Source: Pelagibaculum spongiae (lineage in GTDB: Bacteria; Pseudomonadota; Gammaproteobacteria; Enterobacterales; Pelagibaculaceae). From it: a stretch of DNA of 64,000 nt. The stretch's first letter is position 1, and every line of letters starts with the position of its first letter. The stretch covers positions 62,001-126,000 of the forward strand of contig NZ_QDDL01000012.1 in the NCBI RefSeq assembly GCF_003097315.1, given 5' to 3'. The position numbers were made by a program, and so were the translations under genes. The notes beneath the pieces were generated by a model. That model was given only the letters and a program-made list of their open reading frames with translations. It was not told the DNA's origin and did not search any database. Positions 1 to 64,000 of the stretch are shown here, in pieces.

Positions 1-1836
1 TTCGTAGAACTTACGCTCAAAAGCATTGTAATGCCCCAGCAGGTCATCCTTGTCGCGCCAGCCAGCTTGTACAGAAATATCGGTACAGCTACCGCCAACA
101 ACACGAGTAAATGCTTTAGCCAGGCTGGTTTTACCTGTGCCGGACATACCCTGCAGAATATGCAAGCGACTCATGGCCAAGCCTGCGAGGAAAACTCTGA
201 CATCGTGCTCTTGATAGTAAAGCGGTGTATGGTCTTTCCAAAGTTCACTGGCCATTCCTTGGCGGAGAATTTGGATGAACTCACGCAAAGGTGGTACGGG
301 TTGGAGGTTAGCTGACGGATTACGGTGCTTGTGATCCATATTTTTTAGCTGAGGAAATGCTTGGCTGCCCTGCTGTTTTTCTACAAGTTCGTCTAGTTGT
401 TGGGAAAGCCCTTTAATACTACTGTCTAGTACTGCATTGTGCTTTTCCAATAAATATTTTTCTTTCTGCAACTGGTGCTTTTCCAACGCACTAAGTTGCT
501 GCTTTTTCTGCTTTTGCTTCAGTTCTAGATATTTACTAGTTAAGTCAGCAATTTCGTCTCGCTGTTCATCAATTTTTTCTTCAAGAAATTCACATTTTTC
601 CTCCAGATTTTCATCAGAAGAATACAGTTTGGTTTTAAGCTCTTTATTGGTTTTTCTTAATTCATCTATTTCAGATTGAATATCTTCAATGTTTTCATTT
701 TCAAGAGAACGCTGAAGATCTTTAAAGTTGACTAGTTGCTGCTGCAATTCAACGATTTTATTCCGGTCTTTTTCGCGGTTTTTTTGCTCTTGCTCCAGTT
801 GGGCGCTTAATTGAGCAATTTCAGAAGCAAAGTCAGATCGGATACGTTCAACTTGTTGCTGTTCGAGGCTTTTAACATTATTTTGGCGCTGCTCCAGCAG
901 TTGCTGTGAGCCCGAAAGCTCACTTTTTTGCAGTCTCAACGAATCTATTTGTCGCTCAATTTCGAGTCGTTTATTTTGGAATTGCTGTTGATTTACTTCA
1001 ATTTCGGCGGATACCTGCTCTTTATGAGCTTGTAATGAGCTGGCTAGTTTCTGGCTATGCCGTGCCTCTTGATCTCGAATGTACTGTTCTAAGGTTTCCT
1101 TTTGATCTTGCAGCTTCTGTTTTTCTTGAGCAATGTATTGCAGTAATTCCTGTCTTTCTTTGAAAAAGCCTGCATCAGCATTTTCTTTACGCTGTAAATA
1201 ATCTGCTTCTTGCTCTAGCAAGCCAGCTTCGCGCTTTGCCAAAGCATTTTGACGCTGTTCCAGCTTGTTTTGATGCTGTAAATCCAACTCAGAGATTTGC
1301 TTTTGCTTTAGCTCAAGCGCTTCAAGTCGCTCGTTGGCAAAGCTACTGGTAGCGTCAGCTTGTAACTGATCCAGTTTTGCCTTCAGCTCCGCTTGTTTAG
1401 CTGTCTGTAGCGCCAAAACTTCCTTTTGCTGGGCAAATTTCTTTTGCTGGATTATCTCTTGGTCAGATACTGTGGCTTCACGTCGTTTAACAGAGGCTAT
1501 TTGTTCATTAAGCTGCTGCTCTTTTTCTTTAAATTCAGTGACTAAGGATTCACTTTCAGCGCTTTTGTTTTGATAATTGTTGGTTTCGTGCTTCAACGTC
1601 TCAATAAGCTGCATCACTTCAGCTAAGGACTCTTCAGCCGTCTTGCTATGCTTCTCGCTATCCAGAATGGCAGATGTATCCATATCGGGAGCTGCTTTAG
1701 ATGGTAAAACTTCAGCGAGCGCATTATTTATTTGCTGTGTTTTTGTCTTAAAAAAACCAGCTTTCTGAAAATTATTATCTTTTGCAGTTTTAGCTTGGTT
1801 GCGATTGTCGTTATTAGATCTTTTTTTTCTAGCCAT
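1..1836 (-). CDS. Coiled-coil P-loop (AAA-type) ATPase, C-terminus beyond window edge
   Basis: The frame is open from an ATG at 1836 to the left window edge (612 codons seen, no stop), so the protein is partial. Residues about 55-480 are almost uninterrupted Gln/Glu/Lys-rich heptads, a very long coiled coil. Around residue 500 there is a Pro-rich linker, and near residues 560-570 a Walker A motif GMSGTGKTSLA, followed by VQAGWRDKDDLLGHYNAFE. That last pattern is like McrB-type and related AAA ATPases, whose Walker B and arginine finger would lie outside the window. It is the last visible gene of the minus-strand TerY-P operon, 3 nt after the preceding stop. I infer a scaffold or remodelling ATPase for the helicase module. 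The ATPase assignment is firm; the exact family is not. Confidence 0.85.
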   Translation of the reverse strand, partial: MARKKRSNNDNRNQAKTAKDNNFQKAGFFKTKTQQINNALAEVLPSKAAPDMDTSAILDSEKHSKTAEESLAEVMQLIETLKHETNNYQNKSAESESLVTEFKEKEQQLNEQIASVKRREATVSDQEIIQQKKFAQQKEVLALQTAKQAELKAKLDQLQADATSSFANERLEALELKQKQISELDLQHQNKLEQRQNALAKREAGLLEQEADYLQRKENADAGFFKERQELLQYIAQEKQKLQDQKETLEQYIRDQEARHSQKLASSLQAHKEQVSAEIEVNQQQFQNKRLEIERQIDSLRLQKSELSGSQQLLEQRQNNVKSLEQQQVERIRSDFASEIAQLSAQLEQEQKNREKDRNKIVELQQQLVNFKDLQRSLENENIEDIQSEIDELRKTNKELKTKLYSSDENLEEKCEFLEEKIDEQRDEIADLTSKYLELKQKQKKQQLSALEKHQLQKEKYLLEKHNAVLDSSIKGLSQQLDELVEKQQGSQAFPQLKNMDHKHRNPSANLQPVPPLREFIQILRQGMASELWKDHTPLYYQEHDVRVFLAGLAMSRLHILQGMSGTGKTSLAKAFTRVVGGSCTDISVQAGWRDKDDLLGHYNAFERKFYE

Positions 1837-1839
1837 GGT

Positions 1840-3312
1840 TTAGTCCATTAAATTTAAAAGTTTTTTAAGCCATTCTGAAGTAAAATCGGCATACATTAAG
1901 GCGGTGTTTTTGGTTGTTTGCTTGTCAGAAGCATGGGCAACTTTGTTTCTTGCCTCTGCGACCGCAAGGATTTGATCGATGCGTAAATCATCTGGGTTCA
2001 ATTGGCATAGCGGGTGTTCTGGATTGGCTGGTAAAGAAAACAATGCAGCTGCAATAAGCGGTCTTACAGAGACATTTTTTTCTTTACTTGTAGCGGCATG
2101 AAAGATAGCGCCCGATTTGACCTTTGACAGATTATCAAGGGCTTGTGAGCTTAACCCGGAGCCAAAAATATTACTCAATGCCTCATGGATATCTTTGTAT
2201 TCCCAGCCTTTACCGATGAAATTGTGGTTTGCGACTGGCCATTCAACCAGTTGCCATTTGAAACAGCATTCAAAAAGCTTTTGGCACTGCAAAATCAGAT
2301 CATCGCAATTTTCATAGCGAATTGTGCTTTTATTTTCATGCTCTTCAAGCGACTGCTTTCTTCTTAGAAAAGCCCCAAGAATTGGCTCAAGATTCGGGAT
2401 TTTTGGAGCATTGGAATATTCAACAAATTGGGTAAAGTCAACTGAAGCGACTAGCCTTTCTTGCATTTGTTGGTAGGTTTCTTGTTCTTTGATAACCCCA
2501 ATAATTGGCTGAGAATGCCTAGCAAAACCGGCATTCTTTTTAAATTGGGAAAAAACAATTTCTCTACAGTGCTCAGATGTTTTGACTAATGCAAAAGGGT
2601 CTGTTGTGCTCCAAACTTGGTCTTGATCTTCTACCACCCAGTTAAGTAGGTATGCCCGGCGAGGCTCTTCATTTAGCACCTCAATATCATCGTCAGCAAA
2701 CCCTCGCGTATTACTTTCGAACTCACCACGTACTTGCAAGTTATGAATCAAGTCGTTATGTTTTGTGATCAGATCTACCAATTGTTGGAAGCTTGGTTCT
2801 TTAGGTAGCTCCATCTCAGCTTTTAAAGTAAATGCTTTTGTTTGAAAGTCTTTATCACGGCGCACTCTGAATTTGAGCAGATCACCATATTGCTCAGGTT
2901 GTACATCTAATTCAGGTACGTCATAACTGATATTTGGCAGCAGACTTCCATCTATTGCGTTTTGAAAGATATAAGCGGTAGTTAAACTTTTATAGCCAGT
3001 ATCCTCAGATGAGATGGCAGCCTTACCTTTGTCAGTAATTTTACCTTTACTATCTATCATCCCATTAGGCATTAATTGACCGGCGTAGATATAGCGAATG
3101 AGCTCAGCCTCAAGCCCCATAAAATCTGCAATGTCATCTAGGTCAGTTTTATTTGCATAAATAAGCTGCAGAATGGTTTTTTCCAACACATTAAGTTTTT
3201 TGGTTTGATCCGGAGCTGCGACATCCCATATCCAAATCGGGAGTAAATAAGCTCCATTATTAGGTAAAAAACCCTTGTGAAAATTCAAAATTCTATTTGA
3301 AAACAGATCCAT
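1840..3312 (-). CDS. TerY-P-associated protein with C-terminal HEPN-like RxxxxH motif
   Basis: A 490-residue protein when started at the ATG at 3312, which has GAGAG upstream and overlaps the helicase stop by 20 bp. A longer frame up to 3399 would overlap the helicase by 107 bp and is less likely. I do not recognise the family. Residues about 40-100 look like a winged-helix segment (LEKTILQLIYANKTDLDDI, then a Lys/Gly-rich wing). Near the C-terminus, EARNKVAHASDK gives an R-x4-H pattern in a helical region, as in HEPN domains; some of these are RNases and some are only structural. The tight coupling to the upstream UPF1-like helicase and downstream coiled-coil ATPase argues for one complex. 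Function is inferred only from context. Confidence 0.7.
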   Translation of the reverse strand: MDLFSNRILNFHKGFLPNNGAYLLPIWIWDVAAPDQTKKLNVLEKTILQLIYANKTDLDDIADFMGLEAELIRYIYAGQLMPNGMIDSKGKITDKGKAAISSEDTGYKSLTTAYIFQNAIDGSLLPNISYDVPELDVQPEQYGDLLKFRVRRDKDFQTKAFTLKAEMELPKEPSFQQLVDLITKHNDLIHNLQVRGEFESNTRGFADDDIEVLNEEPRRAYLLNWVVEDQDQVWSTTDPFALVKTSEHCREIVFSQFKKNAGFARHSQPIIGVIKEQETYQQMQERLVASVDFTQFVEYSNAPKIPNLEPILGAFLRRKQSLEEHENKSTIRYENCDDLILQCQKLFECCFKWQLVEWPVANHNFIGKGWEYKDIHEALSNIFGSGLSSQALDNLSKVKSGAIFHAATSKEKNVSVRPLIAAALFSLPANPEHPLCQLNPDDLRIDQILAVAEARNKVAHASDKQTTKNTALMYADFTSEWLKKLLNLMD

Positions 3313-6300
3313 GTTCGCTCTCACATAACTGGTGGAATGCAAATAATGCAGGTACAACTTCTTCTGTAGCTGGGTGAGTTGCCAGATCGATATCCCCAAA
3401 TGCGATTAGCAGATTTTTTTGACGACTCATTGCAACATTAAGTCGATTATCTAAGCGGAGGAAACCGTAAGCTTGGTTTAATGCTTTTTCATCTTGCATA
3501 TTAAGCTGTTGTGGGGGCGCTCCTCTGACAATGGATAGCAGCACAACATCAAATTCTTTACCTTGAAATGCATCTACTGTTCCAACTCTGAAACGTTCGT
3601 GATGGGCTCCAGAATCATCTGTAAGTGTCAGCCACTCCTGTTTGATTCTGTATTGATCATCACGTTTTTCAGTTAGAGAAATTTTCTCCATCTCAACCAG
3701 TATTTTGTTTACTTGAGCGCTATAAAAAGTAATCACACCTACGCTCAACTCGGGCGAGCCTTCCAGGATTTCTTTGGCATAACGGGCAATTTCTTCAGCT
3801 TCCGCATCGCGCTGCAAACTGCCATGTTTTTTGTACGCTCTACCGCGACTGGCATTGACGTTTATCCAGCCACACAGCTTCCCATCGAACTTGGCAACTG
3901 AGTGACTAAATAAATCTTCGGATAGAATAGATTTAACAGCATCAAGACCATGGCGTTCATAAAAGTTTCGGCTGACAAAGTCCCCTAACACAGGATGCAT
4001 TCGGAACTGGGTATCCAACATTACTACCCGTTGTGGCTGATTGTGCTCTTTTTCAAGTTTGAGGAAAGTCTTCATTAATCGCTCGAACATACTCTGATCA
4101 AGCATTTCTTGTTGAACTTGCGATAACTCAAATTCATCATCCAGTTCATCTTCAACTTTTGATTGGATGAGATGAGGAAGCTGTCGATGGTCGCCGACTA
4201 GTACTATTCGTTTATCGCCCATTGCTATTGGAACCATCAAGTCCAACGGGTTTGCTCTTGCAGCTTCATCGACAATTACCGAGTTGAATTGAATCTGACT
4301 GGTATGCTCGACATCCTTAACATTTGCCATTTGGCGACTTGCTGATTGTTGGCAGGTAGCGGCCAAAACTGCTGCATAAGTTTCTACAGCACTTTCCATC
4401 CGCCTTGGCGAATAGCGGAGAGCTGATAAATATTCAGCCAACACTTGTAGATAACCTAAAGAATGGTGTTTGGATACGTTGTCACGAATATCTTCATTGA
4501 TATCATCTAGTAACTTGCACAGTGCTTCATCCAGAACCTGTTGAATATTTTTCGGACGATAATCCGGTAATAGTTGTTCAAGAAGCCTATTTTTTACATG
4601 TTTTAACTGTTTCAGTTTATTATCTGTAGCATGTTGTAGACTTGCAGTTTCAGTGAGTACCGCCAAGTGCTCGCTTGGTATCACGTGCTGGTGCATCTTC
4701 AGACTATCCAATAGTCGCCAACTCTGTTGCTTACCATCATCCATGAAAGAAACTTCTGTCACCCTTAGTGCACGAACATTACGAAGTAATGCACTATTTG
4801 AATTAGTAAGTTTTACAAAAGCCTTTGATGATAAAAGATCTTTCGCTGCTTCATTCCACCGCTCTTGAACTTCTGGAGATAACCGAATTTGATGCTCTGC
4901 CAGTTTATCTAACGAAATATTAATATCGTTAACCAAACCGTGTTTTTCATCACTATCCGTTCGGGTAACTCGTAGCCGTACCAGGCACTTTTCAAGCGAT
5001 TTTACTGACAAAAAAGCAGGTTCATTATTAATAAGTTTTTCGAGCTTGCTTTCCAGCAAAACGGCCTTGTCTTGGCACCAGGTAACTAAGGGATCATTGG
5101 CATCATTATCTCGATCCCTTTTGCCGCCTTTTTTGATTGCAGGCAAACCAAATACATTTGATCTTTCTTGCATATTGTCCACGGCATCGTGCTGAAAGCT
5201 GGTCAGCAAGGTCATATGCTGAACGGGGACATCTTTCATGACTTCGGCTAGGCGTACCTGTAACGCAGTAATGACTTGGGTTTTGCCAGTGCCAGGGGGC
5301 CCAATGATTAGAGCAACATCAGGAGTGTTTAGCGCAACATAAAGAGCTTCTTTTTGTTTTTTAGTGGCAGGCCCTTTAAACCTTTTTTTTGCCTCAGGGG
5401 ACAAGGATCTTTGTTTACGTTGTTCTTCATATGGAACGGGAACGCCTTCCAGCAGGAAGTGTAATTGGGGCATCGGATTACCACGACTGTTAATCAGATT
5501 GATAGCATCTTCCCGCCGCTGACGAACTTTCCGATAACCATGCATTGAAAGGCTTATAAAACCTGCATTGTGAGGTTCTCTATCACGCTTGGCGTCTACT
5601 TTTAGGGTAAGAATTCCATCCTCATATGCAACAAAGTTGCATAGCCATGGTTTTTTATCTTTTTTATCTTCCCCCAGCCCGCTTTCCTGAATAATGACTT
5701 CATTGTCGAGCCAATCAGGTAAGCAAGGAGTAACTTCAAGAGTGATTTTCTTTAGGGGAGCGTTATCCTCTTTAGCGATATTTTGTAATTTTTCGATAAA
5801 TTGTTCGGCTTGCTCTGGTCGAACAATAAAATCCCAATGCAGTAATTTCCCCTCGTGGATTCCTTTTTCTTCGTATTTAATGCTACCTAACTCTCGGGCA
5901 TGAGATACTTCCAATGACCATTCGGCATCGTTGTATTGACGCCATAGCTGCATATAGCTGCCGTGGCTATTTACTAGTTCATTGAGCTGCTTTTTATGAG
6001 TTGGATTTTTTAACTGCGCTGCAACCGAGTTATCTACAAAATTAATTCGGCCCTGCAGTAGCTTTAAGGAAACATTTCCAGCAACTGAGCGGTTAAGCTT
6101 TGAAATCAACCAGAAACCATCTAGGCCTTCCAGGGTGGCTTTATAGTTTCGCCCCTGGATTTGCAAAGACCTGGTGCGATTTTGTGCATAAAAACAGGTG
6201 AATAATCTGGCGTGCTCAGTTCCCTGTAACAAAAACTCTTCATTGAACCATTGAGTGGCTTTAGCAATAGAATCAGAGCCAATTTCCTGAGCATCTAACA

Positions 6301-6634
6301 ATTGTTTGGTTACTCGACTATCGATACCGATATCAAAATCCATTTGCACCGGAGCATCAACAATCAAAGTACCTCTTATAAACAGATAGTTTTTTTTGGT
6401 CTTTGCCAGATACCATAGAATTGACTGCTGACCAGCCTTCCGTTGAAGATTTGCCATATCATCAGTGATAACTTCTAGCAGCTGATCGCCCTGTGAAAGA
6501 TATACGCTTCCAGCATCTTCCAACAGCTGGACCTCTTCACTGATCTGCCATTTTTTTCTATCTAACTTGTTATTGCTACTGGCTTCAAGATGAAGTATCT
6601 GAGGCTGTTTGACCTGAAACTCGCCTAATTTCAT
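3293..6634 (-). CDS. UPF1/DNA2-like superfamily 1 helicase
   Basis: A 1113-residue P-loop helicase. Residues 1-400 are a family-specific N-terminal region without recognised motifs. Walker A GPPGTGKTQV lies near residue 443. The DExx box reads VIVDEAARANPLDLMVPIA near residue 785, followed by GDHRQLPHL (motif III), FRMHPVLGDFVSRNFY (motif IV region), GTVDAFQGKEFDVVLLS (motif V) and RLNVAMSRQKNLLIAFGD (motif VI). These are the hallmarks of the UPF1/SEN1/DNA2 branch, which unwinds RNA or DNA 5'-3'. The gene starts 9 nt after the kinase stop. UPF1-like helicases linked to TerY/PP2C/kinase genes have been described in comparative genomics as DNA-processing modules, which fits this operon. Substrate is unknown. 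Confidence 0.93.
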   Translation of the reverse strand: MKLGEFQVKQPQILHLEASSNNKLDRKKWQISEEVQLLEDAGSVYLSQGDQLLEVITDDMANLQRKAGQQSILWYLAKTKKNYLFIRGTLIVDAPVQMDFDIGIDSRVTKQLLDAQEIGSDSIAKATQWFNEEFLLQGTEHARLFTCFYAQNRTRSLQIQGRNYKATLEGLDGFWLISKLNRSVAGNVSLKLLQGRINFVDNSVAAQLKNPTHKKQLNELVNSHGSYMQLWRQYNDAEWSLEVSHARELGSIKYEEKGIHEGKLLHWDFIVRPEQAEQFIEKLQNIAKEDNAPLKKITLEVTPCLPDWLDNEVIIQESGLGEDKKDKKPWLCNFVAYEDGILTLKVDAKRDREPHNAGFISLSMHGYRKVRQRREDAINLINSRGNPMPQLHFLLEGVPVPYEEQRKQRSLSPEAKKRFKGPATKKQKEALYVALNTPDVALIIGPPGTGKTQVITALQVRLAEVMKDVPVQHMTLLTSFQHDAVDNMQERSNVFGLPAIKKGGKRDRDNDANDPLVTWCQDKAVLLESKLEKLINNEPAFLSVKSLEKCLVRLRVTRTDSDEKHGLVNDINISLDKLAEHQIRLSPEVQERWNEAAKDLLSSKAFVKLTNSNSALLRNVRALRVTEVSFMDDGKQQSWRLLDSLKMHQHVIPSEHLAVLTETASLQHATDNKLKQLKHVKNRLLEQLLPDYRPKNIQQVLDEALCKLLDDINEDIRDNVSKHHSLGYLQVLAEYLSALRYSPRRMESAVETYAAVLAATCQQSASRQMANVKDVEHTSQIQFNSVIVDEAARANPLDLMVPIAMGDKRIVLVGDHRQLPHLIQSKVEDELDDEFELSQVQQEMLDQSMFERLMKTFLKLEKEHNQPQRVVMLDTQFRMHPVLGDFVSRNFYERHGLDAVKSILSEDLFSHSVAKFDGKLCGWINVNASRGRAYKKHGSLQRDAEAEEIARYAKEILEGSPELSVGVITFYSAQVNKILVEMEKISLTEKRDDQYRIKQEWLTLTDDSGAHHERFRVGTVDAFQGKEFDVVLLSIVRGAPPQQLNMQDEKALNQAYGFLRLDNRLNVAMSRQKNLLIAFGDIDLATHPATEEVVPALFAFHQLCESEHGSVFK

Positions 6635-6643
6635 TGTTATTCC

Positions 6644-8095
6644 CTACCAGGTAAATTTCCAGACAATATGAGCAGGGCGATTCGTTGAATCGCAATACCA
6701 TATATGCAGCTCAAACTGTTCGCCTTTTTTTACTTCCTGCTTGAGGCTAGCCTGACGCTTTATCTCGAGAGTTTTTTGATCGCTGCTGCGAATCATCAAT
6801 ACTTTTGACTTATTCTGAGGCAGTATTCGTAACGCTTTGGCAGTTAATTCAATAGAGCATAAGCGGGGTGACTCGTGATAGTGCTCACTGCCTGCGGGAT
6901 TAAGGTGTAGGTCTATCGTTTGATCAAGGTTAACTAACTGGGAATAGTCCGTATTAATCCATGGTGAAGTTTCAGGGTCTTCATTTTTATCGAACTCATC
7001 GTTATAGAAGAAGTAGTCCAGTTTTAGTGAATGGTTCAGTACCTGCTCGCTATCACAAAAGTCGCAAACATGCTTATCGTTGTAAAAGTAGTGACTGCCA
7101 CAATCCTGACTGTTTTCACAGATAACCAGCCGTGAATAAGACTGATCCAGAATATCTTGCCATTCCGCCATTGATGGCCTTTGATAGGGCTGATTTTTCC
7201 CCGTGGAAAAGCAACGCTCAAATAGCGTGAATGTTTTGTTGTTAGTGACCAACTCAAGAGGGATGCCTGATTCGTCCCAGCAGTTGCTATCATCACTTTC
7301 GTCATATATCCAAGGTAATTCACCTGAGTGGGCTTGCTCTAATACCCGTTCTGTATCTTCAGCATCATCGCAGAAGAAGCTTGAAGTAAATGGGTGATTA
7401 TCAGTCAACAGCTGCATTGCAATGACAGCAAAGCTCCAGCAATCGGTTGCTATGTTGACTCCAGATTCTTGCCGAACTACCTCTGGAGCAGCATAACCTG
7501 GAGTATGTATGTGGCCATGCCCCTCTCGTTCGCTGAAACAGATGTTGTCACAGTCAATTAGCCAAACTTGGTGATCATCAGCTGATTGAGAAATAAAAAT
7601 ATTTTCTAAAGAAAGATCCCCATAAGCCATGCCACGGCTATGAAGTTTGTTCAGGTTTTTTGCTAATTCTTTAAGCAAATAAACTCTTCGTTTCAGGCCC
7701 CCTGTTGCAGAGAAACCTTCCATAGAACCATCTTCGCAGAGAGAGATATGAGTCTTCTCAATCATCTCTTTTATAGGCTCAAGACCATCCATTAGCTGTA
7801 GAACATAGCCAAAGACTGATTTAGGTTTTTTAATAATGGATACCGGGCGGGCAATTTGTAACTGTTCAAGATCTTGCCTCATCAACCATTTAACATGGCG
7901 CAGCCATTCTTTGTTTTGCTCTAAGTTTTTGCTGGTTCTGACTTTGACCAAGACATTGGGAAAGTTGGTCAGGCAAACTTTTCCTTGTCCACCTTCACCT
8001 AAAGCGCCAGTCAATCTATAGCGTTGCCCCAAATTATCAATAGCGTCCCTGTTCCCTGTTTTTTTGCGTTTTTTCTGATCAGTCTTTGCGTTCAT
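6644..8095 (-). CDS. Ser/Thr protein kinase with C-terminal zinc-finger-like region (TerY-P kinase)
   Basis: Start chosen at the ATG at 8095: GAAGG lies just upstream and only 1 nt separates it from the PP2C stop. A longer frame to 8131 would run into the phosphatase. The 483-residue protein has a glycine-rich loop (GALGEGGQGKV), a beta-3 lysine in VLVKV, a catalytic loop YGDLSLENIF (Asp and Asn kept, HRD replaced by YGD), a metal site LIDCDN in place of DFG, and PGYAAPEVV in the activation segment. These substitutions are usual for this bacterial branch, so activity is likely. After about residue 335, paired cysteines (C-x5-C and CDFC) suggest a small zinc ribbon, followed by a beta-rich tail. 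It probably phosphorylates a component of the operon, opposed by the adjacent PP2C. Confidence 0.93.
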   Translation of the reverse strand: MNAKTDQKKRKKTGNRDAIDNLGQRYRLTGALGEGGQGKVCLTNFPNVLVKVRTSKNLEQNKEWLRHVKWLMRQDLEQLQIARPVSIIKKPKSVFGYVLQLMDGLEPIKEMIEKTHISLCEDGSMEGFSATGGLKRRVYLLKELAKNLNKLHSRGMAYGDLSLENIFISQSADDHQVWLIDCDNICFSEREGHGHIHTPGYAAPEVVRQESGVNIATDCWSFAVIAMQLLTDNHPFTSSFFCDDAEDTERVLEQAHSGELPWIYDESDDSNCWDESGIPLELVTNNKTFTLFERCFSTGKNQPYQRPSMAEWQDILDQSYSRLVICENSQDCGSHYFYNDKHVCDFCDSEQVLNHSLKLDYFFYNDEFDKNEDPETSPWINTDYSQLVNLDQTIDLHLNPAGSEHYHESPRLCSIELTAKALRILPQNKSKVLMIRSSDQKTLEIKRQASLKQEVKKGEQFELHIWYCDSTNRPAHIVWKFTW

Positions 8096-8096
8096 A

Positions 8097-8792
8097 TTAC
8101 CTTCTTGAAACGACCGCGATCGTTTTATCATCCGTGTGAAAAGGAGTCGGCCACTCGGTTAACTGCTTCTTTAACCAACACTTTGAATATCGAGATCCTT
8201 TACTGGTCAGGCTGGATATTAAGTCAGGAGCAAATTGGTCAAAATCCTCGATATCATCACTAATTCCATCTGTCATCAGAATGACGTGATCACCCAATTT
8301 AAAAAGATCGGTATGAGCACAGCTCCAATCACTCATTTTTTTTGAAATGCCTAAGCCAGTGGTCTCATTTAAAAATGCTTGCTGATTTCGGCTATCGAGT
8401 ATTCGTGTTGTCCCACCATGAGTGAATAGTGCAACGCCATCGCCAAGCTGCAACAGGCGGCATTTTCCATCTGCACAACCCCAGGCAATTAAGATCGTTG
8501 CTACGGCATCTCTTGGATTAATTTCTCCAAGCAATAACAACCAGCGACGATATAGGTTTTGCACTAGCTCACGATCAGAAATCGTAAAATCTGATTCTTT
8601 AATAACCTGATGAGCTGCCCGACAAGCCATTTTTGATCCCAGTGCAGCATGGGGTTTTGACCCCATGCCATCACTGACAACTGCAACCCATTGCTTGCGG
8701 CCATTTCTTACCTGAACTGTATCCTGGTTGGGGAGACCGGATTGCAAGTGTCCAGGCCCGACAACCGAAGCTGAATGAACTTGAAAAGCCAC
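8097..8792 (-). CDS. PP2C-family Ser/Thr protein phosphatase (TerY-P phosphatase)
   Basis: 231 residues, a compact PP2C. Metal-binding motifs are visible as VVSDGMGSKPHA (motif around Asp-Gly) and ILMTDGISDDI (second acidic DG motif), with DDKT near the C-terminus as the last acidic cluster. The gene uses GTG at 8792, which sits 2 nt from the end of the VWA gene, and is separated from the kinase by 1 nt, so the three are almost certainly translationally coupled. PP2C enzymes remove phosphate from Ser/Thr with Mn/Mg; here the likely partner is the next-door kinase or its targets. The VWA-PP2C-kinase arrangement is the published TerY-P triad linked to DNA-processing genes. Confidence 0.93.
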   Translation of the reverse strand: MAFQVHSASVVGPGHLQSGLPNQDTVQVRNGRKQWVAVVSDGMGSKPHAALGSKMACRAAHQVIKESDFTISDRELVQNLYRRWLLLLGEINPRDAVATILIAWGCADGKCRLLQLGDGVALFTHGGTTRILDSRNQQAFLNETTGLGISKKMSDWSCAHTDLFKLGDHVILMTDGISDDIEDFDQFAPDLISSLTSKGSRYSKCWLKKQLTEWPTPFHTDDKTIAVVSRR

Positions 8793-8794
8793 AG

Positions 8795-9457
8795 TTAAAA
8801 TTCCAAATCCAGTTCATTTACTGAATCATCGAATTCCAGCACAGCTGATTGGTTTGGTGTAGCGCTGCGAGAACGGGAAGTGATGCTCATGCTGACTGCT
8901 CGGAAAAACTTGATGATGTCTCTGGCATCTTTTGCTTTGAAAAGAGGTGCTTCCAAGTCATTCACAAAATCTGACATTAATGATTCATCAGCATCACTGC
9001 CAATCGCCATAGCCATTCGGGTAGCTTTACTTGCACGCTCCGAATTACAGAAATTAGTAAAAGACTGATGGTAGCCATCTGTTGGATGCCCATCTGAAAC
9101 CATTACAATTACCGGACGATATGCGCGGGATGGTACCTTTTCTTTGTCTTCAATAATCTGTTGTGCCAGCTCTAGTGCCCCACCCATTGGTGTTCCACCC
9201 GTAGCAATTAATGGCTCCATACCTTCAATTTTATGCGCAGGTATCATTGGCAGATGTTCTTGGGCACTACCGCCAAACGTAATTACCGAAAGATGTATTT
9301 CTGCATTGAGTCGGCTTTCTTCCTGAAAAGTGCCAATCAAGTCTTTCAGTGCAAAGTTCAATGCATCAATTTTTCCATTAACACTCATGCTGCCGCTAGT
9401 GTCTGCCAAAATAATTACCGGGATTGGGCGAGCGGTTTTAGCTGCGAATTTTTTCAC
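8795..9457 (-). CDS. TerY-like von Willebrand factor A domain protein
   Basis: 220 residues, nearly all one VWA domain. The MIDAS metal site is complete: DTSGSMS (DxSxS) near residue 19, the TGGTPMGGAL threonine loop in the middle, and MVSDGHPTDG carrying the last Asp. It resembles TerY of tellurite-resistance clusters, but TerC, TerD and TerZ genes are absent here. Start is GTG at 9457 with GAGGAT upstream. It lies 17 nt after the DUF4258 gene and 2 nt before the PP2C gene. VWA domains of this type act as metal-dependent protein adaptors; I infer that it links the kinase/phosphatase pair to the helicase complex. Confidence 0.92.
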   Translation of the reverse strand: MKKFAAKTARPIPVIILADTSGSMSVNGKIDALNFALKDLIGTFQEESRLNAEIHLSVITFGGSAQEHLPMIPAHKIEGMEPLIATGGTPMGGALELAQQIIEDKEKVPSRAYRPVIVMVSDGHPTDGYHQSFTNFCNSERASKATRMAMAIGSDADESLMSDFVNDLEAPLFKAKDARDIIKFFRAVSMSITSRSRSATPNQSAVLEFDDSVNELDLEF

Positions 9458-9474
9458 TGTTATATCCTCAAAAT

Positions 9475-9786
9475 CTAGTTTCTACGCTTTATTATTGGAC
9501 GCAGGTTTGAAAGGTTTTTATTTCTATAAGTGGTAATGATCTGGCTTTCATTGTGCTGGGCTACAAGAACATGCACGCCTTCAGCACCACGAAGATCTAT
9601 AGAAGTGTTTTTTTGGTTAGCAACCTCCTTTTTGCCAACGACGTAGCATATAATGCCGTTGCCTCGAATTCGACGGCCAAATGCTAGAGTTAAATCGATT
9701 TTTTCCTGGCTAATTCCCCGCTGATTCATTCTAATCTGCGCATGTAATGAAGGTGCGGCTAAATAACTTTGATTGGTTGAGTTCAT
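9475..9786 (-). CDS. DUF4258-like small protein
   Basis: 103 residues, first gene of the seven-gene minus-strand operon, starting at the ATG at 9786. The central pattern SLHAQIRMNQRGISQEKID, followed by a beta-rich stretch and TTYRNK, matches the DUF4258 style (His/Arg-rich helix 'H.r.RM.qRgis...i'). This fold resembles small RelE/HicA-like proteins. Members often sit in toxin-antitoxin or mobile-element settings, but no antitoxin partner is visible here. Position suggests it belongs to the TerY-P operon. Role unknown. Confidence 0.75.
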   Translation of the reverse strand: MNSTNQSYLAAPSLHAQIRMNQRGISQEKIDLTLAFGRRIRGNGIICYVVGKKEVANQKNTSIDLRGAEGVHVLVAQHNESQIITTYRNKNLSNLRPIIKRRN

Positions 9787-10529
9787 GGTTCAGCTTTACC
9801 TCATTCTCGCAGCATGTGTTTAACTGCTATTGGTAAAGCTATATCCGTGCCAACTTTTTAAATCATCAAAAACAATAGCTTATGGCTAATTTTGTTTTAG
9901 GCTTGTTAATTTAAGTTAATTTATAGTTATCATACCTTAACTTTCAAATGCGATAAAGAGTCAGTATTGCTTTAAAGTACAGTCGAGTTCCTATTGAGTT
10001 GGTAAAGCAATCTGCTTGCAAAATTAGTTCGATAAATGTTCTGGCTGAACGGAGTTGGGTACTTTAATGAGCGAAAATATATTTAAATCTATTGACGGTA
10101 CATTCCCCCTGCTGTTTTTTCTAAAGTGTTGAAGCGTTTCTTCAGCCTGATGAAGCAACTAGTGGTATTGGCTGAAGGAGGTTTTTTTTCAAAGTTAATC
10201 AGAGGTTTGATGATCTGAGGCCTTTAAGCGGCACGCTTGAGATGATGGAAAGGTATGTTACAGGCCTTTGCAAAGAGTGCGATCTTCTTTTAAAACTGTT
10301 GGAAAAAGATAGTAAGTAATATTTCATTCACCGGCTAATAATGGTAGGAGGTAATCAAATATTTCAGAGAGAGAGGGGTGTATTTCGGGAAGACTACCTA
10401 AAGGGCGGCTACTTGCATTAAAGATACGGCATGCGAGTAATTTTTGGTTCAAAAATTAATAAATCCAAAGCTTGACGACTATTTCAGCGAAAGATAATAT
10501 TCGAACTATCAATTCAAAAGGAATGAAGT
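9787..10529. other. 743-bp gene-free region between divergent operons
   Basis: This AT-rich stretch separates the minus-strand TerY-P operon from the plus-strand peptide/radical SAM operon, so it must carry both promoters. I see only short open frames without good ribosome binding sites. One at about 10221-10318 has codon-like content (ending in LLKLLEKDSK) and may be the tail of a decayed gene. An AAAGGA motif at about 10518 serves the peptide gene. Confidence 0.5.
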
Positions 10530-10712
10530 ATGAGCACCCCTTCAGCTATTAAATCTTCATCGGCAATTCAGCCATCAAAATTCGAATTTCAACCGAACTT
10601 TAGTGCGGCACTTGAAAGAGAAAAAAACACTCCAAGCGCTTCTACCTCTAAAGTAACCAAAACAGAGCTTAATATAGAAGATAGTTTTGGTAGCTGGCGA
10701 GAATGGGATTAG
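10530..10712 (+). CDS. 60-residue putative RiPP precursor peptide ending in SWREWD
   Basis: A short gene with AAAGGA upstream of the ATG. The product is Ser/Thr/Lys-rich and low in complexity for the first about 45 residues, with no signal peptide or transmembrane helix, and ends in DSFGSWREWD. The only two tryptophans lie in the last five residues, flanking Arg and Glu. Such a polar leader with an aromatic-rich C-terminal core just before a radical SAM/SPASM gene is the typical layout of ribosomally made, modified peptides. W-R-E would suit an aromatic-to-X3 crosslink of the cyclophane type, and Arg could be a substrate for the nearby JmjC hydroxylase; both are inferences. I recognise no known RiPP class. 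It could instead be an unrelated small protein. Confidence 0.7.
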   Translation: MSTPSAIKSSSAIQPSKFEFQPNFSAALEREKNTPSASTSKVTKTELNIEDSFGSWREWD

Positions 10713-10740
10713 TACTCCACCTCCCATAATTTGAAAATAT

Positions 10741-10780
10741 GAATCCAATTGCCAGATCTATGTATCTGGCAATTGGATTC
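10741..10780 (+). terminator. Perfect 17-bp inverted repeat after the peptide gene (terminator or attenuator)
   Basis: Arms GAATCCAATTGCCAGAT (10741-10757) and ATCTGGCAATTGGATTC (10764-10780) are exact complements around a 6-nt loop. It lies 28 nt after the peptide stop and about 210 nt before the radical SAM start. No T-run follows, so it may act as a 3' stabiliser or partial attenuator that makes more peptide than enzyme, rather than as a strict terminator. Confidence 0.75.
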
Positions 10781-10988
10781 AATTGATGCCAAATCAATAA
10801 TTTAACATCAGCCCTTCTGTTATCGCTGGTATTGTACGTTCACAATAGATGATGAAAATTTTGATAGCTGCTTGTTGCTAAATATTAAAATATTCTATGC
10901 GTTTCAGCATGCCTAAATAAAAATCACACGATGCAATGGTTACCTATTTATCATTCATCAGAGTTCAAAAAGTCAAACAAGGCATAAA

Positions 10989-12014
10989 ATGCAGTATAGT
11001 CATGACAGATTTCAGCTCGATCAAATTTATTTATTGCTAACTAGGAAATGTAACCTTTCTTGCAGTCACTGCATTCGCTCTTCCAACCCTTACTTTACCG
11101 AGCTAATAGACAAAGACCTCGCCTTTCGTATCATTGACGAGCTTTCCGAAATTAGAAAAGACGCGAGTATGTTAATAAGTGGTGGAGAGCCCACTTTACA
11201 CCCTGATTTCTATGATATTGTTAAAAAAAGTGCTGGAAAATTTAAAAATGTTGTAATAAATACAAATGGGCTGAGGTTTAATCAGTTAAAAGATATTGCT
11301 AATTTCCAGAATGTATCGATTCAAATTTCAATAGATGGTGACGAAGATACCCATAATAATATTAGGGGTAAAGGTACCTATAAGAGAACATTAGCCAACA
11401 TTGATAAATTATTTGAACTAGGTATCAGAGTAATAGTGGCGACAACAGTCACAAAACATAATTTTCATTCTGTTCTAGCTCTTGATCACGCTTTGTCGAA
11501 AATTAGTTTTTCGTATTGGAATATTAAACGTGTCGTAGGATCAGGCAGAGCAGATGATACTGATGATCTTACTACTCCAGAATGGAACGAATTTGTTTAT
11601 AAAATCAAAGATGAAACTATAAATTTAGATCGCTTAAGAATAGCAACAATGTTCTCCGAAAATGCTATATATGCTGCGGCCAATGCAGATGAAAAAAATA
11701 TAAATTTGTTTGCACAAAACTGCGGAACAGGCAGGTCAAAACTATACATCAATCCTAACGGAACCGTTTATCCCTGTGCATGTATGGAAGAAGTGATTAC
11801 TGGGGATTTCAAATCTAGTTCTGCCGCCAGTGTATTAGACACTCTTGGTAGTTTAGCAATCGAACCGCAACAAGGGGCTGCATGTCATAATTGCCCCGCT
11901 TGGAAGCTATGTCATGGAGGGTGCCCTGGTGCTGCAATGCGAACAAAATTTTCGTCATTAGGTGATCCGAGATGTTCAGCTGTGCCTAAAGGTATAATAA
12001 ATTATGAACTTTGA
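10989..12014 (+). CDS. Radical SAM/SPASM peptide-modifying enzyme
   Basis: 341 residues. The radical SAM cluster motif C-x3-C-x2-C is at Cys21, Cys25 and Cys28 (RKCNLSCSHC), followed by ISGGEPTLHPD (SAM-binding GGE) and ISIDGDED. The C-terminal third is a SPASM/twitch-type domain with cysteines in NCGTGRSKLYINPNGTVYPC and then HNCPAWKLCHGGCPGA and a last Cys near PRCS, enough to bind auxiliary Fe-S clusters. SPASM enzymes commonly install crosslinks in ribosomal peptides. No PqqD-like leader-binding domain is fused or visible nearby. Its end overlaps the next gene by 11 bp, so translation is coupled. The presumed substrate is the 60-residue peptide encoded upstream. Confidence 0.93.
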   Translation: MQYSHDRFQLDQIYLLLTRKCNLSCSHCIRSSNPYFTELIDKDLAFRIIDELSEIRKDASMLISGGEPTLHPDFYDIVKKSAGKFKNVVINTNGLRFNQLKDIANFQNVSIQISIDGDEDTHNNIRGKGTYKRTLANIDKLFELGIRVIVATTVTKHNFHSVLALDHALSKISFSYWNIKRVVGSGRADDTDDLTTPEWNEFVYKIKDETINLDRLRIATMFSENAIYAAANADEKNINLFAQNCGTGRSKLYINPNGTVYPCACMEEVITGDFKSSSAASVLDTLGSLAIEPQQGAACHNCPAWKLCHGGCPGAAMRTKFSSLGDPRCSAVPKGIINYEL

Positions 12015-12852
12015 TGATTTTTTAACCAAAGAAAGTGTGCATAGTTTTTTTCAAGACTACTGGGGAAAGAATTTCCTTCATTATGGACGGTCAGCGACAG
12101 CTTTAAATATTGAAAACCCTCAAAATCTTCTGGAGCGAATATTAGAGCAACCAAGGTTGCGCTATCCACAAGTTCGAGTTTTATGTGAAGGAGGTGCATT
12201 AAGCCCTCTTTTATACACAAAATCTAGCCAGTATGGCTTAGATGAAGAAATTGATGCTAATAAAGTTCTCTATTTTTCTCGTAAGCCCAACACTGTTAAA
12301 GTTGAAAATCTCGCATCTCTTCTGCCAGAATTTCGATCATGGGAGGCAAAGCTTACAAAGCTTTTTTCGTCGAGAATAACTTTGAATGGCTATTTCTCTT
12401 TTGGCCCCAGTGGTGGAATTCCAATACACTTTGACCCTCATCATATTTTTGCAGTGCAGCTTTATGGCCAGAAAAAATGGAGTCTAGGCGCCAACCAGTC
12501 GCAAACATTTCCACATAAAGCGATTACTTTTTCAGAAGAAGCTGAAAATCTATCCATGCTTGAATTAACCCTTAATGCAGGCGACATGCTGTACCTACCT
12601 CCTGGTAGGACTCATTCCGTTCAAACTGAAAATATCTCAATTCATGTTGCAATAGGTATTCATACTCCAAGATGCTTCCAGACTATCGCCGATCTTGTCG
12701 ATGGTATTGTTGAAAGTCACCCTGAACTACGCGCAGACCAGCCTTTTTCTGTAGATGACAATGGGTTAATGTTTAGAAACCTAAACAAAAGTGAAGTCCA
12801 AACAATTTGTGACTTGCTGATTTCATCGGTTAAGAATGAAAACTTACTTTGA
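12004..12852 (+). CDS. JmjC/cupin-type Fe(II)/2-oxoglutarate hydroxylase
   Basis: 282 residues. The facial iron triad is visible: His142 and Asp144 in IPIHFDPHHIFAVQLYGQKK, and His204 in LYLPPGRTHSV. The lysine of QKKW and the Y-x-F-x-F-G strand also match the ribosomal-oxygenase-like cupin_4/JmjC family (YcfD/MINA53 type), which hydroxylates Arg or His in ribosomal proteins. Here it overlaps the radical SAM gene by 11 bp and the next gene by 17 bp, so a peptide substrate is more likely than a ribosomal protein. The Arg in the peptide's WREW end is an attractive but unproven target. Length is somewhat shorter than YcfD-type enzymes (about 370), as the C-terminal winged-helix part is reduced. 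Confidence 0.88.
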   Translation: MNFDDFLTKESVHSFFQDYWGKNFLHYGRSATALNIENPQNLLERILEQPRLRYPQVRVLCEGGALSPLLYTKSSQYGLDEEIDANKVLYFSRKPNTVKVENLASLLPEFRSWEAKLTKLFSSRITLNGYFSFGPSGGIPIHFDPHHIFAVQLYGQKKWSLGANQSQTFPHKAITFSEEAENLSMLELTLNAGDMLYLPPGRTHSVQTENISIHVAIGIHTPRCFQTIADLVDGIVESHPELRADQPFSVDDNGLMFRNLNKSEVQTICDLLISSVKNENLL

Positions 12853-13543
12853 TGTTATCGAGAGAGCCATTAGACCTTTCATCAATGAACTTTGGGAGAA
12901 TTGCCCAAGTAAACTTTCCCTATATGTAAGAGGATCGTCGCTAATACATACTGAGATCTCAACATCCAAGCCACTTGATATCGACATTCTGCTATTTGTG
13001 CATGCAAACAAAGAACAAGCCCGCCTCATTGCGCGAAAAATTGCAAAAAAATGCCATAAAATTTATCCATTAATTCCTTACCTAGACATAAAAATTATTG
13101 ATTACTCTTTAGAAACACCGGAATCTATATTTAACACCTTGCTTGTATCGCAAACTGGCCAGCTATTAGCAGGTGAAGACTTATCTCAGCCAATTTCTTA
13201 CTTTAAAAACAGCTCTCGCGAGCTTATTCAGTTCTCTTTAGATGAAGCGGAAGCTAAATTCGAATCTGTTCTAAAAACATCAGATTTGTTAATTCAAAAT
13301 AAACGACTTCCACACCTTTCAAAATCAATACTCCGTATTGGTGGTTTACTAAAATTAAATGAGGGTGTTTATGTTCGCTCGCCTTCCGAAGGTGCGTTGG
13401 CTTTATGTGAACTATCACCCAAGACACTCAAAGATATCACTATTATTTTAGACAGTTTTGAAAAGCAGACTCCATCTGAAATATTATTCAAATCTTTCGT
13501 AAAAATCCTAAAAATGATTAAAGAAGAGTTTTGTTATGATTAA
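12836..13543 (+). CDS. Nucleotidyltransferase-fold protein in the radical SAM operon
   Basis: 235 residues. The N-terminal part has the layout of a minimal nucleotidyltransferase: LYVRGSSL (GS motif), then KPLDIDILLFV (DxD, two metal ligands) and YLDIKIID as the third acidic strand. The C-terminal half is helical, as in kanamycin/MNT-type nucleotidyltransferases. Such enzymes transfer NMP to small molecules, tRNA or proteins. It overlaps the hydroxylase by 17 bp and the LRR gene by 8 bp. Possible roles are nucleotidylation of the modified peptide, or a self-protection or toxin activity; nothing in the sequence decides this. Confidence 0.75.
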   Translation: MKTYFDVIERAIRPFINELWENCPSKLSLYVRGSSLIHTEISTSKPLDIDILLFVHANKEQARLIARKIAKKCHKIYPLIPYLDIKIIDYSLETPESIFNTLLVSQTGQLLAGEDLSQPISYFKNSSRELIQFSLDEAEAKFESVLKTSDLLIQNKRLPHLSKSILRIGGLLKLNEGVYVRSPSEGALALCELSPKTLKDITIILDSFEKQTPSEILFKSFVKILKMIKEEFCYD

Positions 13544-14630
13544 AGTTTTTGGAGGGAATACATGCAAAAAAATAGCCCAACAACTGAATGTGACGCTGCA
13601 AAATTGCTTAGTTTTCTCAATCTGTTCCGATGAAAGGCTGTCAACCAGTCTTGATCAGTACCTACAAAATATAGAGAAAAAAAACATACCCTCATCATTA
13701 ATCATTATTGGTGATTTTCCTTCTCTCCGCCCTGCGCCTTCCGAGAGCCCTGCGTCCTATGAGGCAATTAGAATGATTCAAAAATCTGCAGAGCTTAAGG
13801 GGACTATCCGGGTGTGTTGGCTAGATGGTGAATTGGTGAGGTCTAGTAACTCACTTCCAGTAATGCATTGGAATAACTTTAATTTTGAACAGGTTCCGTG
13901 TGGAGAAAATAGAGCCGCCACACTGACTAACGCATCAGAATCGCTAAATCATGATAACAAGAAGGCTTATGAGCACCTCTGCAACTTACTAAAGTTCAAT
14001 ATATACATAGGTGTTGAAGAAGAAAAAATAATTTCAATTGATCTTACAGATAACCAAGCTTACCAAAGGGGGCTGGGAATTGGCTTATCAATTGGACAAC
14101 AGAAAAATGTATGGGCAGCTTTATTAGAGCTTAAATCCTTAAAAAAAATACGAGCGAGTTTTAACGACTTATCGTTTATTCCTAACTTAACGATACTACA
14201 TCAACTGGAGGAATTAGATATACGAGGTAATCCAGATATTGATTTGACCGAACTATCTTCGGCCTTGTCATTAAAAAAACTTAATATATCGGCATGCAAC
14301 CTTGATAGTATTCCAAATGAGGTTGAAACATTAGAAAATCTAACTACTTTACTTGCATATAAAAATACTATCGAAGACATTTCAAATATTAAATTTTCTA
14401 GATATCTTAAAAGGTTATCATTGTATCGAAATCAAATAGAGAACGCTGACATCAATTTGGGGCATTGTCATTCTCTCAAAGAGATAAATCTTGGCGCAAA
14501 TCCAATATTACACATGAATTTAAAAATTTCTCCAAAGATAAATAAGTTAAAATTAAGAGCTAGACATATAGGAAATTCAATATTGGATTCTTTTCATGGC
14601 GATACTGTCATTGTCACTTCGAAAGAATAA
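13536..14630 (+). CDS. Leucine-rich-repeat protein closing the radical SAM operon
   Basis: 364 residues. Residues 1 to about 165 form an unrecognised alpha/beta domain (KVFGGNTCKKIAQQL... SLIIIGDFPSL), faintly like the start of PRPP-synthetase-type proteins, which I would not press. From about residue 170 onward come leucine-rich repeats of roughly 22 residues, e.g. LKKIRASFNDLSFIPNL, LEELDIRGNPDIDL, LKKLNISACNLDSIPNE and LKRLSLYRNQIENADI. No signal peptide is present, so it should be cytoplasmic and act as a recognition or scaffold protein. It overlaps the nucleotidyltransferase-like gene by 8 bp and ends the operon. Confidence 0.85.
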   Translation: MIKVFGGNTCKKIAQQLNVTLQNCLVFSICSDERLSTSLDQYLQNIEKKNIPSSLIIIGDFPSLRPAPSESPASYEAIRMIQKSAELKGTIRVCWLDGELVRSSNSLPVMHWNNFNFEQVPCGENRAATLTNASESLNHDNKKAYEHLCNLLKFNIYIGVEEEKIISIDLTDNQAYQRGLGIGLSIGQQKNVWAALLELKSLKKIRASFNDLSFIPNLTILHQLEELDIRGNPDIDLTELSSALSLKKLNISACNLDSIPNEVETLENLTTLLAYKNTIEDISNIKFSRYLKRLSLYRNQIENADINLGHCHSLKEINLGANPILHMNLKISPKINKLKLRARHIGNSILDSFHGDTVIVTSKE

Positions 14631-14741
14631 GAGGTTGATAAGGCTGTATATTTTCAAGGGTTGGTAGATTATTTAAGTCGCTTTAAGGCATAAGAAAGCA
14701 TCTTCCCAGATAAAATAATTGCGCGAATAACCCACTAAAGC

Positions 14742-15020
14742 GTAAACGCTTCATTGGTCCCACCTATTCTTCTATGATTTCTTGTTCCAATTTGTGATAT
14801 CAATTTTCAGGAGATTCACGCATGGCTAAACAACAACTCAGGCAAGAACGCATCGAATAGTGGAAGAAAAGCGGATTAGCACAAAAGGATTTCTGTCTGC
14901 AGAATCAAATTAAATTAGCCACTTTTACCTCTACTGGATTGGAAGATTTCGTCGTTTCAAAGCGCAAGAAACCCAACCAGAGTCGGCTGACTTTACTCTT
15001 ACTAGGCGATATGTAGTGCA
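14742..15020 (+). pseudogene. IS66-family TnpA (orfA) remnant
   Basis: From the ATG at 14822 the translation MAKQQLRQERIE, stop, WKKSGLAQKDFC matches the start of IS66 orfA proteins (pattern IxxWxxSGLSQKxFC). An in-frame stop at codon 13 and a frameshift near the YW segment show decay. Sequence starting about 14742 (GTAAACGCTTCATTGG) resembles an IS66 terminal repeat. The remaining IS66 genes are missing. Confidence 0.7.
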
Positions 15021-15035
15021 ATGTTTTAAAGCGTG

Positions 15036-15296
15036 TTAAAACAAATTGGTAGAAAACTTCCGAAATCCAATCTCTTTAATTGCATTGCCAGCCGCATCTA
15101 GCGTTTTGAACTGACGCATTTCACTAGGATCTCTGTGTGCAGCAATCCAGTAATTAATATTACCGGCGGTCGATTCAAAATGGACGTTATAGGCTTTATT
15201 CATAATGCCTAGGTGGACATTGCAGCTCAGCAATGCACCCGCATCAAAGAGGCGCTTCAAATCTCGGATCTTGAGGTATTCAGTTTTGGAAGTCAT
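15036..15296 (-). CDS. Small protein of mobile-element type, unknown function
   Basis: 86 residues. The pattern LKRLFDAGALL near the N-terminus and FKTLDAAGNAIKEIGF near the C-terminus is reminiscent of small plasmid/ICE accessory proteins that sit near partition or replication genes, but I cannot assign a family. The adjacent DUF1173 gene on the same strand, also typical of conjugative elements, supports a mobile-element origin. The region upstream (15297-15429) is AT-rich with short direct and inverted TTTTTGCA-type repeats. Function unknown. Confidence 0.6.
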   Translation of the reverse strand: MTSKTEYLKIRDLKRLFDAGALLSCNVHLGIMNKAYNVHFESTAGNINYWIAAHRDPSEMRQFKTLDAAGNAIKEIGFRKFSTNLF

Positions 15297-15429
15297 TTGC
15301 GTTTTCGGTTTTTGCAGATGCTTAATTGAAATTTGATTTTATGCCATTTTTTTAGAAATGCAAGTGCGTTTTTCATTTTTGCAGCCGATTGTAGGTTGCT
15401 TCTTGCCCATCATTAATTGGGCAAAAAAG

Positions 15430-16623
15430 CTAAATAATATCGTGGCTTTCTTTCTGGTTGACGTCTAAAACCTTGCTATATAAATCACTACTTTCAACAA
15501 TAGTGTTTAACTCATCATAATAGCTCTCACTCGCTCCTGCTGGTACAAGATATACTGCTGTGGGTTGCTGTTTGGTATCCGTCAGCAGCAGAGAAGCAAT
15601 GATATCCTTTTCATTAAGATTGTATCTTAGACCTTTGATAAAATGCCGTTTTTCATGGCGTAAACGTTCGATTAGTTCTAACTCTTCGATGCTCTCAAAA
15701 GCAAGCCAGCTCTGGTCAACCGTCATGAATGAGATGGTGTCTACTTGGGGGCTACCTGAAGCACTTAAACAAAAGGTGCAAATTGCCAGTAAATGAATAG
15801 ATTCATTTTCATGGAAGAAGGCGAGCTCTTTCGAAAATATCTTGGCAATTCGTTTATAGGTATCTTCCCCCAAGTAGACAGGGGTGTCTGGCATATGTTT
15901 TACAATCATTTTGAAGCCAAAGCGGGCTTTTTCAATCGCTTTTACTTCACCAATAAGTATGCCCATGGGCTGCTTATTGCCTTGTTTTTTTAGTCTAGAA
16001 AGAAACTGCCTGCGTCGAGCAACAATGTCATCTTTATAATTCAGAGAAAACTGTTCAGGTATTAGTAAGGTTTCTGCTAGTGGATGATTTCTGACGAGTT
16101 TGCTTTGTGCAGCTTGGAGTAGATATTTTCTGATGATATACCAAGAGCGCTTGTCTTCCATTTTGGGTGACCACTTGTTCAGACCTGCATCTTCGTAGAG
16201 GCAATGTAACAGTGATCTGATGGAAAGCTTTGCAGGATCAGACCTAACTGATGTGGCCTCTTGCGACTCGCCTTTAACGATTGTCCGGTTGAGTGAAAGT
16301 TTTGACAAAGCAAAGTCCAGCTTCAGGTTAGTGAATCCTGACTCGTGGCTTTCAGTAATGGCTGTTTGTGCTACAGCACCTCGTCCTGAGAGTTCTGGAG
16401 GTATTTCGTAGGACTCACAGTCTGGATGATGGGATTGCCCACTATTGGACATTCGCTTTAACAGAAAATGATTATCGCTGGTTCGTGCGATATACATTGG
16501 AAGGCCTGGTGTTTTACAAAGACAGCGAGGGCGCTCCCGGGATTGATGTGCTTGAGATAATACCGCTTCAATCAAAGAATCAGAGCGTTCAAAAATTCCA
16601 CCACCGATTGCGTATTTTGTCAT
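15430..16623 (-). CDS. DUF1173 family protein
   Basis: 397 residues when started at the ATG at 16623, which has GGAAAG about 8 nt upstream; a frame extending to 16671 has no better signal. The N-terminal signature RPRCLCKTPGLPMYIAR, followed by HHPDCESYEIPPELSG, is diagnostic of DUF1173: an early Cys-x-Cys, then HPDC, as in a zinc-binding start. The rest is mixed alpha/beta without known catalytic motifs. DUF1173 genes are mostly found on plasmids and integrative conjugative elements; the biochemical role is unknown. Being next to another small mobile-type gene and an IS1595 copy fits a fragment of such an element. Confidence 0.88.
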   Translation of the reverse strand: MTKYAIGGGIFERSDSLIEAVLSQAHQSRERPRCLCKTPGLPMYIARTSDNHFLLKRMSNSGQSHHPDCESYEIPPELSGRGAVAQTAITESHESGFTNLKLDFALSKLSLNRTIVKGESQEATSVRSDPAKLSIRSLLHCLYEDAGLNKWSPKMEDKRSWYIIRKYLLQAAQSKLVRNHPLAETLLIPEQFSLNYKDDIVARRRQFLSRLKKQGNKQPMGILIGEVKAIEKARFGFKMIVKHMPDTPVYLGEDTYKRIAKIFSKELAFFHENESIHLLAICTFCLSASGSPQVDTISFMTVDQSWLAFESIEELELIERLRHEKRHFIKGLRYNLNEKDIIASLLLTDTKQQPTAVYLVPAGASESYYDELNTIVESSDLYSKVLDVNQKESHDII

Positions 16624-17011
16624 TCTTTGCTTTCCACTGTGTTGTTTGGTGTTGCAGATATTGACCGGCAATCAAACTCAGGAAATAAAATTTTCCAGTG
16701 ATGCAATATGTTACACCATCAAGCCAGTCTTGGATGCCCTCACCATGTTAGATGGCTTTTAAGTAAAAAATTTTTGAGGCGTTGTGATTATTTAATTTTC
16801 GAAAAGGATTCCAATAAAAAAAAGATCACCGAAGGTGGGCCTATTTGTGGCCACTGGTGGATGGTTGTTGCAAATTTTAAATTTGCAGTTGCGATACTGA
16901 ATTTTGAAAAAATAGTAGATATGGAAATAAGTTTGTATTTTGTTATTTCAGCAATTTCCAGGTACAGGGCTTCAAGTCCCTTGAGCTGCACTACCGAGCT
17001 ATCAGAAAAAA
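16624..17011. other. Gene-free spacer upstream of the DUF1173 gene
   Basis: No supported gene. It must contain the DUF1173 promoter (reading left). Around 16957-17003 there is a stretch that superficially resembles D-arm and anticodon-arm parts of a tRNA on the minus strand, directly beside the IS1595 end, but it does not fold as a tRNA. Confidence 0.4.
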
Positions 17012-18036
17012 GGCTCTTGCTGGGTAGCAGGGTGCTAGTTAAGTAGTATACCCAGCAAGCCTTTCATTGATGATAAACCTCGGCGTTTTATATTGTGTAG
17101 CGCCTCAAAAAAAGATAGATAAAGCGGCAAATAGTCCTGTGAAATACCCCTGTGAGGTCTAAGCCAGGATCTCAGTAATGACCAAAAGCCTTCCATCGTG
17201 TTCACATGCACTTCATGGAAGCCATCACCATCTTCATCTCTCGCATATTCTCCAGCACTATGACAGACCGTTTTATGGCCATAACCCCATTCTTTCAGCC
17301 TATCGTAAATATTATATTCATCGGTAAAAACCTGTGTCCCTGCTTTAATATGCTGCAACAGCGCAGGTTTAATTGTCGCTTGCTGGACATTTTCCATCAT
17401 GCGGATAACGACCTCACCACCCCGTTGAATCATGCCTAAAATAGGAGGTTTTTCCTTTTGTAGTGTTCCTCGACCTCTAGCGCCGCGAAGTCTGTTTCTT
17501 CTGGGTTTTCGGCCTTTTTTTTACCTGTTCAGGTAATCCTTTATGGCCTGCGACTACATAGACTTCGTCGCACTCTACTTCACCAGAAAGCACGACGGCT
17601 GCACCTCGGGATTGAATGTCTTCACGCAATGCTTTGGTCATGTTGTAAACATCGTCTTTATTCAGACCAAGCTCTTGTGCTATCTGTCGATTTGATAAAT
17701 TGAGAGACATTAAATACAGGCAGTGAATCCAGACTTTTAAAAACTGGTGACGACCAGCAAAAACAGAATGTGTTAGGTCATCAAATTTTTTCTGGCAATC
17801 TTTGCATCGATAACGCTGACGCTCGGGCTGTGTGTCATCTTTGCCTTGACGAGTAATCCTATCGCCATGACAATGCGGACAGCGAACACCATCTGGCCAG
17901 CGAAATTCTCTAATCATTTCAAAGCATTTTTGATTGTCTAATAATGCGGTAAAGTTCATTGCAGCAAAATATGAAACGGGAATGAATCATAAGACAAGCA
18001 CGTTAGGGAAAAGCTCCCTTGAAAGCATCAAGAGCC
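17012..18036 (-). mobile_element. IS1595-family insertion sequence (about 1025 bp)
   Basis: The ends carry inverted repeats: GGCTCTTGCTG at 17012 and, on the opposite strand at 18036, GGCTCTTGATG. Length is typical for IS1595 (ISXO2-like) elements. The transposase reads on the minus strand and is split by a homopolymer frameshift. I see no clear 8-bp target duplication, so one flank may have rearranged. Confidence 0.8.
17035..17959 (-). pseudogene. IS1595 transposase, split by a frameshift at an A8 run
   Basis: Two frames make one transposase. The first (17477-17959) has the zinc ribbon CPHCHGDRITRQGK ... YRCKDCQKKFDDLTHSVF, a helix-turn-helix, and the first catalytic Asp in EVECDEVYV. The second (ending at 17035) has the VFTDEYNIYDRL Asp region and HVNTMEGFWSLLR with the later Asn/Glu catalytic block. 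The change of frame falls at eight A residues (minus strand, plus-strand T run at 17515-17522). With seven A the reading frame would be continuous (VKKGRKPRR). It may be a decayed copy, a transcriptional-slippage site as used by some IS elements, or a sequencing error. Confidence 0.85.
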
Positions 18037-18264
18037 TTAATTTAATGCTATCGTAGCATAAGTAGTCAGCCAACGAGCAAGAGCATACCAAAAAAATGGC
18101 GCTTAACCAGCAGGCAAGTGTTGGACATAGCGATACCTTAAACGTCGGTTTGCATCTCTACAGAGATTTGCCAAGCAGCACGCTAGGCTTACTGACTTTG
18201 AAAGTTGCGGGGTATTTATGTGGTAGATTTCAATCTTCACCACTCCTCAAAGCACCATGGAAAT

Positions 18265-19605
18265 ATGGATATTCAAAAAGCATCCGAACTAATCAATAAA
18301 TTTGTATCAGACGAACGTTTTCCTTTAGTTTCTCTTTACAACCAGAGTCGTCATATTTTTGATGTGCTTGGTCTTGGAGAAAACAAACTCTCTACAGTAA
18401 TTGCTTGGTTGCTTGATCCACGGGAAGGTCACGGGCTGGGTGATTATTTCATCAAAGAAATGCTCAGGGATGCCATAGTGAATGGGGGCGCACCCATGCC
18501 ATTAAATAGCCTGGATATCTGCTCATTAAAATTCGACAACTTGAACGTACAAACAGAATATTTGATTCACGACAAGAAAAGACTGGACTTCTTGCTTACT
18601 GATATCGATAACAAACTAGTTGTCATTATTGAGCACAAATACGGCAGCAGTGAACATAACAATCAATTGAAGGCATATTCCCAGTGGGCTGAGACACTAA
18701 CGGAGCAAATCGAGGAATACCATCTCATTCGTATTCTAATGGATGGATATGGTCCTTATGATAAAAACAAAATTCATCCAGATGAACAAAATAAATGGGC
18801 GTGTACCAGCCACGATTGGTTAATTTCCGCCCTTAAAAATATTGTTGATTCTGAAAGGGTAAGCCCAGCTATCAACCTTATTTTTAAGGACCTACTTATC
18901 CATCTCAGTGGAAACTATGTTTTAGATAAAAGCCTCAAGAGAACGTGTAAACAATTAGCGTCTATGGCAAGCACTCATAGTGAGCTCGTGGGCAATTTTA
19001 AGGATATCACTCTAACCCTGCCTGCTGGCGACTCTGATTTAAACCTCGCTATAGCTTCCGACATTGATGTCATAAATTTGATGTCCGAGCTGGAAACACC
19101 CCTTTCCCCTGCGGTACTGAACATCCGACATTTTCTACAGAAGAATTTCACTTTGCTTGCCAATCTGGAGGACTATGCAAAGCTGGAGTGGGTGAAGGAA
19201 ACATTGGATACACGACACCCTGATATCTTTGAATTTGAGTTTTCTTCAGGAAAAGATGCTGCTATTAAAATTTTCCATACCGCTTGGCAACCATATAGGA
19301 AAGATAAAAACAACTACTGGCCTTTCTATCTGAGCGTAACAGACATGAATACTGAGTCCGAAACCGAGCTTGAGTCTGGCTACAACCTGACTGTTCATAT
19401 GCAGAAAGAAGGTTTAATGAATGAAGCAATAGCTGACAAACTTGCTGCAGCATATAACACCAAACTCAATGTTAACTGGAAATGGAAGAAGATGACGAAC
19501 CGTATCGTCGATGTCAAACCTCAAGAACAAGAGCAACTGATACAGCAGATTCTGGGTGACCTAGACCGACTGGGTAGCTACGTTCAAAGACTATCCCCTG
19601 CCTAA
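18265..19605 (+). CDS. PD-(D/E)XK nuclease superfamily protein
   Basis: 446 residues from the ATG at 18265; an in-frame ATG at 18205 adds 20 residues without family likeness. The core motif is near residues 110-130: RLDFLLTDIDNKLVVIIEHK, i.e. an Asp followed by E-x-K on the next strand, as in the PD-(D/E)XK nuclease family PDDEXK_4. The preceding NKLSTVIAWLLDPREGHGLG is also typical. The C-terminal half is helical and unassigned. Such stand-alone proteins are common in defence islands and beside mobile elements, but the substrate is unknown. The gene lies alone between the IS1595 copy and decayed mobile sequence. Confidence 0.85.
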   Translation: MDIQKASELINKFVSDERFPLVSLYNQSRHIFDVLGLGENKLSTVIAWLLDPREGHGLGDYFIKEMLRDAIVNGGAPMPLNSLDICSLKFDNLNVQTEYLIHDKKRLDFLLTDIDNKLVVIIEHKYGSSEHNNQLKAYSQWAETLTEQIEEYHLIRILMDGYGPYDKNKIHPDEQNKWACTSHDWLISALKNIVDSERVSPAINLIFKDLLIHLSGNYVLDKSLKRTCKQLASMASTHSELVGNFKDITLTLPAGDSDLNLAIASDIDVINLMSELETPLSPAVLNIRHFLQKNFTLLANLEDYAKLEWVKETLDTRHPDIFEFEFSSGKDAAIKIFHTAWQPYRKDKNNYWPFYLSVTDMNTESETELESGYNLTVHMQKEGLMNEAIADKLAAAYNTKLNVNWKWKKMTNRIVDVKPQEQEQLIQQILGDLDRLGSYVQRLSPA

Positions 19606-19621
19606 ACAATAATAAATGTAG

Positions 19622-19667
19622 GAGCTACCACGCCTATACGCAGGGCAACCTTCGGCTGTGGTAGCTC
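19622..19667. repeat. Hairpin with 10-bp arms after the nuclease gene (REP-like or terminator)
   Basis: GAGCTACCAC (19622-19631) pairs exactly with GTGGTAGCTC (19658-19667) around a 26-nt loop that holds a small GCC/GGC helix. It begins 17 nt past the PD-(D/E)XK stop. There is no clean T-run, so it looks more like a REP/BIME-type palindrome than a standard terminator. Confidence 0.55.
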
Positions 19668-20054
19668 GACCTGTGCTAGCAAAACATACACCGCTTTATT
19701 TCCTCGGCATTTTCAACCACTACACAATTTAATGAATAGCAAAGCAATCCGATTTCCCACAAAGAGACCTTTGCCTTTTTGCGAGAGAACATTACTCATA
19801 TTGAAACCCACGAATTAGAACAACCTAGGAATTTTCCATGGCTAGAACCAACTTCCCCGATGAATTTTTGAAAACATTAAAATTAAAGCTAGAGAAGTGA
19901 GATATTGGACTACTAAGGCTGCAACGGCCGCATTCCTAAATGGTATGAATAAAAAATTCATTCCGACATTATATTAACCCAAGAAACTTAGCCCAACTGC
20001 GCATAAAAAAACGCAACAGCAAACCAACAGAATTAATCACTGATCTACTCTGCA

Positions 20055-20287
20055 TTAATATTTTTTAGCTTCCTGATCTGAACGTACATTCTGTGACGCT
20101 CGGTGGTCACTATAGCAATCCATATGAAAACCAACTAAGAGCGCATCTGGCATGCTTGATATCAGCCCCTCTTTTCCTGTGCAGGCAATGGGTATAGGAA
20201 CCACTCGCAAGCCGGGGATATCGTCAACCAAACATACATTCAGATGTGTGCCACCAGCAACACTTAAGTATGTATTTTTTGGATTTC
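20055..20287 (-). pseudogene. Unrecognised gene remnant, open for 77 codons without a start
   Basis: A continuous minus-strand frame bounded by stops, with no start codon at a sensible place. The translation contains CLVDDIPGLRVVPIPIAC and then a GKEGLISSMPDALLVGF stretch, which has protein-like composition. The proline-rich VPIPI pattern is faintly like PAAR-type spike proteins; I would not assign it. It adjoins the resolvase remnant, so this kilobase (19606-20599) is probably decayed mobile DNA. Confidence 0.3.
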
Positions 20288-20308
20288 AAACCCCACCAAC
20301 AGGGGTGA

Positions 20309-20460
<152 letters not shown>

Positions 20461-20656
20461 TTTGGGTTTGCTGTTGCTCCCCCCACGGATTCGAATGTCA
20501 TGCGGTGTTGTTTTTTTGGGGAGGGCCAGTCACCCCATAATCTGATTTGTGGTACTTCTATTTCAAATCAACTCAGCTATTCAAATATGAATAATTTTCT
20601 TGCAACGCGATATTTTGTCAGCTAGTGTTGCGTTATCCCATTTTGAGGTGATTGCG

Positions 20657-22963
20657 ATGCTCGAAAATAAAGTGGAAATGAAGGTTGCCGCTTTCTTGCG
20701 AGAAAGCAGAGATCGTTCAGGACTATCTCAGCATGAAGTGGTGAGTCGTTCAGATTTATTTGGCACAAATAAACCCATATTAAGCCAGGCAGCTATATCG
20801 CGGTTAGAGAAGAGGCCTTTTTCTGTAGATACTCTGAAAACTGCTGCTTACTTGAATGCTATTGGAGTAAGTCAGCAAGAATATCACTCTATTATCGACA
20901 GCTTTTCGATATCTGAAATCAAAGGAAACACGATGGATAATGTAATAACAGAAAAAAAACAAGCAGCTATTTCCATGGCACTAGAGGCACTAGAGCAAGT
21001 GAAGTCTCTAATTGTTGTCTCATCATATCCATACTTAAAAGCATTTGATTTGGAAAGTGTCTTTTCTTCAGTAGCAGCTTCAATTAAAGGATTAGACAGA
21101 AAACCTGTTATCGGATGTTTTGGTAAATTTGATTCTGGAAAATCAACGTTGATTAACACCATTCTTGGAACCGATACCCTGCCAACGCGGTTTCAACCTG
21201 CTACAAGTGTTATTAACTTATTGGTGCATATCGAAGATCGTCCAAAAGGCATCAATTCTGATGTGATGATTATGAAGAAAGGCTTTATGCCGAATATGCT
21301 TCATTTGCCCGATGCCGTGGAAAATTTCTTGGTCGACCAAGGCGGCAAAGATCTGTTAACACAGCTTGGAACTCATAATTATCAAGATGAACACACAGAA
21401 GCTTATATAGCTATCGTATTCCACGATGCTGAAATTTTAAGACATATTTGCTTGTTAGATACTCCAGGTGATACTGAAGGAGCGCTTGGGAATGATGATG
21501 AGCTAGCCGTTGCAGGTACTGAAATTGCTGAAGGCTTGGTCTTTTTGTCTCAAGCTAACGGCTTCTTTGGCCAAGGGCAATTAGCTTTGGCATTTGAAGC
21601 ATTTAAAAACTCACCACCCCTGCGCGAGCACGATAAAAAGGGCATGGGGATTCTTGACCATTTTTTGATCGTTCAATCTCATTGTCACTCTGAGATGTTA
21701 CCTGAACAGATTTCAGTAATCGCCGATGTTGCAACAACCAGAACGTTTAAGCAATTTAGTGAGCAATCTTTTGGCCAGTGGGAAAAGAAAGGGTTCACAT
21801 CTAGGCTTCCCGAGTCAGATGAATTCAGATCTCGAATAAGACCATTTTGGCGTGAGAATGATGTATACCGATCAGCTGTGATTGGTGCTATAAAAAAAAT
21901 GGCCGAACAGCTTGAAACTAATCAGCTTTCATTGTTAGAACAGGAAATAGAAAAACGTCTTGAAGGTCTAATGGAGCGACTTAATTCTGTAATTGGTCAA
22001 CTTGAATACAATAAAAAAGCTACGCAGGAGCGAATCCAGGAGGTTGAAGAAAAGGATGCCCGATTTCGTGACCAAGCTGATAGCTTAGAAAAGGAATTTA
22101 AAAAACTCATAGCATCCTGTGCTCAGAGGCTGAAGTCTGATGTGGAGCATATGCGAATGCGGTTTGATCACATCAAGTCAACCGACTGCCTAACAAGCAA
22201 AATTAAAAGCCTCTATGAGAACAAAAAGGATGCTCAGGAAGATATTGGTGATTATGTTGGCCAATGGATCTCATCTGAGCTTCAAGCACGTCTCACTGAG
22301 AGTGGCGAGTCTATCTCAAGCAAGTTGGAGTTGCTGATAGAACAGTGGCAAAAAATTGTTCCCGGCCATGACTTTTCAAAGCAAGAAGGTAGTTCTGAAA
22401 AGGTTGGTGGCGTTGATGTTGATGCCAGCTTTAATGCACATGCAGCATTTATTGGAGGGCTATCGGGTTTGGGGAGCCTAGGAGCTATGGCACTATATGT
22501 GTCAACAATTTCCAGTAATTTAGGTGCCTATATCTTGGTTGGAAAAGCTGCAGGTGTACTTACTTCCCTGGGAATCACAGGAAGTGTGACGACCCTCACG
22601 TCGTTTGTAGCTGCGATAGGAGGGCCAATTACTATTGGTCTTGCACTTGCTGCAGGTATTGGTTACATCGTTTACAGGCTAGTAGGTGGTTCATGGGAGG
22701 AATCATTAGCCAAAAAAGTCAGCAAGGCAATCGAGAAGCAAGATATTTGGCCTGAAATTGAAGCAGTCGTTAATAAATACTGGAACAGCACCGAAAAAAG
22801 TATGAACAAAGGCTTCAAGGCATTGTTGAAGCAAACTGACGAACACCGGGAAAAAATGAAAGCAGAAGCTAGGTTTGATTTTGATCCTGTCGAGTTAAGC
22901 GAGTGTATTCAAGCACTAGAGAAAGGCTCTCAAACTTTGGCTAACAAGCTGCATGCAGCCTAA
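20657..22963 (+). CDS. Dynamin-like GTPase with N-terminal helix-turn-helix domain
   Basis: 768 residues from the ATG at 20657, which has GAGGTG 6 nt upstream; an earlier in-frame ATG (20600) lacks one. Residues about 1-80 form an HTH/XRE-like domain (RDRSGLSQHEVV ... LSQAAISRLEK). The GTPase P-loop GKFDSGKST is near residue 156, and switch 2 LLDTPGDTEG near residue 265. Residues 415-520 are coiled coil, and two hydrophobic segments between about 595 and 680 (glycine/alanine rich) can insert in membrane. Domain order matches bacterial dynamin-like proteins, some of which (e.g. LeoA/Eleos type) protect against phage. Fusion to an HTH is unusual and suggests autoregulation or DNA sensing. Two small membrane-protein genes follow on the same strand. 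Confidence 0.88.
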   Translation: MLENKVEMKVAAFLRESRDRSGLSQHEVVSRSDLFGTNKPILSQAAISRLEKRPFSVDTLKTAAYLNAIGVSQQEYHSIIDSFSISEIKGNTMDNVITEKKQAAISMALEALEQVKSLIVVSSYPYLKAFDLESVFSSVAASIKGLDRKPVIGCFGKFDSGKSTLINTILGTDTLPTRFQPATSVINLLVHIEDRPKGINSDVMIMKKGFMPNMLHLPDAVENFLVDQGGKDLLTQLGTHNYQDEHTEAYIAIVFHDAEILRHICLLDTPGDTEGALGNDDELAVAGTEIAEGLVFLSQANGFFGQGQLALAFEAFKNSPPLREHDKKGMGILDHFLIVQSHCHSEMLPEQISVIADVATTRTFKQFSEQSFGQWEKKGFTSRLPESDEFRSRIRPFWRENDVYRSAVIGAIKKMAEQLETNQLSLLEQEIEKRLEGLMERLNSVIGQLEYNKKATQERIQEVEEKDARFRDQADSLEKEFKKLIASCAQRLKSDVEHMRMRFDHIKSTDCLTSKIKSLYENKKDAQEDIGDYVGQWISSELQARLTESGESISSKLELLIEQWQKIVPGHDFSKQEGSSEKVGGVDVDASFNAHAAFIGGLSGLGSLGAMALYVSTISSNLGAYILVGKAAGVLTSLGITGSVTTLTSFVAAIGGPITIGLALAAGIGYIVYRLVGGSWEESLAKKVSKAIEKQDIWPEIEAVVNKYWNSTEKSMNKGFKALLKQTDEHREKMKAEARFDFDPVELSECIQALEKGSQTLANKLHAA

Positions 22964-23022
22964 ATTTTACTTGCTTGTAACTAATGTGGCTGGACAAATC
23001 CAGCCACTTTTGGGAGAAAACT

Positions 23023-23679
23023 ATGCCTCCACTTCCTCTTTTATGGATCGGTGCAGTAGGACTTGCAGCTGCCGCTACAGCAATCATTGCATCTAGTGAC
23101 GATGATGATACTGGTAGTTCATCATTGGACTATTCCGAGGCTTTAAATAGTAGGGTTAAGTGTCGAACAATTGTCATTAAATATCTGGTTCAGCTGCATC
23201 GATTAAAGTTGGAGCAAAAACTTAACCGTAAGTTGTGCAATATTGATCATAAGATTGGAAATACCAGTGTTTCGTTTGGTTCTGATGGGAGCATTAAAGT
23301 TGACCATGACGATCTAGATCGAACGTTAAAATCTATTTGCCAAGGTATAGCAGATCTTCGGTGCGCTAGCCTTGATATTACTAGAATTGTCGATGATCGC
23401 TTCAGAACGGACGATGCTTTTATGTTTGATCTATCAATGGAGCAGCTTGCGATAACGACAAAGGCAACAAGAGAATACTTTTCAGCAACAGATTCGCTCA
23501 CCGGTACCCTTCTGAGCGAAGATGATGTTGTTGCAAAAACATTGGCGCATGCTGAGAGCTGTTATGGTGGGCATTCAGGCTTTGATGCTGATTCAGATTA
23601 CTATTCTCCATCAGAAGATCCTTTTTTTGTTCAGTTGAAATCTAAAGGGTTTGCTGAAATTGATAGAATAATTGAATAA
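23023..23679 (+). CDS. Membrane-anchored protein downstream of the HTH-dynamin
   Basis: 218 residues from the ATG at 23023 with GGGAGAA upstream; an in-frame ATG at 22984 is less well placed. The N-terminus PLPLLWIGAVGLAAAATAII is one hydrophobic helix, directly followed by an acidic patch SSDDDDTGSSS. The rest is helical and charged, without known motifs. The gap of 59 nt after the dynamin gene and shared strand suggest co-transcription. A membrane anchor or regulator for the dynamin is an inference from context. Confidence 0.7.
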   Translation: MPPLPLLWIGAVGLAAAATAIIASSDDDDTGSSSLDYSEALNSRVKCRTIVIKYLVQLHRLKLEQKLNRKLCNIDHKIGNTSVSFGSDGSIKVDHDDLDRTLKSICQGIADLRCASLDITRIVDDRFRTDDAFMFDLSMEQLAITTKATREYFSATDSLTGTLLSEDDVVAKTLAHAESCYGGHSGFDADSDYYSPSEDPFFVQLKSKGFAEIDRIIE

Positions 23680-23741
23680 TTGGATGCAATTATTCTTACT
23701 GACATTGTTTTTAAATATTGACGCAAGGGAGAGCATCAGCA

Positions 23742-24152
23742 ATGTTCACGCTTCAAAACTTGATGTTGGTAGTGGTAATATTTATCTACACATCTTTATC
23801 TGGTTATTTCATTAGTATTAACGAAGCACTTTCAAAGAAAATAGTAACAGAATACCAGCGCTATGCTATCAAAATAGATGGAGCAATAAACGGCACTATT
23901 TTGTTTCTAATTGTTTTGATAACAATAGCATTTTGGATATCTGATACTACTTTGAACCAGGCTGGTCCATATATTATTTTGGGGGTCAGTGTTTTGGCAA
24001 TACAGATACCGCGATTAATTATAGGCAAAGTAGACAACCCTAATTCAAATGGTTTTTCATTAGGGATAACCATTCTGATCCTAATGAAATTGTTTGCAAT
24101 AATGTGCTATTGGCCTGTTATTTTACCAATGGTTGAGGGAAAACCGTACTAG
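23742..24152 (+). CDS. Four-helix membrane protein, unknown function
   Basis: 136 residues from the ATG at 23742 (GGGAGA about 12 nt upstream). Hydrophobic segments are at about residues 5-25, 52-70, 76-95 and 108-130, giving a small integral membrane protein. No enzymatic motif. It lies 62 nt after the previous gene and may be the third member of the dynamin locus. Family not recognised. Confidence 0.6.
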   Translation: MFTLQNLMLVVVIFIYTSLSGYFISINEALSKKIVTEYQRYAIKIDGAINGTILFLIVLITIAFWISDTTLNQAGPYIILGVSVLAIQIPRLIIGKVDNPNSNGFSLGITILILMKLFAIMCYWPVILPMVEGKPY

Positions 24153-24447
24153 AGACATGAGGAGATAAGGATGTCTACCTACAGAAGAAAGAAGAATATA
24201 GAGATCATCTTTTTTTGTAATTATCCTTTGCTTTCTGTATTCATGCGTTCTTTAGATGGCCTGAATATGAAATCTCAGCAAAAGGATTGAGTTCAACGAG
24301 GGGCTGCATTAGAGCCCCTAAGTTAGAAATTAAAACGCAGCTGCATTTTCCAATTTTGCACCCACCCTTCAGTACGAAAAATGAAAACAATTCAGCAGAT
24401 ATTATACCATCCCCGAAACAAGACCCCGTCAGACCTTAACCCCACCC

Positions 24448-24520
24448 TGATTAACTTTTGCAGGCAAAGCCCGAAGGGCGGCGCATGCCTAGGATAAAGA
24501 AGGATAGCGAAGGTTAATCA
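24448..24520. repeat. Inverted repeat TGATTAAC/GTTAATCA upstream of the Tus-like gene
   Basis: TGATTAAC (24448-24455) and GTTAATCA (24513-24520) are exact complements 57 nt apart, with a smaller GCCC-GAA-GGGC hairpin between them. They lie in the 24153-24634 spacer, about 115 nt before the Tus-like start, where a regulatory or Ter-like site would be expected. The sequence around 24590-24615 (ATATGTTAAGTGAG) only loosely resembles an Escherichia coli Ter core. Confidence 0.4.
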
Positions 24521-24634
24521 AGAGAAAAGCAGTTACGGGATCAAGAAATCGGAATGGATTGTTTTTAATGTGTTTGTTATTTGCGGGGATGGTATAATAT
24601 GTTAAGTGAGTTTATGCGCTTTTTGGGGTGTTCG

Positions 24635-25543
24635 ATGCAAGTATTGTTGGTTCAGGGGCTACTTCAACACTATGAAGCTTTGCGGGTAGCGAATACGCGC
24701 TTTGCCGATGCCGTTCGGGCTGACCAGGATTTGCCGCTGCTGTTACCGGGGCATTCTAACGCGGGTGTCCACGGCCGAGATCTTGCTATTCAATCAATGA
24801 CCCAAATGTGGCTTTTAGAACCGGGGGAAGTATTACCTAAAGCGGGCGTAGTGTGCGCCTCCCCTGCCACCATCAGGCAAGCAGAAAACCTAAACCAAGC
24901 TAAAGATGATTTCCGCCAAGCCATCAAAGCCGTCAGAGAAGCGGTCACTGGAAACAAGTCACGCCTAGACAAACTGATTGATCGCGTACTACAGCAGCAG
25001 GATGAAGCACAGCGCCGTCGCATTGACTCGCTTCAATTGGCGCTGAAGCGGGCAAAAATTAACCGGCTAGATCTGCTGCGCTGCTATGCCAACATTCGAA
25101 TTTTACCTGAGCAGTTAATGTCAATCAGCTGGACTTGGGCCAGAACGCATTCTGCGATCGATAAAATTTCCAGAGAGGACGCAATCGAACAAGCAGAAAA
25201 TCTCAGCAATAGTAACGCCAGGGAGATTGCCTTATCCCGACTACAAGCGCTATCACCCGAGCAGTCGCTGGTGTTCAAAAAAAAGCTGCCAAATCAGTTG
25301 CGGGCCAATCTTTTATATCGGCAGTCAGATGAGGTAAAACGCAAGGCCATCACTATTTCAGGGATTGTATTGTGCCAGGACCCGATCCTTCCTGAACGAT
25401 GGGTTTGGCGTGATGATCCTGGTGAGGCGGATAAAAAAGCGCCTCCAAGAAGAATTACCCGTCTTGATTCCAAAATTGATCCGGAGCCCTATATTAAAGC
25501 GCTGCACTTGCATCGTTATCTCGGTGATTTAAATGGACAATAA
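24635..25543 (+). CDS. tus: Tus-like replication-terminus-binding protein
   Basis: 302 residues from the ATG at 24635, the same size as E. coli Tus (309). Upstream in-frame ATGs (24581, 24599) would add a tail not found in Tus. Similarities by eye: N-terminal LVQGLLQHYEALR aligns with the Tus LVDRLNTTFRQME helix; GVVCASPATIRQAENLNQAK with GVLCYQVDNLSQAALVSH; MSISWTWARTHSAIDKISRE with LRFGWANKHIIKNLHRDE; and the end IKALHLHRYL with PRLHLYVA. Tus binds Ter sites as a monomer and blocks replisomes from one side. On a mobile element it could set a replication trap or help plasmid-style replication. It overlaps the next gene by 11 bp. Divergent, so moderate confidence. Confidence 0.7.
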   Translation: MQVLLVQGLLQHYEALRVANTRFADAVRADQDLPLLLPGHSNAGVHGRDLAIQSMTQMWLLEPGEVLPKAGVVCASPATIRQAENLNQAKDDFRQAIKAVREAVTGNKSRLDKLIDRVLQQQDEAQRRRIDSLQLALKRAKINRLDLLRCYANIRILPEQLMSISWTWARTHSAIDKISREDAIEQAENLSNSNAREIALSRLQALSPEQSLVFKKKLPNQLRANLLYRQSDEVKRKAITISGIVLCQDPILPERWVWRDDPGEADKKAPPRRITRLDSKIDPEPYIKALHLHRYLGDLNGQ

Positions 25544-25997
25544 TCCGGCACAGCAAGCCAAAATTAAATGTTTTGGTTCAAAAGCCGCTTTGTGTGCAGA
25601 AGCGACGCGCCTACCAAAAATTGATTTACCCACCATCAATCTTGAAGTAGCCCCACGCTATGGTGAAAAGGTCGAATGGAGGCAAAAAATCGTTATCCAG
25701 CTTTCAGATAGTGAATTGCCTATCGCTTGTGCCGTGTTGATGGGCTATCTGCCAAACGCACATTTCAAGCGCCCGGGAAAAGGCATCGATATTGAGCGCC
25801 AGGAAAATCGACTTTTAATTCGGGCATCTGCAGGTACTGGCAATCTCTTTATGTTGCCAGTAACGATTGGAGATTCATTTCGACTTTGCACAATTATGCT
25901 GCGGCAGTTGGTCAAGCAAACGGGGCTTGGTGATGAAACGCTGGTTTTGGCTGCACTGAGGGGGGCTGCAGCGCTAAACAAGCCTCAAGTCAATTAG
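25533..25997 (+). CDS. Unknown partner of the Tus-like gene
   Basis: 154 residues, translationally coupled to the Tus-like gene by an 11-bp overlap. The N-terminal third is Ala/Lys rich; the rest is predicted mixed beta/alpha (KIVIQLSDSELPIACAVLMG, LLIRASAGTGNLFMLPVTIG). No signal peptide or known motif. Constant pairing with a Ter-binding protein would suggest a co-factor in replication control, but I cannot verify that from one genome. Confidence 0.65.
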   Translation: MDNNPAQQAKIKCFGSKAALCAEATRLPKIDLPTINLEVAPRYGEKVEWRQKIVIQLSDSELPIACAVLMGYLPNAHFKRPGKGIDIERQENRLLIRASAGTGNLFMLPVTIGDSFRLCTIMLRQLVKQTGLGDETLVLAALRGAAALNKPQVN

Positions 25998-26218
25998 TGT
26001 GTGATCCCGCATAATTCAGCTCTACCAAATCACAGTTTATTCTGGCGGGATACACCACCAATTAATGCCTATGGCGGTGTTAGCCACCATAAATGTTCTT
26101 ACGAAAGTGCAAACAAGAGAATAATTAATGCAAGATATCAATCTTTTTAATAAAAACCCCTAGAGCAAGCTCTCTCGCCTTAAGGCTCGCCTCCTGCGGA
26201 GCGGGGTATTTCAATAAA

Positions 26219-27028
26219 TTAAAATCTATCCTCCCAATCTAGCTCTTCAGCATAACCATAATCAACCTCAGTATCCTCATCCTGGCTATGTTCATTGTCG
26301 ATAAGCGGCTCTGTTGGTTGATAGTATGGAGAATGCGGTAATGCTCCAGTGCTCGATCTACCATGATTTTGATAAAATGGCTTTTCTGAATTGCTGGTTT
26401 TTTCAGCATATTCTACAGAAATATCACAAGTAATAGTTTGATTGTCAGATAGTTTTAAAGTATTTACTACTGCTTTAACCAGCTCACTATTTGCCAATTT
26501 ACCAGTCAGCTTTGCTGGAATATAACCCAGTTGGCCAAATTCACTGACTATTGCAATCGCATTGCGATCATGAATATTTTCTGGTTCCCGAATTAATTGA
26601 AGTGTGTATCCAGGATAAACCAACTTTAAAAGATTCTGGCGGTCTATCTGAAATTGTTTATTTTTATGCTTTACACCAGCGATATAGCAATAGATTTTTT
26701 TAACTGCACTATAAGTATCTAACCTTACGAAACTTTGGTCAGTTTTCTTCTGATATTTTTTTTCAACAGTACCTAATGCTTGATAATTTACAACGACATC
26801 CCGCTTCATAGACTGATGTCGAAGTCTTTCCGTTCTTAAATCATTAACCTGTATCTGTTTTTTGTAGGAACGATCAATTTTTTCTTTCAACATTGAAATA
26901 GCATCGTCACAAGAATAGCAAAAGTTTACTTGCAATTTTAATCCATCAGCTAGTGTTGTCTCAGCACGGTATTGACTTCCCTGCTCTTCAGCCAGAATTT
27001 TCAAGCTTTTGTAAAACTCGGTCTTCAT
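26219..27028 (-). CDS. HIRAN-domain protein
   Basis: 269 residues. The region about 115-185 carries the HIRAN pattern: CYIAGVKHKNKQFQIDRQN, then LQLIREPENIHDRNAIAIVS and GQLGYIPAKLTGKLA. HIRAN domains bind single-stranded 3' DNA ends or damaged DNA, and occur fused to helicases or alone in mobile elements. Here no helicase is fused. The N-terminal 110 residues are helical and Lys/Arg rich. The C-terminal tail is acidic and disordered. It stands alone on the minus strand, next to the decayed dsbA-like copy; a single-strand-binding role in element maintenance is an inference. Confidence 0.82.
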   Translation of the reverse strand: MKTEFYKSLKILAEEQGSQYRAETTLADGLKLQVNFCYSCDDAISMLKEKIDRSYKKQIQVNDLRTERLRHQSMKRDVVVNYQALGTVEKKYQKKTDQSFVRLDTYSAVKKIYCYIAGVKHKNKQFQIDRQNLLKLVYPGYTLQLIREPENIHDRNAIAIVSEFGQLGYIPAKLTGKLANSELVKAVVNTLKLSDNQTITCDISVEYAEKTSNSEKPFYQNHGRSSTGALPHSPYYQPTEPLIDNEHSQDEDTEVDYGYAEELDWEDRF

Positions 27029-27207
27029 ATTTTGTTAATCACCAAAAAGGAGGTTTTTCATCATATTTCTAGTTAGTGCCCTGACGAGAATAGATGGTTT
27101 TTAATGTCAACGCCCAAGGGCATTGGTTGCTATTTTTCTTTCTTGGGTAATTTATGACAATACGTGACATTTTACGTCAAAAGCACGTCATTATCCCAGC
27201 TTTACCT

Positions 27208-27606
27208 GCCGCTGCCAGCTCATCTATAAACCTTGTAATTCAGCCTGCAGGGTATGGCAGCTTTATTTTTCATGTGAATTTGTTTGGTAGCTGAGCAAGT
27301 TTTTTCGTCATAAATGGTATCTGCAACCGGACCCGCTAACGCTGAATAGCATAGTTTAGTTAATTGAAGCACTTCATTTCATATGAAATGAAAGGCTATC
27401 GGTAAGCCTGCTTTCAATTGTATCTATCGGTTTGATTGCATCAAATATTTACTTGTATTCAAAGCTATCTGATTTACGGAAATCCAAGTGCAAAAATAAC
27501 CCTGCAGGAATATGGCGATATTGAGTGTCCTTACTGCAGAAAAATGCATAGTGTCATCAAACAAGTAATAAATCATTCTCAAGGCGTAATCAACTGGGAA
27601 TTCCCT
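27208..27606 (+). pseudogene. Decayed second copy of the DsbA-like gene and its leader
   Basis: This segment is the same sequence as 39442-40030, in the same orientation, at roughly 80-85% identity by eye. It includes the GCTGCCA...TGGCAGC leader hairpin (27211-27261), the TATCTATCGGTTTGATTG membrane-helix region, and the ECPYC active-site coding block. About 180 bp are deleted between the membrane segment and the thioredoxin part, the start codon is lost, and similarity stops shortly after CAACTGGGA. Between this copy and the intact one lies the UvrD-WYL-McrBC block. Confidence 0.85.
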
Positions 27607-27765
27607 ATACCCTAAGTCGAAAGTGAGTAGTTGTTCATCGAATATCAATAATAATGCCTACCCTGGAGATTCCGGTTACTGGTACTGGCCAAGGCCTGAC
27701 ACTCTGTCAGCAAGTGCTATCTCTATAAATAAAGTATCGGGATTGCCATTTAATCTCTCGACTCA

Positions 27766-30336
27766 CTAGTTAAATTGATATAAATATGCATCAATACGAT
27801 CCAAAAACTCTGATTCTTGACCTTCTTCTGTCAATAAATATAGTTTTTGTTTAGCTCGAGTAATCGCGACATAAAACAAACGTTCTTCTTCTTTGAACGT
27901 CAAACTACAGCGTACACCTAGCACACTATACAATTGATTGTCTGGATGAACTGTTGGAAAATGTTTTTTATTTACATTCAATAAAATTACAACGTCAGCT
28001 TCTTTACCCTTAGACCTATGGGCCGTGGTGCACTCAACTTGAGCATCAAAATCATTAAAGTATTGTAATTTATGGCCAAAACATTTTTTAAGTTTTTGTT
28101 TAAACTTTGCCAACGTTTCATAGCCATAAGCTTGATAATTACTGCGAGCAAGGATCATAAACTGTGTGTCAATAAAGCTGTGCTGGCTCATCAGTTGATA
28201 ACACAGCTTAAAAATCCGGGCCATGTTGCATCCAGAATCAATTGAGCGCTTTTGGCCATTCTTGGTTTCGGATGATAAAAAATGATAATCTGGATGTTTT
28301 TCATGAAGAAACTCTTTGCGCTGCTCCACATAAACTCGATTTATATAATATTTTTGAATAGGCTGGCGAACCTGCTCTGCTTTGGCAACTGAGGAGGCTC
28401 CAGGCTCCAGTACCATAAACTTGTTGCCTTGCTCGACAATATTTGCCTGGCTACGGTAATTATTTTGTAAATCTAGCAGATTAGCACCCGGAAAATATTG
28501 CTCAAAACTATTAAAGTATTTTAGATTTGAACCAGAAAACCCATTAATTGCTTGCCAACTATCACCCACACAAAACAATCGCAATGATGGATTATGCTGC
28601 CTGATTTCTTTCACCAAGTTAAAGAATGGCACCGAGAAATCCTGATATTCATCAATAATTAACCAAATCAATTGATTGAGAGAGACGTCAGGCTCGTGGG
28701 CTTCTGTCAGTTCAATCTCACCTTGTTTTTCATTAACTTTCTTGGTTGCAAGTTCCAGCAGATCATCAAAATCGATCAAGTTTCGCTCTAGCAGTACTTG
28801 ACAATAGCGTTGATAAATTTTGCATGCCAGACGAACAAAAACCTTTTCTTTATCTTTAGGAGCAACAGATTGTTGTATATCGTTTGGAGCCTTACCAGCT
28901 TTTTTGGCTCTACTTATAAATTGAGTGCACATTTTAGCAAGCTTTGGCGAACCATTTTTAACAACTTCTTTCAACAGCTGGTCATTTGAACGTCGCTTAA
29001 CTTGGACGGAGATACTCGCAAACTGTTTCTTTAAGATCTGCTCAAAACTAATCCGCCCTTTAGCTGCATCCGTTATTGAAACTTCGAGAAAGAAAATCTG
29101 ACGGCGAGGCTTCTGTTGGTTCCAGTTTTTCCAGTATTGGCGCTTTCTTTGCATTTCATTGCGATATTGCTCCCAGCTTTTACCCCCATACTCTGGAGCA
29201 TTACGAACAGGGGCTTTTTCGTCAATCTCCCAATATTCAATAACAACATTATGGTAGTCACTGCCAACCATCAATGAAAATGGCGGGTAGTAACCTTTCT
29301 TTCCTTGATACCAACATCGTTCATAAGAATAAGAGAACCCGTGTTCAAACAGAAAATCTGCAATCCACTTCTCACCCTGCGATTTGACCGTATCGCCCTT
29401 AAGAGTGCTCTGATTAGTATTTATTTTTAATGCATCATAATCCTTCTGAGCTAGCAAGCCTTTTGGGCTTTCCAGCTCAGCATGAAAAAATTGATATATT
29501 TGTTGTTTCAGTTCATCATCCAATTTTTCAGATAAAAGTGATGCAACTAACTCAGTTTGCTTAGCATTGTTACCGTCATCACAGTCAAATAGTATTTTTT
29601 TTCCATTCGGCTTAACGATCCGATATGCCAAGCTGTGAAATGTACGTGCATTTTCAAACGTCGAATGCCCCATTTCCTGCTGCATATCATTTTTGATTTT
29701 TTTTGCTGCAGCTTTATTGAATGCTAAAACCATAAAATCTTCCGGCAACAGGCCAGCATGGCGAATCATAAAATCAATTTTGTGCTTGATGACCGTAGTT
29801 TTTCCTGAACCTGCACGAGCTCTTAGCAAGGTACTGTGAGAGCAATCGGTAATAGCCTTGATTTGTTCAGAATGCAGCTTCGTAATAGGATTTGTTTGCT
29901 TGAAGAAATCTACTTTTAACTCCGCATAGGAGCGCCCCAATAGACCATCCAATTTACTATATTGAGCATCAGCAGCTAAAAATTCGTGTTTAAGATTTAA
30001 AAAAACTAAGTTTTTATACTGAAATTCTTCTTGCTTTACTTGCTTAATCAACTGATCTCTATATTTATACCACAGACGATCAACATTGAGGTATTCTGGA
30101 TAACCTGAGGATTTTACCAGCAACGCAATGTCTTCTCTGCTGGCATTTTCAAGTAAGTACTGGATTTCAGAATTAACAATTATGTTCTTCGATAATTGCT
30201 TCCCTCCTCCGATCATTTGTAGTATCGCAGGAGTCTCTTTCGTATCCATAAAGCCATCCATACCTGCTACAGCTTGATCCAGACTTTTTAAAGCTCGGAG
30301 AATTTTCTGATTAATACTTGCTTTATAGCTGCTCAT
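27766..30336 (-). CDS. UvrD/HelD-like SF1 helicase with nuclease-like insert
   Basis: 856 residues, GGAAGG before the ATG. Walker A ARAGSGKTT is near residue 172, followed by VLAFNKAAAKKI (motif Ia) and TFHSLAYRIV. An insertion at about residues 315-420 (QGEKWIADFLFEHGFSYSYE ... VVIEYWEID ... FFLEVSI) looks like the PD-(D/E)XK-like insert seen in DNA-helicase-IV-type enzymes. Then IIDEYQDFS (motif II), VGDSWQAINGFSG (motif III), NNYRSQANI (IV), TAHRSKGKEADVVILLN (V) and FYVAITRAKQKLYLL (VI). UvrD-type helicases move 3'-5' on ssDNA. Isolated minus-strand gene at the edge of a defence block; a stand-alone defence role is possible but unproven. Confidence 0.9.
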   Translation of the reverse strand: MSSYKASINQKILRALKSLDQAVAGMDGFMDTKETPAILQMIGGGKQLSKNIIVNSEIQYLLENASREDIALLVKSSGYPEYLNVDRLWYKYRDQLIKQVKQEEFQYKNLVFLNLKHEFLAADAQYSKLDGLLGRSYAELKVDFFKQTNPITKLHSEQIKAITDCSHSTLLRARAGSGKTTVIKHKIDFMIRHAGLLPEDFMVLAFNKAAAKKIKNDMQQEMGHSTFENARTFHSLAYRIVKPNGKKILFDCDDGNNAKQTELVASLLSEKLDDELKQQIYQFFHAELESPKGLLAQKDYDALKINTNQSTLKGDTVKSQGEKWIADFLFEHGFSYSYERCWYQGKKGYYPPFSLMVGSDYHNVVIEYWEIDEKAPVRNAPEYGGKSWEQYRNEMQRKRQYWKNWNQQKPRRQIFFLEVSITDAAKGRISFEQILKKQFASISVQVKRRSNDQLLKEVVKNGSPKLAKMCTQFISRAKKAGKAPNDIQQSVAPKDKEKVFVRLACKIYQRYCQVLLERNLIDFDDLLELATKKVNEKQGEIELTEAHEPDVSLNQLIWLIIDEYQDFSVPFFNLVKEIRQHNPSLRLFCVGDSWQAINGFSGSNLKYFNSFEQYFPGANLLDLQNNYRSQANIVEQGNKFMVLEPGASSVAKAEQVRQPIQKYYINRVYVEQRKEFLHEKHPDYHFLSSETKNGQKRSIDSGCNMARIFKLCYQLMSQHSFIDTQFMILARSNYQAYGYETLAKFKQKLKKCFGHKLQYFNDFDAQVECTTAHRSKGKEADVVILLNVNKKHFPTVHPDNQLYSVLGVRCSLTFKEEERLFYVAITRAKQKLYLLTEEGQESEFLDRIDAYLYQFN

Positions 30337-31033
30337 ATCCTTCCTGCTACTTAAAAAGCCATCTTCGCTATAGTAAATACTTTAATGCCATTTTGAGTTT
30401 GCTTTTGCTTAAAATGGTTTTAAAACCAAACCCACAATTTTTCTAAAATCGGTACACTTTATTGCTAACAAACTTGGTAGCGCGCTTTTTCTGCACTCAT
30501 TAATAATACTTTTTTCAATTGCATACAGCTTAACGTCTTTAGGATCTCCCTTAGCTCGCCTCTTTGTCACTGATCAGATCAACAAAAATGGTGCTTTTCA
30601 AGGAAACTTACCCTATGTCGTTGGTTTTTTTCATGCTTTTAAATTCAAGGCATGCACCATACAGAATATTAATCATTGCGCATTCACTTTACTTTTTCCT
30701 CGTAAGTTGTGCATATTCTGCCTAAGTCTTTTATAGCGGTGTTGGTCTCGTTTTAGTGCAGCTGTTGACGTGCTTGAAAAATCGGCTCTTAAAAAATTAA
30801 GTGAACAACTGCAGGGGAGCTGCCTCGAGGGCTGATCTGTACCTTAATAAATTCTAATGTGCAGAGCTGATAACATCTAAAAGATCAAAATTCGGGCCGA
30901 AATATTACGAAGTTATTGGTTAAAAATACCGCATCGGAAAAGTGCAGCAATAACAAAAGAACACAGATCAAAGAAATTAACTTGAAAAAATCAAACGTTA
31001 CCTTAAACTGAGGCGTTTACTATAAAGTCGAGC
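30337..31033. other. 697-bp region without a supported gene
   Basis: AT-rich. It contains the promoter region of the UvrD-like gene (reading left) and a short palindrome (GGTTTTAAAACC, about 30416-30427). No frame longer than 40 codons with a ribosome binding site is visible on either strand. Confidence 0.4.
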
Positions 31034-31396
31034 TTAAAAAGATGAGCACTCAAATATATTGGTTTGATTGAATTGCGTTACATTCATATCAAACGAGCCG
31101 TTTTTATTCATCTTTTTCAAATCAATATCTACGTCTATTGCGATACCATTGGTAACTGTTTTAGCTATTAGTTTATTCTTATTTATTTTTTCTCTGAATG
31201 GCTGTTGGCCAATATAGAAACCACCTCCGTTTAACGAGACTTCCACATTGTATAAAGGTGTGGATTGATGTGATGACATGATACCTATTCCTTGCACAAC
31301 TTCACAAAATGCACCACCCTTTAAGATTATCTCAATTTTACTTTGACTCTCACTGCTGCAAGCAGTAATTAAAATTACTAACGCAAAAATCCGCAT
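31034..31396 (-). CDS. Putative small lipoprotein
   Basis: 120 residues. The N-terminus MRIFALVILITACSSES is a short lipoprotein signal peptide with lipobox ITAC and Cys13 as the lipidation site, followed by Ser (an outer-membrane-type +2 residue). The mature part is beta-rich and lacks known motifs. The ribosome binding site is weak. Isolated; unknown function. Confidence 0.6.
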   Translation of the reverse strand: MRIFALVILITACSSESQSKIEIILKGGAFCEVVQGIGIMSSHQSTPLYNVEVSLNGGGFYIGQQPFREKINKNKLIAKTVTNGIAIDVDIDLKKMNKNGSFDMNVTQFNQTNIFECSSF

Positions 31397-31673
31397 AATA
31401 TTTTTTCACTAAAGAAAAATCTCATTTTACTTCTTCACATATTTAAAACAACTCGCTCTGTCAGGATAATTTCCCCCTTAAGCCAATCCATTTTTTCTAA
31501 TTAAGGATGGCAGGAATTACGGACATGCCCTCTTATTCTGAAGAAAGAAAACATGCTGTTACACCGACAATGTGCGCTAAAACATAACACACCAAGCACT
31601 CTTAAGCCGTTAATTTATATCAAATAAAACACTGCTAACTAAGATCTTAAGATTAACCATCAACCAAAAAACT

Positions 31674-32222
31674 TCAAAAAAATTGCAGTAAAATATCTTC
31701 TCGTATATTTTTTCCGATCAAAAACTTGATCGTCGCAGATGGATGCTGCTTTTTAATAGCCAAAGCATTAGTCTCAAATTCATCCATCGTCATTTCAGTA
31801 TATTTTTGAATGTGATAAGCCATTTTACAGGTTTCATCAGCTGCAGTATTTAATGGGTCAGTTACCACTTTGATTACTGGAAACTCCTCGAGATCATGTT
31901 CGAATTCACCTCGATCCAAGGTGATCAGTCCTTTTTGATGAAACAGTACATCAAACAAATTCACGAGGTTCTTAACGCCTACACGCTCAGATATCATGGC
32001 CGGAGTTTTACTCATGTCTTCCCATGAAGGCGTAAGCCAAAGCAACGTGCCTTGCTTCTGCCGCTGCGCCCAAGAAGCCAGTTGCTCATTGGGTTGCTTT
32101 ATCGCCACAACTATCAGTGCATGTTCCTCAACCTTGCATGAGATAGCCTGTGTAGCCGATAGGAGTTGGATATCTTTATTTGCCAACATTGCCTGAGGCT
32201 GATCCGTGATCCAGTAAATCAT
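31674..32222 (-). CDS. Unknown 182-residue protein divergent from operator A
   Basis: Predicted alpha/beta protein with alternating hydrophobic strands (ALIVVAIKQPNEQ, GTLLWLTPSWEDM, FPVIKVVTDPL, TIKFLIGKNI), like a Rossmann-type fold, but no catalytic signature. Start ATG 32222 is 48 bp from the 19-bp palindrome at 32270-32288, so it is probably under control of the WYL regulator. Family not recognised. Confidence 0.6.
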   Translation of the reverse strand: MIYWITDQPQAMLANKDIQLLSATQAISCKVEEHALIVVAIKQPNEQLASWAQRQKQGTLLWLTPSWEDMSKTPAMISERVGVKNLVNLFDVLFHQKGLITLDRGEFEHDLEEFPVIKVVTDPLNTAADETCKMAYHIQKYTEMTMDEFETNALAIKKQHPSATIKFLIGKNIREDILLQFF

Positions 32223-32269
32223 AATTCTCGTATGTGATTTAAAAACCTTGCCATAGATTAAAAGCTTAT

Positions 32270-32288
32270 TGCGTCATTTAATGACGCA
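32270..32288. promoter_or_regulatory. Operator A: perfect 19-bp palindrome, probable WYL-regulator site
   Basis: TGCGTCATT-T-AATGACGCA is an exact palindrome between the divergent genes starting at 32222 (minus) and 32359 (plus). Its core GCGTCATT-A-TGACG recurs in operator B at 33624-33641, just outside the WYL regulator gene. Two matching sites around one regulator strongly suggest its binding sequence. Confidence 0.75.
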
Positions 32289-32358
32289 CGCGGTTGAGTC
32301 ACTCAATGTCGCTTGTCCATGGGACTCTATTTGGCGTCGAAATTACGAGGACAAAACA

Positions 32359-32508
32359 ATGAAAGAATATATTGCGACCTTTACTTTAAATGGACGTCGC
32401 ACCATGCGCAGAGTCTGGGCATACAATGTCTCAGATGCGCAAAAGCGAATTAAAGAAGAAGAGAGACCAAAAAGCAGTATCGGCTGGATTAATATTAAAC
32501 TTGCCTGA
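32359..32508 (+). CDS. Small basic protein of 49 residues
   Basis: ATG at 32359 with GAGGAC 7 nt upstream; an in-frame ATG at 32269 lies inside operator A and is unlikely. The product is short and basic (FTLNGRRTMRRVWAYNV, DAQKRIKEE). It may form a small beta-alpha fold. It lies just downstream of operator A and convergent with the WYL gene, whose stop is 8 nt away. Function unknown. Confidence 0.55.
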   Translation: MKEYIATFTLNGRRTMRRVWAYNVSDAQKRIKEEERPKSSIGWINIKLA

Positions 32509-32516
32509 CTTCTCAG

Positions 32517-33503
32517 CTAACTGTATTTGCTAGCGGCTGCTTTAAGGCATGCCGCTACTTCTTCTCGCAAATGCTCAGGCTCCAGTACCTCACTGATATC
32601 TGCCAGTGACATCAACCACCATCGAAGTTCTTCGGTAAAGTTGACGCTCGCTTGGATAATAAAATTTTCATTATCCATAAATTCAACGACCTGATCAGAA
32701 GAGACCGGCGTTTCCAGCAAGTGGTAGCCCTCTATCGCATTTACTTTTAGACGCAGCTTGAGTTCATTCCCTTTGGGAAAGCTCATACCACCGCTATCTA
32801 GATACTCTGTTAAATCAAAATTATCAGGGGAATGTACGCTGCTGTCAGTAATCTGAACACTATGAATTCGATGTAATGCAAAGTGTCGGAACAGTTTGCT
32901 ATCAGCCAGAGTCGCAACTAGATAATGTACTTGCCCTCTGGCAACTAACCCAAGAGGGTTCACCAGGTACTGTTTTTTATGTCTTGGTGGGCGCGGCAAA
33001 TAATCGATCGATAAAACCTTTTGCCGTATCAGTCCTTTTTCAATCAGTTTAATCACATTCTGATCAAGCTTTGGTGGGCGTAACTGAAAGCCCGGCTCCA
33101 AAGATGCCACTTTAGATGCCCAACTAGCGAAAGGACTTGCTTCTGACTGTAGTTTTTTATCAGCCTGGGCAAAGAATCCACGCAGATTGTCATGAGCCTG
33201 GGCTGGCAGCATATGCATTGCATGCTGTTTGAGCATATGTATTGCCAAGGCAGTGCTTGGTGTCATTTCCAAAGCAGTGTCTGAGACCCCTTTTACCCTG
33301 AACCATCGGTGCGGCTTGACACTGTCATCACAGCTAATCGCATAGTCGCAGCATAACGCTTCAATATCACGCTGTAACATACGCATATTGATCGAGAAAC
33401 CATCATTAGCCAATTTCTGCATCAACTCACTGGTTGTTGTGTGCCGTGGATCTTGCGGGATGTAGCGAAGAATGGCGCTATGGCGTTGAACTCTGCTGGG
33501 CAT
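32517..33503 (-). CDS. WYL-domain transcriptional regulator
   Basis: 328 residues. N-terminal winged helix (about 1-65: LRYIPQDPRHTTTSELMQKL ... NMRMLQRDIEALC), then a WYL domain at about 150-235 (LSIDYLPRPPRHKKQYLVNP, LGLVARGQVHYLVAT, FALHRIHSVQIT) and a C-terminal WCX extension. Such dimeric regulators (BrxR/CapW type) repress defence operons by binding inverted repeats, and may respond to nucleic-acid ligands. Two matching palindromes flank this gene (32270 and 33624), the second between it and the divergent repeat/McrBC genes. This suggests control of both gene pairs and of itself. Confidence 0.92.
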   Translation of the reverse strand: MPSRVQRHSAILRYIPQDPRHTTTSELMQKLANDGFSINMRMLQRDIEALCCDYAISCDDSVKPHRWFRVKGVSDTALEMTPSTALAIHMLKQHAMHMLPAQAHDNLRGFFAQADKKLQSEASPFASWASKVASLEPGFQLRPPKLDQNVIKLIEKGLIRQKVLSIDYLPRPPRHKKQYLVNPLGLVARGQVHYLVATLADSKLFRHFALHRIHSVQITDSSVHSPDNFDLTEYLDSGGMSFPKGNELKLRLKVNAIEGYHLLETPVSSDQVVEFMDNENFIIQASVNFTEELRWWLMSLADISEVLEPEHLREEVAACLKAAASKYS

Positions 33504-33623
33504 ATTGAAGGAAAGTCATTAAAATAATGATTTAGTATAAGTCGCCAAACTAGAACGAATCTAGCGGTGTTTCTTGATACGCAATGCTACTTACCTGATC
33601 TGTGTTGAAGTTTTTATCATGTT

Positions 33624-33641
33624 ACGTCACTGAATGACGCC
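33624..33641. promoter_or_regulatory. Operator B: imperfect palindrome matching operator A
   Basis: ACGTCACTGAATGACGCC reads, on the other strand, as GGCGTCATTCAGTGACGT. Compared with operator A it keeps GCGTCATT, the central A and TGACG. It lies in the gap between the WYL start (33503) and the divergent plus-strand repeat protein, a good place for repression of both. Confidence 0.7.
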
Positions 33642-33688
33642 TTTGTTTGAATAATGACAGCTATTCACCAGCAAAGAATAAGCCAGCC

Positions 33689-34534
33689 ATGATTCACAAG
33701 ACGAAGTTTACTCCCGACCAGCAGTTAACACTGCTAAAGGAGCTAAAAGGCCATAGGCTGGAGCTGTATACCCAGAATCCTTTTCTTTGCGATGAGGTGG
33801 TTTTAACAATGATTCACCACCCATTAGAAGCGGTTCGATCAGGCATTGCCCAGAACCCCGTGTTGGCAATTCACCATTTACACAGCCTGACTACCGATCA
33901 GGATGCCGATGTCAGATGGGGCGTAGCGGGTAATGAACAATTACCCCTCGAGTTACAAAATCGCCTAGCTAAGGATCATAAGGATATTCGCTGTGCATTA
34001 GCATTAAACCCGGCCATTGATTACCCGCTTCAACATCAACTTGCAGTTGATCCATCAAAAATCGTAAGGGAGGCGTTGGCAAGTAATGAAGCGCTAGATA
34101 CCGCATTACAAGTTCAACTCCTTAATAACCCTGATTGCGATGTACTGGCTGCTCTAGCAGGAAATATATCCCTGACAGAGCAATCTCAAAAGTCTCTGCT
34201 TCTCTGCCAATCCCTTTCGGTAATTTATCGCCTTGCCAGCAACTGCTGCTTACTTAAAAAATATCAAGTGGCACTTTTCAAAGAACATGGATCTGAGTTA
34301 TACGAACACTTTGCGGCAAATGATAAGCTGCTTCCAGAATTACAGCTCGCCTTGGCAACATCTGAAGATACTGAATGCAAAATACTTCTATGCCAAAACA
34401 ACAGCTTGACTAATGAAGCTCGGGAAATCCTTGCAAATGATTCAAGCGAAAGGGTTCAACAAGCCCTGCTATTCCCGTCTGAACCCGCAATGAGCTACTG
34501 GGATCTTTTGGCCAGAGCACATGGAAGTGGTTAA
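33689..34534 (+). CDS. Leucine-rich-variant (LRV/HEAT-like) repeat protein
   Basis: 281 residues from the ATG at 33689; a TTG at 33647 would add 14 residues but lies next to operator B with no better ribosome site. The protein is a solenoid of about 24-residue repeats with the LRV-type pattern of Leu/Val, Arg, then Ala-x-Asn, e.g. VRSGIAQNPVLAIHHLHSL, VRWGVAGNEQLPLELQNRL, IRCALALNPAIDYPLQHQL, VREALASNEALDTALQVQL. Such repeats bind proteins or nucleic acid. The gene is the first plus-strand gene divergent from the WYL regulator and stands 69 nt before McrB, so it may be a co-regulated accessory of the restriction system. Confidence 0.8.
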   Translation: MIHKTKFTPDQQLTLLKELKGHRLELYTQNPFLCDEVVLTMIHHPLEAVRSGIAQNPVLAIHHLHSLTTDQDADVRWGVAGNEQLPLELQNRLAKDHKDIRCALALNPAIDYPLQHQLAVDPSKIVREALASNEALDTALQVQLLNNPDCDVLAALAGNISLTEQSQKSLLLCQSLSVIYRLASNCCLLKKYQVALFKEHGSELYEHFAANDKLLPELQLALATSEDTECKILLCQNNSLTNEAREILANDSSERVQQALLFPSEPAMSYWDLLARAHGSG

Positions 34535-34603
34535 AAAAATTAATAAGCAAAAGAAATGCTTTTAATGAATTAAACCTCAAAAAATTTATTCATAGGAAAA
34601 ATT

Positions 34604-36115
34604 ATGGCCCGCGAAGATTTTTCAGCCATGCGCGACTTCTGCAAAGGGAATGAAGGACGCATTTACTCCTCCACAGAGCTAAAAGATGCATTAAAACATC
34701 GGATAGATAAAGCAAGTGTAAAACCTTCTGACTATTGCTATAACCGCGCGTACAAAACTACCCCATTTACCATGCTGATTTTTGAATACGTTGACGGCCA
34801 ATATCGCTTTCTGGGTGAAGACTATCCCTATAGCGGTAAAATTTTTCAAAAACCCAAAGGGAAAAGTGAAAAAGTTGTGGGCCAATGGGTCGATGGAAAA
34901 TTTGAATTAGAAGACTGGAATGCCTTTCTCAATATTTCACGATCACATCCCAAGTGCTCTGTGACCAAGCTGGTCGGTGAGAAACCAACGATAAACCTGG
35001 ACGAAAGTGAAGAGACGCTGCCAATGAATCAAGTAAACGTACCCCTGAATCAAATCCTCTATGGCCCTCCTGGTACAGGAAAAACGTATCACACAGTTCA
35101 GGCGGCGGTGACAGCAATCGACCAAAAGCAGCCATTACAGATGCCTCGTGATGCACTTAAGGCTCGCTATGACGAATTAACCGATTCGCAGCAAATTCGC
35201 TTTGTGACTTTCCACCAGAGCTTTGGCTATGAAGAGTTTGTTCAAGGATTGCGTGCGACTACCGATGATGCAGGCCAAATCAGCTATCAAGTTAAAGATG
35301 GTGTGTTCAAGCAAATCTGTGATGCAGCGCGAGCAGATGCTGACCAGAGATATGTGCTGATTATCGATGAAATTAATCGTGGCAATATTTCAAAAATATT
35401 TGGTGAACTGATTACGCTGATTGAAACGTCTAAGCGCACCGGTACTGATGCACAGCCAAACTTAGAAGCGCTTGCGTTGCAGCTGCCCTACTCTGACTCA
35501 GATGAGCTATTTACAGTCCCGGATAATTTATATCTGATCGGTACTATGAATACTGCAGACCGGTCGTTGGCCATGATGGATACTGCGTTGCGCCGCCGTT
35601 TTGATTTCAAGGAAATGATGCCTGAACCTGCGCTATTGAAAGGTGTTGTCGTTAAAAATATTCAGCTGGATCAACTGCTGTCCACCCTGAACCAGCGTAT
35701 TGAAGTGTTATATGATCGAGAGCATACGTTGGGTCACGCTTTTTTTATGCCGGTAAAAGAAAAACTTCAAAGTGGTACTGAGCAAGCCGCATTTGAAATC
35801 CTATGCTCGGTTTTTCAAAACAAAGTAATTCCTTTACTGGAGGAGTACTTCTTCGAAGACTGGCAAAAAATTCGCCTGGTATTGGGTGATAATCAAAAGC
35901 GAGATCCATCTCAACAGTTTATCTCTGCCAAAAAAATCAATGATTACCGTGCACTATTTGGCAGTTCATACGAACAAGATAATTATGCGCAAGAGCAATA
36001 CCAATATCAGGTTAACTCTCTAACCTTTGCTAACCCTGCAGCCTATCAGGGCATCTACAGCAAACACGTTTCAGAAGTCGCGGATAGTAAAGCAGTTTCT
36101 GAGTTTGCGGCTTGA
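34604..36115 (+). CDS. mcrB: McrB GTPase subunit of methylation-dependent restriction
   Basis: 503 residues. Residues 1-145 are a variable DNA-recognition region (no SRA motif that I can recognise). The AAA/GTPase core starts at ILYGPPGTGKTYHT (Walker A near 153). The core continues with VTFHQSFGYEEFVQGL, VLIIDEINRGNISKIFGELI (Walker B) and LIGTMNTADRSLAMMDTALR, the diagnostic McrB signature with the arginine pair after it. McrB forms GTP-driven hexamers that translocate DNA and activate the McrC nuclease on modified-base DNA. AGGA precedes the ATG. McrC follows 4 nt after the stop. Confidence 0.95.
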   Translation: MAREDFSAMRDFCKGNEGRIYSSTELKDALKHRIDKASVKPSDYCYNRAYKTTPFTMLIFEYVDGQYRFLGEDYPYSGKIFQKPKGKSEKVVGQWVDGKFELEDWNAFLNISRSHPKCSVTKLVGEKPTINLDESEETLPMNQVNVPLNQILYGPPGTGKTYHTVQAAVTAIDQKQPLQMPRDALKARYDELTDSQQIRFVTFHQSFGYEEFVQGLRATTDDAGQISYQVKDGVFKQICDAARADADQRYVLIIDEINRGNISKIFGELITLIETSKRTGTDAQPNLEALALQLPYSDSDELFTVPDNLYLIGTMNTADRSLAMMDTALRRRFDFKEMMPEPALLKGVVVKNIQLDQLLSTLNQRIEVLYDREHTLGHAFFMPVKEKLQSGTEQAAFEILCSVFQNKVIPLLEEYFFEDWQKIRLVLGDNQKRDPSQQFISAKKINDYRALFGSSYEQDNYAQEQYQYQVNSLTFANPAAYQGIYSKHVSEVADSKAVSEFAA

Positions 36116-36119
36116 TTAT

Positions 36120-37457
36120 ATGAAACATTATTGTGTATTTGAATATGGGCATTTAGTCACACAAGAGATTGATGATGCCAGCTGTACGGTCATTCCAGAT
36201 AAGTTATTTTCCTATCTCGAAAAAAACTTACTCGTTGATGCACCTAGCAAAAATGATCAGCCTGCTTTACTGCAACTTTGTTACTTTCGTGGTGTACGTG
36301 CACTGAAAGTGAAGAACTATGTTGGGGTGCTTTGCACCCCACTAGGCGCACAAATTGAAATATTGCCGAAAACCGGTAAGCACTGCAGCTCAGATGACGC
36401 GTTGGACAAGGCAAGAAAGCAATCTCTGACCATGATTAGCTGCTTGAGCGAGATGAAGTTTTTGCGTATGTCCGATGCAAATATTTCTCTAGCCAAGCGA
36501 CCGCTATTTGAAATTTTTATCAGTCAATTTTTGCAAAGTGTTAACCAGGTAGTAAAGCGCGGACTCAGATCAGATTATCAGTCCCAACAAGATAATTTAA
36601 AGTTCCAAAAAGGTCGCTTGCAGACTGCTTTGCAAATCAAGCGCAATCTGTTTACTCCACACAAGTTTCAGGTTGAATATGATGAGTACATACAAGACCG
36701 CCCAGAAAATCGCTTAATTAAAAGTGCTTTGAATAAGGTGATGGGTTTTACCAGGCTTTCTGCGAATCAAAAACTGAGCAGGGAATTAGCCTTTGCCTTG
36801 GCTGATGTGCCTGAAACTCGCTCTGTGCAACAAGATCTAAAAGCCATCAGACTGGATCGAGGGATGAGCTACTACCAAGATGCGCTGCGATGGAGTGAAT
36901 TGGTTCTCAAGGGGTTTTCACCTGTGGCAATGCATGGCGAGACCCATGCAATATCATTGCTATTTCCTATGGAAAAAGTGTTTGAAGCCTATGTTGCCAA
37001 GAAGCTTGGTTCATTAATCGATATTCCCTATCAGCTTCAATTACAGGCACAAAGCAAGTCACTGGTGACGCATGGTGGGCAAAATATGTTCTGGCTTAAA
37101 CCTGATTTGCTGATCAAGTATCATGGGGATGAGGCCATAGTCTTGGACACCAAGTGGAAACTGTTGGATAGCAGCTTGAATAATGCCTCTGACAAGTATG
37201 GTTTGTCACAGGCTGATTTCTATCAAATGTATGCCTATGGACAAAAATTTCTCAAAGGTCAGGGGGAAATTTACTTGATCTACCCAGCTCATGAAAAGTT
37301 TGACCGACCTATTTCTCTCAGTTTTGAGATGGGTGATGCTGATCATAAACTTAGCTTGTGGGTGGTGCCAATCGTGATTAACCCTAGGTTCAAAGCGACT
37401 GACCTGAGGCTGCCTAAAACTTGTATGCTAAAAGATGCGTTCAATTTAGAGCATTGA
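36120..37457 (+). CDS. mcrC: McrC nuclease subunit
   Basis: 445 residues from the ATG at 36120, 4 nt after the McrB stop; a longer frame back to 36027 would overlap McrB and is not favoured. N-terminal beta domain with LKVKNYVGVLCTPLGAQIEI; middle helical region VKRGLRSDYQ and YDEYIQDRPENRLIKSAL, typical of McrC. The PD-(D/E)XK nuclease core is near residues 330-350: FWLKPDLLIKY then AIVLDTKWK. A final QMYAYGQKF motif closes the fold. With McrB it cuts DNA bearing modified cytosine or similar bases, here probably restricting phages with modified genomes. Followed by an ankyrin/Sel1 gene after 68 nt. Confidence 0.95.
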   Translation: MKHYCVFEYGHLVTQEIDDASCTVIPDKLFSYLEKNLLVDAPSKNDQPALLQLCYFRGVRALKVKNYVGVLCTPLGAQIEILPKTGKHCSSDDALDKARKQSLTMISCLSEMKFLRMSDANISLAKRPLFEIFISQFLQSVNQVVKRGLRSDYQSQQDNLKFQKGRLQTALQIKRNLFTPHKFQVEYDEYIQDRPENRLIKSALNKVMGFTRLSANQKLSRELAFALADVPETRSVQQDLKAIRLDRGMSYYQDALRWSELVLKGFSPVAMHGETHAISLLFPMEKVFEAYVAKKLGSLIDIPYQLQLQAQSKSLVTHGGQNMFWLKPDLLIKYHGDEAIVLDTKWKLLDSSLNNASDKYGLSQADFYQMYAYGQKFLKGQGEIYLIYPAHEKFDRPISLSFEMGDADHKLSLWVVPIVINPRFKATDLRLPKTCMLKDAFNLEH

Positions 37458-37525
37458 TTTATCGGTAGTCATTCAGACCTAATCTGAAATTTAACCAATA
37501 ACTTTAATACAGGGCGAAATTTGAA

Positions 37526-39130
37526 ATGGATACGGTTGATTGCCAGGAAAATAACCTCTCCCAACTGGTTATAAACGAAGATATCGAAGGCATAGTTAAT
37601 ATGCCTGATCAACTGACAAATGAAGCGCTGATCTATGCTTGCCAGAACAACAAGATAGCCGTAGTTAAAGCACTCATTGACAAGTCGACATTTGATGTCG
37701 AGTACCAACAGAATCTTGCTCTAAAAATTGCCCTTGAAAATGAAAATGCACCCTTGCTGGCTTTATTGCTTTCAGAGGGCGCTGATATTAATGATCGTGA
37801 TGGCTTGCTTCTTCAGCTTCTTGAAGAAAAGAAAAAATCTTCTGCTGATCTGGAAGAAATTTTCAATTTTGGATTAAGAAATTGTTATTTCATTAATTGG
37901 GAAGATGCAGCAGTCGCGTCTATTAAGAATCGCAATCCCCGTCTGACGGAGATCATACTAGCAGCGACTCCAGATAACATTTGGCTAGAAGTATTGGTAC
38001 AAGCTTTAGAAAGTGACAACCAGGAGCTTGCCCAACACGCTATAGCTGCAGGTGTTGATTTTAAAGGCGATAATGACAATGGATGTTATGCTTTATATGA
38101 TGCATGGCATAACAACTGCCGCTCTCTATGCCCCGAGTTGATCAAGCATTGCAATATCTCAATCGTTGATATTATGCCGGATGTACTTGATGGTTACACG
38201 CTCGATTTAAACTTTCCAGATCAAGGTTTTATCGCAGCGTTATATCAGCTGTCCGGGAATGACATCAGGGTCTTCCAGGCTATTGTTGATGAGCTGTTAA
38301 TTGATGAAAAATCTGACTCGCTACGAAATTATATTGAATTACTGAAAACCGATAAAAAATATTTAAATAAGATTTTTACTTATGCAATTGATAAAAAACT
38401 CGATGATTGGTATCCAAAATTAATGGCACTGGAGGCTGATTTCGAGCTGGATTATGAACTGGATATGGATGAAATTCATCCGTTAACATATGCCTTGAAA
38501 GGCTGTGATAACCGAGAACTGATCTGTTACCTGCTGGATAAGCCTGGAAATACGTATTGTCTTCAACCAGGGGCATTGATTGACTCAGCCATTGATGCTG
38601 AAGATTGGCCTTGGGTAAAACAGCTGGCAAGTTATGGTGTAAACCCGTCAAAGCAAGGGCAAAAGCAGTTATCCAACAAGCTTTTGCAAGACGACTTTCC
38701 CTTCAAATCTTTGATTATCGATATTTACCAGATTTTGGCTGATAACCATGACTCGTGGGCTGCAATATCACTGGCGAGTGAATACTGTCATGGCAACCTT
38801 ATTGACCAAGATGCCAACAAAGCCATTCAATATTACCGCCAGGCTGCAGAAGCGAGCGATAGCGATGCCTTCAGCAAGCTGGCTGCAGCACTTGTACCGC
38901 GAGGTGATTATGACAGCCTCAAAGAAGCCTGCCATTGGTATACGCAAGATGCTCTAAATGGTCATTCAGATGCAATAGAAGCTTTGATCAGCCTTCTTGG
39001 TGATAAGAACTCTCTTGTGTATGACATCCATGTCGCTGAATTTTGGAAAAGAAAACTGGATGAAATACCTGAATCATCTCTTCCCGACCACCCTGTCATC
39101 TTTGACTGGCCCGAAGATGGAATGGTTTAA
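37526..39130 (+). CDS. Ankyrin-repeat and Sel1-like-repeat protein
   Basis: 534 residues. The N-terminal two-thirds contains ankyrin-type units such as NEALIYACQNNKIAVVKALI and LALKIALENENAPLLALLLS, followed by GADINDRDG. The last about 120 residues hold Sel1-like repeats (ISLASEYCHGNLIDQDANKA and FSKLAAALVPRGDY). No signal peptide. Both repeat types mediate protein contacts. It is co-oriented with McrBC with a 68-nt gap and is followed by a terminator, so it closes the putative LRV-McrB-McrC-Ank operon. Possible specificity, inhibitor-binding or control subunit; not part of classical McrBC. Confidence 0.82.
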   Translation: MDTVDCQENNLSQLVINEDIEGIVNMPDQLTNEALIYACQNNKIAVVKALIDKSTFDVEYQQNLALKIALENENAPLLALLLSEGADINDRDGLLLQLLEEKKKSSADLEEIFNFGLRNCYFINWEDAAVASIKNRNPRLTEIILAATPDNIWLEVLVQALESDNQELAQHAIAAGVDFKGDNDNGCYALYDAWHNNCRSLCPELIKHCNISIVDIMPDVLDGYTLDLNFPDQGFIAALYQLSGNDIRVFQAIVDELLIDEKSDSLRNYIELLKTDKKYLNKIFTYAIDKKLDDWYPKLMALEADFELDYELDMDEIHPLTYALKGCDNRELICYLLDKPGNTYCLQPGALIDSAIDAEDWPWVKQLASYGVNPSKQGQKQLSNKLLQDDFPFKSLIIDIYQILADNHDSWAAISLASEYCHGNLIDQDANKAIQYYRQAAEASDSDAFSKLAAALVPRGDYDSLKEACHWYTQDALNGHSDAIEALISLLGDKNSLVYDIHVAEFWKRKLDEIPESSLPDHPVIFDWPEDGMV

Positions 39131-39165
39131 CCAACAGACTGATCCGCTGGATATAAAATAGCGAT

Positions 39166-39210
39166 AGGTGCTTCAGTACTTGAAGCGCCTTAGTAAAAGT
39201 GTTTTTTTTT
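39166..39210 (+). terminator. Rho-independent-like terminator after the McrBC/ankyrin operon
   Basis: AGGTGCTTCA (39166-39175) pairs with TGAAGCGCCT (39181-39190) with one G-U pair and a GTACT loop; a run of nine T follows at 39202-39210. The 11-nt spacer before the T-run is longer than ideal. Confidence 0.6.
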
Positions 39211-39441
39211 GCATCTGCAAATTTCAAAAATGCAAATGCAAAAATAGATTTTACAATTTAGCGCTAAACACCACTTAATATAATTTTTACTGAATTAAAA
39301 ATAATTCAGTATTTTAATCGCTTTTTTAAATTAAATTTAAAATTTTTAGGGACGCATAAAAATACCTTTGCTTAGGTCGGTATTGGCTAATTACTGTTCA
39401 AATATAAACGCTGCATTCGCCTTTAAAATCGATATAATGCA

Positions 39442-40030
39442 GCCGCTGCCAGCTCATCTATGAACCTTGCAATTCAGCCTGCGGGGTATGGCAGCTTTAT
39501 TTTTTCATGTGAACTTGCTTAGTAGTTAAGCAAGTTTTCTCAACAAAAATAGTATTTGTGGCTTGACCCATTAATGCTGAATAGCATGACTTACTTGATT
39601 AGAGTGTTTCATTTCAAACAAAATGAAACACTTCATGAAAGGGAATCAACTACTGATTAGCATGCTTTCAATCATATCTATCGGATTGATTGTATTTAAT
39701 ATTTACTTCTATTCAGAACTGTCTAGCCTGCAAGCAGCTCATGAATCGTCAAGCAAAACACACCTGTCTCATCACGATATTATCCAAGCGGTAGATGATC
39801 GCCTTGCTTCTTTGAAAAAACGTAATGCTAAAGCTGTACTGTCCCGCTTGGAAGAGCAGTTTCAGCTAGCGAATGAAACCACCCCAGATAATCGCCTGAT
39901 TTACGGAAATCCAAATGCAAAAATAACCTTGCAGGAATATGGCGATATTGAATGTCCATACTGCAGAAAAATGCATGGTGTCATCAAGCAAGTGGTCCAT
40001 CATTCCCAAGGCGTCATCAACTGGGAGTTC
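39442..40030 (+). repeat. Intact copy of a direct repeat also present at 27208-27606
   Basis: The repeated unit includes the leader hairpin (GCTGCCA 39445-39451 with TGGCAGC 39489-39495, followed by a T-rich run) and the first half of the DsbA-like gene. The other copy, 12 kb to the left in the same orientation, has an internal deletion. The TGTTTCATTT-caaac-AAAATGAAACA inverted repeat around 39607-39631 overlaps the start of the gene and has a palindromic counterpart (CATTTCATATGAAATG) in the left copy. Confidence 0.85.
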
Positions 40031-40423
40031 AAACATTTTCCTTTAGGGATTCATAACCCTGTAGCCGCAGTTGAAGGCCAGGCCATTGAATGCATTAAAG
40101 CATCCTATAACAATCGCATAGCCTGGATCGCATTAGACAAGTTCATGATGGACACTAGAGGAAATGGCCAAGGAATTAACGATGTACCAGAGTATGTCAG
40201 ATCATTTGGCCTCAATGGTTCTTTGATTGGTAACTGCCTTGCCTCAGATGATCATCAAGACAAGATCAACCAGGATTATCAAGACGGACAACGTCTTGGC
40301 ATTTCAGCGACACCGGCAGTCCGCATTATCGACAATACAAATGCCAAAACGTACTTATTGGGAGGGTACAAAACATCGGAACAATTATTACAAGCAATTC
40401 AGCGAATAACTTGGGGAGGGTAA
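39623..40423 (+). CDS. DsbA-like membrane-anchored thiol oxidoreductase
   Basis: 266 residues. A single N-terminal hydrophobic helix (about 8-30: QLLISMLSIISIGLIVFNIY) anchors the protein in the inner membrane, followed by a coiled segment and a thioredoxin-4/DsbA-type domain. The active site is C-P-Y-C at Cys111-Cys114 (YGDIECPYCRKMH), with the cis-Pro loop in GISATPAVRI. Such enzymes form disulfides in periplasmic proteins; versions with a membrane anchor are common on conjugative elements where they help pilus proteins fold. An alternative ATG at 39635 exists; the ribosome binding site is weak for both and overlaps an inverted repeat that could be an operator. A dead copy lies at 27.2 kb. 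Confidence 0.9.
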   Translation: MKHFMKGNQLLISMLSIISIGLIVFNIYFYSELSSLQAAHESSSKTHLSHHDIIQAVDDRLASLKKRNAKAVLSRLEEQFQLANETTPDNRLIYGNPNAKITLQEYGDIECPYCRKMHGVIKQVVHHSQGVINWEFKHFPLGIHNPVAAVEGQAIECIKASYNNRIAWIALDKFMMDTRGNGQGINDVPEYVRSFGLNGSLIGNCLASDDHQDKINQDYQDGQRLGISATPAVRIIDNTNAKTYLLGGYKTSEQLLQAIQRITWGG

Positions 40424-40709
40424 ATCGTTGATTTTTTGATGAATTGAGGAAATCAAGCGTAGGGATATTACCAGCACTCCACAGACATGCAAAAACGATA
40501 ACCGAACTGGGAAGAAAAAAACTTTGTTCAGGATTAACCTAACAGTATCAGAGAAATAATTGGCAACAGTCAGATCAAACCTGAATTACTACAAGCCAAC
40601 CACTGAAACCTAGATTTTTTATATTTCAGGTCATTGGCTACGGAAGCTTGTTACCTTCATGCAGTGGGTTATACTGCAGAAAAGTCAGTTAATAAATTAA
40701 ACTGCCAAG

Positions 40710-41306
40710 TTAATAAAGTGGCCTCGCTTCATCAGAGTTTGAGCTGTACAAACGAACATTAATAGTGCGTGCACTTTCTTCCTGATAATTGATTTGTTCT
40801 GCTCTAGAAAAAAATTGAGAGCTTTCACCTGAAAGGCCTGTACCACCGGCCTGCTGGTAGCAACCCTCTTGAGCTTTTGGCTGGCAGTAATATGGTGGTG
40901 CTTTCTGGGCCAGACATATGCTGCTGGCCTGCTGTCGACCGAGTAATGCTGGGGTTTTTGTTGACTGGGGCGTGTCTTTTATTTTTTCAGGGAGATAAGT
41001 AACTGATATTAAACCCAAACTTTCATTTAAAAAAAGCTGGGCCTTCTCGCTATGTTCGCCACCTAATTCGTAATAAGTAAGTAAACCAGTATCAGCAGAA
41101 GGCCTATCAATAATAATATGTTGTTTAGGCTCGACCCTCCAAATACCAATTAATTTCCCATCAATTTTTACTTTTGCATCACATTTCTTATCCGAAAAAT
41201 TGATCATTAAAAGCTTATATTGAGTGTTGTCTTTCATCAGGATATAACCGTCTTTTTGAAGTTTTCCACCTAAAATATCTAGAGAATAATCTCCTAGCTT
41301 CATCAT
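40710..41306 (-). CDS. Unknown protein, last gene of the polymerase cluster
   Basis: 198 residues with AAGGAG 5 nt before the ATG at 41306. The first 105 residues are beta-rich (YKLLMINFSDKKCDAKVKID, IGIWRVEPKQHIIIDRP), a jelly-roll-like style seen in some virus or phage surface proteins. The second half is Gln/Ser/Cys-rich and probably disordered. No signal peptide. It follows the polymerase-side genes on the minus strand. Whether it is a structural or accessory protein is open. Confidence 0.65.
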   Translation of the reverse strand: MMKLGDYSLDILGGKLQKDGYILMKDNTQYKLLMINFSDKKCDAKVKIDGKLIGIWRVEPKQHIIIDRPSADTGLLTYYELGGEHSEKAQLFLNESLGLISVTYLPEKIKDTPQSTKTPALLGRQQASSICLAQKAPPYYCQPKAQEGCYQQAGGTGLSGESSQFFSRAEQINYQEESARTINVRLYSSNSDEARPLY

Positions 41307-41488
41307 ATAACTCCTTAAAAAGGATTGGAATAATAGATATAGACTTAAAATATTTTCTGAAAGATTAATTGTCTTTGTAAATTACAGATCAGGTATATTT
41401 TAATAGTTACTACCACTGTTTTGCGAATGCTTAGAAATAATTTTAAGTAAATGAAAATTAATCACCTTATCGACTCAAAATCAACATT

Positions 41489-42508
41489 CTATGTGTTAGT
41501 TATCGCTTTGAAAATATTTGTTCTGAATCGCTCTTGCAAGAAAAAGTTTGTATCGGACTCTAGCTGTTTTCTAACGGAATCTTCGTAAATTTTGGAAACA
41601 ACTTCCATCATTTTTGAAGCATGATCTGTTAGCTCGAATGACTTGAATGATATGCCATCAAAAAAAGACTGTTTTGAAGAAAAATCTTTTAACAAGAAGT
41701 CATTGATCTCTTCCCAGTCCAAATGCGAAAAGAAAAAAATAGGTAGAGTATGTCTAGCTTTCCAGTGTTTTATATATCTTTTATCACCTATTAAGGTTTT
41801 ATTCTCTTCATTTTTAGACATTTCTTCTTTGTAAATATTTTTATAATTCTTGATTGTTACACCAATCTGAAAAACATTGATATGAGTCAGGCGATATTTC
41901 CAGATAGAAAGGCGTATCGCGGACAGAAATTCTCTCATAATTTTGGGAGAGATATGCTTATGAGCACCTTTTCCATCAGCCAGATCAACAGTCTGATGAA
42001 TGTACTTCTGGATTTCTGAAACCTGACCGTATACACCGTCATAGCAAGAAAGTGAAAGCACCTCTCTTACATTTTCTTCAATATCTTTATGCTGATAAGC
42101 ACCTGATTTAGTTAGCCTATCAATCGCCATTCCGACTATCGGGAAAGGTGAGTTTGAATACTTGACGACTTGAACATAGGAGCGTGGCAAACGTTCTGAT
42201 TCAGAGTAGTTAATGCACATTGAGTCAAAGTCATGCATAAGCAGTCCTTTAACCATCTGTTCTTTTAATACATCAAAATCTGATACTCCTGAAATCTTCT
42301 TGCTAAGATACTTCCTGAGTGCCAAGCCTTTCTCTTCCAACCTATCATCTCTATATTGTTGGAAATAATGGTCGCTTTTATAGTCATAGCCTTCTTGGGA
42401 GATCTCTCCTTCATCGCAGCCCCACCCATCTCCACCATAAAATAGATAAGGAACACCTGCCTCGATTTCATCTTCAGTAAATTGATCGAGATCGTAGCTA
42501 CAGCTCAT
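41489..42508 (-). CDS. Unknown 339-residue protein next to the family B polymerase
   Basis: Acidic start (DLDQFTEDEIEAG), then a largely helical protein with many aromatic residues (WKYRLTHINVFQIGV, LPIFFFSHLDWEEINDFL). No transmembrane helix that I would trust, no catalytic motif recognised. It lies between the polymerase gene and the 198-residue gene on the same strand, with gaps of about 140-180 nt. A terminal-protein-like or replication accessory role is conceivable only by position. Confidence 0.6.
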   Translation of the reverse strand: MSCSYDLDQFTEDEIEAGVPYLFYGGDGWGCDEGEISQEGYDYKSDHYFQQYRDDRLEEKGLALRKYLSKKISGVSDFDVLKEQMVKGLLMHDFDSMCINYSESERLPRSYVQVVKYSNSPFPIVGMAIDRLTKSGAYQHKDIEENVREVLSLSCYDGVYGQVSEIQKYIHQTVDLADGKGAHKHISPKIMREFLSAIRLSIWKYRLTHINVFQIGVTIKNYKNIYKEEMSKNEENKTLIGDKRYIKHWKARHTLPIFFFSHLDWEEINDFLLKDFSSKQSFFDGISFKSFELTDHASKMMEVVSKIYEDSVRKQLESDTNFFLQERFRTNIFKAITNT

Positions 42509-42647
42509 AAACAGAAAACCTGAATAAAAAAGGTTGAAAGGAATGGGTTAGGGGGTGCAGCCATACACGGTAGAAGTAAATGACTGCACCATCAACAGAG
42601 CAATAGCTTATGATTACCCGACGAAGGAGGCAGAGTTGCTTGCAACA

Positions 42648-44474
42648 CTAACTGGTGGCCAACCGTTTGAAATAATGTAATTTAATAAATTGACTATTAA
42701 ATATTTCATTTGCTACGGTTCTACCTGCCACAATCGGGTCAATGACCTCTTCGCAAGAGTACCTTTCAAAAATATAACTGTCAATAAAGGTAAGGAAGCG
42801 TAATTTTTTCTTATACGAAAATGAATTTTTTAAATGTATATATTTTTCTGAAATATATCGGTAATCATCAATTTTATTTATTTTTAGTGATTTTCTAACA
42901 TCATTGTAAGGATTGTTACTCCAGCCATTATTAAAAATAATATTCTTAAATTTAAGAACTTCTGAGTTTTTCTTTAACCAATACCTCCCGATATCAAGCC
43001 ATAATCCTTGGTCAGATATGCACTCAACTTTGAGGTTTCCCGCCTCGTTACTCAACATGGGAGCTATAGAACTAAAGAACGCATCCATACGTTCTTTTTC
43101 TACAGAAAGATGAATTGAGTCGGTATTGCAGTAGCAAACTCGAACCGTTGGAAAACTTGCCATCTGCTCAAGTGTTTTAAACATTTTCAACCTGGCGCGG
43201 GCTATGACTTCTGCATGCAAGCTGAATATGTTGATGTTGTCTGAGAGTACAGGACACTCTAACTGCCACTCCTGTTTGAGCTTTCGAACTCTAAAGCCAG
43301 GGATAGAGTCAATATGCTTGATAGATTTAACACAACTCCAATCTGATTGAGACTGGACATAATATTTGCTTGTAACATAATCAATCAGGTCGCTAGGCGT
43401 ACTAAATATGAGACGCCTAGTGCTTTTGCTCTTTGTAGCGCTGTGCATTGCAGCCAACTGAATCTTACACCAGCTGCTAGATACATCGTCTCCGTGGGAC
43501 TGATATAACGTCCTTTTTTGATATATTTTTTTTGACTCAGCGAGCAACGGATGTTGAATCAACTTGGTAGATACAACGCCCCAAAATATATGCGTACTTT
43601 CAAAGTATTTTGAGTAATAAACGATTTCATCAGATAATAAAAGAATTCTGATACGGTTTTCTTTATCTAGCTTAAAAGGGAAGCTTTCACCTCTTACCTG
43701 ATATTTGAAAGGATGATAACGAGCAAAGAAATTACTTTTTACCTTCCGAAACTCAACATAGAACATACCTCTAGGAAGGTCATCTATTGAAACCCGTGAC
43801 GTATCATACTGGCGAAACTCAAGAAAACCCGGATGCATCATAGGCTCATCCATGCAACTCATGTACATCGAGTTGAAATCCAGTGAGATCACGCTTCTTC
43901 CTGGGTCCTTTTCTTCAATACAAAAAACTTCCTGATACGGGGCGCAAGGTAAAAAGAAAAACAAATCATCCAAGCTATTCTTGAGTCTTATTTTCTTGGA
44001 AATTTTGAAATGATTTTTTGTAGAGAGATATCGGTGCAATCCAAAATGAACACCTTCTCTCTGAAAAAAAGCAATATTTTTCTTTAGTGTCGATAAGTTT
44101 CGATACAGGTTTTTGGAGTACTTTACTTTGAATACGCCAGGATATTTGCTTTCAAAAACCTCTATGCTTTTCTTGTAAGTTATTGAAAGCTGTAAAAGAA
44201 AGCACTTTTCTTTATTGGTAAGAACCATGAATCTTTTCTTGCTTTCAGTTTGGAAGAAGCTAACAGCATCAATCAAGCACCCTTCTGTGAGGATTTTTTC
44301 CCCATCAGTTGCTATTGGGATGTATGGCTTTTGTTTGATTTTTTTTGGGCTTATGCCAATAACTCTTCTCAAACTAGTTTTTTGATAAGGCATAGGTATG
44401 GTTTGCGGATCATACTTACCAATAACAATAAGCTGCTCTTTTTCTGTAGATTTTTTACCTAGAGGGCTGTTCAT
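42648..44474 (-). CDS. Divergent family B DNA polymerase
   Basis: 608 residues from the ATG at 44474 (a TTG at 44483 is possible). Polymerase motif A VISLDFNSMYMSCM lies near residue 200, and motif C VRVCYCNTDSIHLSV near residue 450; between them AEVIARARLKMF matches the helix that precedes motif C in protein-primed polymerases. Motif B (K-x3-N-S-x-Y-G) is not conserved: the best match reads KIQLAAMHSATKSKS. In motif C the usual DTDS is NTDS, keeping the main metal-binding Asp. I see no exonuclease motifs in the N-terminal 190 residues. Closest in style to small protein-primed or mobile-element PolB. Activity is uncertain. Surrounded by unknown genes on the same strand. Confidence 0.8.
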   Translation of the reverse strand: MNSPLGKKSTEKEQLIVIGKYDPQTIPMPYQKTSLRRVIGISPKKIKQKPYIPIATDGEKILTEGCLIDAVSFFQTESKKRFMVLTNKEKCFLLQLSITYKKSIEVFESKYPGVFKVKYSKNLYRNLSTLKKNIAFFQREGVHFGLHRYLSTKNHFKISKKIRLKNSLDDLFFFLPCAPYQEVFCIEEKDPGRSVISLDFNSMYMSCMDEPMMHPGFLEFRQYDTSRVSIDDLPRGMFYVEFRKVKSNFFARYHPFKYQVRGESFPFKLDKENRIRILLLSDEIVYYSKYFESTHIFWGVVSTKLIQHPLLAESKKIYQKRTLYQSHGDDVSSSWCKIQLAAMHSATKSKSTRRLIFSTPSDLIDYVTSKYYVQSQSDWSCVKSIKHIDSIPGFRVRKLKQEWQLECPVLSDNINIFSLHAEVIARARLKMFKTLEQMASFPTVRVCYCNTDSIHLSVEKERMDAFFSSIAPMLSNEAGNLKVECISDQGLWLDIGRYWLKKNSEVLKFKNIIFNNGWSNNPYNDVRKSLKINKIDDYRYISEKYIHLKNSFSYKKKLRFLTFIDSYIFERYSCEEVIDPIVAGRTVANEIFNSQFIKLHYFKRLATS

Positions 44475-44590
44475 GCTTACCAAGTATTTCCATTTCTTTA
44501 TGGAAGACTAAATGAAATACATCATTTATAACATGAGCAATATCACTCCATGATCATAATCAGGAGCCGATGACTAATCGATAATAAGGT

Positions 44591-45652
44591 TCATGGTTTT
44601 CTCGCACAACCCTCTTCAAGCTTTTTCTTAATTAAATCAAACGGCAAATCTTGTGACTGAATCAAAGACACTACCTCATCAATTGCTTGATCACGGTTTG
44701 CGATAATCGCAGTTTGAACGTCTTGTGCCAACTGCTCCAATTGCAGCTTATTGAGTTGCCTAAGTGCATTTATGCGTGCAGCTCCGTTCTGGTTTAGCCA
44801 TTCTGATGCTGAATCATCGCAAAGCACCGCATCGCTTACTTCAGCTTTGAAGTGATTGCTGGGGCTGCCAATAACGTTCGGCCCTGTCGCATCAGTAGAC
44901 TCCGAAATTGGCAGTATTACAGGCTGAGGCCTAGCACTTGAGGGGGACACTGTTTTTTTAACGATGCCTGCTAGAGGTTTGAGTTCTGAAAGCACATTTG
45001 GGTTATTCATAGCATGATTCACTGCGTGTTGTTTTGTGGTTTTATTATTAAAAAGCGGTCTATCTGCCTCATTAACTTGCAACTTCTCTGCATAATCAGC
45101 AGTTGTCGGCAACATAAAATTAAGGTGCTGCAGTAATTTGTTTTTTATATGATTAATTTGTTTGCCCGTAAGGTAAATTTTACTGCTACCAGCATTGGCT
45201 TTGATTGTTTCATCAGCAACCTGTAATCGAAGCTTTTTTAATTCTGATAAATACGATTTTGTTTTGATCGACTCAGATTCTTCTAGTTGAATCTGATCGA
45301 TTTTTCGCCTGATCAGCTTAATACAAGAAAGCGTAATTTGATCCACTTGCGCCGCTTTACACTCGCCCGCTTGTTCTACCGGATTAGCAGAGCTGCAGTC
45401 GGTATCATTTGAAGTAAGGGTATTTATCTCACGTATAATTCGTTTTACGTCGGCAATGAAATTATCAGCTGATTTGTTATCCGATGGTGTTGAACTGGTA
45501 AAGCAGGGTTTGTCTGCACCTTGAATCAATACTTTAAGATGGTTGTTATTGGTTCGTTCATGCCTGAAAGGAGTATCAGCACCCAAAGTTTGTTGTAAGC
45601 GCTTGATAATTTGCTTTTGGTAGCGGCTATATCCACGAACTTTGCTCACCAT
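44591..45652 (-). CDS. Unknown protein with HicA-like N-terminus in the polymerase cluster
   Basis: 353 residues from the ATG at 45652 with AAGGAA 4 nt upstream; an in-frame ATG at 45682 adds 10 residues. Residues about 15-80 (NNHLKVLIQ ... FTSSTPSDNKSADNFIADV) match a small beta-alpha-beta pattern ending in 'STPSD...NF' found in short phage proteins of HicA-like shape. The middle is charged and helical. The C-terminal RINALRQLNKLQLEQLAQDV then VSLIQSQDLPFDLIKKKL faintly resembles the oligomerisation helices of H-NS-type proteins. No firm family. Start of a minus-strand run with the polymerase gene (116-nt gap). Confidence 0.6.
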   Translation of the reverse strand: MVSKVRGYSRYQKQIIKRLQQTLGADTPFRHERTNNNHLKVLIQGADKPCFTSSTPSDNKSADNFIADVKRIIREINTLTSNDTDCSSANPVEQAGECKAAQVDQITLSCIKLIRRKIDQIQLEESESIKTKSYLSELKKLRLQVADETIKANAGSSKIYLTGKQINHIKNKLLQHLNFMLPTTADYAEKLQVNEADRPLFNNKTTKQHAVNHAMNNPNVLSELKPLAGIVKKTVSPSSARPQPVILPISESTDATGPNVIGSPSNHFKAEVSDAVLCDDSASEWLNQNGAARINALRQLNKLQLEQLAQDVQTAIIANRDQAIDEVVSLIQSQDLPFDLIKKKLEEGCARKP

Positions 45653-45856
45653 TCCTTTCCTTGTTTTTGATATGGTCAGCATAAAATGGGGGACAAGAAA
45701 GATAATTCAATGTCACGAATATATAGTGGATAGCTGGATATCCATTAATTATTTGTTTTTATTGATTGAAAATCTGTAAATTTTAAGACTGAACGTATCA
45801 TTAGACCACGACACAGAGCACTGAGTCGTCACCCAGTGCTCATCGAATCTTGACTG

Positions 45857-47656
45857 TTAAGCTAGCTCATAGCAAACACGGAACCCTATCTTGCAGTAAT
45901 GGTATTTACCCGTACTCCATGCTGGAAAAAGATCACTTTCAATATTGGCCGCACCTCTTGCAGACAACAGCGATCTTGATCGAATCGCAACTGCTTCCAT
46001 TCCATAGGGGTTCTCATTCAGCCATTCACAGAATCTGTCTGAATCAACAAATTTTAAACCTGACGTATGCCCAAGAAATTTTGGTTCTTCAGTGTATTTA
46101 CAAGTTAAAGCCTGAAAATCAGACTCATCCATATGAGGAGGTCTAGCACCATATTTATTACTCTTATTATCACAATATTCTAATAAGCTGGAATCCTCGG
46201 TACCGCCACTCACAGAGCATTCTTCTCTAATCGCTCGATACTCGTCCAGCTTGAGTAGACGTAATGGCAAACCATGTTTTTTTTCAAGAAAGGAAAGATA
46301 CATACAAGCGTCAAACCAGGTAACGGCAGCAGGCAACTCTGCTTTGTCAGCGTTCATTGTATCCAAACGATCCGGCTTACCTTTTTTTATTGCCTCTCTA
46401 TGCTCAAAATACTCTGAGTTTTGGTTTGAAAATTTAATAATTTCATCAATGGTGATTAATTGAGAAACATTGAGTTGTTTACCTGCAGCATCAACACGAC
46501 AAAAGTCCATAGGTCGGGCAAAATTGTCAGAAGCCTTAACTGTTTTATACGCATACAAATCGATATCAGAAAAATAAGTTTTCCACACTTCCCACTCACC
46601 AGGATAGTTACGAATTTCACCACCATTCTGATAATAGTGTTGCTCAGCCTTATGTTCATCAAGGGCATGGCAGCCTGCATACTCGAAGTAATACCAGCGC
46701 TGAAAATCATAAAGAGCATTCATTTGACGAGGGATATCAGATGGTTTTAAGAACGGCGCATAAATTTGATGATTAAAATTCTTTTTTTTCATTCCTTTAA
46801 TGACAAAATCATAGCAACCATCACTCCCTTTAAGAAAAATTAATTTCTCATTATACGGAACAACCTCAACCCAGCCTTTATCCTGGCTTTCAATTTCTCG
46901 TCTGAAAATCGCACAGGAAAGCTCCTCACCTTCAGCTAATAAAGCTTTTTCTTTTTGCGTTGAACTGGTTGTGAAATACCTGCCACTTGCCGTGATGCCT
47001 TGTGATATAGGGCTTACCAAGAGGTCGCCCCGTAAATTAAAACATGGTTCAATGCAATGGAACATATGCCCACCTAGGACAAGATGGGCATAAGAAATAT
47101 TGTTATCGTCTCTTCCAAACTTAGGGAATTTCGATATATCAATTATCTTATTAGGGCTCTCAATCGCTAATTTGAGGTGTTCTATATTAGGCTTATACGA
47201 AAATCCCATGGGGTCTGGTTGAGCTTGTACCCATTGATTAAAGCACCACTCACCATCATCATAACGACGGGCATAGTCAAAATTGTACCCAGTAAATATT
47301 TTTGAAGGTGCTGTTTCATTTGAAAAAAATAGTCTGTCAGACAATTTTTCAACATCGAGTGCCAAGGATGCATTTGCATCTGGCCGATACTGGGGTGTCA
47401 CAAGATCATCCCACTGATGCAGCCCATGCTTCTTCATAAAAGGCTCTAACTTTTCTTGATAGTCATCCCCATACCCAGAAAAACCACCAGTAAAACCGAG
47501 AGATGAAGCAATCAGGTTGAGAAGAGTGACATGACCAATCTTTTCTCTATCACGAAACAGTTTTTTTGTTGCTTTTTTTATGTCGTCAGGATGCAATCCC
47601 AGAACAGGGACAACATGGAACTTCTTGGTAGCTATAAAGCGATTTGGTACAGACAT
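45857..47656 (-). CDS. FGE-sulfatase/C-type-lectin-fold protein
   Basis: 599 residues, GGAAAG 5 nt before the ATG. The C-terminal about 160 residues show the formylglycine-generating-enzyme-like fold: AAVTWFDACMYLSFLEKKHG, LRLLKLDEYRAIREE, and the closing KIGFRVCYELA (the 'GFR' end of this family). The N-terminal 80 residues (GHVTLLNLIASSLGFTGGFS) resemble the short N-terminal module of some phage/plasmid 'glyoxalase-related' proteins. The middle is unassigned. No secretion signal. Proteins with this fold serve as enzyme, receptor-binder, or target of diversity-generating retroelements; no reverse transcriptase is visible in the window, so the last option has no support here. Confidence 0.75.
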   Translation of the reverse strand: MSVPNRFIATKKFHVVPVLGLHPDDIKKATKKLFRDREKIGHVTLLNLIASSLGFTGGFSGYGDDYQEKLEPFMKKHGLHQWDDLVTPQYRPDANASLALDVEKLSDRLFFSNETAPSKIFTGYNFDYARRYDDGEWCFNQWVQAQPDPMGFSYKPNIEHLKLAIESPNKIIDISKFPKFGRDDNNISYAHLVLGGHMFHCIEPCFNLRGDLLVSPISQGITASGRYFTTSSTQKEKALLAEGEELSCAIFRREIESQDKGWVEVVPYNEKLIFLKGSDGCYDFVIKGMKKKNFNHQIYAPFLKPSDIPRQMNALYDFQRWYYFEYAGCHALDEHKAEQHYYQNGGEIRNYPGEWEVWKTYFSDIDLYAYKTVKASDNFARPMDFCRVDAAGKQLNVSQLITIDEIIKFSNQNSEYFEHREAIKKGKPDRLDTMNADKAELPAAVTWFDACMYLSFLEKKHGLPLRLLKLDEYRAIREECSVSGGTEDSSLLEYCDNKSNKYGARPPHMDESDFQALTCKYTEEPKFLGHTSGLKFVDSDRFCEWLNENPYGMEAVAIRSRSLLSARGAANIESDLFPAWSTGKYHYCKIGFRVCYELA

Positions 47657-48098
47657 TTGTCTTTCCTAAATACATGACTCCCAGAAGTTCTCTGGTGTAT
47701 CTTAAAGCCGTTATGGGCAAGGAAAAACAGAATAAGCGTGATTGGAGATATATAGGACGTTACGCTTTGCGGGCTTTCTTTGGTAAAGATACTAACACCA
47801 ACCGGAGGCTACCCAGTGCCTGACAATAATTCTACACATCGAAAACTCTTTAAGTCAACAACTAAGTATCCTAAAGCCCATTTGTTTGATTTTCACGAAT
47901 AAAGAAAACATAAATTTTATAGCTGTTCCCTATATTGCGCTAAACAGTCCTGAGATGGCAAAAACCCATGGGGTAGCGTGATCCTTTTGCCTTCCTTATC
48001 AAGGAAGCACCCCTAGAAATAAATTTTTAATAAATTGAAAACTATAATCTTTTAGGCCTTAGCATATGATTTGATCCCACAGGGTTTCAAGTGCTTAA
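47657..48098. other. 442-bp spacer without supported genes
   Basis: It should contain the promoter for the FGE-type gene at its left end (minus strand). A 49-codon plus-strand frame (47674-47823) has no ribosome binding site. Nothing else is seen. Confidence 0.4.
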
Positions 48099-48647
48099 TT
48101 AGCCGCCAAAATAACCCTTTCGCTCCATTTTCAAAGTGCGCCAGACTGGAAGCAGCTTTTGAATCAGTGCGTCACGATCTCTGATTGCTCGGATTTTAAT
48201 TTCGGCCTGATCATTATCATTGGTTTCAATCACGAGAGTCGACAATCCAACAAGGCCTAAAAGTCCTGCCGGTGGACTACTGATATCTTTTATGCCACTA
48301 ATTTCACAAAATAATTCACGACGAAAAATCCTGGTTATTCCTTTGGCTTCTTTGATTTTATTTTTGGTAATTACAATGCGTTCGTAGCGAACAAAAAGAT
48401 ACGCATGCAAGACACTGATGATTGAAAAGAAAATCAGCACATAGCAAGCCCATGAAATAGCATCTCTTATCATTGGTCCATAACCGACACTTAAATGATC
48501 AGTCCACATGGCCAAAAACATAATGGCACCAACCAAACAGCCACCCCACCAACGAAACGTTCCGAGGTTAACCCACTGGGATGGCCCACCTTGCCAAATA
48601 ATCGTTTCATCGTCGTAAGCAACCTGGTAGTACTGCTCACTATCCAT
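48099..48647 (-). CDS. Bacterial PH-domain membrane protein
   Basis: 182 residues. ETIIWQGGPSQWVNLGTFRW near the start, two transmembrane helices (about residues 33-48 and 65-85), then a PH-like beta domain starting YERIVITKNKIKEAKGI and ending in a C-terminal helix (RDRDALIQKLLPVW), the layout of bPH_2 (YdbS-like) proteins. AGGA precedes the ATG. These proteins sit in the inner membrane with unknown ligands. It stands alone on the minus strand. Confidence 0.8.
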   Translation of the reverse strand: MDSEQYYQVAYDDETIIWQGGPSQWVNLGTFRWWGGCLVGAIMFLAMWTDHLSVGYGPMIRDAISWACYVLIFFSIISVLHAYLFVRYERIVITKNKIKEAKGITRIFRRELFCEISGIKDISSPPAGLLGLVGLSTLVIETNDNDQAEIKIRAIRDRDALIQKLLPVWRTLKMERKGYFGG

Positions 48648-48804
48648 CTCATCCTGAGGGGGTGCTGTTTGGTTGTCGCATTCCTATGTACCATGAACCC
48701 CATAAGATTCTTAGTGGTGCTATGCCGCTCAACTCAGCCACATAACGAGCATGGCCGAACTTAAAACTGTCATAATATGCAAACAATGATGTAAAAGAAT
48801 GGCT

Positions 48805-48832
48805 AAAGGATCTTGCAAGTGTGATCCTTTTT
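48805..48832 (+). terminator. Orphan rho-independent terminator in a gene-free region
   Basis: AAAGGATC (48805-48812) pairs with GATCCTTT (48823-48830), followed by TT, giving a short stem with a 10-nt loop and a five-T run counting the stem. No plus-strand gene precedes it; a small RNA or the end of a decayed gene is possible. Confidence 0.55.
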
Positions 48833-49850
48833 AGTTGGTGATAACACTTAGAGCAGGCAGCTTCAGTGAAAACGGTGGGTTAGCTTTGATTCCGGTAATT
48901 TCCAAAAGCTGTGGCTGTGATGGTATGCATAATCCTGGCTATAGTGAACGCATCTTCTAACCAAAATATGAACTTTTATGTCTGAGCACAAAAATCGGTA
49001 TTTGTTTTCAGGAATCAACTCTAATGCTTTGAATTTTCTCTAACCACCACGTTTTCTTTGTCTAAACAGAAGGTTATTATGCCGAGCAGAAAGTGATCTA
49101 TGCGGTATTTAAAAGATATTTTTCCCTTCAAAAATGGTAACGAAATTTTTAGGGTTACCTGAATAAATTGAAGGATTCATATCATGTGGCCGACAGGTCA
49201 TCATTAAATTCTGAATGATACCCAAGTGTCCCCACCCAACTCTGTTCAATACTTTTATCAGTAGCTTAAAGACACTCCCTTTAAGCAGAATAAATATATG
49301 ATCAGGTACTTAAAGACAGCAACTTTCCCAAGTAACTCTCATTCATGTTTCAGATATATTTTCACGAAAAATGGCCAACCACCGCTTTAATCTGTTGATA
49401 TATTTATAAATAAAAATATTAACTCACTATTTACTGTACAGCAGAGCAGATGTGGTGTTAACGCCATAAAAATAACTAATATTGGATAAGCTTGAAATTT
49501 TGGGTGATCGGTGTTTTTTTCAACTTAATTCATCAAGAAATGTTGAGATGATTTTAAGGTGACTAATCGGCACGTAAATAGTTTGACGAAAATAGAATGC
49601 TTGCGGCATCTTAGTACTGCTAACCTTCTGTTGTAATGTTGAAAACTGTAGGGCTTGAAGACCAGTCGCAGCAGCAGTTTGGCCTTTTCTAATCGACTCT
49701 TAAATATCAATAAAAAAATTACAGCATCGAGCTAAAGCAAGCTGAGCTGCTCAGATAACCGGGTAATATCAGGTAAAACGACGACTAAATGGATAAGACG
49801 CAGGATGCTAATACCGAGTGACAACAGAGGCGTCTTATTAATGGGGTTGA
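48833..49850. other. About 1 kb without a supported gene
   Basis: Both strands are broken by stops; short frames lack ribosome binding sites. The right part (49740-49850) has a protein-like minus-strand stretch but with interrupted frames, perhaps decayed mobile DNA. Confidence 0.4.
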
Positions 49851-49879
49851 TTGACCTTGCTGTTTTTCGACCAGATATA
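49851..49879 (+). promoter_or_regulatory. Putative sigma-70 promoter for the protease-cyclase pair
   Basis: TTGACC (49851-49856) and GATATA (49874-49879) are separated by 17 bp, 55 bp before the protease start codon, which has GGAG at 49923-49926. Confidence 0.55.
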
Positions 49880-49934
49880 CGGGCCAAGGAAGCAGGGTTT
49901 TCCTCCTACCTAATATAATGTTGGAGAATGAAAC

Positions 49935-50987
49935 ATGAAGAGATTACCTGCGTTACTCACAGCAGTCCTAGCCCTCGGCTGTTCTTTTGGAGCTTGGGCA
50001 GCGACTCCTCAGGAAGTGGCCAAGCAAGCCTCCTCGTCGACCGTGTTGATTGTGACTGAAGATGCGAACGGTCAACCCCTTGCTCTCGGTAGCGGATTTG
50101 TGGTCTCTACAAACAAACTCATCACAAACTACCACGTGATCGAGGGTGCATCCTCAGGTTACGTCCGTATAGCAGGCAATAAGAAGAAGCTGGAAATCGC
50201 CGGTATTCTTGCGTTCGACAGATCTCGAGACCTAGCATTGCTCTCTGTTAAAGATCTCGTAGCATCACCCCTTTCAGTGTCCGCAGTAACCCCACAGGTT
50301 GGCGATACAATCTATAGTCTGGGCAACCCCCAAGGACTAGAAGCAACTTTCTCTGCTGGTATCATCAGCAGCATCCGAAAGCTTGACAACGATAGTCTGC
50401 TCCAGATCACTGCACCCATCTCTCCCGGTAGCAGCGGAGGTCCAGTCTTGAATGTGGACGCAGAAGTCGTAGGGGTCGCTGTGGCGACCCTTCGAGGAGG
50501 TCAGAATCTCAACTTCGCGATCCCTGCGAAGTACTTTAAGTCTCTCCTTGATCGCGAGCAGCCAATATTGCCGTTAGGCAAGCTGAAGGAAGACAAGAAG
50601 GCGAAGTCAATATTCGATTCACTCCAATCAGGCAACGCGATTGATGGCGTTGTTGGTGAGGCCGTGAGATGGAAAGGCGACATCAGTGGTTCGTTGGCCT
50701 CATATGGTGACTTTACATTTGGCCTTCGGAACAAGCTACGAGAGCCAGTTCGGAATATCATCTTCATGGTCATATTCAACGACCATGATGGCAAACCGGT
50801 CGAGTATTTCGCGTCAGTTTATTCCGGAATTCTCCCTGCTCGCCTCGCACGGCGGGTGTCAGGAACGGTTGACCCGAGTATCAAACCCATGACAACCCGG
50901 ATATCTCGAAACAACCAATTCATGTACGAGCTGACACCAAGCTCTCAAGTTGAGGTGAGGATTCTACACTTTGAAATCGTCGAGTAG
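49935..50987 (+). CDS. Exported trypsin-like (DegP/S1C) serine protease
   Basis: 350 residues. A Sec signal peptide covers residues 1-22 (LTAVLALGCSFGAWA, cleavage after AWA). The catalytic triad is intact: His67 in NYHVIEG, Asp99 in RSRDLALL, Ser167 in GSSGGPV. After about residue 215 there is no PDZ domain; instead a beta-rich C-terminal domain of about 110 residues (FGLRNKLREPVRNIIFMVIF ... EVRILHFEIVE). Base composition is more GC-rich than the neighbours, and codon use differs, suggesting recent transfer. It lies 17 nt before the cyclase-like gene, so the two are probably co-expressed. The substrate is unknown; the enzyme would act in the periplasm. Confidence 0.92.
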   Translation: MKRLPALLTAVLALGCSFGAWAATPQEVAKQASSSTVLIVTEDANGQPLALGSGFVVSTNKLITNYHVIEGASSGYVRIAGNKKKLEIAGILAFDRSRDLALLSVKDLVASPLSVSAVTPQVGDTIYSLGNPQGLEATFSAGIISSIRKLDNDSLLQITAPISPGSSGGPVLNVDAEVVGVAVATLRGGQNLNFAIPAKYFKSLLDREQPILPLGKLKEDKKAKSIFDSLQSGNAIDGVVGEAVRWKGDISGSLASYGDFTFGLRNKLREPVRNIIFMVIFNDHDGKPVEYFASVYSGILPARLARRVSGTVDPSIKPMTTRISRNNQFMYELTPSSQVEVRILHFEIVE

Positions 50988-51004
50988 ATTCTCCAACAAT
51001 CGCG

Positions 51005-51766
51005 TTGAACATGATGAGGTGTGATCTAGAGGTGAGCAGTATCGTGGATAAACGTTGGGGCATAAGTATTGATATAGAGGGTTTTTCTAATCTTTATGAG
51101 TATAACGATGCAACCCAGACTAAAGCGATTCGGGGTTTACACCAGCTTATGGATGCTGTCATAAAGATAGGGCAAAAGGTTTATCCTGGCGATCCAAATA
51201 AGAACTACTGGGATAGAATTTTCGCTCACCAATTTGGTGATGGCTTTATTCTTGTTTCTAATTTCAAAGAACCAGATCCAAGTCGCTGCATAGCAATTGC
51301 CACTTCTTTATCAAGATATATGCTACTTCAAGGTTATGCTACTAAAGCAGCTATTTCTACTGGAGATATGAACGATATTAGTGGTTGCTACCCAGATGCA
51401 ATGAAAAGTGCAAAAAACAATACTTTGGGTTTAGGCATGGGGTTAATAACTTCAATTCCTGTTATGGGAACCGCTCTCACAAAAGCTCACAATTTGGCTG
51501 GTAGGGTTTCGGGAAACGTTGTTGTAATCGATGTTACTCAATTTTCTTGTGTCCCTGAATATTTGATAAAAGACCACGAAGGTAATATTGGATACATAAA
51601 TTGGATGTCAGATGAAAATAGTCTCGCCCAAGAAATATCAGAAAAAGCGGGCCTTCAATATGGGAACGAAAATCAGTTGTCTAGTCTATTTTCTGCTTAC
51701 ATCGTTGTGGAGCCCTGTCCGCCACAAAAATGGATCGAAGGTAGTCAAAAGTGTCAAAATACATAA
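51005..51766 (+). CDS. Class III nucleotidyl-cyclase-like protein
   Basis: 253 residues. Features of the cyclase homology domain can be followed in order: ISIDIEGFSNLYEY (first metal Asp, as in 'DIxGFS'), FAHQFGDGFILVS (second metal Asp, 'GDG'), KAAISTGD, and GTALTKAHNLAGRVSGNVVV (as in 'G..vN.aaRl....g.ilv'). No membrane or HAMP segment, so cytoplasmic. Class III cyclases make cAMP or cGMP; related defence enzymes (PycC) make cCMP or cUMP. The base or purine choice cannot be read here. Adjacent to an exported protease (17-nt gap) and followed by a strong terminator, the pair forms a closed unit. The ATG at 51011 or an upstream start is possible. Confidence 0.75.
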   Translation: MNMMRCDLEVSSIVDKRWGISIDIEGFSNLYEYNDATQTKAIRGLHQLMDAVIKIGQKVYPGDPNKNYWDRIFAHQFGDGFILVSNFKEPDPSRCIAIATSLSRYMLLQGYATKAAISTGDMNDISGCYPDAMKSAKNNTLGLGMGLITSIPVMGTALTKAHNLAGRVSGNVVVIDVTQFSCVPEYLIKDHEGNIGYINWMSDENSLAQEISEKAGLQYGNENQLSSLFSAYIVVEPCPPQKWIEGSQKCQNT

Positions 51767-51816
51767 AACCGATATCAGCTAAAAGCTTTTCTAATGGTTT
51801 TTTTAGGTTGTCATAA

Positions 51817-51840
51817 AAAAGGCCTCCGAAGAGGCCTTTT
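51817..51840. terminator. Bidirectional rho-independent terminator
   Basis: AAAAGGCCTC (51817-51826) and GAGGCCTTTT (51831-51840) form a perfect stem with a CGAA tetraloop, with T-runs on both strands. It ends the plus-strand protease-cyclase unit and the minus-strand set of small genes starting at 53123. Confidence 0.92.
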
Positions 51841-51843
51841 GTC

Positions 51844-52002
51844 TTAATCGTCAAATCTTTTAATGCCAGATTGACTTGCTCTTAACTCAATATCCTTCCA
51901 AGCATGGCGTTCATGCAAATGCGCACGAGCCGCTAACCCGGTGAACACAAAGAGCAGCAAAATTGCTAGCACCATTAAAAGATTCATGACTGTAATCCAC
52001 AT
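51844..52002 (-). CDS. Small single-helix membrane protein (52 residues)
   Basis: ATG at 52002 preceded by GGAGG 8 nt upstream, a strong signal. The product has one hydrophobic helix (VMNLLMVLAILLLFVFTG) followed by a basic/amphipathic tail (ARAHLHERHAWKDIELRASQ). It ends 4 nt before the bidirectional terminator. Last gene of a small minus-strand group. Function unknown; too short for most gene finders. Confidence 0.7.
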   Translation of the reverse strand: MWITVMNLLMVLAILLLFVFTGLAARAHLHERHAWKDIELRASQSGIKRFDD

Positions 52003-52045
52003 AACTTAATTCCTCCTAAATAGATAATCCCGTTGAAGTTTTTTG

Positions 52046-52378
52046 TCAAGACTTCTTTCCGGCTCTACTCATTCGGATCGCAAGTAGATCAACAATCAGT
52101 TCTTTGAGTGCCGTAGCACTGGATTCCCAAGCGTCTAGGATTAAATGTCCACTGACACAATAGAGTGCCAATACTGCAGAGATATATTCAACCCAGGCTA
52201 AAGCTTGCCCAGAAATAAGCGGTTTAATAATGTGCCCGACAAAAATTCCTGATAAGCCAACCAGACCTAACTTTAATGACTTAAAAAGAAAAATACTTCG
52301 GGTGTAGTCCATTTTGAAAACCAAAAGGTCAGACGTACTCAGCCTGCTGATTTCCTTATACATGGTACGATTATCCAT
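52046..52378 (-). CDS. Small membrane protein (110 residues)
   Basis: Hydrophobic segments at about residues 33-52 (SLKLGLVGLSGIFVGHII) and 60-80 (AWVEYISAVLALYCVSGHLI) suggest two membrane helices, with a basic C-terminus. AAGGAAGG lies upstream of the ATG. It is in line with the neighbouring small minus-strand genes. Family not recognised. Confidence 0.65.
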   Translation of the reverse strand: MDNRTMYKEISRLSTSDLLVFKMDYTRSIFLFKSLKLGLVGLSGIFVGHIIKPLISGQALAWVEYISAVLALYCVSGHLILDAWESSATALKELIVDLLAIRMSRAGKKS

Positions 52379-52492
52379 AATTAACCTTCCTTTCGTTGAA
52401 CGAACCCAACGTCCGGATAGGTGCGCCCCAGGAGGGCAACACCCTCCGGGACTAAAATCATCGTATTTTGGTGAATTAAATCACCTGTGGTT

Positions 52493-52858
52493 TTACTGCT
52501 GCTCTTTTGCGCCTAGCTCGAGCAGTTGGATCATATCCAACTGATTCATATCGCTATCAAGAGAACCGTTAATTGCTGAAACCACCATACCGCCTTTGGC
52601 ATATTCCAGTGCTTGTTTCATTGTGACTACCAGTGAAGAAGCTTCATCATCAATACTGGTGACGATGTCGCGCCACTCCCATGTTTCAAAAGGTGCCCAG
52701 GCAAACCACCCATCTGGGTCAATGCTGTTTTCAACGCAATCAGCCAAAAACTGATAGCGTTCGTACCAGGTGCCTTCAAAATCATTATCACTACTAATGA
52801 ACTGGGAAGTCGCATGGCCATAAGCCATTTGCTCCAACTTGCTTGTTAATGTGTTCAT
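52493..52858 (-). CDS. Acidic 121-residue protein, unknown function
   Basis: Start chosen at the ATG at 52858, which has GGAGG 6 nt upstream; the frame stays open back to 53104 but overlaps the previous gene. The sequence is acidic with several tryptophans (WYERYQFLADCVENSIDPDG, WFAWAPFETWEWRD), helical at the end. No motif recognised. Begins 16 nt after the Cys-rich gene stop, so co-transcribed. Confidence 0.6.
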   Translation of the reverse strand: MNTLTSKLEQMAYGHATSQFISSDNDFEGTWYERYQFLADCVENSIDPDGWFAWAPFETWEWRDIVTSIDDEASSLVVTMKQALEYAKGGMVVSAINGSLDSDMNQLDMIQLLELGAKEQQ

Positions 52859-52874
52859 CGTGTCCTCCAAAGAC

Positions 52875-53123
52875 TCAAGAGCCACATCCGGCTGGGCAAC
52901 ACCCCAACTCAATGCCATGGCAACAACAGTCGTTTTCCAGCAACCATACCTGCTGTCTTGCCCTTTGATCTTTCGGGGCATAATCCCAATCGCATGCAAT
53001 TGAGATCGCTTTTTGCTGGTCTTTTTTTGAGAATGTAACAAGCGCGGCGTCAACAGCACGACTGAAGCGCTCAACGAAAAATTCATAGGATAAACCACAG
53101 CCACGATGCGCTGACCTCAGCAT
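52875..53123 (-). CDS. Cys-rich small protein cut or capped by an IS66 fragment
   Basis: 82 residues from the ATG at 53123. The C-terminus ENDCCCHGIELGCCPAGCGS holds seven Cys plus His, a pattern seen in small plasmid/phage proteins and suited to metal binding. The start codon falls inside sequence belonging to the IS66 transposase fragment (which begins by about 53116), so the original N-terminus may have been replaced by the insertion. Head of the small minus-strand group 51844-53123. Confidence 0.5.
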   Translation of the reverse strand: MLRSAHRGCGLSYEFFVERFSRAVDAALVTFSKKDQQKAISIACDWDYAPKDQRARQQVWLLENDCCCHGIELGCCPAGCGS

Positions 53124-53965
53124 GGGCACGTTGGTTAACTTTAATAAGCAGCTTGCTCAGCGATTACATCGTGTTTTTAAGCCATTAGCAATTGAGCAAA
53201 TTGCTTTAGCGGATGTGGCGTGTGCTGATGAGACGGGCGTCAATATTAATGCATCCCGCCATTGGGTTCACGGTATCTCCAGCACGCATTGGGCGCTATT
53301 AACACCCCATAAACAGAGAGGTGCGCAGGCAATGAAAAACATTGGCGTGTTACCTCGCTTCAAAGGTGTATTGGTGCATGACCATTGGAGTGTTTATTTG
53401 AAATTTAAATGTCAGCATCAGTATTGCAATGCTCATTATCTTAGAGAATTGATTCGTGCCCATGAGCAGGATGATTGTCGATGGGCAAAGCTGATGCATA
53501 CGCTGCTTCTTAAAATCAATCAAGCGGTCACCGATGCGGGTGGTGAACTATCAGAATCGGCCATCAAAGGGTGCCGAAAACGTTACCGCAGCTTGATTAC
53601 GCGGGGCGAGAAAGAAAGCTCCGAAAAACCAAGTGAAGCGGGCAAACGGGGTCGTCCCAAACAAAGTAAAGCGAGAAATCTTCTGGATCGTTTACGCATT
53701 TATGAAGATGATACTTTGCGCTTTATGACCGATGCAAAGGCTTCATCAAAAAGAGCGAGAGATACGAATGCTCAAGGTGCAGCAAAAGATATCAGGTTGT
53801 TTCCGATCGGCAGGGAGCACAGAAAACTATTGTTTATTTAGATCGTATTTAAGTAGTTGTTTAAAGCATGACGTGTCTGCATCTGAAGGTATTAATTTGC
53901 TTGCGAGAAATGAGTGGCCTGAATTTATTAAGCAGCATCCTGTAGTAATTAGCTTATTGAGCTGA
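53116..53965 (+). pseudogene. IS66-family transposase (TnpC) fragment, 5'-truncated and frameshifted
   Basis: From about 53116 the translation LSMGTLVNFNKQLAQRL, then VACADETGVNINASRHWVHG (first catalytic Asp), VLVHDHWSVYLKF (second Asp) and QYCNAHYLREL follow the IS66 DDE transposase. Near 53740 the frame changes; the continuation REIRMLKVQQKISGCFRS (with the catalytic Glu) and SYLSSCLKH is the usual IS66 C-terminus. The N-terminal zinc-binding half, TnpA and TnpB are missing, so it is inactive. No flanking terminal repeats are clear. Confidence 0.88.
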
Positions 53966-54097
53966 ATGGTGGCAAAAAATTAATTAAGGCATAGGCAGAG
54001 AAAGTAACAAAAAAGTGCTCAATGAACCCTGCCCAAGCACTTAAACCAGAATAGAATAAGGTGCTTGGGATATAATTAGATTAGAAAACACACCAGG

Positions 54098-57000
54098 TTA
54101 CTCGATCAGCTCCACAACAACATCAGTTGCCCATTTGTTTTCTGAGCTTTGTACTTTGGCATGTTCTATTGACTGCGCCAGCTGGCTAACTTGTTGTGCG
54201 GCCGGTGCGGTAAAATCTAGCCAAATATCTCGGCTAGAGTTAAACTGGATTCTCCAGTAGCCAACCCCCTGATCAAAACGAACTTTCACTACCTTGCCGC
54301 CTTGCAAATAAATATCCAGACGTCGATGATGAGCAATATCCCGGTTGGAATCTTTAACTGTTACGTGAACCGATTTGCCAGTCAGTGCTCCCAGCCAGTT
54401 GCTTGTAAATGCTTCAAAGTCATCCTGATAAGCCCAGTCATCAAATGCACGTTTACCAACTTGTTTATTGGCTTTAAACAGTGTTGTGACATGCACTTGT
54501 GCATCTTCAATCATACGCGATCGGAAACTGCCCAATAATGAGCCAAGAATAGCCACAGCAGCAGGGTTTTGAATATAACGGTCAGAGTAAGTTATTTTTT
54601 CTACCTTCACCGATTGCAACATTTGTTCTATCTGTGAATTTTTGCTGGAAACAAACTGCCAGAAACGATCACCAAATGACATATAAGGGCCATTTAATTG
54701 CTGCTGTATTTGCAGATCAGCAATTGTAGGTTGTGCTGGAATATTTTGCTGCGGCACATCAGTAATCGGAAATGCGAAGGGAATAAGGTCAAATGCCGAC
54801 TCACTGGTTGAAGCAACCACCAACTGATCTCCTTGGTGCCAGTTGCAACTAGGCTGCTGTGGAGATGTGCCGCTGGCAATACTGATCAGTTGATCTGCAA
54901 TATAGACCTGCACTGCAATCGGTTTGTCAGATAGCGTTTTGGTGCTGCAGATGTTAATTCCAGCATAGGCTAGCTGTTTAAGATCCTGAATGATCTCCTC
55001 ATTTTCAATCTGTTGTGGCACCAGAAAATCAACTGACAACTCGTGAAGATTGACATAACTAAGTAAGGATTTTTTAAATTGAGGTGCCAGTAAATCCCAG
55101 TTCTGTGGATCTCCACCGGCAACTAGGCTCAACCGGTCTGCACCATTGGCTATCATCCTTAAAATCACCTGCTCCAGATTTCCCGGGGCAAATATTGCAT
55201 CGGGCATTTGGCATTTGTCCTGATGCTCTAAGCCAACATGTCGGGAAAACTCTACACCCAACCATTCCAACGCCATCTGCCGATTGAGCCGATCATAATC
55301 ATGACGTGTTTGTGAATCCAACAGGCACTCGCTACAGCCTGTTTCACAGTGATCACAGTTCAATTTTTTAGCCATTAACTGTAAAACACGCTCAATATGT
55401 AAGGGCGCACTAGTTGCAAAACCAGCGCCACCGCTGATCACATCATAGAGCTGAATAATTCTCACCGACTGGCTATTTTCCACTTTGCTGGGGCGGCTCG
55501 CATAACCCAGCTCCGATGCTGCGATACCCAGCACCTCTGCCAGTGATGCACGCAAGGCAACTGCCAATGTAATCGCTACTGATTTTCCCTGATCAGTATC
55601 AGCAATATACTCGCTGGTTTGAGGGTTTCTCAGGATTAATTCGAAGACGTCAGTAGTAGCAACTGAGCCCAGGTGCACACAAGGACGAATGCTTTGAGAA
55701 CCGCGACAGGCAACTCGCTTATTACTTTCATCCTTATCATGTTTGCCCGGACGCGGCGGAAAATGCGCTGCTGACGGATTGAGTTGGTCAGGGAAATTAT
55801 CGGCAGAGAGCATAGACTCGGCGCGGCCACAGCTCATGCACAGCGCATAGCCATATCCATGTTCGCCAGCACTGTAATGAAACACTTTGCCCTCGGCACC
55901 TGCTGTCATATGACCAAGCCTTGGATTGGGAAGTACAGATACTGAAGCAGCGACAAACACCCATGGCGCTTGCATCGGGATAAATTTCTGATGATGAATA
56001 TCGTTAGATACCGGTGCATACGCATCAGTTACAAAACCGGTAGGCTCCAGCACATTGCGAGTATTTTCCGGTGCTATTTCCGCCTGACAGGCCGAATTGG
56101 TACAGATCAGAGTATCCCGCTGGGATAACCCCTCCTGATACCCTACTTCACCGCAACGGTCACAACGCCAGGCAATATCGATTTTCTGCTCTTCAACGCT
56201 ATCAGCATTCAAATTATGCCAATGCAATGAAACACCTGCGGAGCGAAATACCCTACCATCCAGAACAATTTCTGCACCTGGGGCAAACTCCCGAATCGCA
56301 ATTGCTAAGTTGCGAGATGGTAACCCCTTGTAACGAGATACATTATCTTCACGATCGTAGTAATTTCCAGATTGGTTTTTCTTATCTCGAATAAAGTCTT
56401 CCATGCTGAAGTTATCAAAATTCACCACATCAGTTGGAAAACCATAACCGGGTAAAAATGTTCGTGCGGCTAAGTCACGTAATAAATATTCTTTGCAGTG
56501 ACGGGCTTTTTCAATTTGAATTCTTTTTTGATACGGGCTTTTTTTAACTGCTTGCTTTTCTTCCTCAAGCAAATAGTTAAAAGTCACTAACCAGCGTTTT
56601 TGCAGCCTCTCGATAGCAGATCTGGTATGGCTTCGCAGTTGGCTCGGTTTCACAGCAGTTAAAGCAGTGCCTTTGACTAGACGGGCAATGGCTGTATCCA
56701 AGTCTGACTCTACTGCAGACAATAGCGCTATAAAACGCTGGCACATGGATTCACCCATCTCTTCATCAAAAAACCATTTTGTATTCAAGTGGGTTATTTC
56801 ATTTTGTGTGGCCCCTGGGTGATTGCACAAAAAGTTCGATAATAACAATGAATTAATATGGCGCTGCACCAGTTTTTGCGAGCTGAGTGTAACAGCAGGT
56901 GCCGGAATACTGGTTTTAAATGGCCAGTCTGGATGAGCGAATACCTGCTGGTCATGCGGATTGTTTTTACATAATGTATATGCAAGAGCACGCGATTCTT

Positions 57001-60000
57001 TACTCCGCCCTGCCCTACCTGCTCTTTGAAGGTAGTTTGCCGGATGGGGAGGAACATTGTTCATTACAACTGCTGATATTCCACCAATATCTACTCCCAT
57101 TTCCATAGTTGTAGAGCAATTAAGCACATTGACTCTGCCCCGCTTAAAGTCTTTTTCATATTGCTTTAACCGCTCTGCAGATTGCTGTGCTGAATGCTCT
57201 GCGGTGCGATAATAAAAACCACCCTCTAGTGTACGGTCATTAATATCCGTCCACAGGTTTTTCTGACGCAGATGCCGAATTTTACTGTCACCGGCCAGCA
57301 TTTGACGAATGTTGTGCAGCCCTGACTGATAATCATCTTGGGTGTTATCAAAATGCCAGCTTTGCGGTAATTCAATTTCTGTGGTTTTCCATTGCGATAA
57401 TTTCTGCGGCGTTAAACAGGTAAAGTTGATGTGCTGCGGTAGATAGGGAGTAAATCCTTTAAAAGTAGTATCTAATAACTTATTAGTTACTGGGCAAATA
57501 AATGCTTTCTCCATTAAGGAAAACTGCAAATGTTCCCGCGGTAAAAAAAAGCGGTTGTCTTCCGATTTAAGTACTGATTCTGCTGAGGTTAGAGTTTTCC
57601 AAGCCTTCTCTAACCAGTCATTTACCATATCGACGGCTATTTTGTCCGCAGGCTGTAAACCAGCTCCTAGCAATAAAAGTTTAATTAAACGCTGGGAATA
57701 ATTACCGTTGCGAATTTGTGGCCAACGTTTAATCCGGTTTTCATCTTTTTCTTTAGATTGTGGCTTACGCAGACTTTTTTCAGAAAAGCGCATACCAATC
57801 CAGATTTTCCAGCTATCTTCCAGCTGAATAAAGCTGTTTTCTCGAACGTAAAAATCCAAGGCAACTTTTAAAAAATCTTTCCAGTCATCAAGCGTCAATT
57901 GATGCAGCTGCCAATGCTCTGGTAGCTGGCTAATTTTATCTAGCCCCAGATAGCTTACCCGAACTAAACCCTGTGTTTCCAGACTATTTTGTCGCTTTGG
58001 CCGGCGCATAAATTCCCTGAACAGCAGCATTTCTGACAGTCGATGTGGGCCAGTAACTTGGTCAAATATTTCGGGTTTATGATATTTATTAAATTCAAGA
58101 ATTGAGGCTTTAATATCTGATTTTTGTGAAAGCTCTTTAATCATATCTTTCCAAGATAAAGCTTTCAAAGGCACCGATGTACCGCCTTGCAACATGGCTC
58201 GGTAGCGCTGCAGTTTTTGCAAAGTCTCTTCGAGTTCATCCTGGATCCCCATAGATGAATACAGCTCTACATCATTTTCAAGCTTGGCAATTAGTACCTC
58301 GATTTTTTCAGGCTGGTTACTACTCGTTGTTTTGGCACTGGCTGCCCGCTGATACCAAGCAAGGGTCTGCTGTACCAGCCCACGCAAACGACTTCGTTCA
58401 GCTTCCTGCTGCATTCTTACCGTCATACGTGCAGTGCCCTGACGGCTATCGGTGAAGGTTATCAGCCTGCGTCCACGGCCTGGCAATGACTGTGGGCCGA
58501 TGGATTTATTATCAGGGTCAGAAAAATCTTGGCAGTATTCCAATACTGTTGGGACTACGTTTGCCACATAAAAAGGGCCGCCTAGCAAGGCTCTGCGAAA
58601 TGGAAATCCATCTTTAAAGCCAGTAAAGCGACAGCCTGGCTGGCTACACTGTGCTTCTATTTCTCGCAGCCCTAACTCTATTGCATTGGAAGGCTCAATC
58701 ACAGAGGTTCGACTGCTACGATCCAATAATAGCGGTTGGTATTCTTGGCTGATATGCTTTGCAGCAGACAACACAACCGGCTGTTTGTTTCGGTTTGATT
58801 TTTTCTGCTGATCGGGATCACTGATGGCAATATATTCATCATCGCCAGAGCCTTCAGCCTGAAGAGAAAACTCATCATCATGACCACTTTTCCATTGCGT
58901 CAATATTCCCTGATTAGCCTGTGCCAGCAAATGAGGATCATTACAATCATTACAGAAGACCAGCTCAAAAACAGGACTGCCACAACGGCAAAGCTGTCGC
59001 TGATCGACATACACATAACCAAAAGGCCAATCGGTATCTTTGAGAGAAGAATGCTGTTTCTCGCAACAGGTTTTATCGCAACAGGCCCATAGCCCACTGG
59101 TTGTTCTCTGGAAAAGGTGCGCTCGCAATTTTAAAAAAGCATCAGCATCTTTGTTGGGTTTGGTCCCTGTTGCTAGATCGAGCCAACGTAATAATTCATT
59201 TTGTGACAGGCTCCAGCCGGATTGCTTCATTTCATCTAGCAACTGATCTAGCCTGAGCTGTTTATTTTTCACCAGCAACTGGCGTAATTTGCGCGCTTGG
59301 GGACTATCAATCAACGCCTTAAACCGCTGGGGGTGAATATCTGGCTCCTGACTATCTGCGCAAGGCATTTCCTCCAGCATCTCCAACGAGACCGGTTGTT
59401 GCTTACATGGCCCAAGAGAAGGCACAACACGACTGCCTCCCCAAACATCAATTTGAGAACAAGGTACGCCAGATAAATCGGATAAAAACTTTTTTAGTTG
59501 GTCAGCAGCGTCATCACCGGCAATAGTGGCAGATGTGGCAACAAAGCGAACCTGGTCTGGCGTTACACCAAAAGCATGCATCACCCTACGTAATTGCAGC
59601 GCCAATTCAGCCGCCTGGGAACCGATATAGGTATGGGCTTCATCTAGCACAATCCAACGCAGGGATTTTTGTTCTCGGGATTTTTTGATTATTGGAGCAT
59701 CAACCTGGCGTACCATCATGTATTCCAGCATGGTGCCATTAGTCACTAAAATTGGCGCAGGATGCTCACGCATCAACTCACGCGATAAAACTTCATTAGG
59801 GTTTTTTACTTGTTCAGATCGAACCGTGGCATTTAGCTCTTGAGTATTACCGTTAAACAAGCAAAAACGCATACCCTTACCAAAACTATGCGTCCAGGCG
59901 CTTAAACGCTCACGCTGAGAATTAATTAATGCGTTAAGTGGATATAAAAACAGCGCCCGAACGCCTTCCAAAGGTTGCTGATTATTTTCCTGATATTCCT

Positions 60001-60427
60001 GATATAAATCTTGTAATACCGGAATCATAAAACATTCGGTTTTTCCCGAACCAGTTCCACTGGTAACTACAACCGAATGCTTTTTTTGCAACAAAGACTG
60101 CCAACTGTTGAACTGGTGAACAAACGGCTTCCAATCCGCACCAAAACGGGAACGTCCAAGTGCTTTATCTAGTGCTTTTACAATCTCTGCACTCAACAGC
60201 TGTGACTGGTCAACTAACTGCTGCATGGTGACAGAAGATTCTTGCCAGCCAAATGTTTGCTCAAATACAGGTGGTGCCAGAAAAGCTCCAGATTCACCAC
60301 ACTCACCACTCATAATTGAACCGAGATGCTGACGTAATGCGGGATTAGTGATCCCCAGAATGCTCAGTGTTGATTCAGTGGAACGGGAAACTGTCTGATC
60401 AATAAGGGAAGAAAAATAATGACTCAT
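54098..60427 (-). CDS. druE: DruE: Druantia DEAD/DEAH helicase with DUF1998
   Basis: 2109 residues. Walker A VVTSGTGSGKTECF near residue 119, the DEAH box WIVLDEAHTYIGSQ near 260, VATSATIAGDD (motif III). The second RecA domain carries RVNVLNCSTTMEMGVDIGG (motif V region) and NYLQRAGRAGRS (motif VI) near 1095-1150. After about residue 1590, ISGGAGFATSAPLHIERVL and NCDHCETGCSECLLD are the DUF1998 signature with a four-Cys cluster. Size and domain order match DruE, the common component of Druantia anti-phage systems. DruH lies 34 nt upstream on the same strand, defining type III. No frame damage seen. Confidence 0.92.
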   Translation of the reverse strand: MSHYFSSLIDQTVSRSTESTLSILGITNPALRQHLGSIMSGECGESGAFLAPPVFEQTFGWQESSVTMQQLVDQSQLLSAEIVKALDKALGRSRFGADWKPFVHQFNSWQSLLQKKHSVVVTSGTGSGKTECFMIPVLQDLYQEYQENNQQPLEGVRALFLYPLNALINSQRERLSAWTHSFGKGMRFCLFNGNTQELNATVRSEQVKNPNEVLSRELMREHPAPILVTNGTMLEYMMVRQVDAPIIKKSREQKSLRWIVLDEAHTYIGSQAAELALQLRRVMHAFGVTPDQVRFVATSATIAGDDAADQLKKFLSDLSGVPCSQIDVWGGSRVVPSLGPCKQQPVSLEMLEEMPCADSQEPDIHPQRFKALIDSPQARKLRQLLVKNKQLRLDQLLDEMKQSGWSLSQNELLRWLDLATGTKPNKDADAFLKLRAHLFQRTTSGLWACCDKTCCEKQHSSLKDTDWPFGYVYVDQRQLCRCGSPVFELVFCNDCNDPHLLAQANQGILTQWKSGHDDEFSLQAEGSGDDEYIAISDPDQQKKSNRNKQPVVLSAAKHISQEYQPLLLDRSSRTSVIEPSNAIELGLREIEAQCSQPGCRFTGFKDGFPFRRALLGGPFYVANVVPTVLEYCQDFSDPDNKSIGPQSLPGRGRRLITFTDSRQGTARMTVRMQQEAERSRLRGLVQQTLAWYQRAASAKTTSSNQPEKIEVLIAKLENDVELYSSMGIQDELEETLQKLQRYRAMLQGGTSVPLKALSWKDMIKELSQKSDIKASILEFNKYHKPEIFDQVTGPHRLSEMLLFREFMRRPKRQNSLETQGLVRVSYLGLDKISQLPEHWQLHQLTLDDWKDFLKVALDFYVRENSFIQLEDSWKIWIGMRFSEKSLRKPQSKEKDENRIKRWPQIRNGNYSQRLIKLLLLGAGLQPADKIAVDMVNDWLEKAWKTLTSAESVLKSEDNRFFLPREHLQFSLMEKAFICPVTNKLLDTTFKGFTPYLPQHINFTCLTPQKLSQWKTTEIELPQSWHFDNTQDDYQSGLHNIRQMLAGDSKIRHLRQKNLWTDINDRTLEGGFYYRTAEHSAQQSAERLKQYEKDFKRGRVNVLNCSTTMEMGVDIGGISAVVMNNVPPHPANYLQRAGRAGRSKESRALAYTLCKNNPHDQQVFAHPDWPFKTSIPAPAVTLSSQKLVQRHINSLLLSNFLCNHPGATQNEITHLNTKWFFDEEMGESMCQRFIALLSAVESDLDTAIARLVKGTALTAVKPSQLRSHTRSAIERLQKRWLVTFNYLLEEEKQAVKKSPYQKRIQIEKARHCKEYLLRDLAARTFLPGYGFPTDVVNFDNFSMEDFIRDKKNQSGNYYDREDNVSRYKGLPSRNLAIAIREFAPGAEIVLDGRVFRSAGVSLHWHNLNADSVEEQKIDIAWRCDRCGEVGYQEGLSQRDTLICTNSACQAEIAPENTRNVLEPTGFVTDAYAPVSNDIHHQKFIPMQAPWVFVAASVSVLPNPRLGHMTAGAEGKVFHYSAGEHGYGYALCMSCGRAESMLSADNFPDQLNPSAAHFPPRPGKHDKDESNKRVACRGSQSIRPCVHLGSVATTDVFELILRNPQTSEYIADTDQGKSVAITLAVALRASLAEVLGIAASELGYASRPSKVENSQSVRIIQLYDVISGGAGFATSAPLHIERVLQLMAKKLNCDHCETGCSECLLDSQTRHDYDRLNRQMALEWLGVEFSRHVGLEHQDKCQMPDAIFAPGNLEQVILRMIANGADRLSLVAGGDPQNWDLLAPQFKKSLLSYVNLHELSVDFLVPQQIENEEIIQDLKQLAYAGINICSTKTLSDKPIAVQVYIADQLISIASGTSPQQPSCNWHQGDQLVVASTSESAFDLIPFAFPITDVPQQNIPAQPTIADLQIQQQLNGPYMSFGDRFWQFVSSKNSQIEQMLQSVKVEKITYSDRYIQNPAAVAILGSLLGSFRSRMIEDAQVHVTTLFKANKQVGKRAFDDWAYQDDFEAFTSNWLGALTGKSVHVTVKDSNRDIAHHRRLDIYLQGGKVVKVRFDQGVGYWRIQFNSSRDIWLDFTAPAAQQVSQLAQSIEHAKVQSSENKWATDVVVELIE

Positions 60428-60461
60428 TTAACTGGTACTGCCTTTATTTTAAAATTTTTGT

Positions 60462-63400
60462 TTATGCGTTTTTCAAATAATTAATTACGCAATATTGATA
60501 CAGTGAATCAAACCACTCGCGGTCAAAATCCCTGACCTGTCGCATAAAAAACACCGCATCAGCATCATTTATAAATACATCACTTACTCTTGCCTGACCA
60601 CAAGTAACTGCAGCAGCAAACACTGGTAAATATATTACGGATCGCTGATGATCATTGATCGACGGGAATCTCACCAGTTTCTGAGCATACTGCAGATACC
60701 ATCGCTGTAAACTGGTTGCTGCATACTCCGGCCATTTGGCTTCACTTCGCTGCCGAATCAATGTCATATGCCAAGCTGATAGCACGACCTGTTCAAATAT
60801 TGGCTTGGGGAAATTCATTTCCTGATCTTGAGATTGAGTCGTTAAATGCTTTTCAATACTTGCACCATAACTTGAAAAATAACTGCCCAGCGCACTAAAA
60901 CGTTTGTTAACGATCATTTGTGCCCTTGCTTGATCTAGGCCTTTTTTCATCATCCAATCACAAAAATATCTTGCTGCTGACTGAATTTCAGTAATTGGGA
61001 AAAACTCCCAAAAGAAAGGAAAATCGGCTTCTAGGCGGACCAGAAAAGAAGTCTTCATTTCAAATTTGAATAATGCCATTGCCAGCACTGGTTGGTGATG
61101 AATAAAAGATTTCCAAACTTCAAAAGTTGCCAGTGGCAAGTAGCCATAGTGGTTCAACAGGTCACGCAAAAATTGCCAGCCACTATGTTCTGGGTTCATC
61201 GCCATCTGGTCAAATACACCATCAAACGAACTGACAAATTCACCATGGCGAAACGCCCGCGATGCTTTATGCAGAGTCTTGATATCTTCCCCGAAATTGA
61301 CAGCGATCGGATTACCCGGAATAAAGCGTGGCCTGAAGGCTACCGATGAATCTTTTTGTGGCAATACCAGCCAAGGACCGTCTTTTTCAATACAATTTGG
61401 CAAATCATAAAGACCGGTTGCTACACCCTGCGATGATTGAGAGGTTAGAAGGGCCTCCGCACGCAGTGGGTCATGCAAAAGCATCAACTGCAGTCTGTGT
61501 GTTTCTGCCTTTTGATCGTGCATAACACCAAAGCTGACTTGCTGGTATTCAGCATCATATTCTAATGTCATAGCATAGCGACGTATTCGGTAGAGCTGCT
61601 CTTTACCAGCACTAAATATTCTCAACTCTGCAACCTGATCCAGTCCGCTATTTAACGATAATATATCGGCAATTTGATCGCGTATCGCATACAGGCTGAT
61701 TTCTACTGGTTTATCGTCGGCCTGATAGCGCCAATGATAGTGAGATTGACGGGAATGACTTCCTTTGAGGCCAAGCTCAACATCGTAACCGGTAATTCTG
61801 CCTGGCTGCCCGTAAAGATACAGACGACTTCCCAACAATTCATCTATACAGAGATCTGGTTTTAAGCGCTGGCCTTTGGCATCGAAACCTACACAGCCAC
61901 TACCTGGAAACGGCAGCTCAATGCAAATAGGCAGCTCCTGTAAATTTGGAGTTACTTGCAAGGTAATTATTGATGGCGGGAGTGCTTTGGCACTTAATTG
62001 CAGCTCGGTATAACCCGAATGTTTAACCTGCTTGCTCGTGATGATGCTACTGCAATCTGGTAACTGCAGTAAGCAGCGATGCTGTGAATGCACCAGAATA
62101 CTTCCTTCACCAGGCTGACCACTGATGAGCTCCACTTTAAAATCTGCGGGCAATATTCCAATTTTTCTACGCAGCAGCGTATTACCTGTCTGATTACGCA
62201 CCGATAACCAATGTACGCCATAGTGTTCGATTAATGGCACTTGCTGATGTGATTTACCCGAAATAAACAGTTCGGCTTCCTGCTCTAATCCACCAGCACC
62301 CCTCGGCCATTGCACTTTAGGTAGGCCAATAAAACTCAGCGCTGGTTTACATGACCAGTTAAGAGGCAGATCAGCATAAACCAGATCCAGTCCCAGCTGG
62401 GCCAAAGAGACTGCACCACTCTGGATACAATAATGCTCATGATTGGTTATATGTAGTTGCGCTTTACCTTGAAGTCGATATAACAAACAGCCCAACACCG
62501 ATGGGCATTCTGTCAACTGGGTAGTTTGCTGATCAGCCAATTTAACCTGAGTGTTTTCTGGCAACATCAACAAAAGATCTGTTGAAGCAGAACTAAATGA
62601 AGCTTGGCCTGCTAAACGCCATTGCTGCTGGTCTGGTTCAAATCCTAATGGCTCTTCACCCAAAGCAACACTGCTATTACTTATCATTTTTTCAGCAATA
62701 ACTACCCCACCCGCAGTCGCTACTAGCTTTAACGACGCAGTGCAGTTTTTCCGTTTGCAACTGAACATGCGCCGCTTGATTGTGAGTTCTGCGACCTGAT
62801 TGTTGATACGGGCAAATACTGCACCAAGATCCCCAATGGCCTGGCCATCTTCTACTAAAGTCAGGTCAAAATAAGTAGTTGATGGCTGAATTTGTAGTGA
62901 AAATTCCAACTTCTTGGGTAGAGAAATATTGACAATTAAATGATGCGGATTATTTTTAGACCAAAAATGCGTGCAAGATAATTCATCGCGCCTGCTACGA
63001 TTTAATTTTTGCTCGCAGGTAGCTTGAGTGAGTAAGCCATTCAGGAATTCTTTACCGGTTTGTTCATCCAACGGAAGAGGAAATTCTTCACGCCATCTTG
63101 CATGCACACTATCCAGCCTTTTCACTGGCTCACTATGTTCATCCAGAGCGTAGTCAGTAACCAGTACAATTAGCTGATCCACCATATCCGCAATCAGGCT
63201 AATAGAAGCAGGTTCAGTAAACACTTTGGGGAAGCTATATTTACGAAGCTGGTCCTCAACCAAATCGGCGGTACGCGAGCCGGTAAATTGTTGCAACTGG
63301 TGTTTTTTAAGCAGGTTGTTGAAAAGGCTTTGAAAACGACTGCCATCTTCGCGCAGTAATTGAAATGGCAGACCTCCTTCACTGAAGACCGAGCCAATAA

Positions 63401-63776
63401 AGTCTCTTCGTTCGTCCGTGTAAGTATGTAATGGTCGCAGCCAAAAGTTGAACCCGCGTTCCATCACCTCAGGTCGCTCTGAAGCAGAAAGATCAGTTTC
63501 TAGAGACTGATGTATTTTTTCCCACTGCCATCCATATTCACTTCTGTATTCCCTACGAAACCATTCCGCACAGTAAATAACAAAACAACCACAGGTTGCA
63601 TCGTTTAATGACTGTTCCGATGGTGAAAATCCGTGAAGAATTTCCCGCAACCGAATGTATTCCAAAGATTGACAATGATAGGCATAGAGCCCACGTCGAT
63701 CTGGTTTCTCCAAAGACCGCTGCTTTAAAAACTCCCGCATCCATACCGAGCACTGCACAACAACGCCCCCCACCAT
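60462..63776 (-). CDS. druH: DruH: Druantia type III protein (STY4851/ECs_5259 family)
   Basis: 1104 residues; GAGGTG 5 nt before the ATG at 63776. The start WMREFLKQRSLEKPDRRGLY with Y-A-Y-H-C-Q-S-L-E-Y after it, and RPLHTYTDERRDFIGSVFSE further on, match the STY4851/ECs_5259 family, which always precedes the DUF1998 helicase in type III Druantia. No enzymatic motif is visible; the middle is a long series of beta-rich segments, and the C-terminus is helical. In the literature DruH and DruE alone make a type III system; the mechanism of DruH is not known. Upstream 63777-64000 is AT-rich and holds the promoter. Confidence 0.88.
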   Translation of the reverse strand: MVGGVVVQCSVWMREFLKQRSLEKPDRRGLYAYHCQSLEYIRLREILHGFSPSEQSLNDATCGCFVIYCAEWFRREYRSEYGWQWEKIHQSLETDLSASERPEVMERGFNFWLRPLHTYTDERRDFIGSVFSEGGLPFQLLREDGSRFQSLFNNLLKKHQLQQFTGSRTADLVEDQLRKYSFPKVFTEPASISLIADMVDQLIVLVTDYALDEHSEPVKRLDSVHARWREEFPLPLDEQTGKEFLNGLLTQATCEQKLNRSRRDELSCTHFWSKNNPHHLIVNISLPKKLEFSLQIQPSTTYFDLTLVEDGQAIGDLGAVFARINNQVAELTIKRRMFSCKRKNCTASLKLVATAGGVVIAEKMISNSSVALGEEPLGFEPDQQQWRLAGQASFSSASTDLLLMLPENTQVKLADQQTTQLTECPSVLGCLLYRLQGKAQLHITNHEHYCIQSGAVSLAQLGLDLVYADLPLNWSCKPALSFIGLPKVQWPRGAGGLEQEAELFISGKSHQQVPLIEHYGVHWLSVRNQTGNTLLRRKIGILPADFKVELISGQPGEGSILVHSQHRCLLQLPDCSSIITSKQVKHSGYTELQLSAKALPPSIITLQVTPNLQELPICIELPFPGSGCVGFDAKGQRLKPDLCIDELLGSRLYLYGQPGRITGYDVELGLKGSHSRQSHYHWRYQADDKPVEISLYAIRDQIADILSLNSGLDQVAELRIFSAGKEQLYRIRRYAMTLEYDAEYQQVSFGVMHDQKAETHRLQLMLLHDPLRAEALLTSQSSQGVATGLYDLPNCIEKDGPWLVLPQKDSSVAFRPRFIPGNPIAVNFGEDIKTLHKASRAFRHGEFVSSFDGVFDQMAMNPEHSGWQFLRDLLNHYGYLPLATFEVWKSFIHHQPVLAMALFKFEMKTSFLVRLEADFPFFWEFFPITEIQSAARYFCDWMMKKGLDQARAQMIVNKRFSALGSYFSSYGASIEKHLTTQSQDQEMNFPKPIFEQVVLSAWHMTLIRQRSEAKWPEYAATSLQRWYLQYAQKLVRFPSINDHQRSVIYLPVFAAAVTCGQARVSDVFINDADAVFFMRQVRDFDREWFDSLYQYCVINYLKNA

Positions 63777-64000
63777 ACATCACCTCGCACAATCAGCTAC
63801 ACAACAACCCGGCCAGACGATATAAATACAACCTATACCGGAAGATTTGACAACAAGATGTTATATTAAAAATATAAATGCTAATTAATTCTAACTATTA
63901 TTAATTTATCTTTAAATCATACGTTTAAACTAATTAATGTTTCCTTGCATCTTCTTTTACAAGAAAAACCGAAGTAAAAATTAAAAAATTAAAAGATGAA
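63777..64000. other. AT-rich upstream region of the Druantia operon
   Basis: No gene. Very AT-rich sequence (about 63850-64000), suitable for H-NS-type silencing and for the minus-strand druH promoter. Confidence 0.5.

Follow-up and report, generated by a model that had tools for sequence, protein, structure and literature searches.

To our knowledge, the DNA-making anti-phage systems so far described are all built on reverse transcriptases. Among the DRT and Abi systems (DRT9, DRT10 and AbiA/AbiK/Abi-P2), some possess a dedicated structured RNA and prime their DNA synthesis with a protein (PMC12632851, PMC13275509). The piPolBs of pipolins are primer-independent family B polymerases which are without the first Asp of motif C (PMC7544198). 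Where does the locus considered below stand? It lies in a stretch of 64,000 nucleotides from Pelagibaculum spongiae, hereafter the window, and centres on a gene for a family B polymerase of the type with which phage phi29 replicates its DNA (Table 1). The fold is a known one, and the occurrence of such a polymerase with a partner protein and an RNA amid defence genes is without precedent in the libraries and literature searched. The module to which the polymerase belongs is probably a horizontally spread one directed against phages, or against mobile elements.

Table 1. Features of the window and what each assignment is based on (positions are those of the whole stretch)
Feature	Positions	Strand	Basis
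McrB-like AAA protein	34604-36115	plus	PADLOC REase_II, E 4.6e-16
198-aa gene	40710-41306	minus	ORF list; neighbour, outside the conserved module
Partner protein gene, 339 aa	41489-42508	minus	homologues adjoin the polymerase at 15/18 other loci
Intergenic stretch, polymerase to partner; candidate for a possible structured RNA	42509-42647	minus	folding z -3.16
PolB-like polymerase gene, predicted phi29/protein-primed type fold	42648-44483	minus	family conservation and AlphaFold2 model
Motif C, CYCNTDSIH, with N453 and catalytic D455	43110-43136	minus	N453 and D455 invariant in 15/15
Motif-B-like lysine K340	43464-43466	minus	invariant in 15/15
Motif A, LDFNSMYMSCM, with catalytic D202	43851-43883	minus	conserved in 15/15
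363-aa gene with HicA-like stretch	44591-45682	minus	PDLC02910, E 4.3e-4; phrog_2089, E 3.5e-9
599-aa gene	45857-47656	minus	no Pfam, NCBIfam or PADLOC match
DruE of Druantia type III	54098-60427	minus	PADLOC, E 0
DruH of Druantia type III	60462-63776	minus	PADLOC, E 0
Druantia type III (DruE and DruH together), defence context	54098-63776	minus	PADLOC

The five minus-strand genes of a preliminary description of the window are present as open reading frames at the positions given there, and their recurrence elsewhere had been set beforehand as a test of whether they belong together. In an all-against-all comparison of the ORFs of the window and the other polymerase loci, with flanks of up to 10-12 kb, two of the five, the polymerase gene and the 339-aa gene, are common to the window and other loci, and the 198-, 363- and 599-aa genes have no relatives beside other polymerases; the five-gene unit has therefore to give way to a module of two, the other three genes being neighbours outside it. 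(Single linkage drew one unrelated ORF of the locus L007, a transposase to judge from its sequence, into the partner group, and it was ignored.) The 363-aa protein has no match in phages and the 599-aa protein none in plasmids. Altogether 19 distinct polymerase loci were found, in Proteobacteria and including two plasmids and three tailed-phage contigs, and their polymerases, which are rare and have no family name as yet, form one family of the phi29-like (protein-primed) type within family B. Cultured, non-pathogenic carriers include Sphingobium and Sinorhizobium, with larger-clade members on a Sphingobium yanoikuyae plasmid and on a plasmid of Sinorhizobium. There are two clades, a larger with most of the members and a smaller to which the window locus belongs, and since members from beta- and gammaproteobacterial MAGs are nested within an otherwise alphaproteobacterial clade, the module has spread horizontally. 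A tblastn search with two polymerase queries in 50,697 phage records gave no match and a single-protein scan of viral contigs found none; when the scan was redone with larger alignments, or with alignments of clade 1 only, the same five contigs came up, and the partner alignment was too variable for scanning.

What kind of polymerase is involved? With the window protein, phmmer gave 0 matches among PDB sequences up to E 10, a profile of 15 polymerases gave one chance match there (E 1.5), an NCBIfam search yielded nothing useful, and PF03175 (DNA_pol_B_2) is matched by 3 of 15 family members at a best E of 8.5e-5, the window protein being without a match. The AlphaFold2 model of the window polymerase (mean pLDDT 76.4, pTM 0.73) has phi29 DNA polymerase as its best Foldseek match (2ex3_A, E 2.7e-11), and VIA-align superposes it on another phi29 chain, 2pyj_B, with Z 24.0 and rmsd 4.5 over 405 residues, phi29 residues 4-575 being covered; the best chain other than phi29 reaches Z 12.7. 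On this model the protein has a phi29-like family B fold across nearly its whole length, and the earlier identification of a PolB of 608 residues is upheld, that length being counted from the ATG at residue 4 (from the TTG it is 611 aa).

The companion of the polymerase is less easily placed. A homologue of the 339-aa protein adjoins the polymerase in 16 of the 19 loci, the window included, and the three others are a contig edge (L004), a fragment (L016) and a polymerase to whose N-terminus an extension is fused (L015). That extension, of ~430 aa, was considered as a form of the partner and rejected, hhalign not placing it above shuffled background. In 14 of the 16 loci the partner gene is on the same strand and directly upstream, with an overlap of 4 bases in at least six of these 14. 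A single Tyr of the partner is invariant, Y160 in the window protein. The partner family is predicted to be all-helical, the model being that of the L020 homologue (pLDDT 84.5); it has no match in PDB or BFVD, and the best that its profile finds among PDB sequences is a ribosomal protein at E 0.16.

In the larger clade there is also a structured RNA of ~83 nt, just 3′ of the polymerase gene in all 12 loci whose 3′ end can be read. Hairpin 1 has strong covariation; RNAalifold on a MAFFT alignment gives little (2 of 18 pairs), and the folding of single copies has but a slight advantage over that of shuffled sequences (z -0.84 to -2.54). The third of the copies at L003, which was outside the building set of the RNA model, is matched at E 1.3e-17, and strong matches are confined to polymerase loci, with none away from the gene. 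Might the 3′ element merely reflect the relatedness of the loci? That was rejected, as the 400 nt upstream of the partner are without such similarity except in L012-L014. In the smaller clade no copy is detectable in L004, L005, L006 or, with RNA model R1, in the window, and a weak candidate in L019, a phage contig, is the only such case there, so that the RNA is not claimed for the window locus. R1 has no match in the stretch between the polymerase and partner genes, and the folding of that stretch was rejected as RNA evidence since 3 of the 21 other intergenic stretches of the window that were tested have z -3.7 or lower. No Rfam families were found in five loci and window positions 39000-50000.

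Are these, then, the parts of a replication module, a protein-primed polymerase with its terminal protein, left by or still serving a small integrated element whose origin or attachment site is the 3′ element? The fold would suit, as would the order of partner and then polymerase with their overlap, since in phi29 and PRD1 the terminal protein and the polymerase are arranged in a similar way; integrase genes adjoin three loci (L003, L007 and L021), and the 3′ element is in two or three tandem copies in L009 and L003. However, hhalign detects no similarity of the partner to phi29-like or PRD1 terminal proteins (E 0.38 and E 0.61), no third gene is common to the loci, and the pair sits inside other replicons, tailed-phage contigs and plasmids among them. 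A GNRA tetraloop is an RNA feature, and 7 of 13 distinct copies have one in hairpin 2 of the 3′ element. A search for terminal inverted repeats around the window cluster had been proposed, and a repeat search of positions 39000-50000 finds none that flank it; within the cluster, searches with Pfam and PHROGs reveal no gene for capsid, packaging or integrase, as the preliminary description had noted. Its suggestion of a remnant is not supported, in view of the lack of these repeats and the intactness of the polymerase with its conserved catalytic residues, and a replication module, intact or remnant, is improbable.

Beside the window locus are Druantia III and the McrB-like gene, and neighbours at other loci are SspFGH, type I RM, BrxABC, PD-Lambda-5_A and PsyrTA. 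(The gene that follows the McrB-like one, at 36027-37457, is McrC by the look of its sequence only and has no PADLOC match.) A named defence system is in the examined stretch at the window and at only 5 of 15 flanked non-phage loci, and several polymerase loci have ordinary neighbours. Counts of PADLOC families, 159 in the flanks against 12 in the control, overstate the contrast because PADLOC has many overlapping models per gene, and were set aside in favour of named systems; a Cas12f-like match beside L008, which we take to be probably the TnpB of a transposon, was left out. In the phage contigs the polymerase-partner pair adjoins tail or integrase genes, and the module is cargo there. The window polymerase and partner match no PADLOC-DB 2.0.0 family up to E 1. 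As the polymerase travels with a partner, in one branch with an RNA, and often amid defence genes, the module may be an unrecognised immune system, and of the readings first offered (a remnant, a new type of element, or a polymerase taken over for another job, e.g. defence) the last is, we infer, the best supported. Accessory polymerases are common on plasmids and phages, and two flanking proteins are Y-family polymerases (IMS), which would accord with lesion bypass, repair or recombination, or phage manipulation of host replication. By itself, however, such an accessory function, of host or phage, leaves unexplained both the dedicated helical partner and RNA and the position beside SspFGH, type I RM, BrxABC and PsyrTA, and we give it a low probability.

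The polymerase had been termed degenerate-looking, with a clear motif A, a motif C altered to NTDS and no recognisable motif B. The first two observations hold, and conservation in the 15 intact family members puts them in another light. Within motif A, D202, N204, M206, Y207, C210 and M211 are invariant in all 15. Motif C is YxN[T/I/V]DS in every one, as against the YxDTDS of the phi29/PRD1 type, and since this Asn is invariant while the catalytic D202 and D455 are kept, it is a family trait. The hhalign program sets, weakly, the family motif A on that of phi29 and the family motif C on the YCDTDS of PRD1. The usual motif B of protein-primed PolB is KxxxNSxYG; here it is reshaped (KxxxxxxH/C S...) rather than simply missing, with only K340 invariant, by its position the likely counterpart of the motif B lysine. 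Exonuclease residues, equated by position only, are partly kept (D60 in 14/15, D172 in 15/15), and the second acidic residue of ExoI, the Glu equivalent, is missing in most members. Judged from its residues, the window polymerase is real and not decayed, and a catalytically dead one, acting as nucleic-acid-binding scaffold or sensor, is most unlikely: the Asn for the first motif C Asp in all members and the reshaped motif B would fit it, and the invariance of D202 and D455 argues against it.

How might an anti-phage module of this sort work? On infection the polymerase would be released from control by its partner, control in which the RNA would also take part in the larger clade. It would then make DNA, the primer being a protein hydroxyl, of the partner or of the polymerase itself, or there being none, and the RNA might be template, scaffold or off-switch. 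The phage would be stopped by the DNA product, or by an accompanying depletion or tying-up. The overall principle would be like that of the DRT/Abi reverse transcriptases, although the polymerase is not related to theirs. A more specific version has a lower probability; in it the immune system consists of the family B polymerase, the structured RNA, serving as template or as cofactor, and the helical partner as protein primer, together making DNA on infection. If true, the DRT principle would have been invented a second time, independently, and, were the RNA the template, a naturally RNA-copying family B polymerase would be involved. More generally, a defence role would mean more than one origin for polymerase-based immunity, and would supply a phi29-type enzyme whose priming is unusual and whose template use may be so too. 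With three small parts and clear catalytic residues for mutation, the claim lends itself to a direct test.

With the phi29-type pPolBs (PF03175) the family shares the fold, motif A and a second gene adjoining that of the polymerase. It differs from them in the Asn for the first motif C Asp, the reshaped motif B, the only partly kept exonuclease residues, the partner in which no similarity to terminal proteins is detected, and the lack of element termini in window positions 39000-50000. The self-synthesising elements, casposons and Polintons, are integrated DNA that likewise carries a PolB from the protein-primed assemblage; unlike them, the window cluster has no recognised Cas1, capsid or packaging gene, or terminal repeats. 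The piPolBs are also found on bacterial mobile DNA and share the missing first Asp of motif C (PMC7544198), whereas the present family is of ~600 aa and has a dedicated partner and RNA. From the DRT/Abi reverse transcriptases it is set apart by a family B fold in place of a reverse transcriptase domain, and by an activity that is here putative. Like them it is polymerase-based, accessory and located in defence islands. A possible counterpart to the dedicated structured RNA of some DRTs is the RNA of the larger clade, at each of the 12 loci that retain a 3′ end, an RNA with no match in the window, L004, L005 or L006 and a weak candidate in L019.

Is the family B DNA polymerase encoded in the window, with a motif C altered to NTDS, as degenerate as it looked in the preliminary description? 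The five minus-strand ORFs claimed there are present, and that of the polymerase yields 611 aa from a TTG start, or 608 aa from an ATG three codons later. Degeneracy, however, is not borne out. Invariant across the 15 intact members of the polymerase family (window numbering) are the motif A residues D202 and N204 (D[FYV]Nx MYxxCM), the lysine K340, the motif C residues N453 and D455 (YxN[T/I/V]DS) and, close to the C-terminus, a GRYWL block. The motif C described as 'altered' is therefore a trait of the family. The window polymerase is not recognised by Pfam, PHROGs, NCBIfam or PDB sequence searches; three of the 15 polymerases reach Pfam DNA_pol_B_2 (best E 8.5e-5), and pairwise hhalign weakly places motif A onto phi29 (E 6e-4, probability 28%) and motif C onto PRD1 (E 0.0085, probability 5%). 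The decisive evidence for a phi29-type identity is the predicted fold, as an AlphaFold2 model (13 sequences, pLDDT 76.4, residues 1-33 unreliable) matches phi29 polymerase with Z 24.0 over 405 residues, against Z 12.7 for the best other polymerase, and with a Foldseek E of 2.7e-11.

The family is rare. Relatives were detected by tblastn in two of 72,556 plasmid records (Sinorhizobium sp. B11 and Sphingobium yanoikuyae), pattern scans of GTDB genomes and of IMG/VR gave 13 and five loci respectively (L017-L019, from IMG/VR, being near-identical), and 50,697 phage records gave no match. With the window included there are 19 distinct loci, a lower bound since the pattern scans were strict, and 15 have an intact polymerase. 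Sampling of the order, class and phylum (99, 369 and 398 genomes) found the family only in the genome that the window comes from; among Sphingomonadales it is in 3 of 296. A tree of the 15 polymerases has two clades, five members including the window's and ten, each at 100/100, and the placement of betaproteobacterial and Moraxellaceae MAG members among alphaproteobacteria indicates horizontal spread.

The five genes had been taken as a possible unit; the polymerase and the 339-aa gene do recur together, but no other gene of the cluster is shared. The 339-aa gene is homologous to a ~300-aa polymerase-adjacent gene (E 3.8e-12 for phage contig L017, 9e-11 for L005), and this partner adjoins the polymerase at 16 of the 19 loci, window counted. 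Of the remainder, the L004 contig stops 63 bases upstream of the polymerase, L016 is a fragment, and in L015 the polymerase is fused to a ~430-aa extension with no detectable relatedness to the partner. This N-terminal extension and the polymerase form a single ORF in a Succinivibrionaceae (L015:8510-11783), interrupted by a run of Ns. At 14 of the 16 loci the partner is immediately upstream on the same strand, with a 4-base overlap in at least six (L003, L007, L008, L010, L011, L020); the window's partner gene shares the strand of the polymerase gene but lies downstream of it, and that of L005 is downstream on the opposite strand. Flank comparison across all loci gave no further shared gene family, one UvrD-like helicase excepted. 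A model of the L020 homologue (pLDDT 84.5) predicts that the partner family is all-helical; this model has no match in PDB or BFVD, and the partner none to terminal proteins. In L010 (6773-8812) its N-terminal and C-terminal parts are in two ORFs ~1 kb apart, suggesting splitting by an insertion.

When the 400 nt on each side of the pair were compared across loci, strong DNA similarity (80-90% over 55-80 nt) was found directly 3' of the polymerase stop codon, with no such similarity in the 400 nt upstream of the partner, one pair of related loci excepted. This element is present in all 12 larger-clade loci having a 3' end. L009 has two nearly identical copies 174 bases apart (3786-4042), and L003 three in tandem (13639-14076), one degenerate and overlapping the polymerase stop, the tandem spacing being about 170-186 bases; the third L003 copy, though absent from model building, matches the model with E 1.3e-17. 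The alignment (85 columns, mean column identity 75%) has a near-constant core, GUGUUCNNNGAACACU and GCAGGAACGG...GGGCAGAUCCUGC. RNAalifold gives three helices with double changes in only 2 of 18 pairs, as the helices barely vary and MAFFT misaligned the first hairpin; for six single copies the advantage in folding over shuffles is slight to moderate (z -0.84 to -2.54). Paired by hand, hairpin 1 is convincing: of the 13 distinct copies, 12 retain all four inner pairs, and G-C, C-G and A-U are all represented at each of pairs 2 to 4. In total 50 of 52 cells are paired, where shuffling the 3' arms gives a mean of 31, and not one of 100,000 such shuffles does as well. The GNRA tetraloop of hairpin 2 in 7 of the 13 suggests that the element acts as RNA more than as DNA. 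Upstream of the RNA in L007 (11653-11690) and L009 (3741-3770) is an extra hairpin with the common loop sequence GCTGCCTCGAGA.

The RNA was sought in two genome sets, with a limited number of first-look candidates scored per genome in both. In 14 whole genomes all nine strong matches (in eight of the genomes) coincide with the polymerase gene, and the best match at any other place has E 0.04. Among the 296 Sphingomonadales the RNA is in the same three genomes as the polymerase; those loci were used in the model, and the informative part is the other 293, which have neither. In the smaller clade, the RNA model has no match in the window, L004, L005 or L006; phage contig L019 has a weak one, upstream of the partner gene and on the opposite strand (E 0.009 for 370 kb, 1e-4 for 4.5 kb). 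For the window polymerase-partner spacer (folding z -3.16) no structured RNA is claimed, since 3 of 21 other window spacers fold as well or better. Three well-folding intergenic stretches (table) are candidate terminators or uncharacterised RNAs.

Features of the window and of polymerase loci outside it (L numbers)
Feature	Position	Basis or remark
Druantia III, DruE and DruH	window	PADLOC; defence neighbour
McrB-like gene	window	PADLOC; defence neighbour
UvrD-like helicase (GajB/RTasHel-like)	window 27766-30336	PADLOC GajB and RTasHel (DRT-associated) models
UvrD-like helicase	L005:4638-7499; L011:13151-15997	
MkoB-like, MkoA-like helicase, mad6/PD-T4-6-like kinase	window 1840-9457	PADLOC; gene run
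PDC-S26-like protein, Leo-like dynamin-type GTPase	window 18205-22963	PADLOC; further defence candidates
Transposase-like ORFs	window 17035-17959; 53122-53841	by reading; both sides of region
SspF, SspG, SspH	L003	0.65 kb upstream
HsdM, HsdS, HsdR	L011	end beside partner
BrxA, BrxB, BrxC	L013	about 2.8 kb away
PsyrT, then PsyrA	L015	PsyrT start 23 bases past polymerase
PD-Lambda-5_A	L014	1.4 kb away
Well-folding intergenic stretches	window 39131-39622; 45683-45856; 51767-52492	one strand; z -3.8 to -4.0

The module and its conservation are directly observed, as are its neighbours. Named defence systems are near the polymerase at 5 of 15 non-phage loci examined, and in the window; L004, L006, L010 and L012, their proteins scanned singly, have none, and the remaining loci were scanned as one pool only. 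As controls, 13 further stretches with 112 proteins were taken from the genomes and plasmids that carry the loci; at E 1e-15 these gave only 12 families, which are helicases or mads-type proteins, and no comparable multi-gene defence set. Where the UvrD-like helicase occurs (window, L005, L011), its distance from the polymerase is less than 15 kb; its matches to GajB and RTasHel at these three loci could be general UvrD similarity. The transposase-like ORFs are possibly insertion-sequence pieces. By reading, PP2C-like and vWA-like proteins follow the gene run with the MkoB-like, MkoA-like and mad6/PD-T4-6-like proteins, and the C-terminus (IGFRVCYELA) of a 599-aa window protein (45857-47656) resembles formylglycine-generating enzyme or C-type-lectin-like domains. 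On three phage contigs the surroundings are viral: the pair comes after lambda J-like tail genes in L017 and after tail genes in L020, and in L021 it adjoins an integrase, beyond which lie portal and head genes. Given these tailed-phage genes, it looks like cargo there. Integrase genes are also adjacent in L003 and L007.

No description of the module was found in the open full-text literature (subscription papers and preprint servers lying outside that scope), nor in Pfam, NCBIfam, PHROGs or PADLOC 2.0.0. Membership of the protein-primed replicases is not shown: these have a two-Asp motif C and a classical motif B, whereas the family has neither, the terminal inverted repeats looked for around the window cluster were not found, and there is no detected terminal-protein similarity. 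Nor is the family a DRT, as DRTs are reverse transcriptase-based and its fold is that of family B. A likeness in working to either is possible. An active-looking phi29-type polymerase, a dedicated helical partner, in one clade an RNA likewise dedicated to it, and mobile, defence-rich surroundings together make an anatomy that fits a polymerase-based immune module, and we infer a role in defence. Upon infection the polymerase would synthesise DNA, its synthesis perhaps protein-primed, and the RNA may take part in the module's action. DRT9, DRT10 and DRT1 are reported to have polymerase-made DNA that is attached to protein, with an RNA partner or none, and is required for defence or its control (PMC12632851, PMC13275509). 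The present module would employ the same principle, but built on a family B polymerase.
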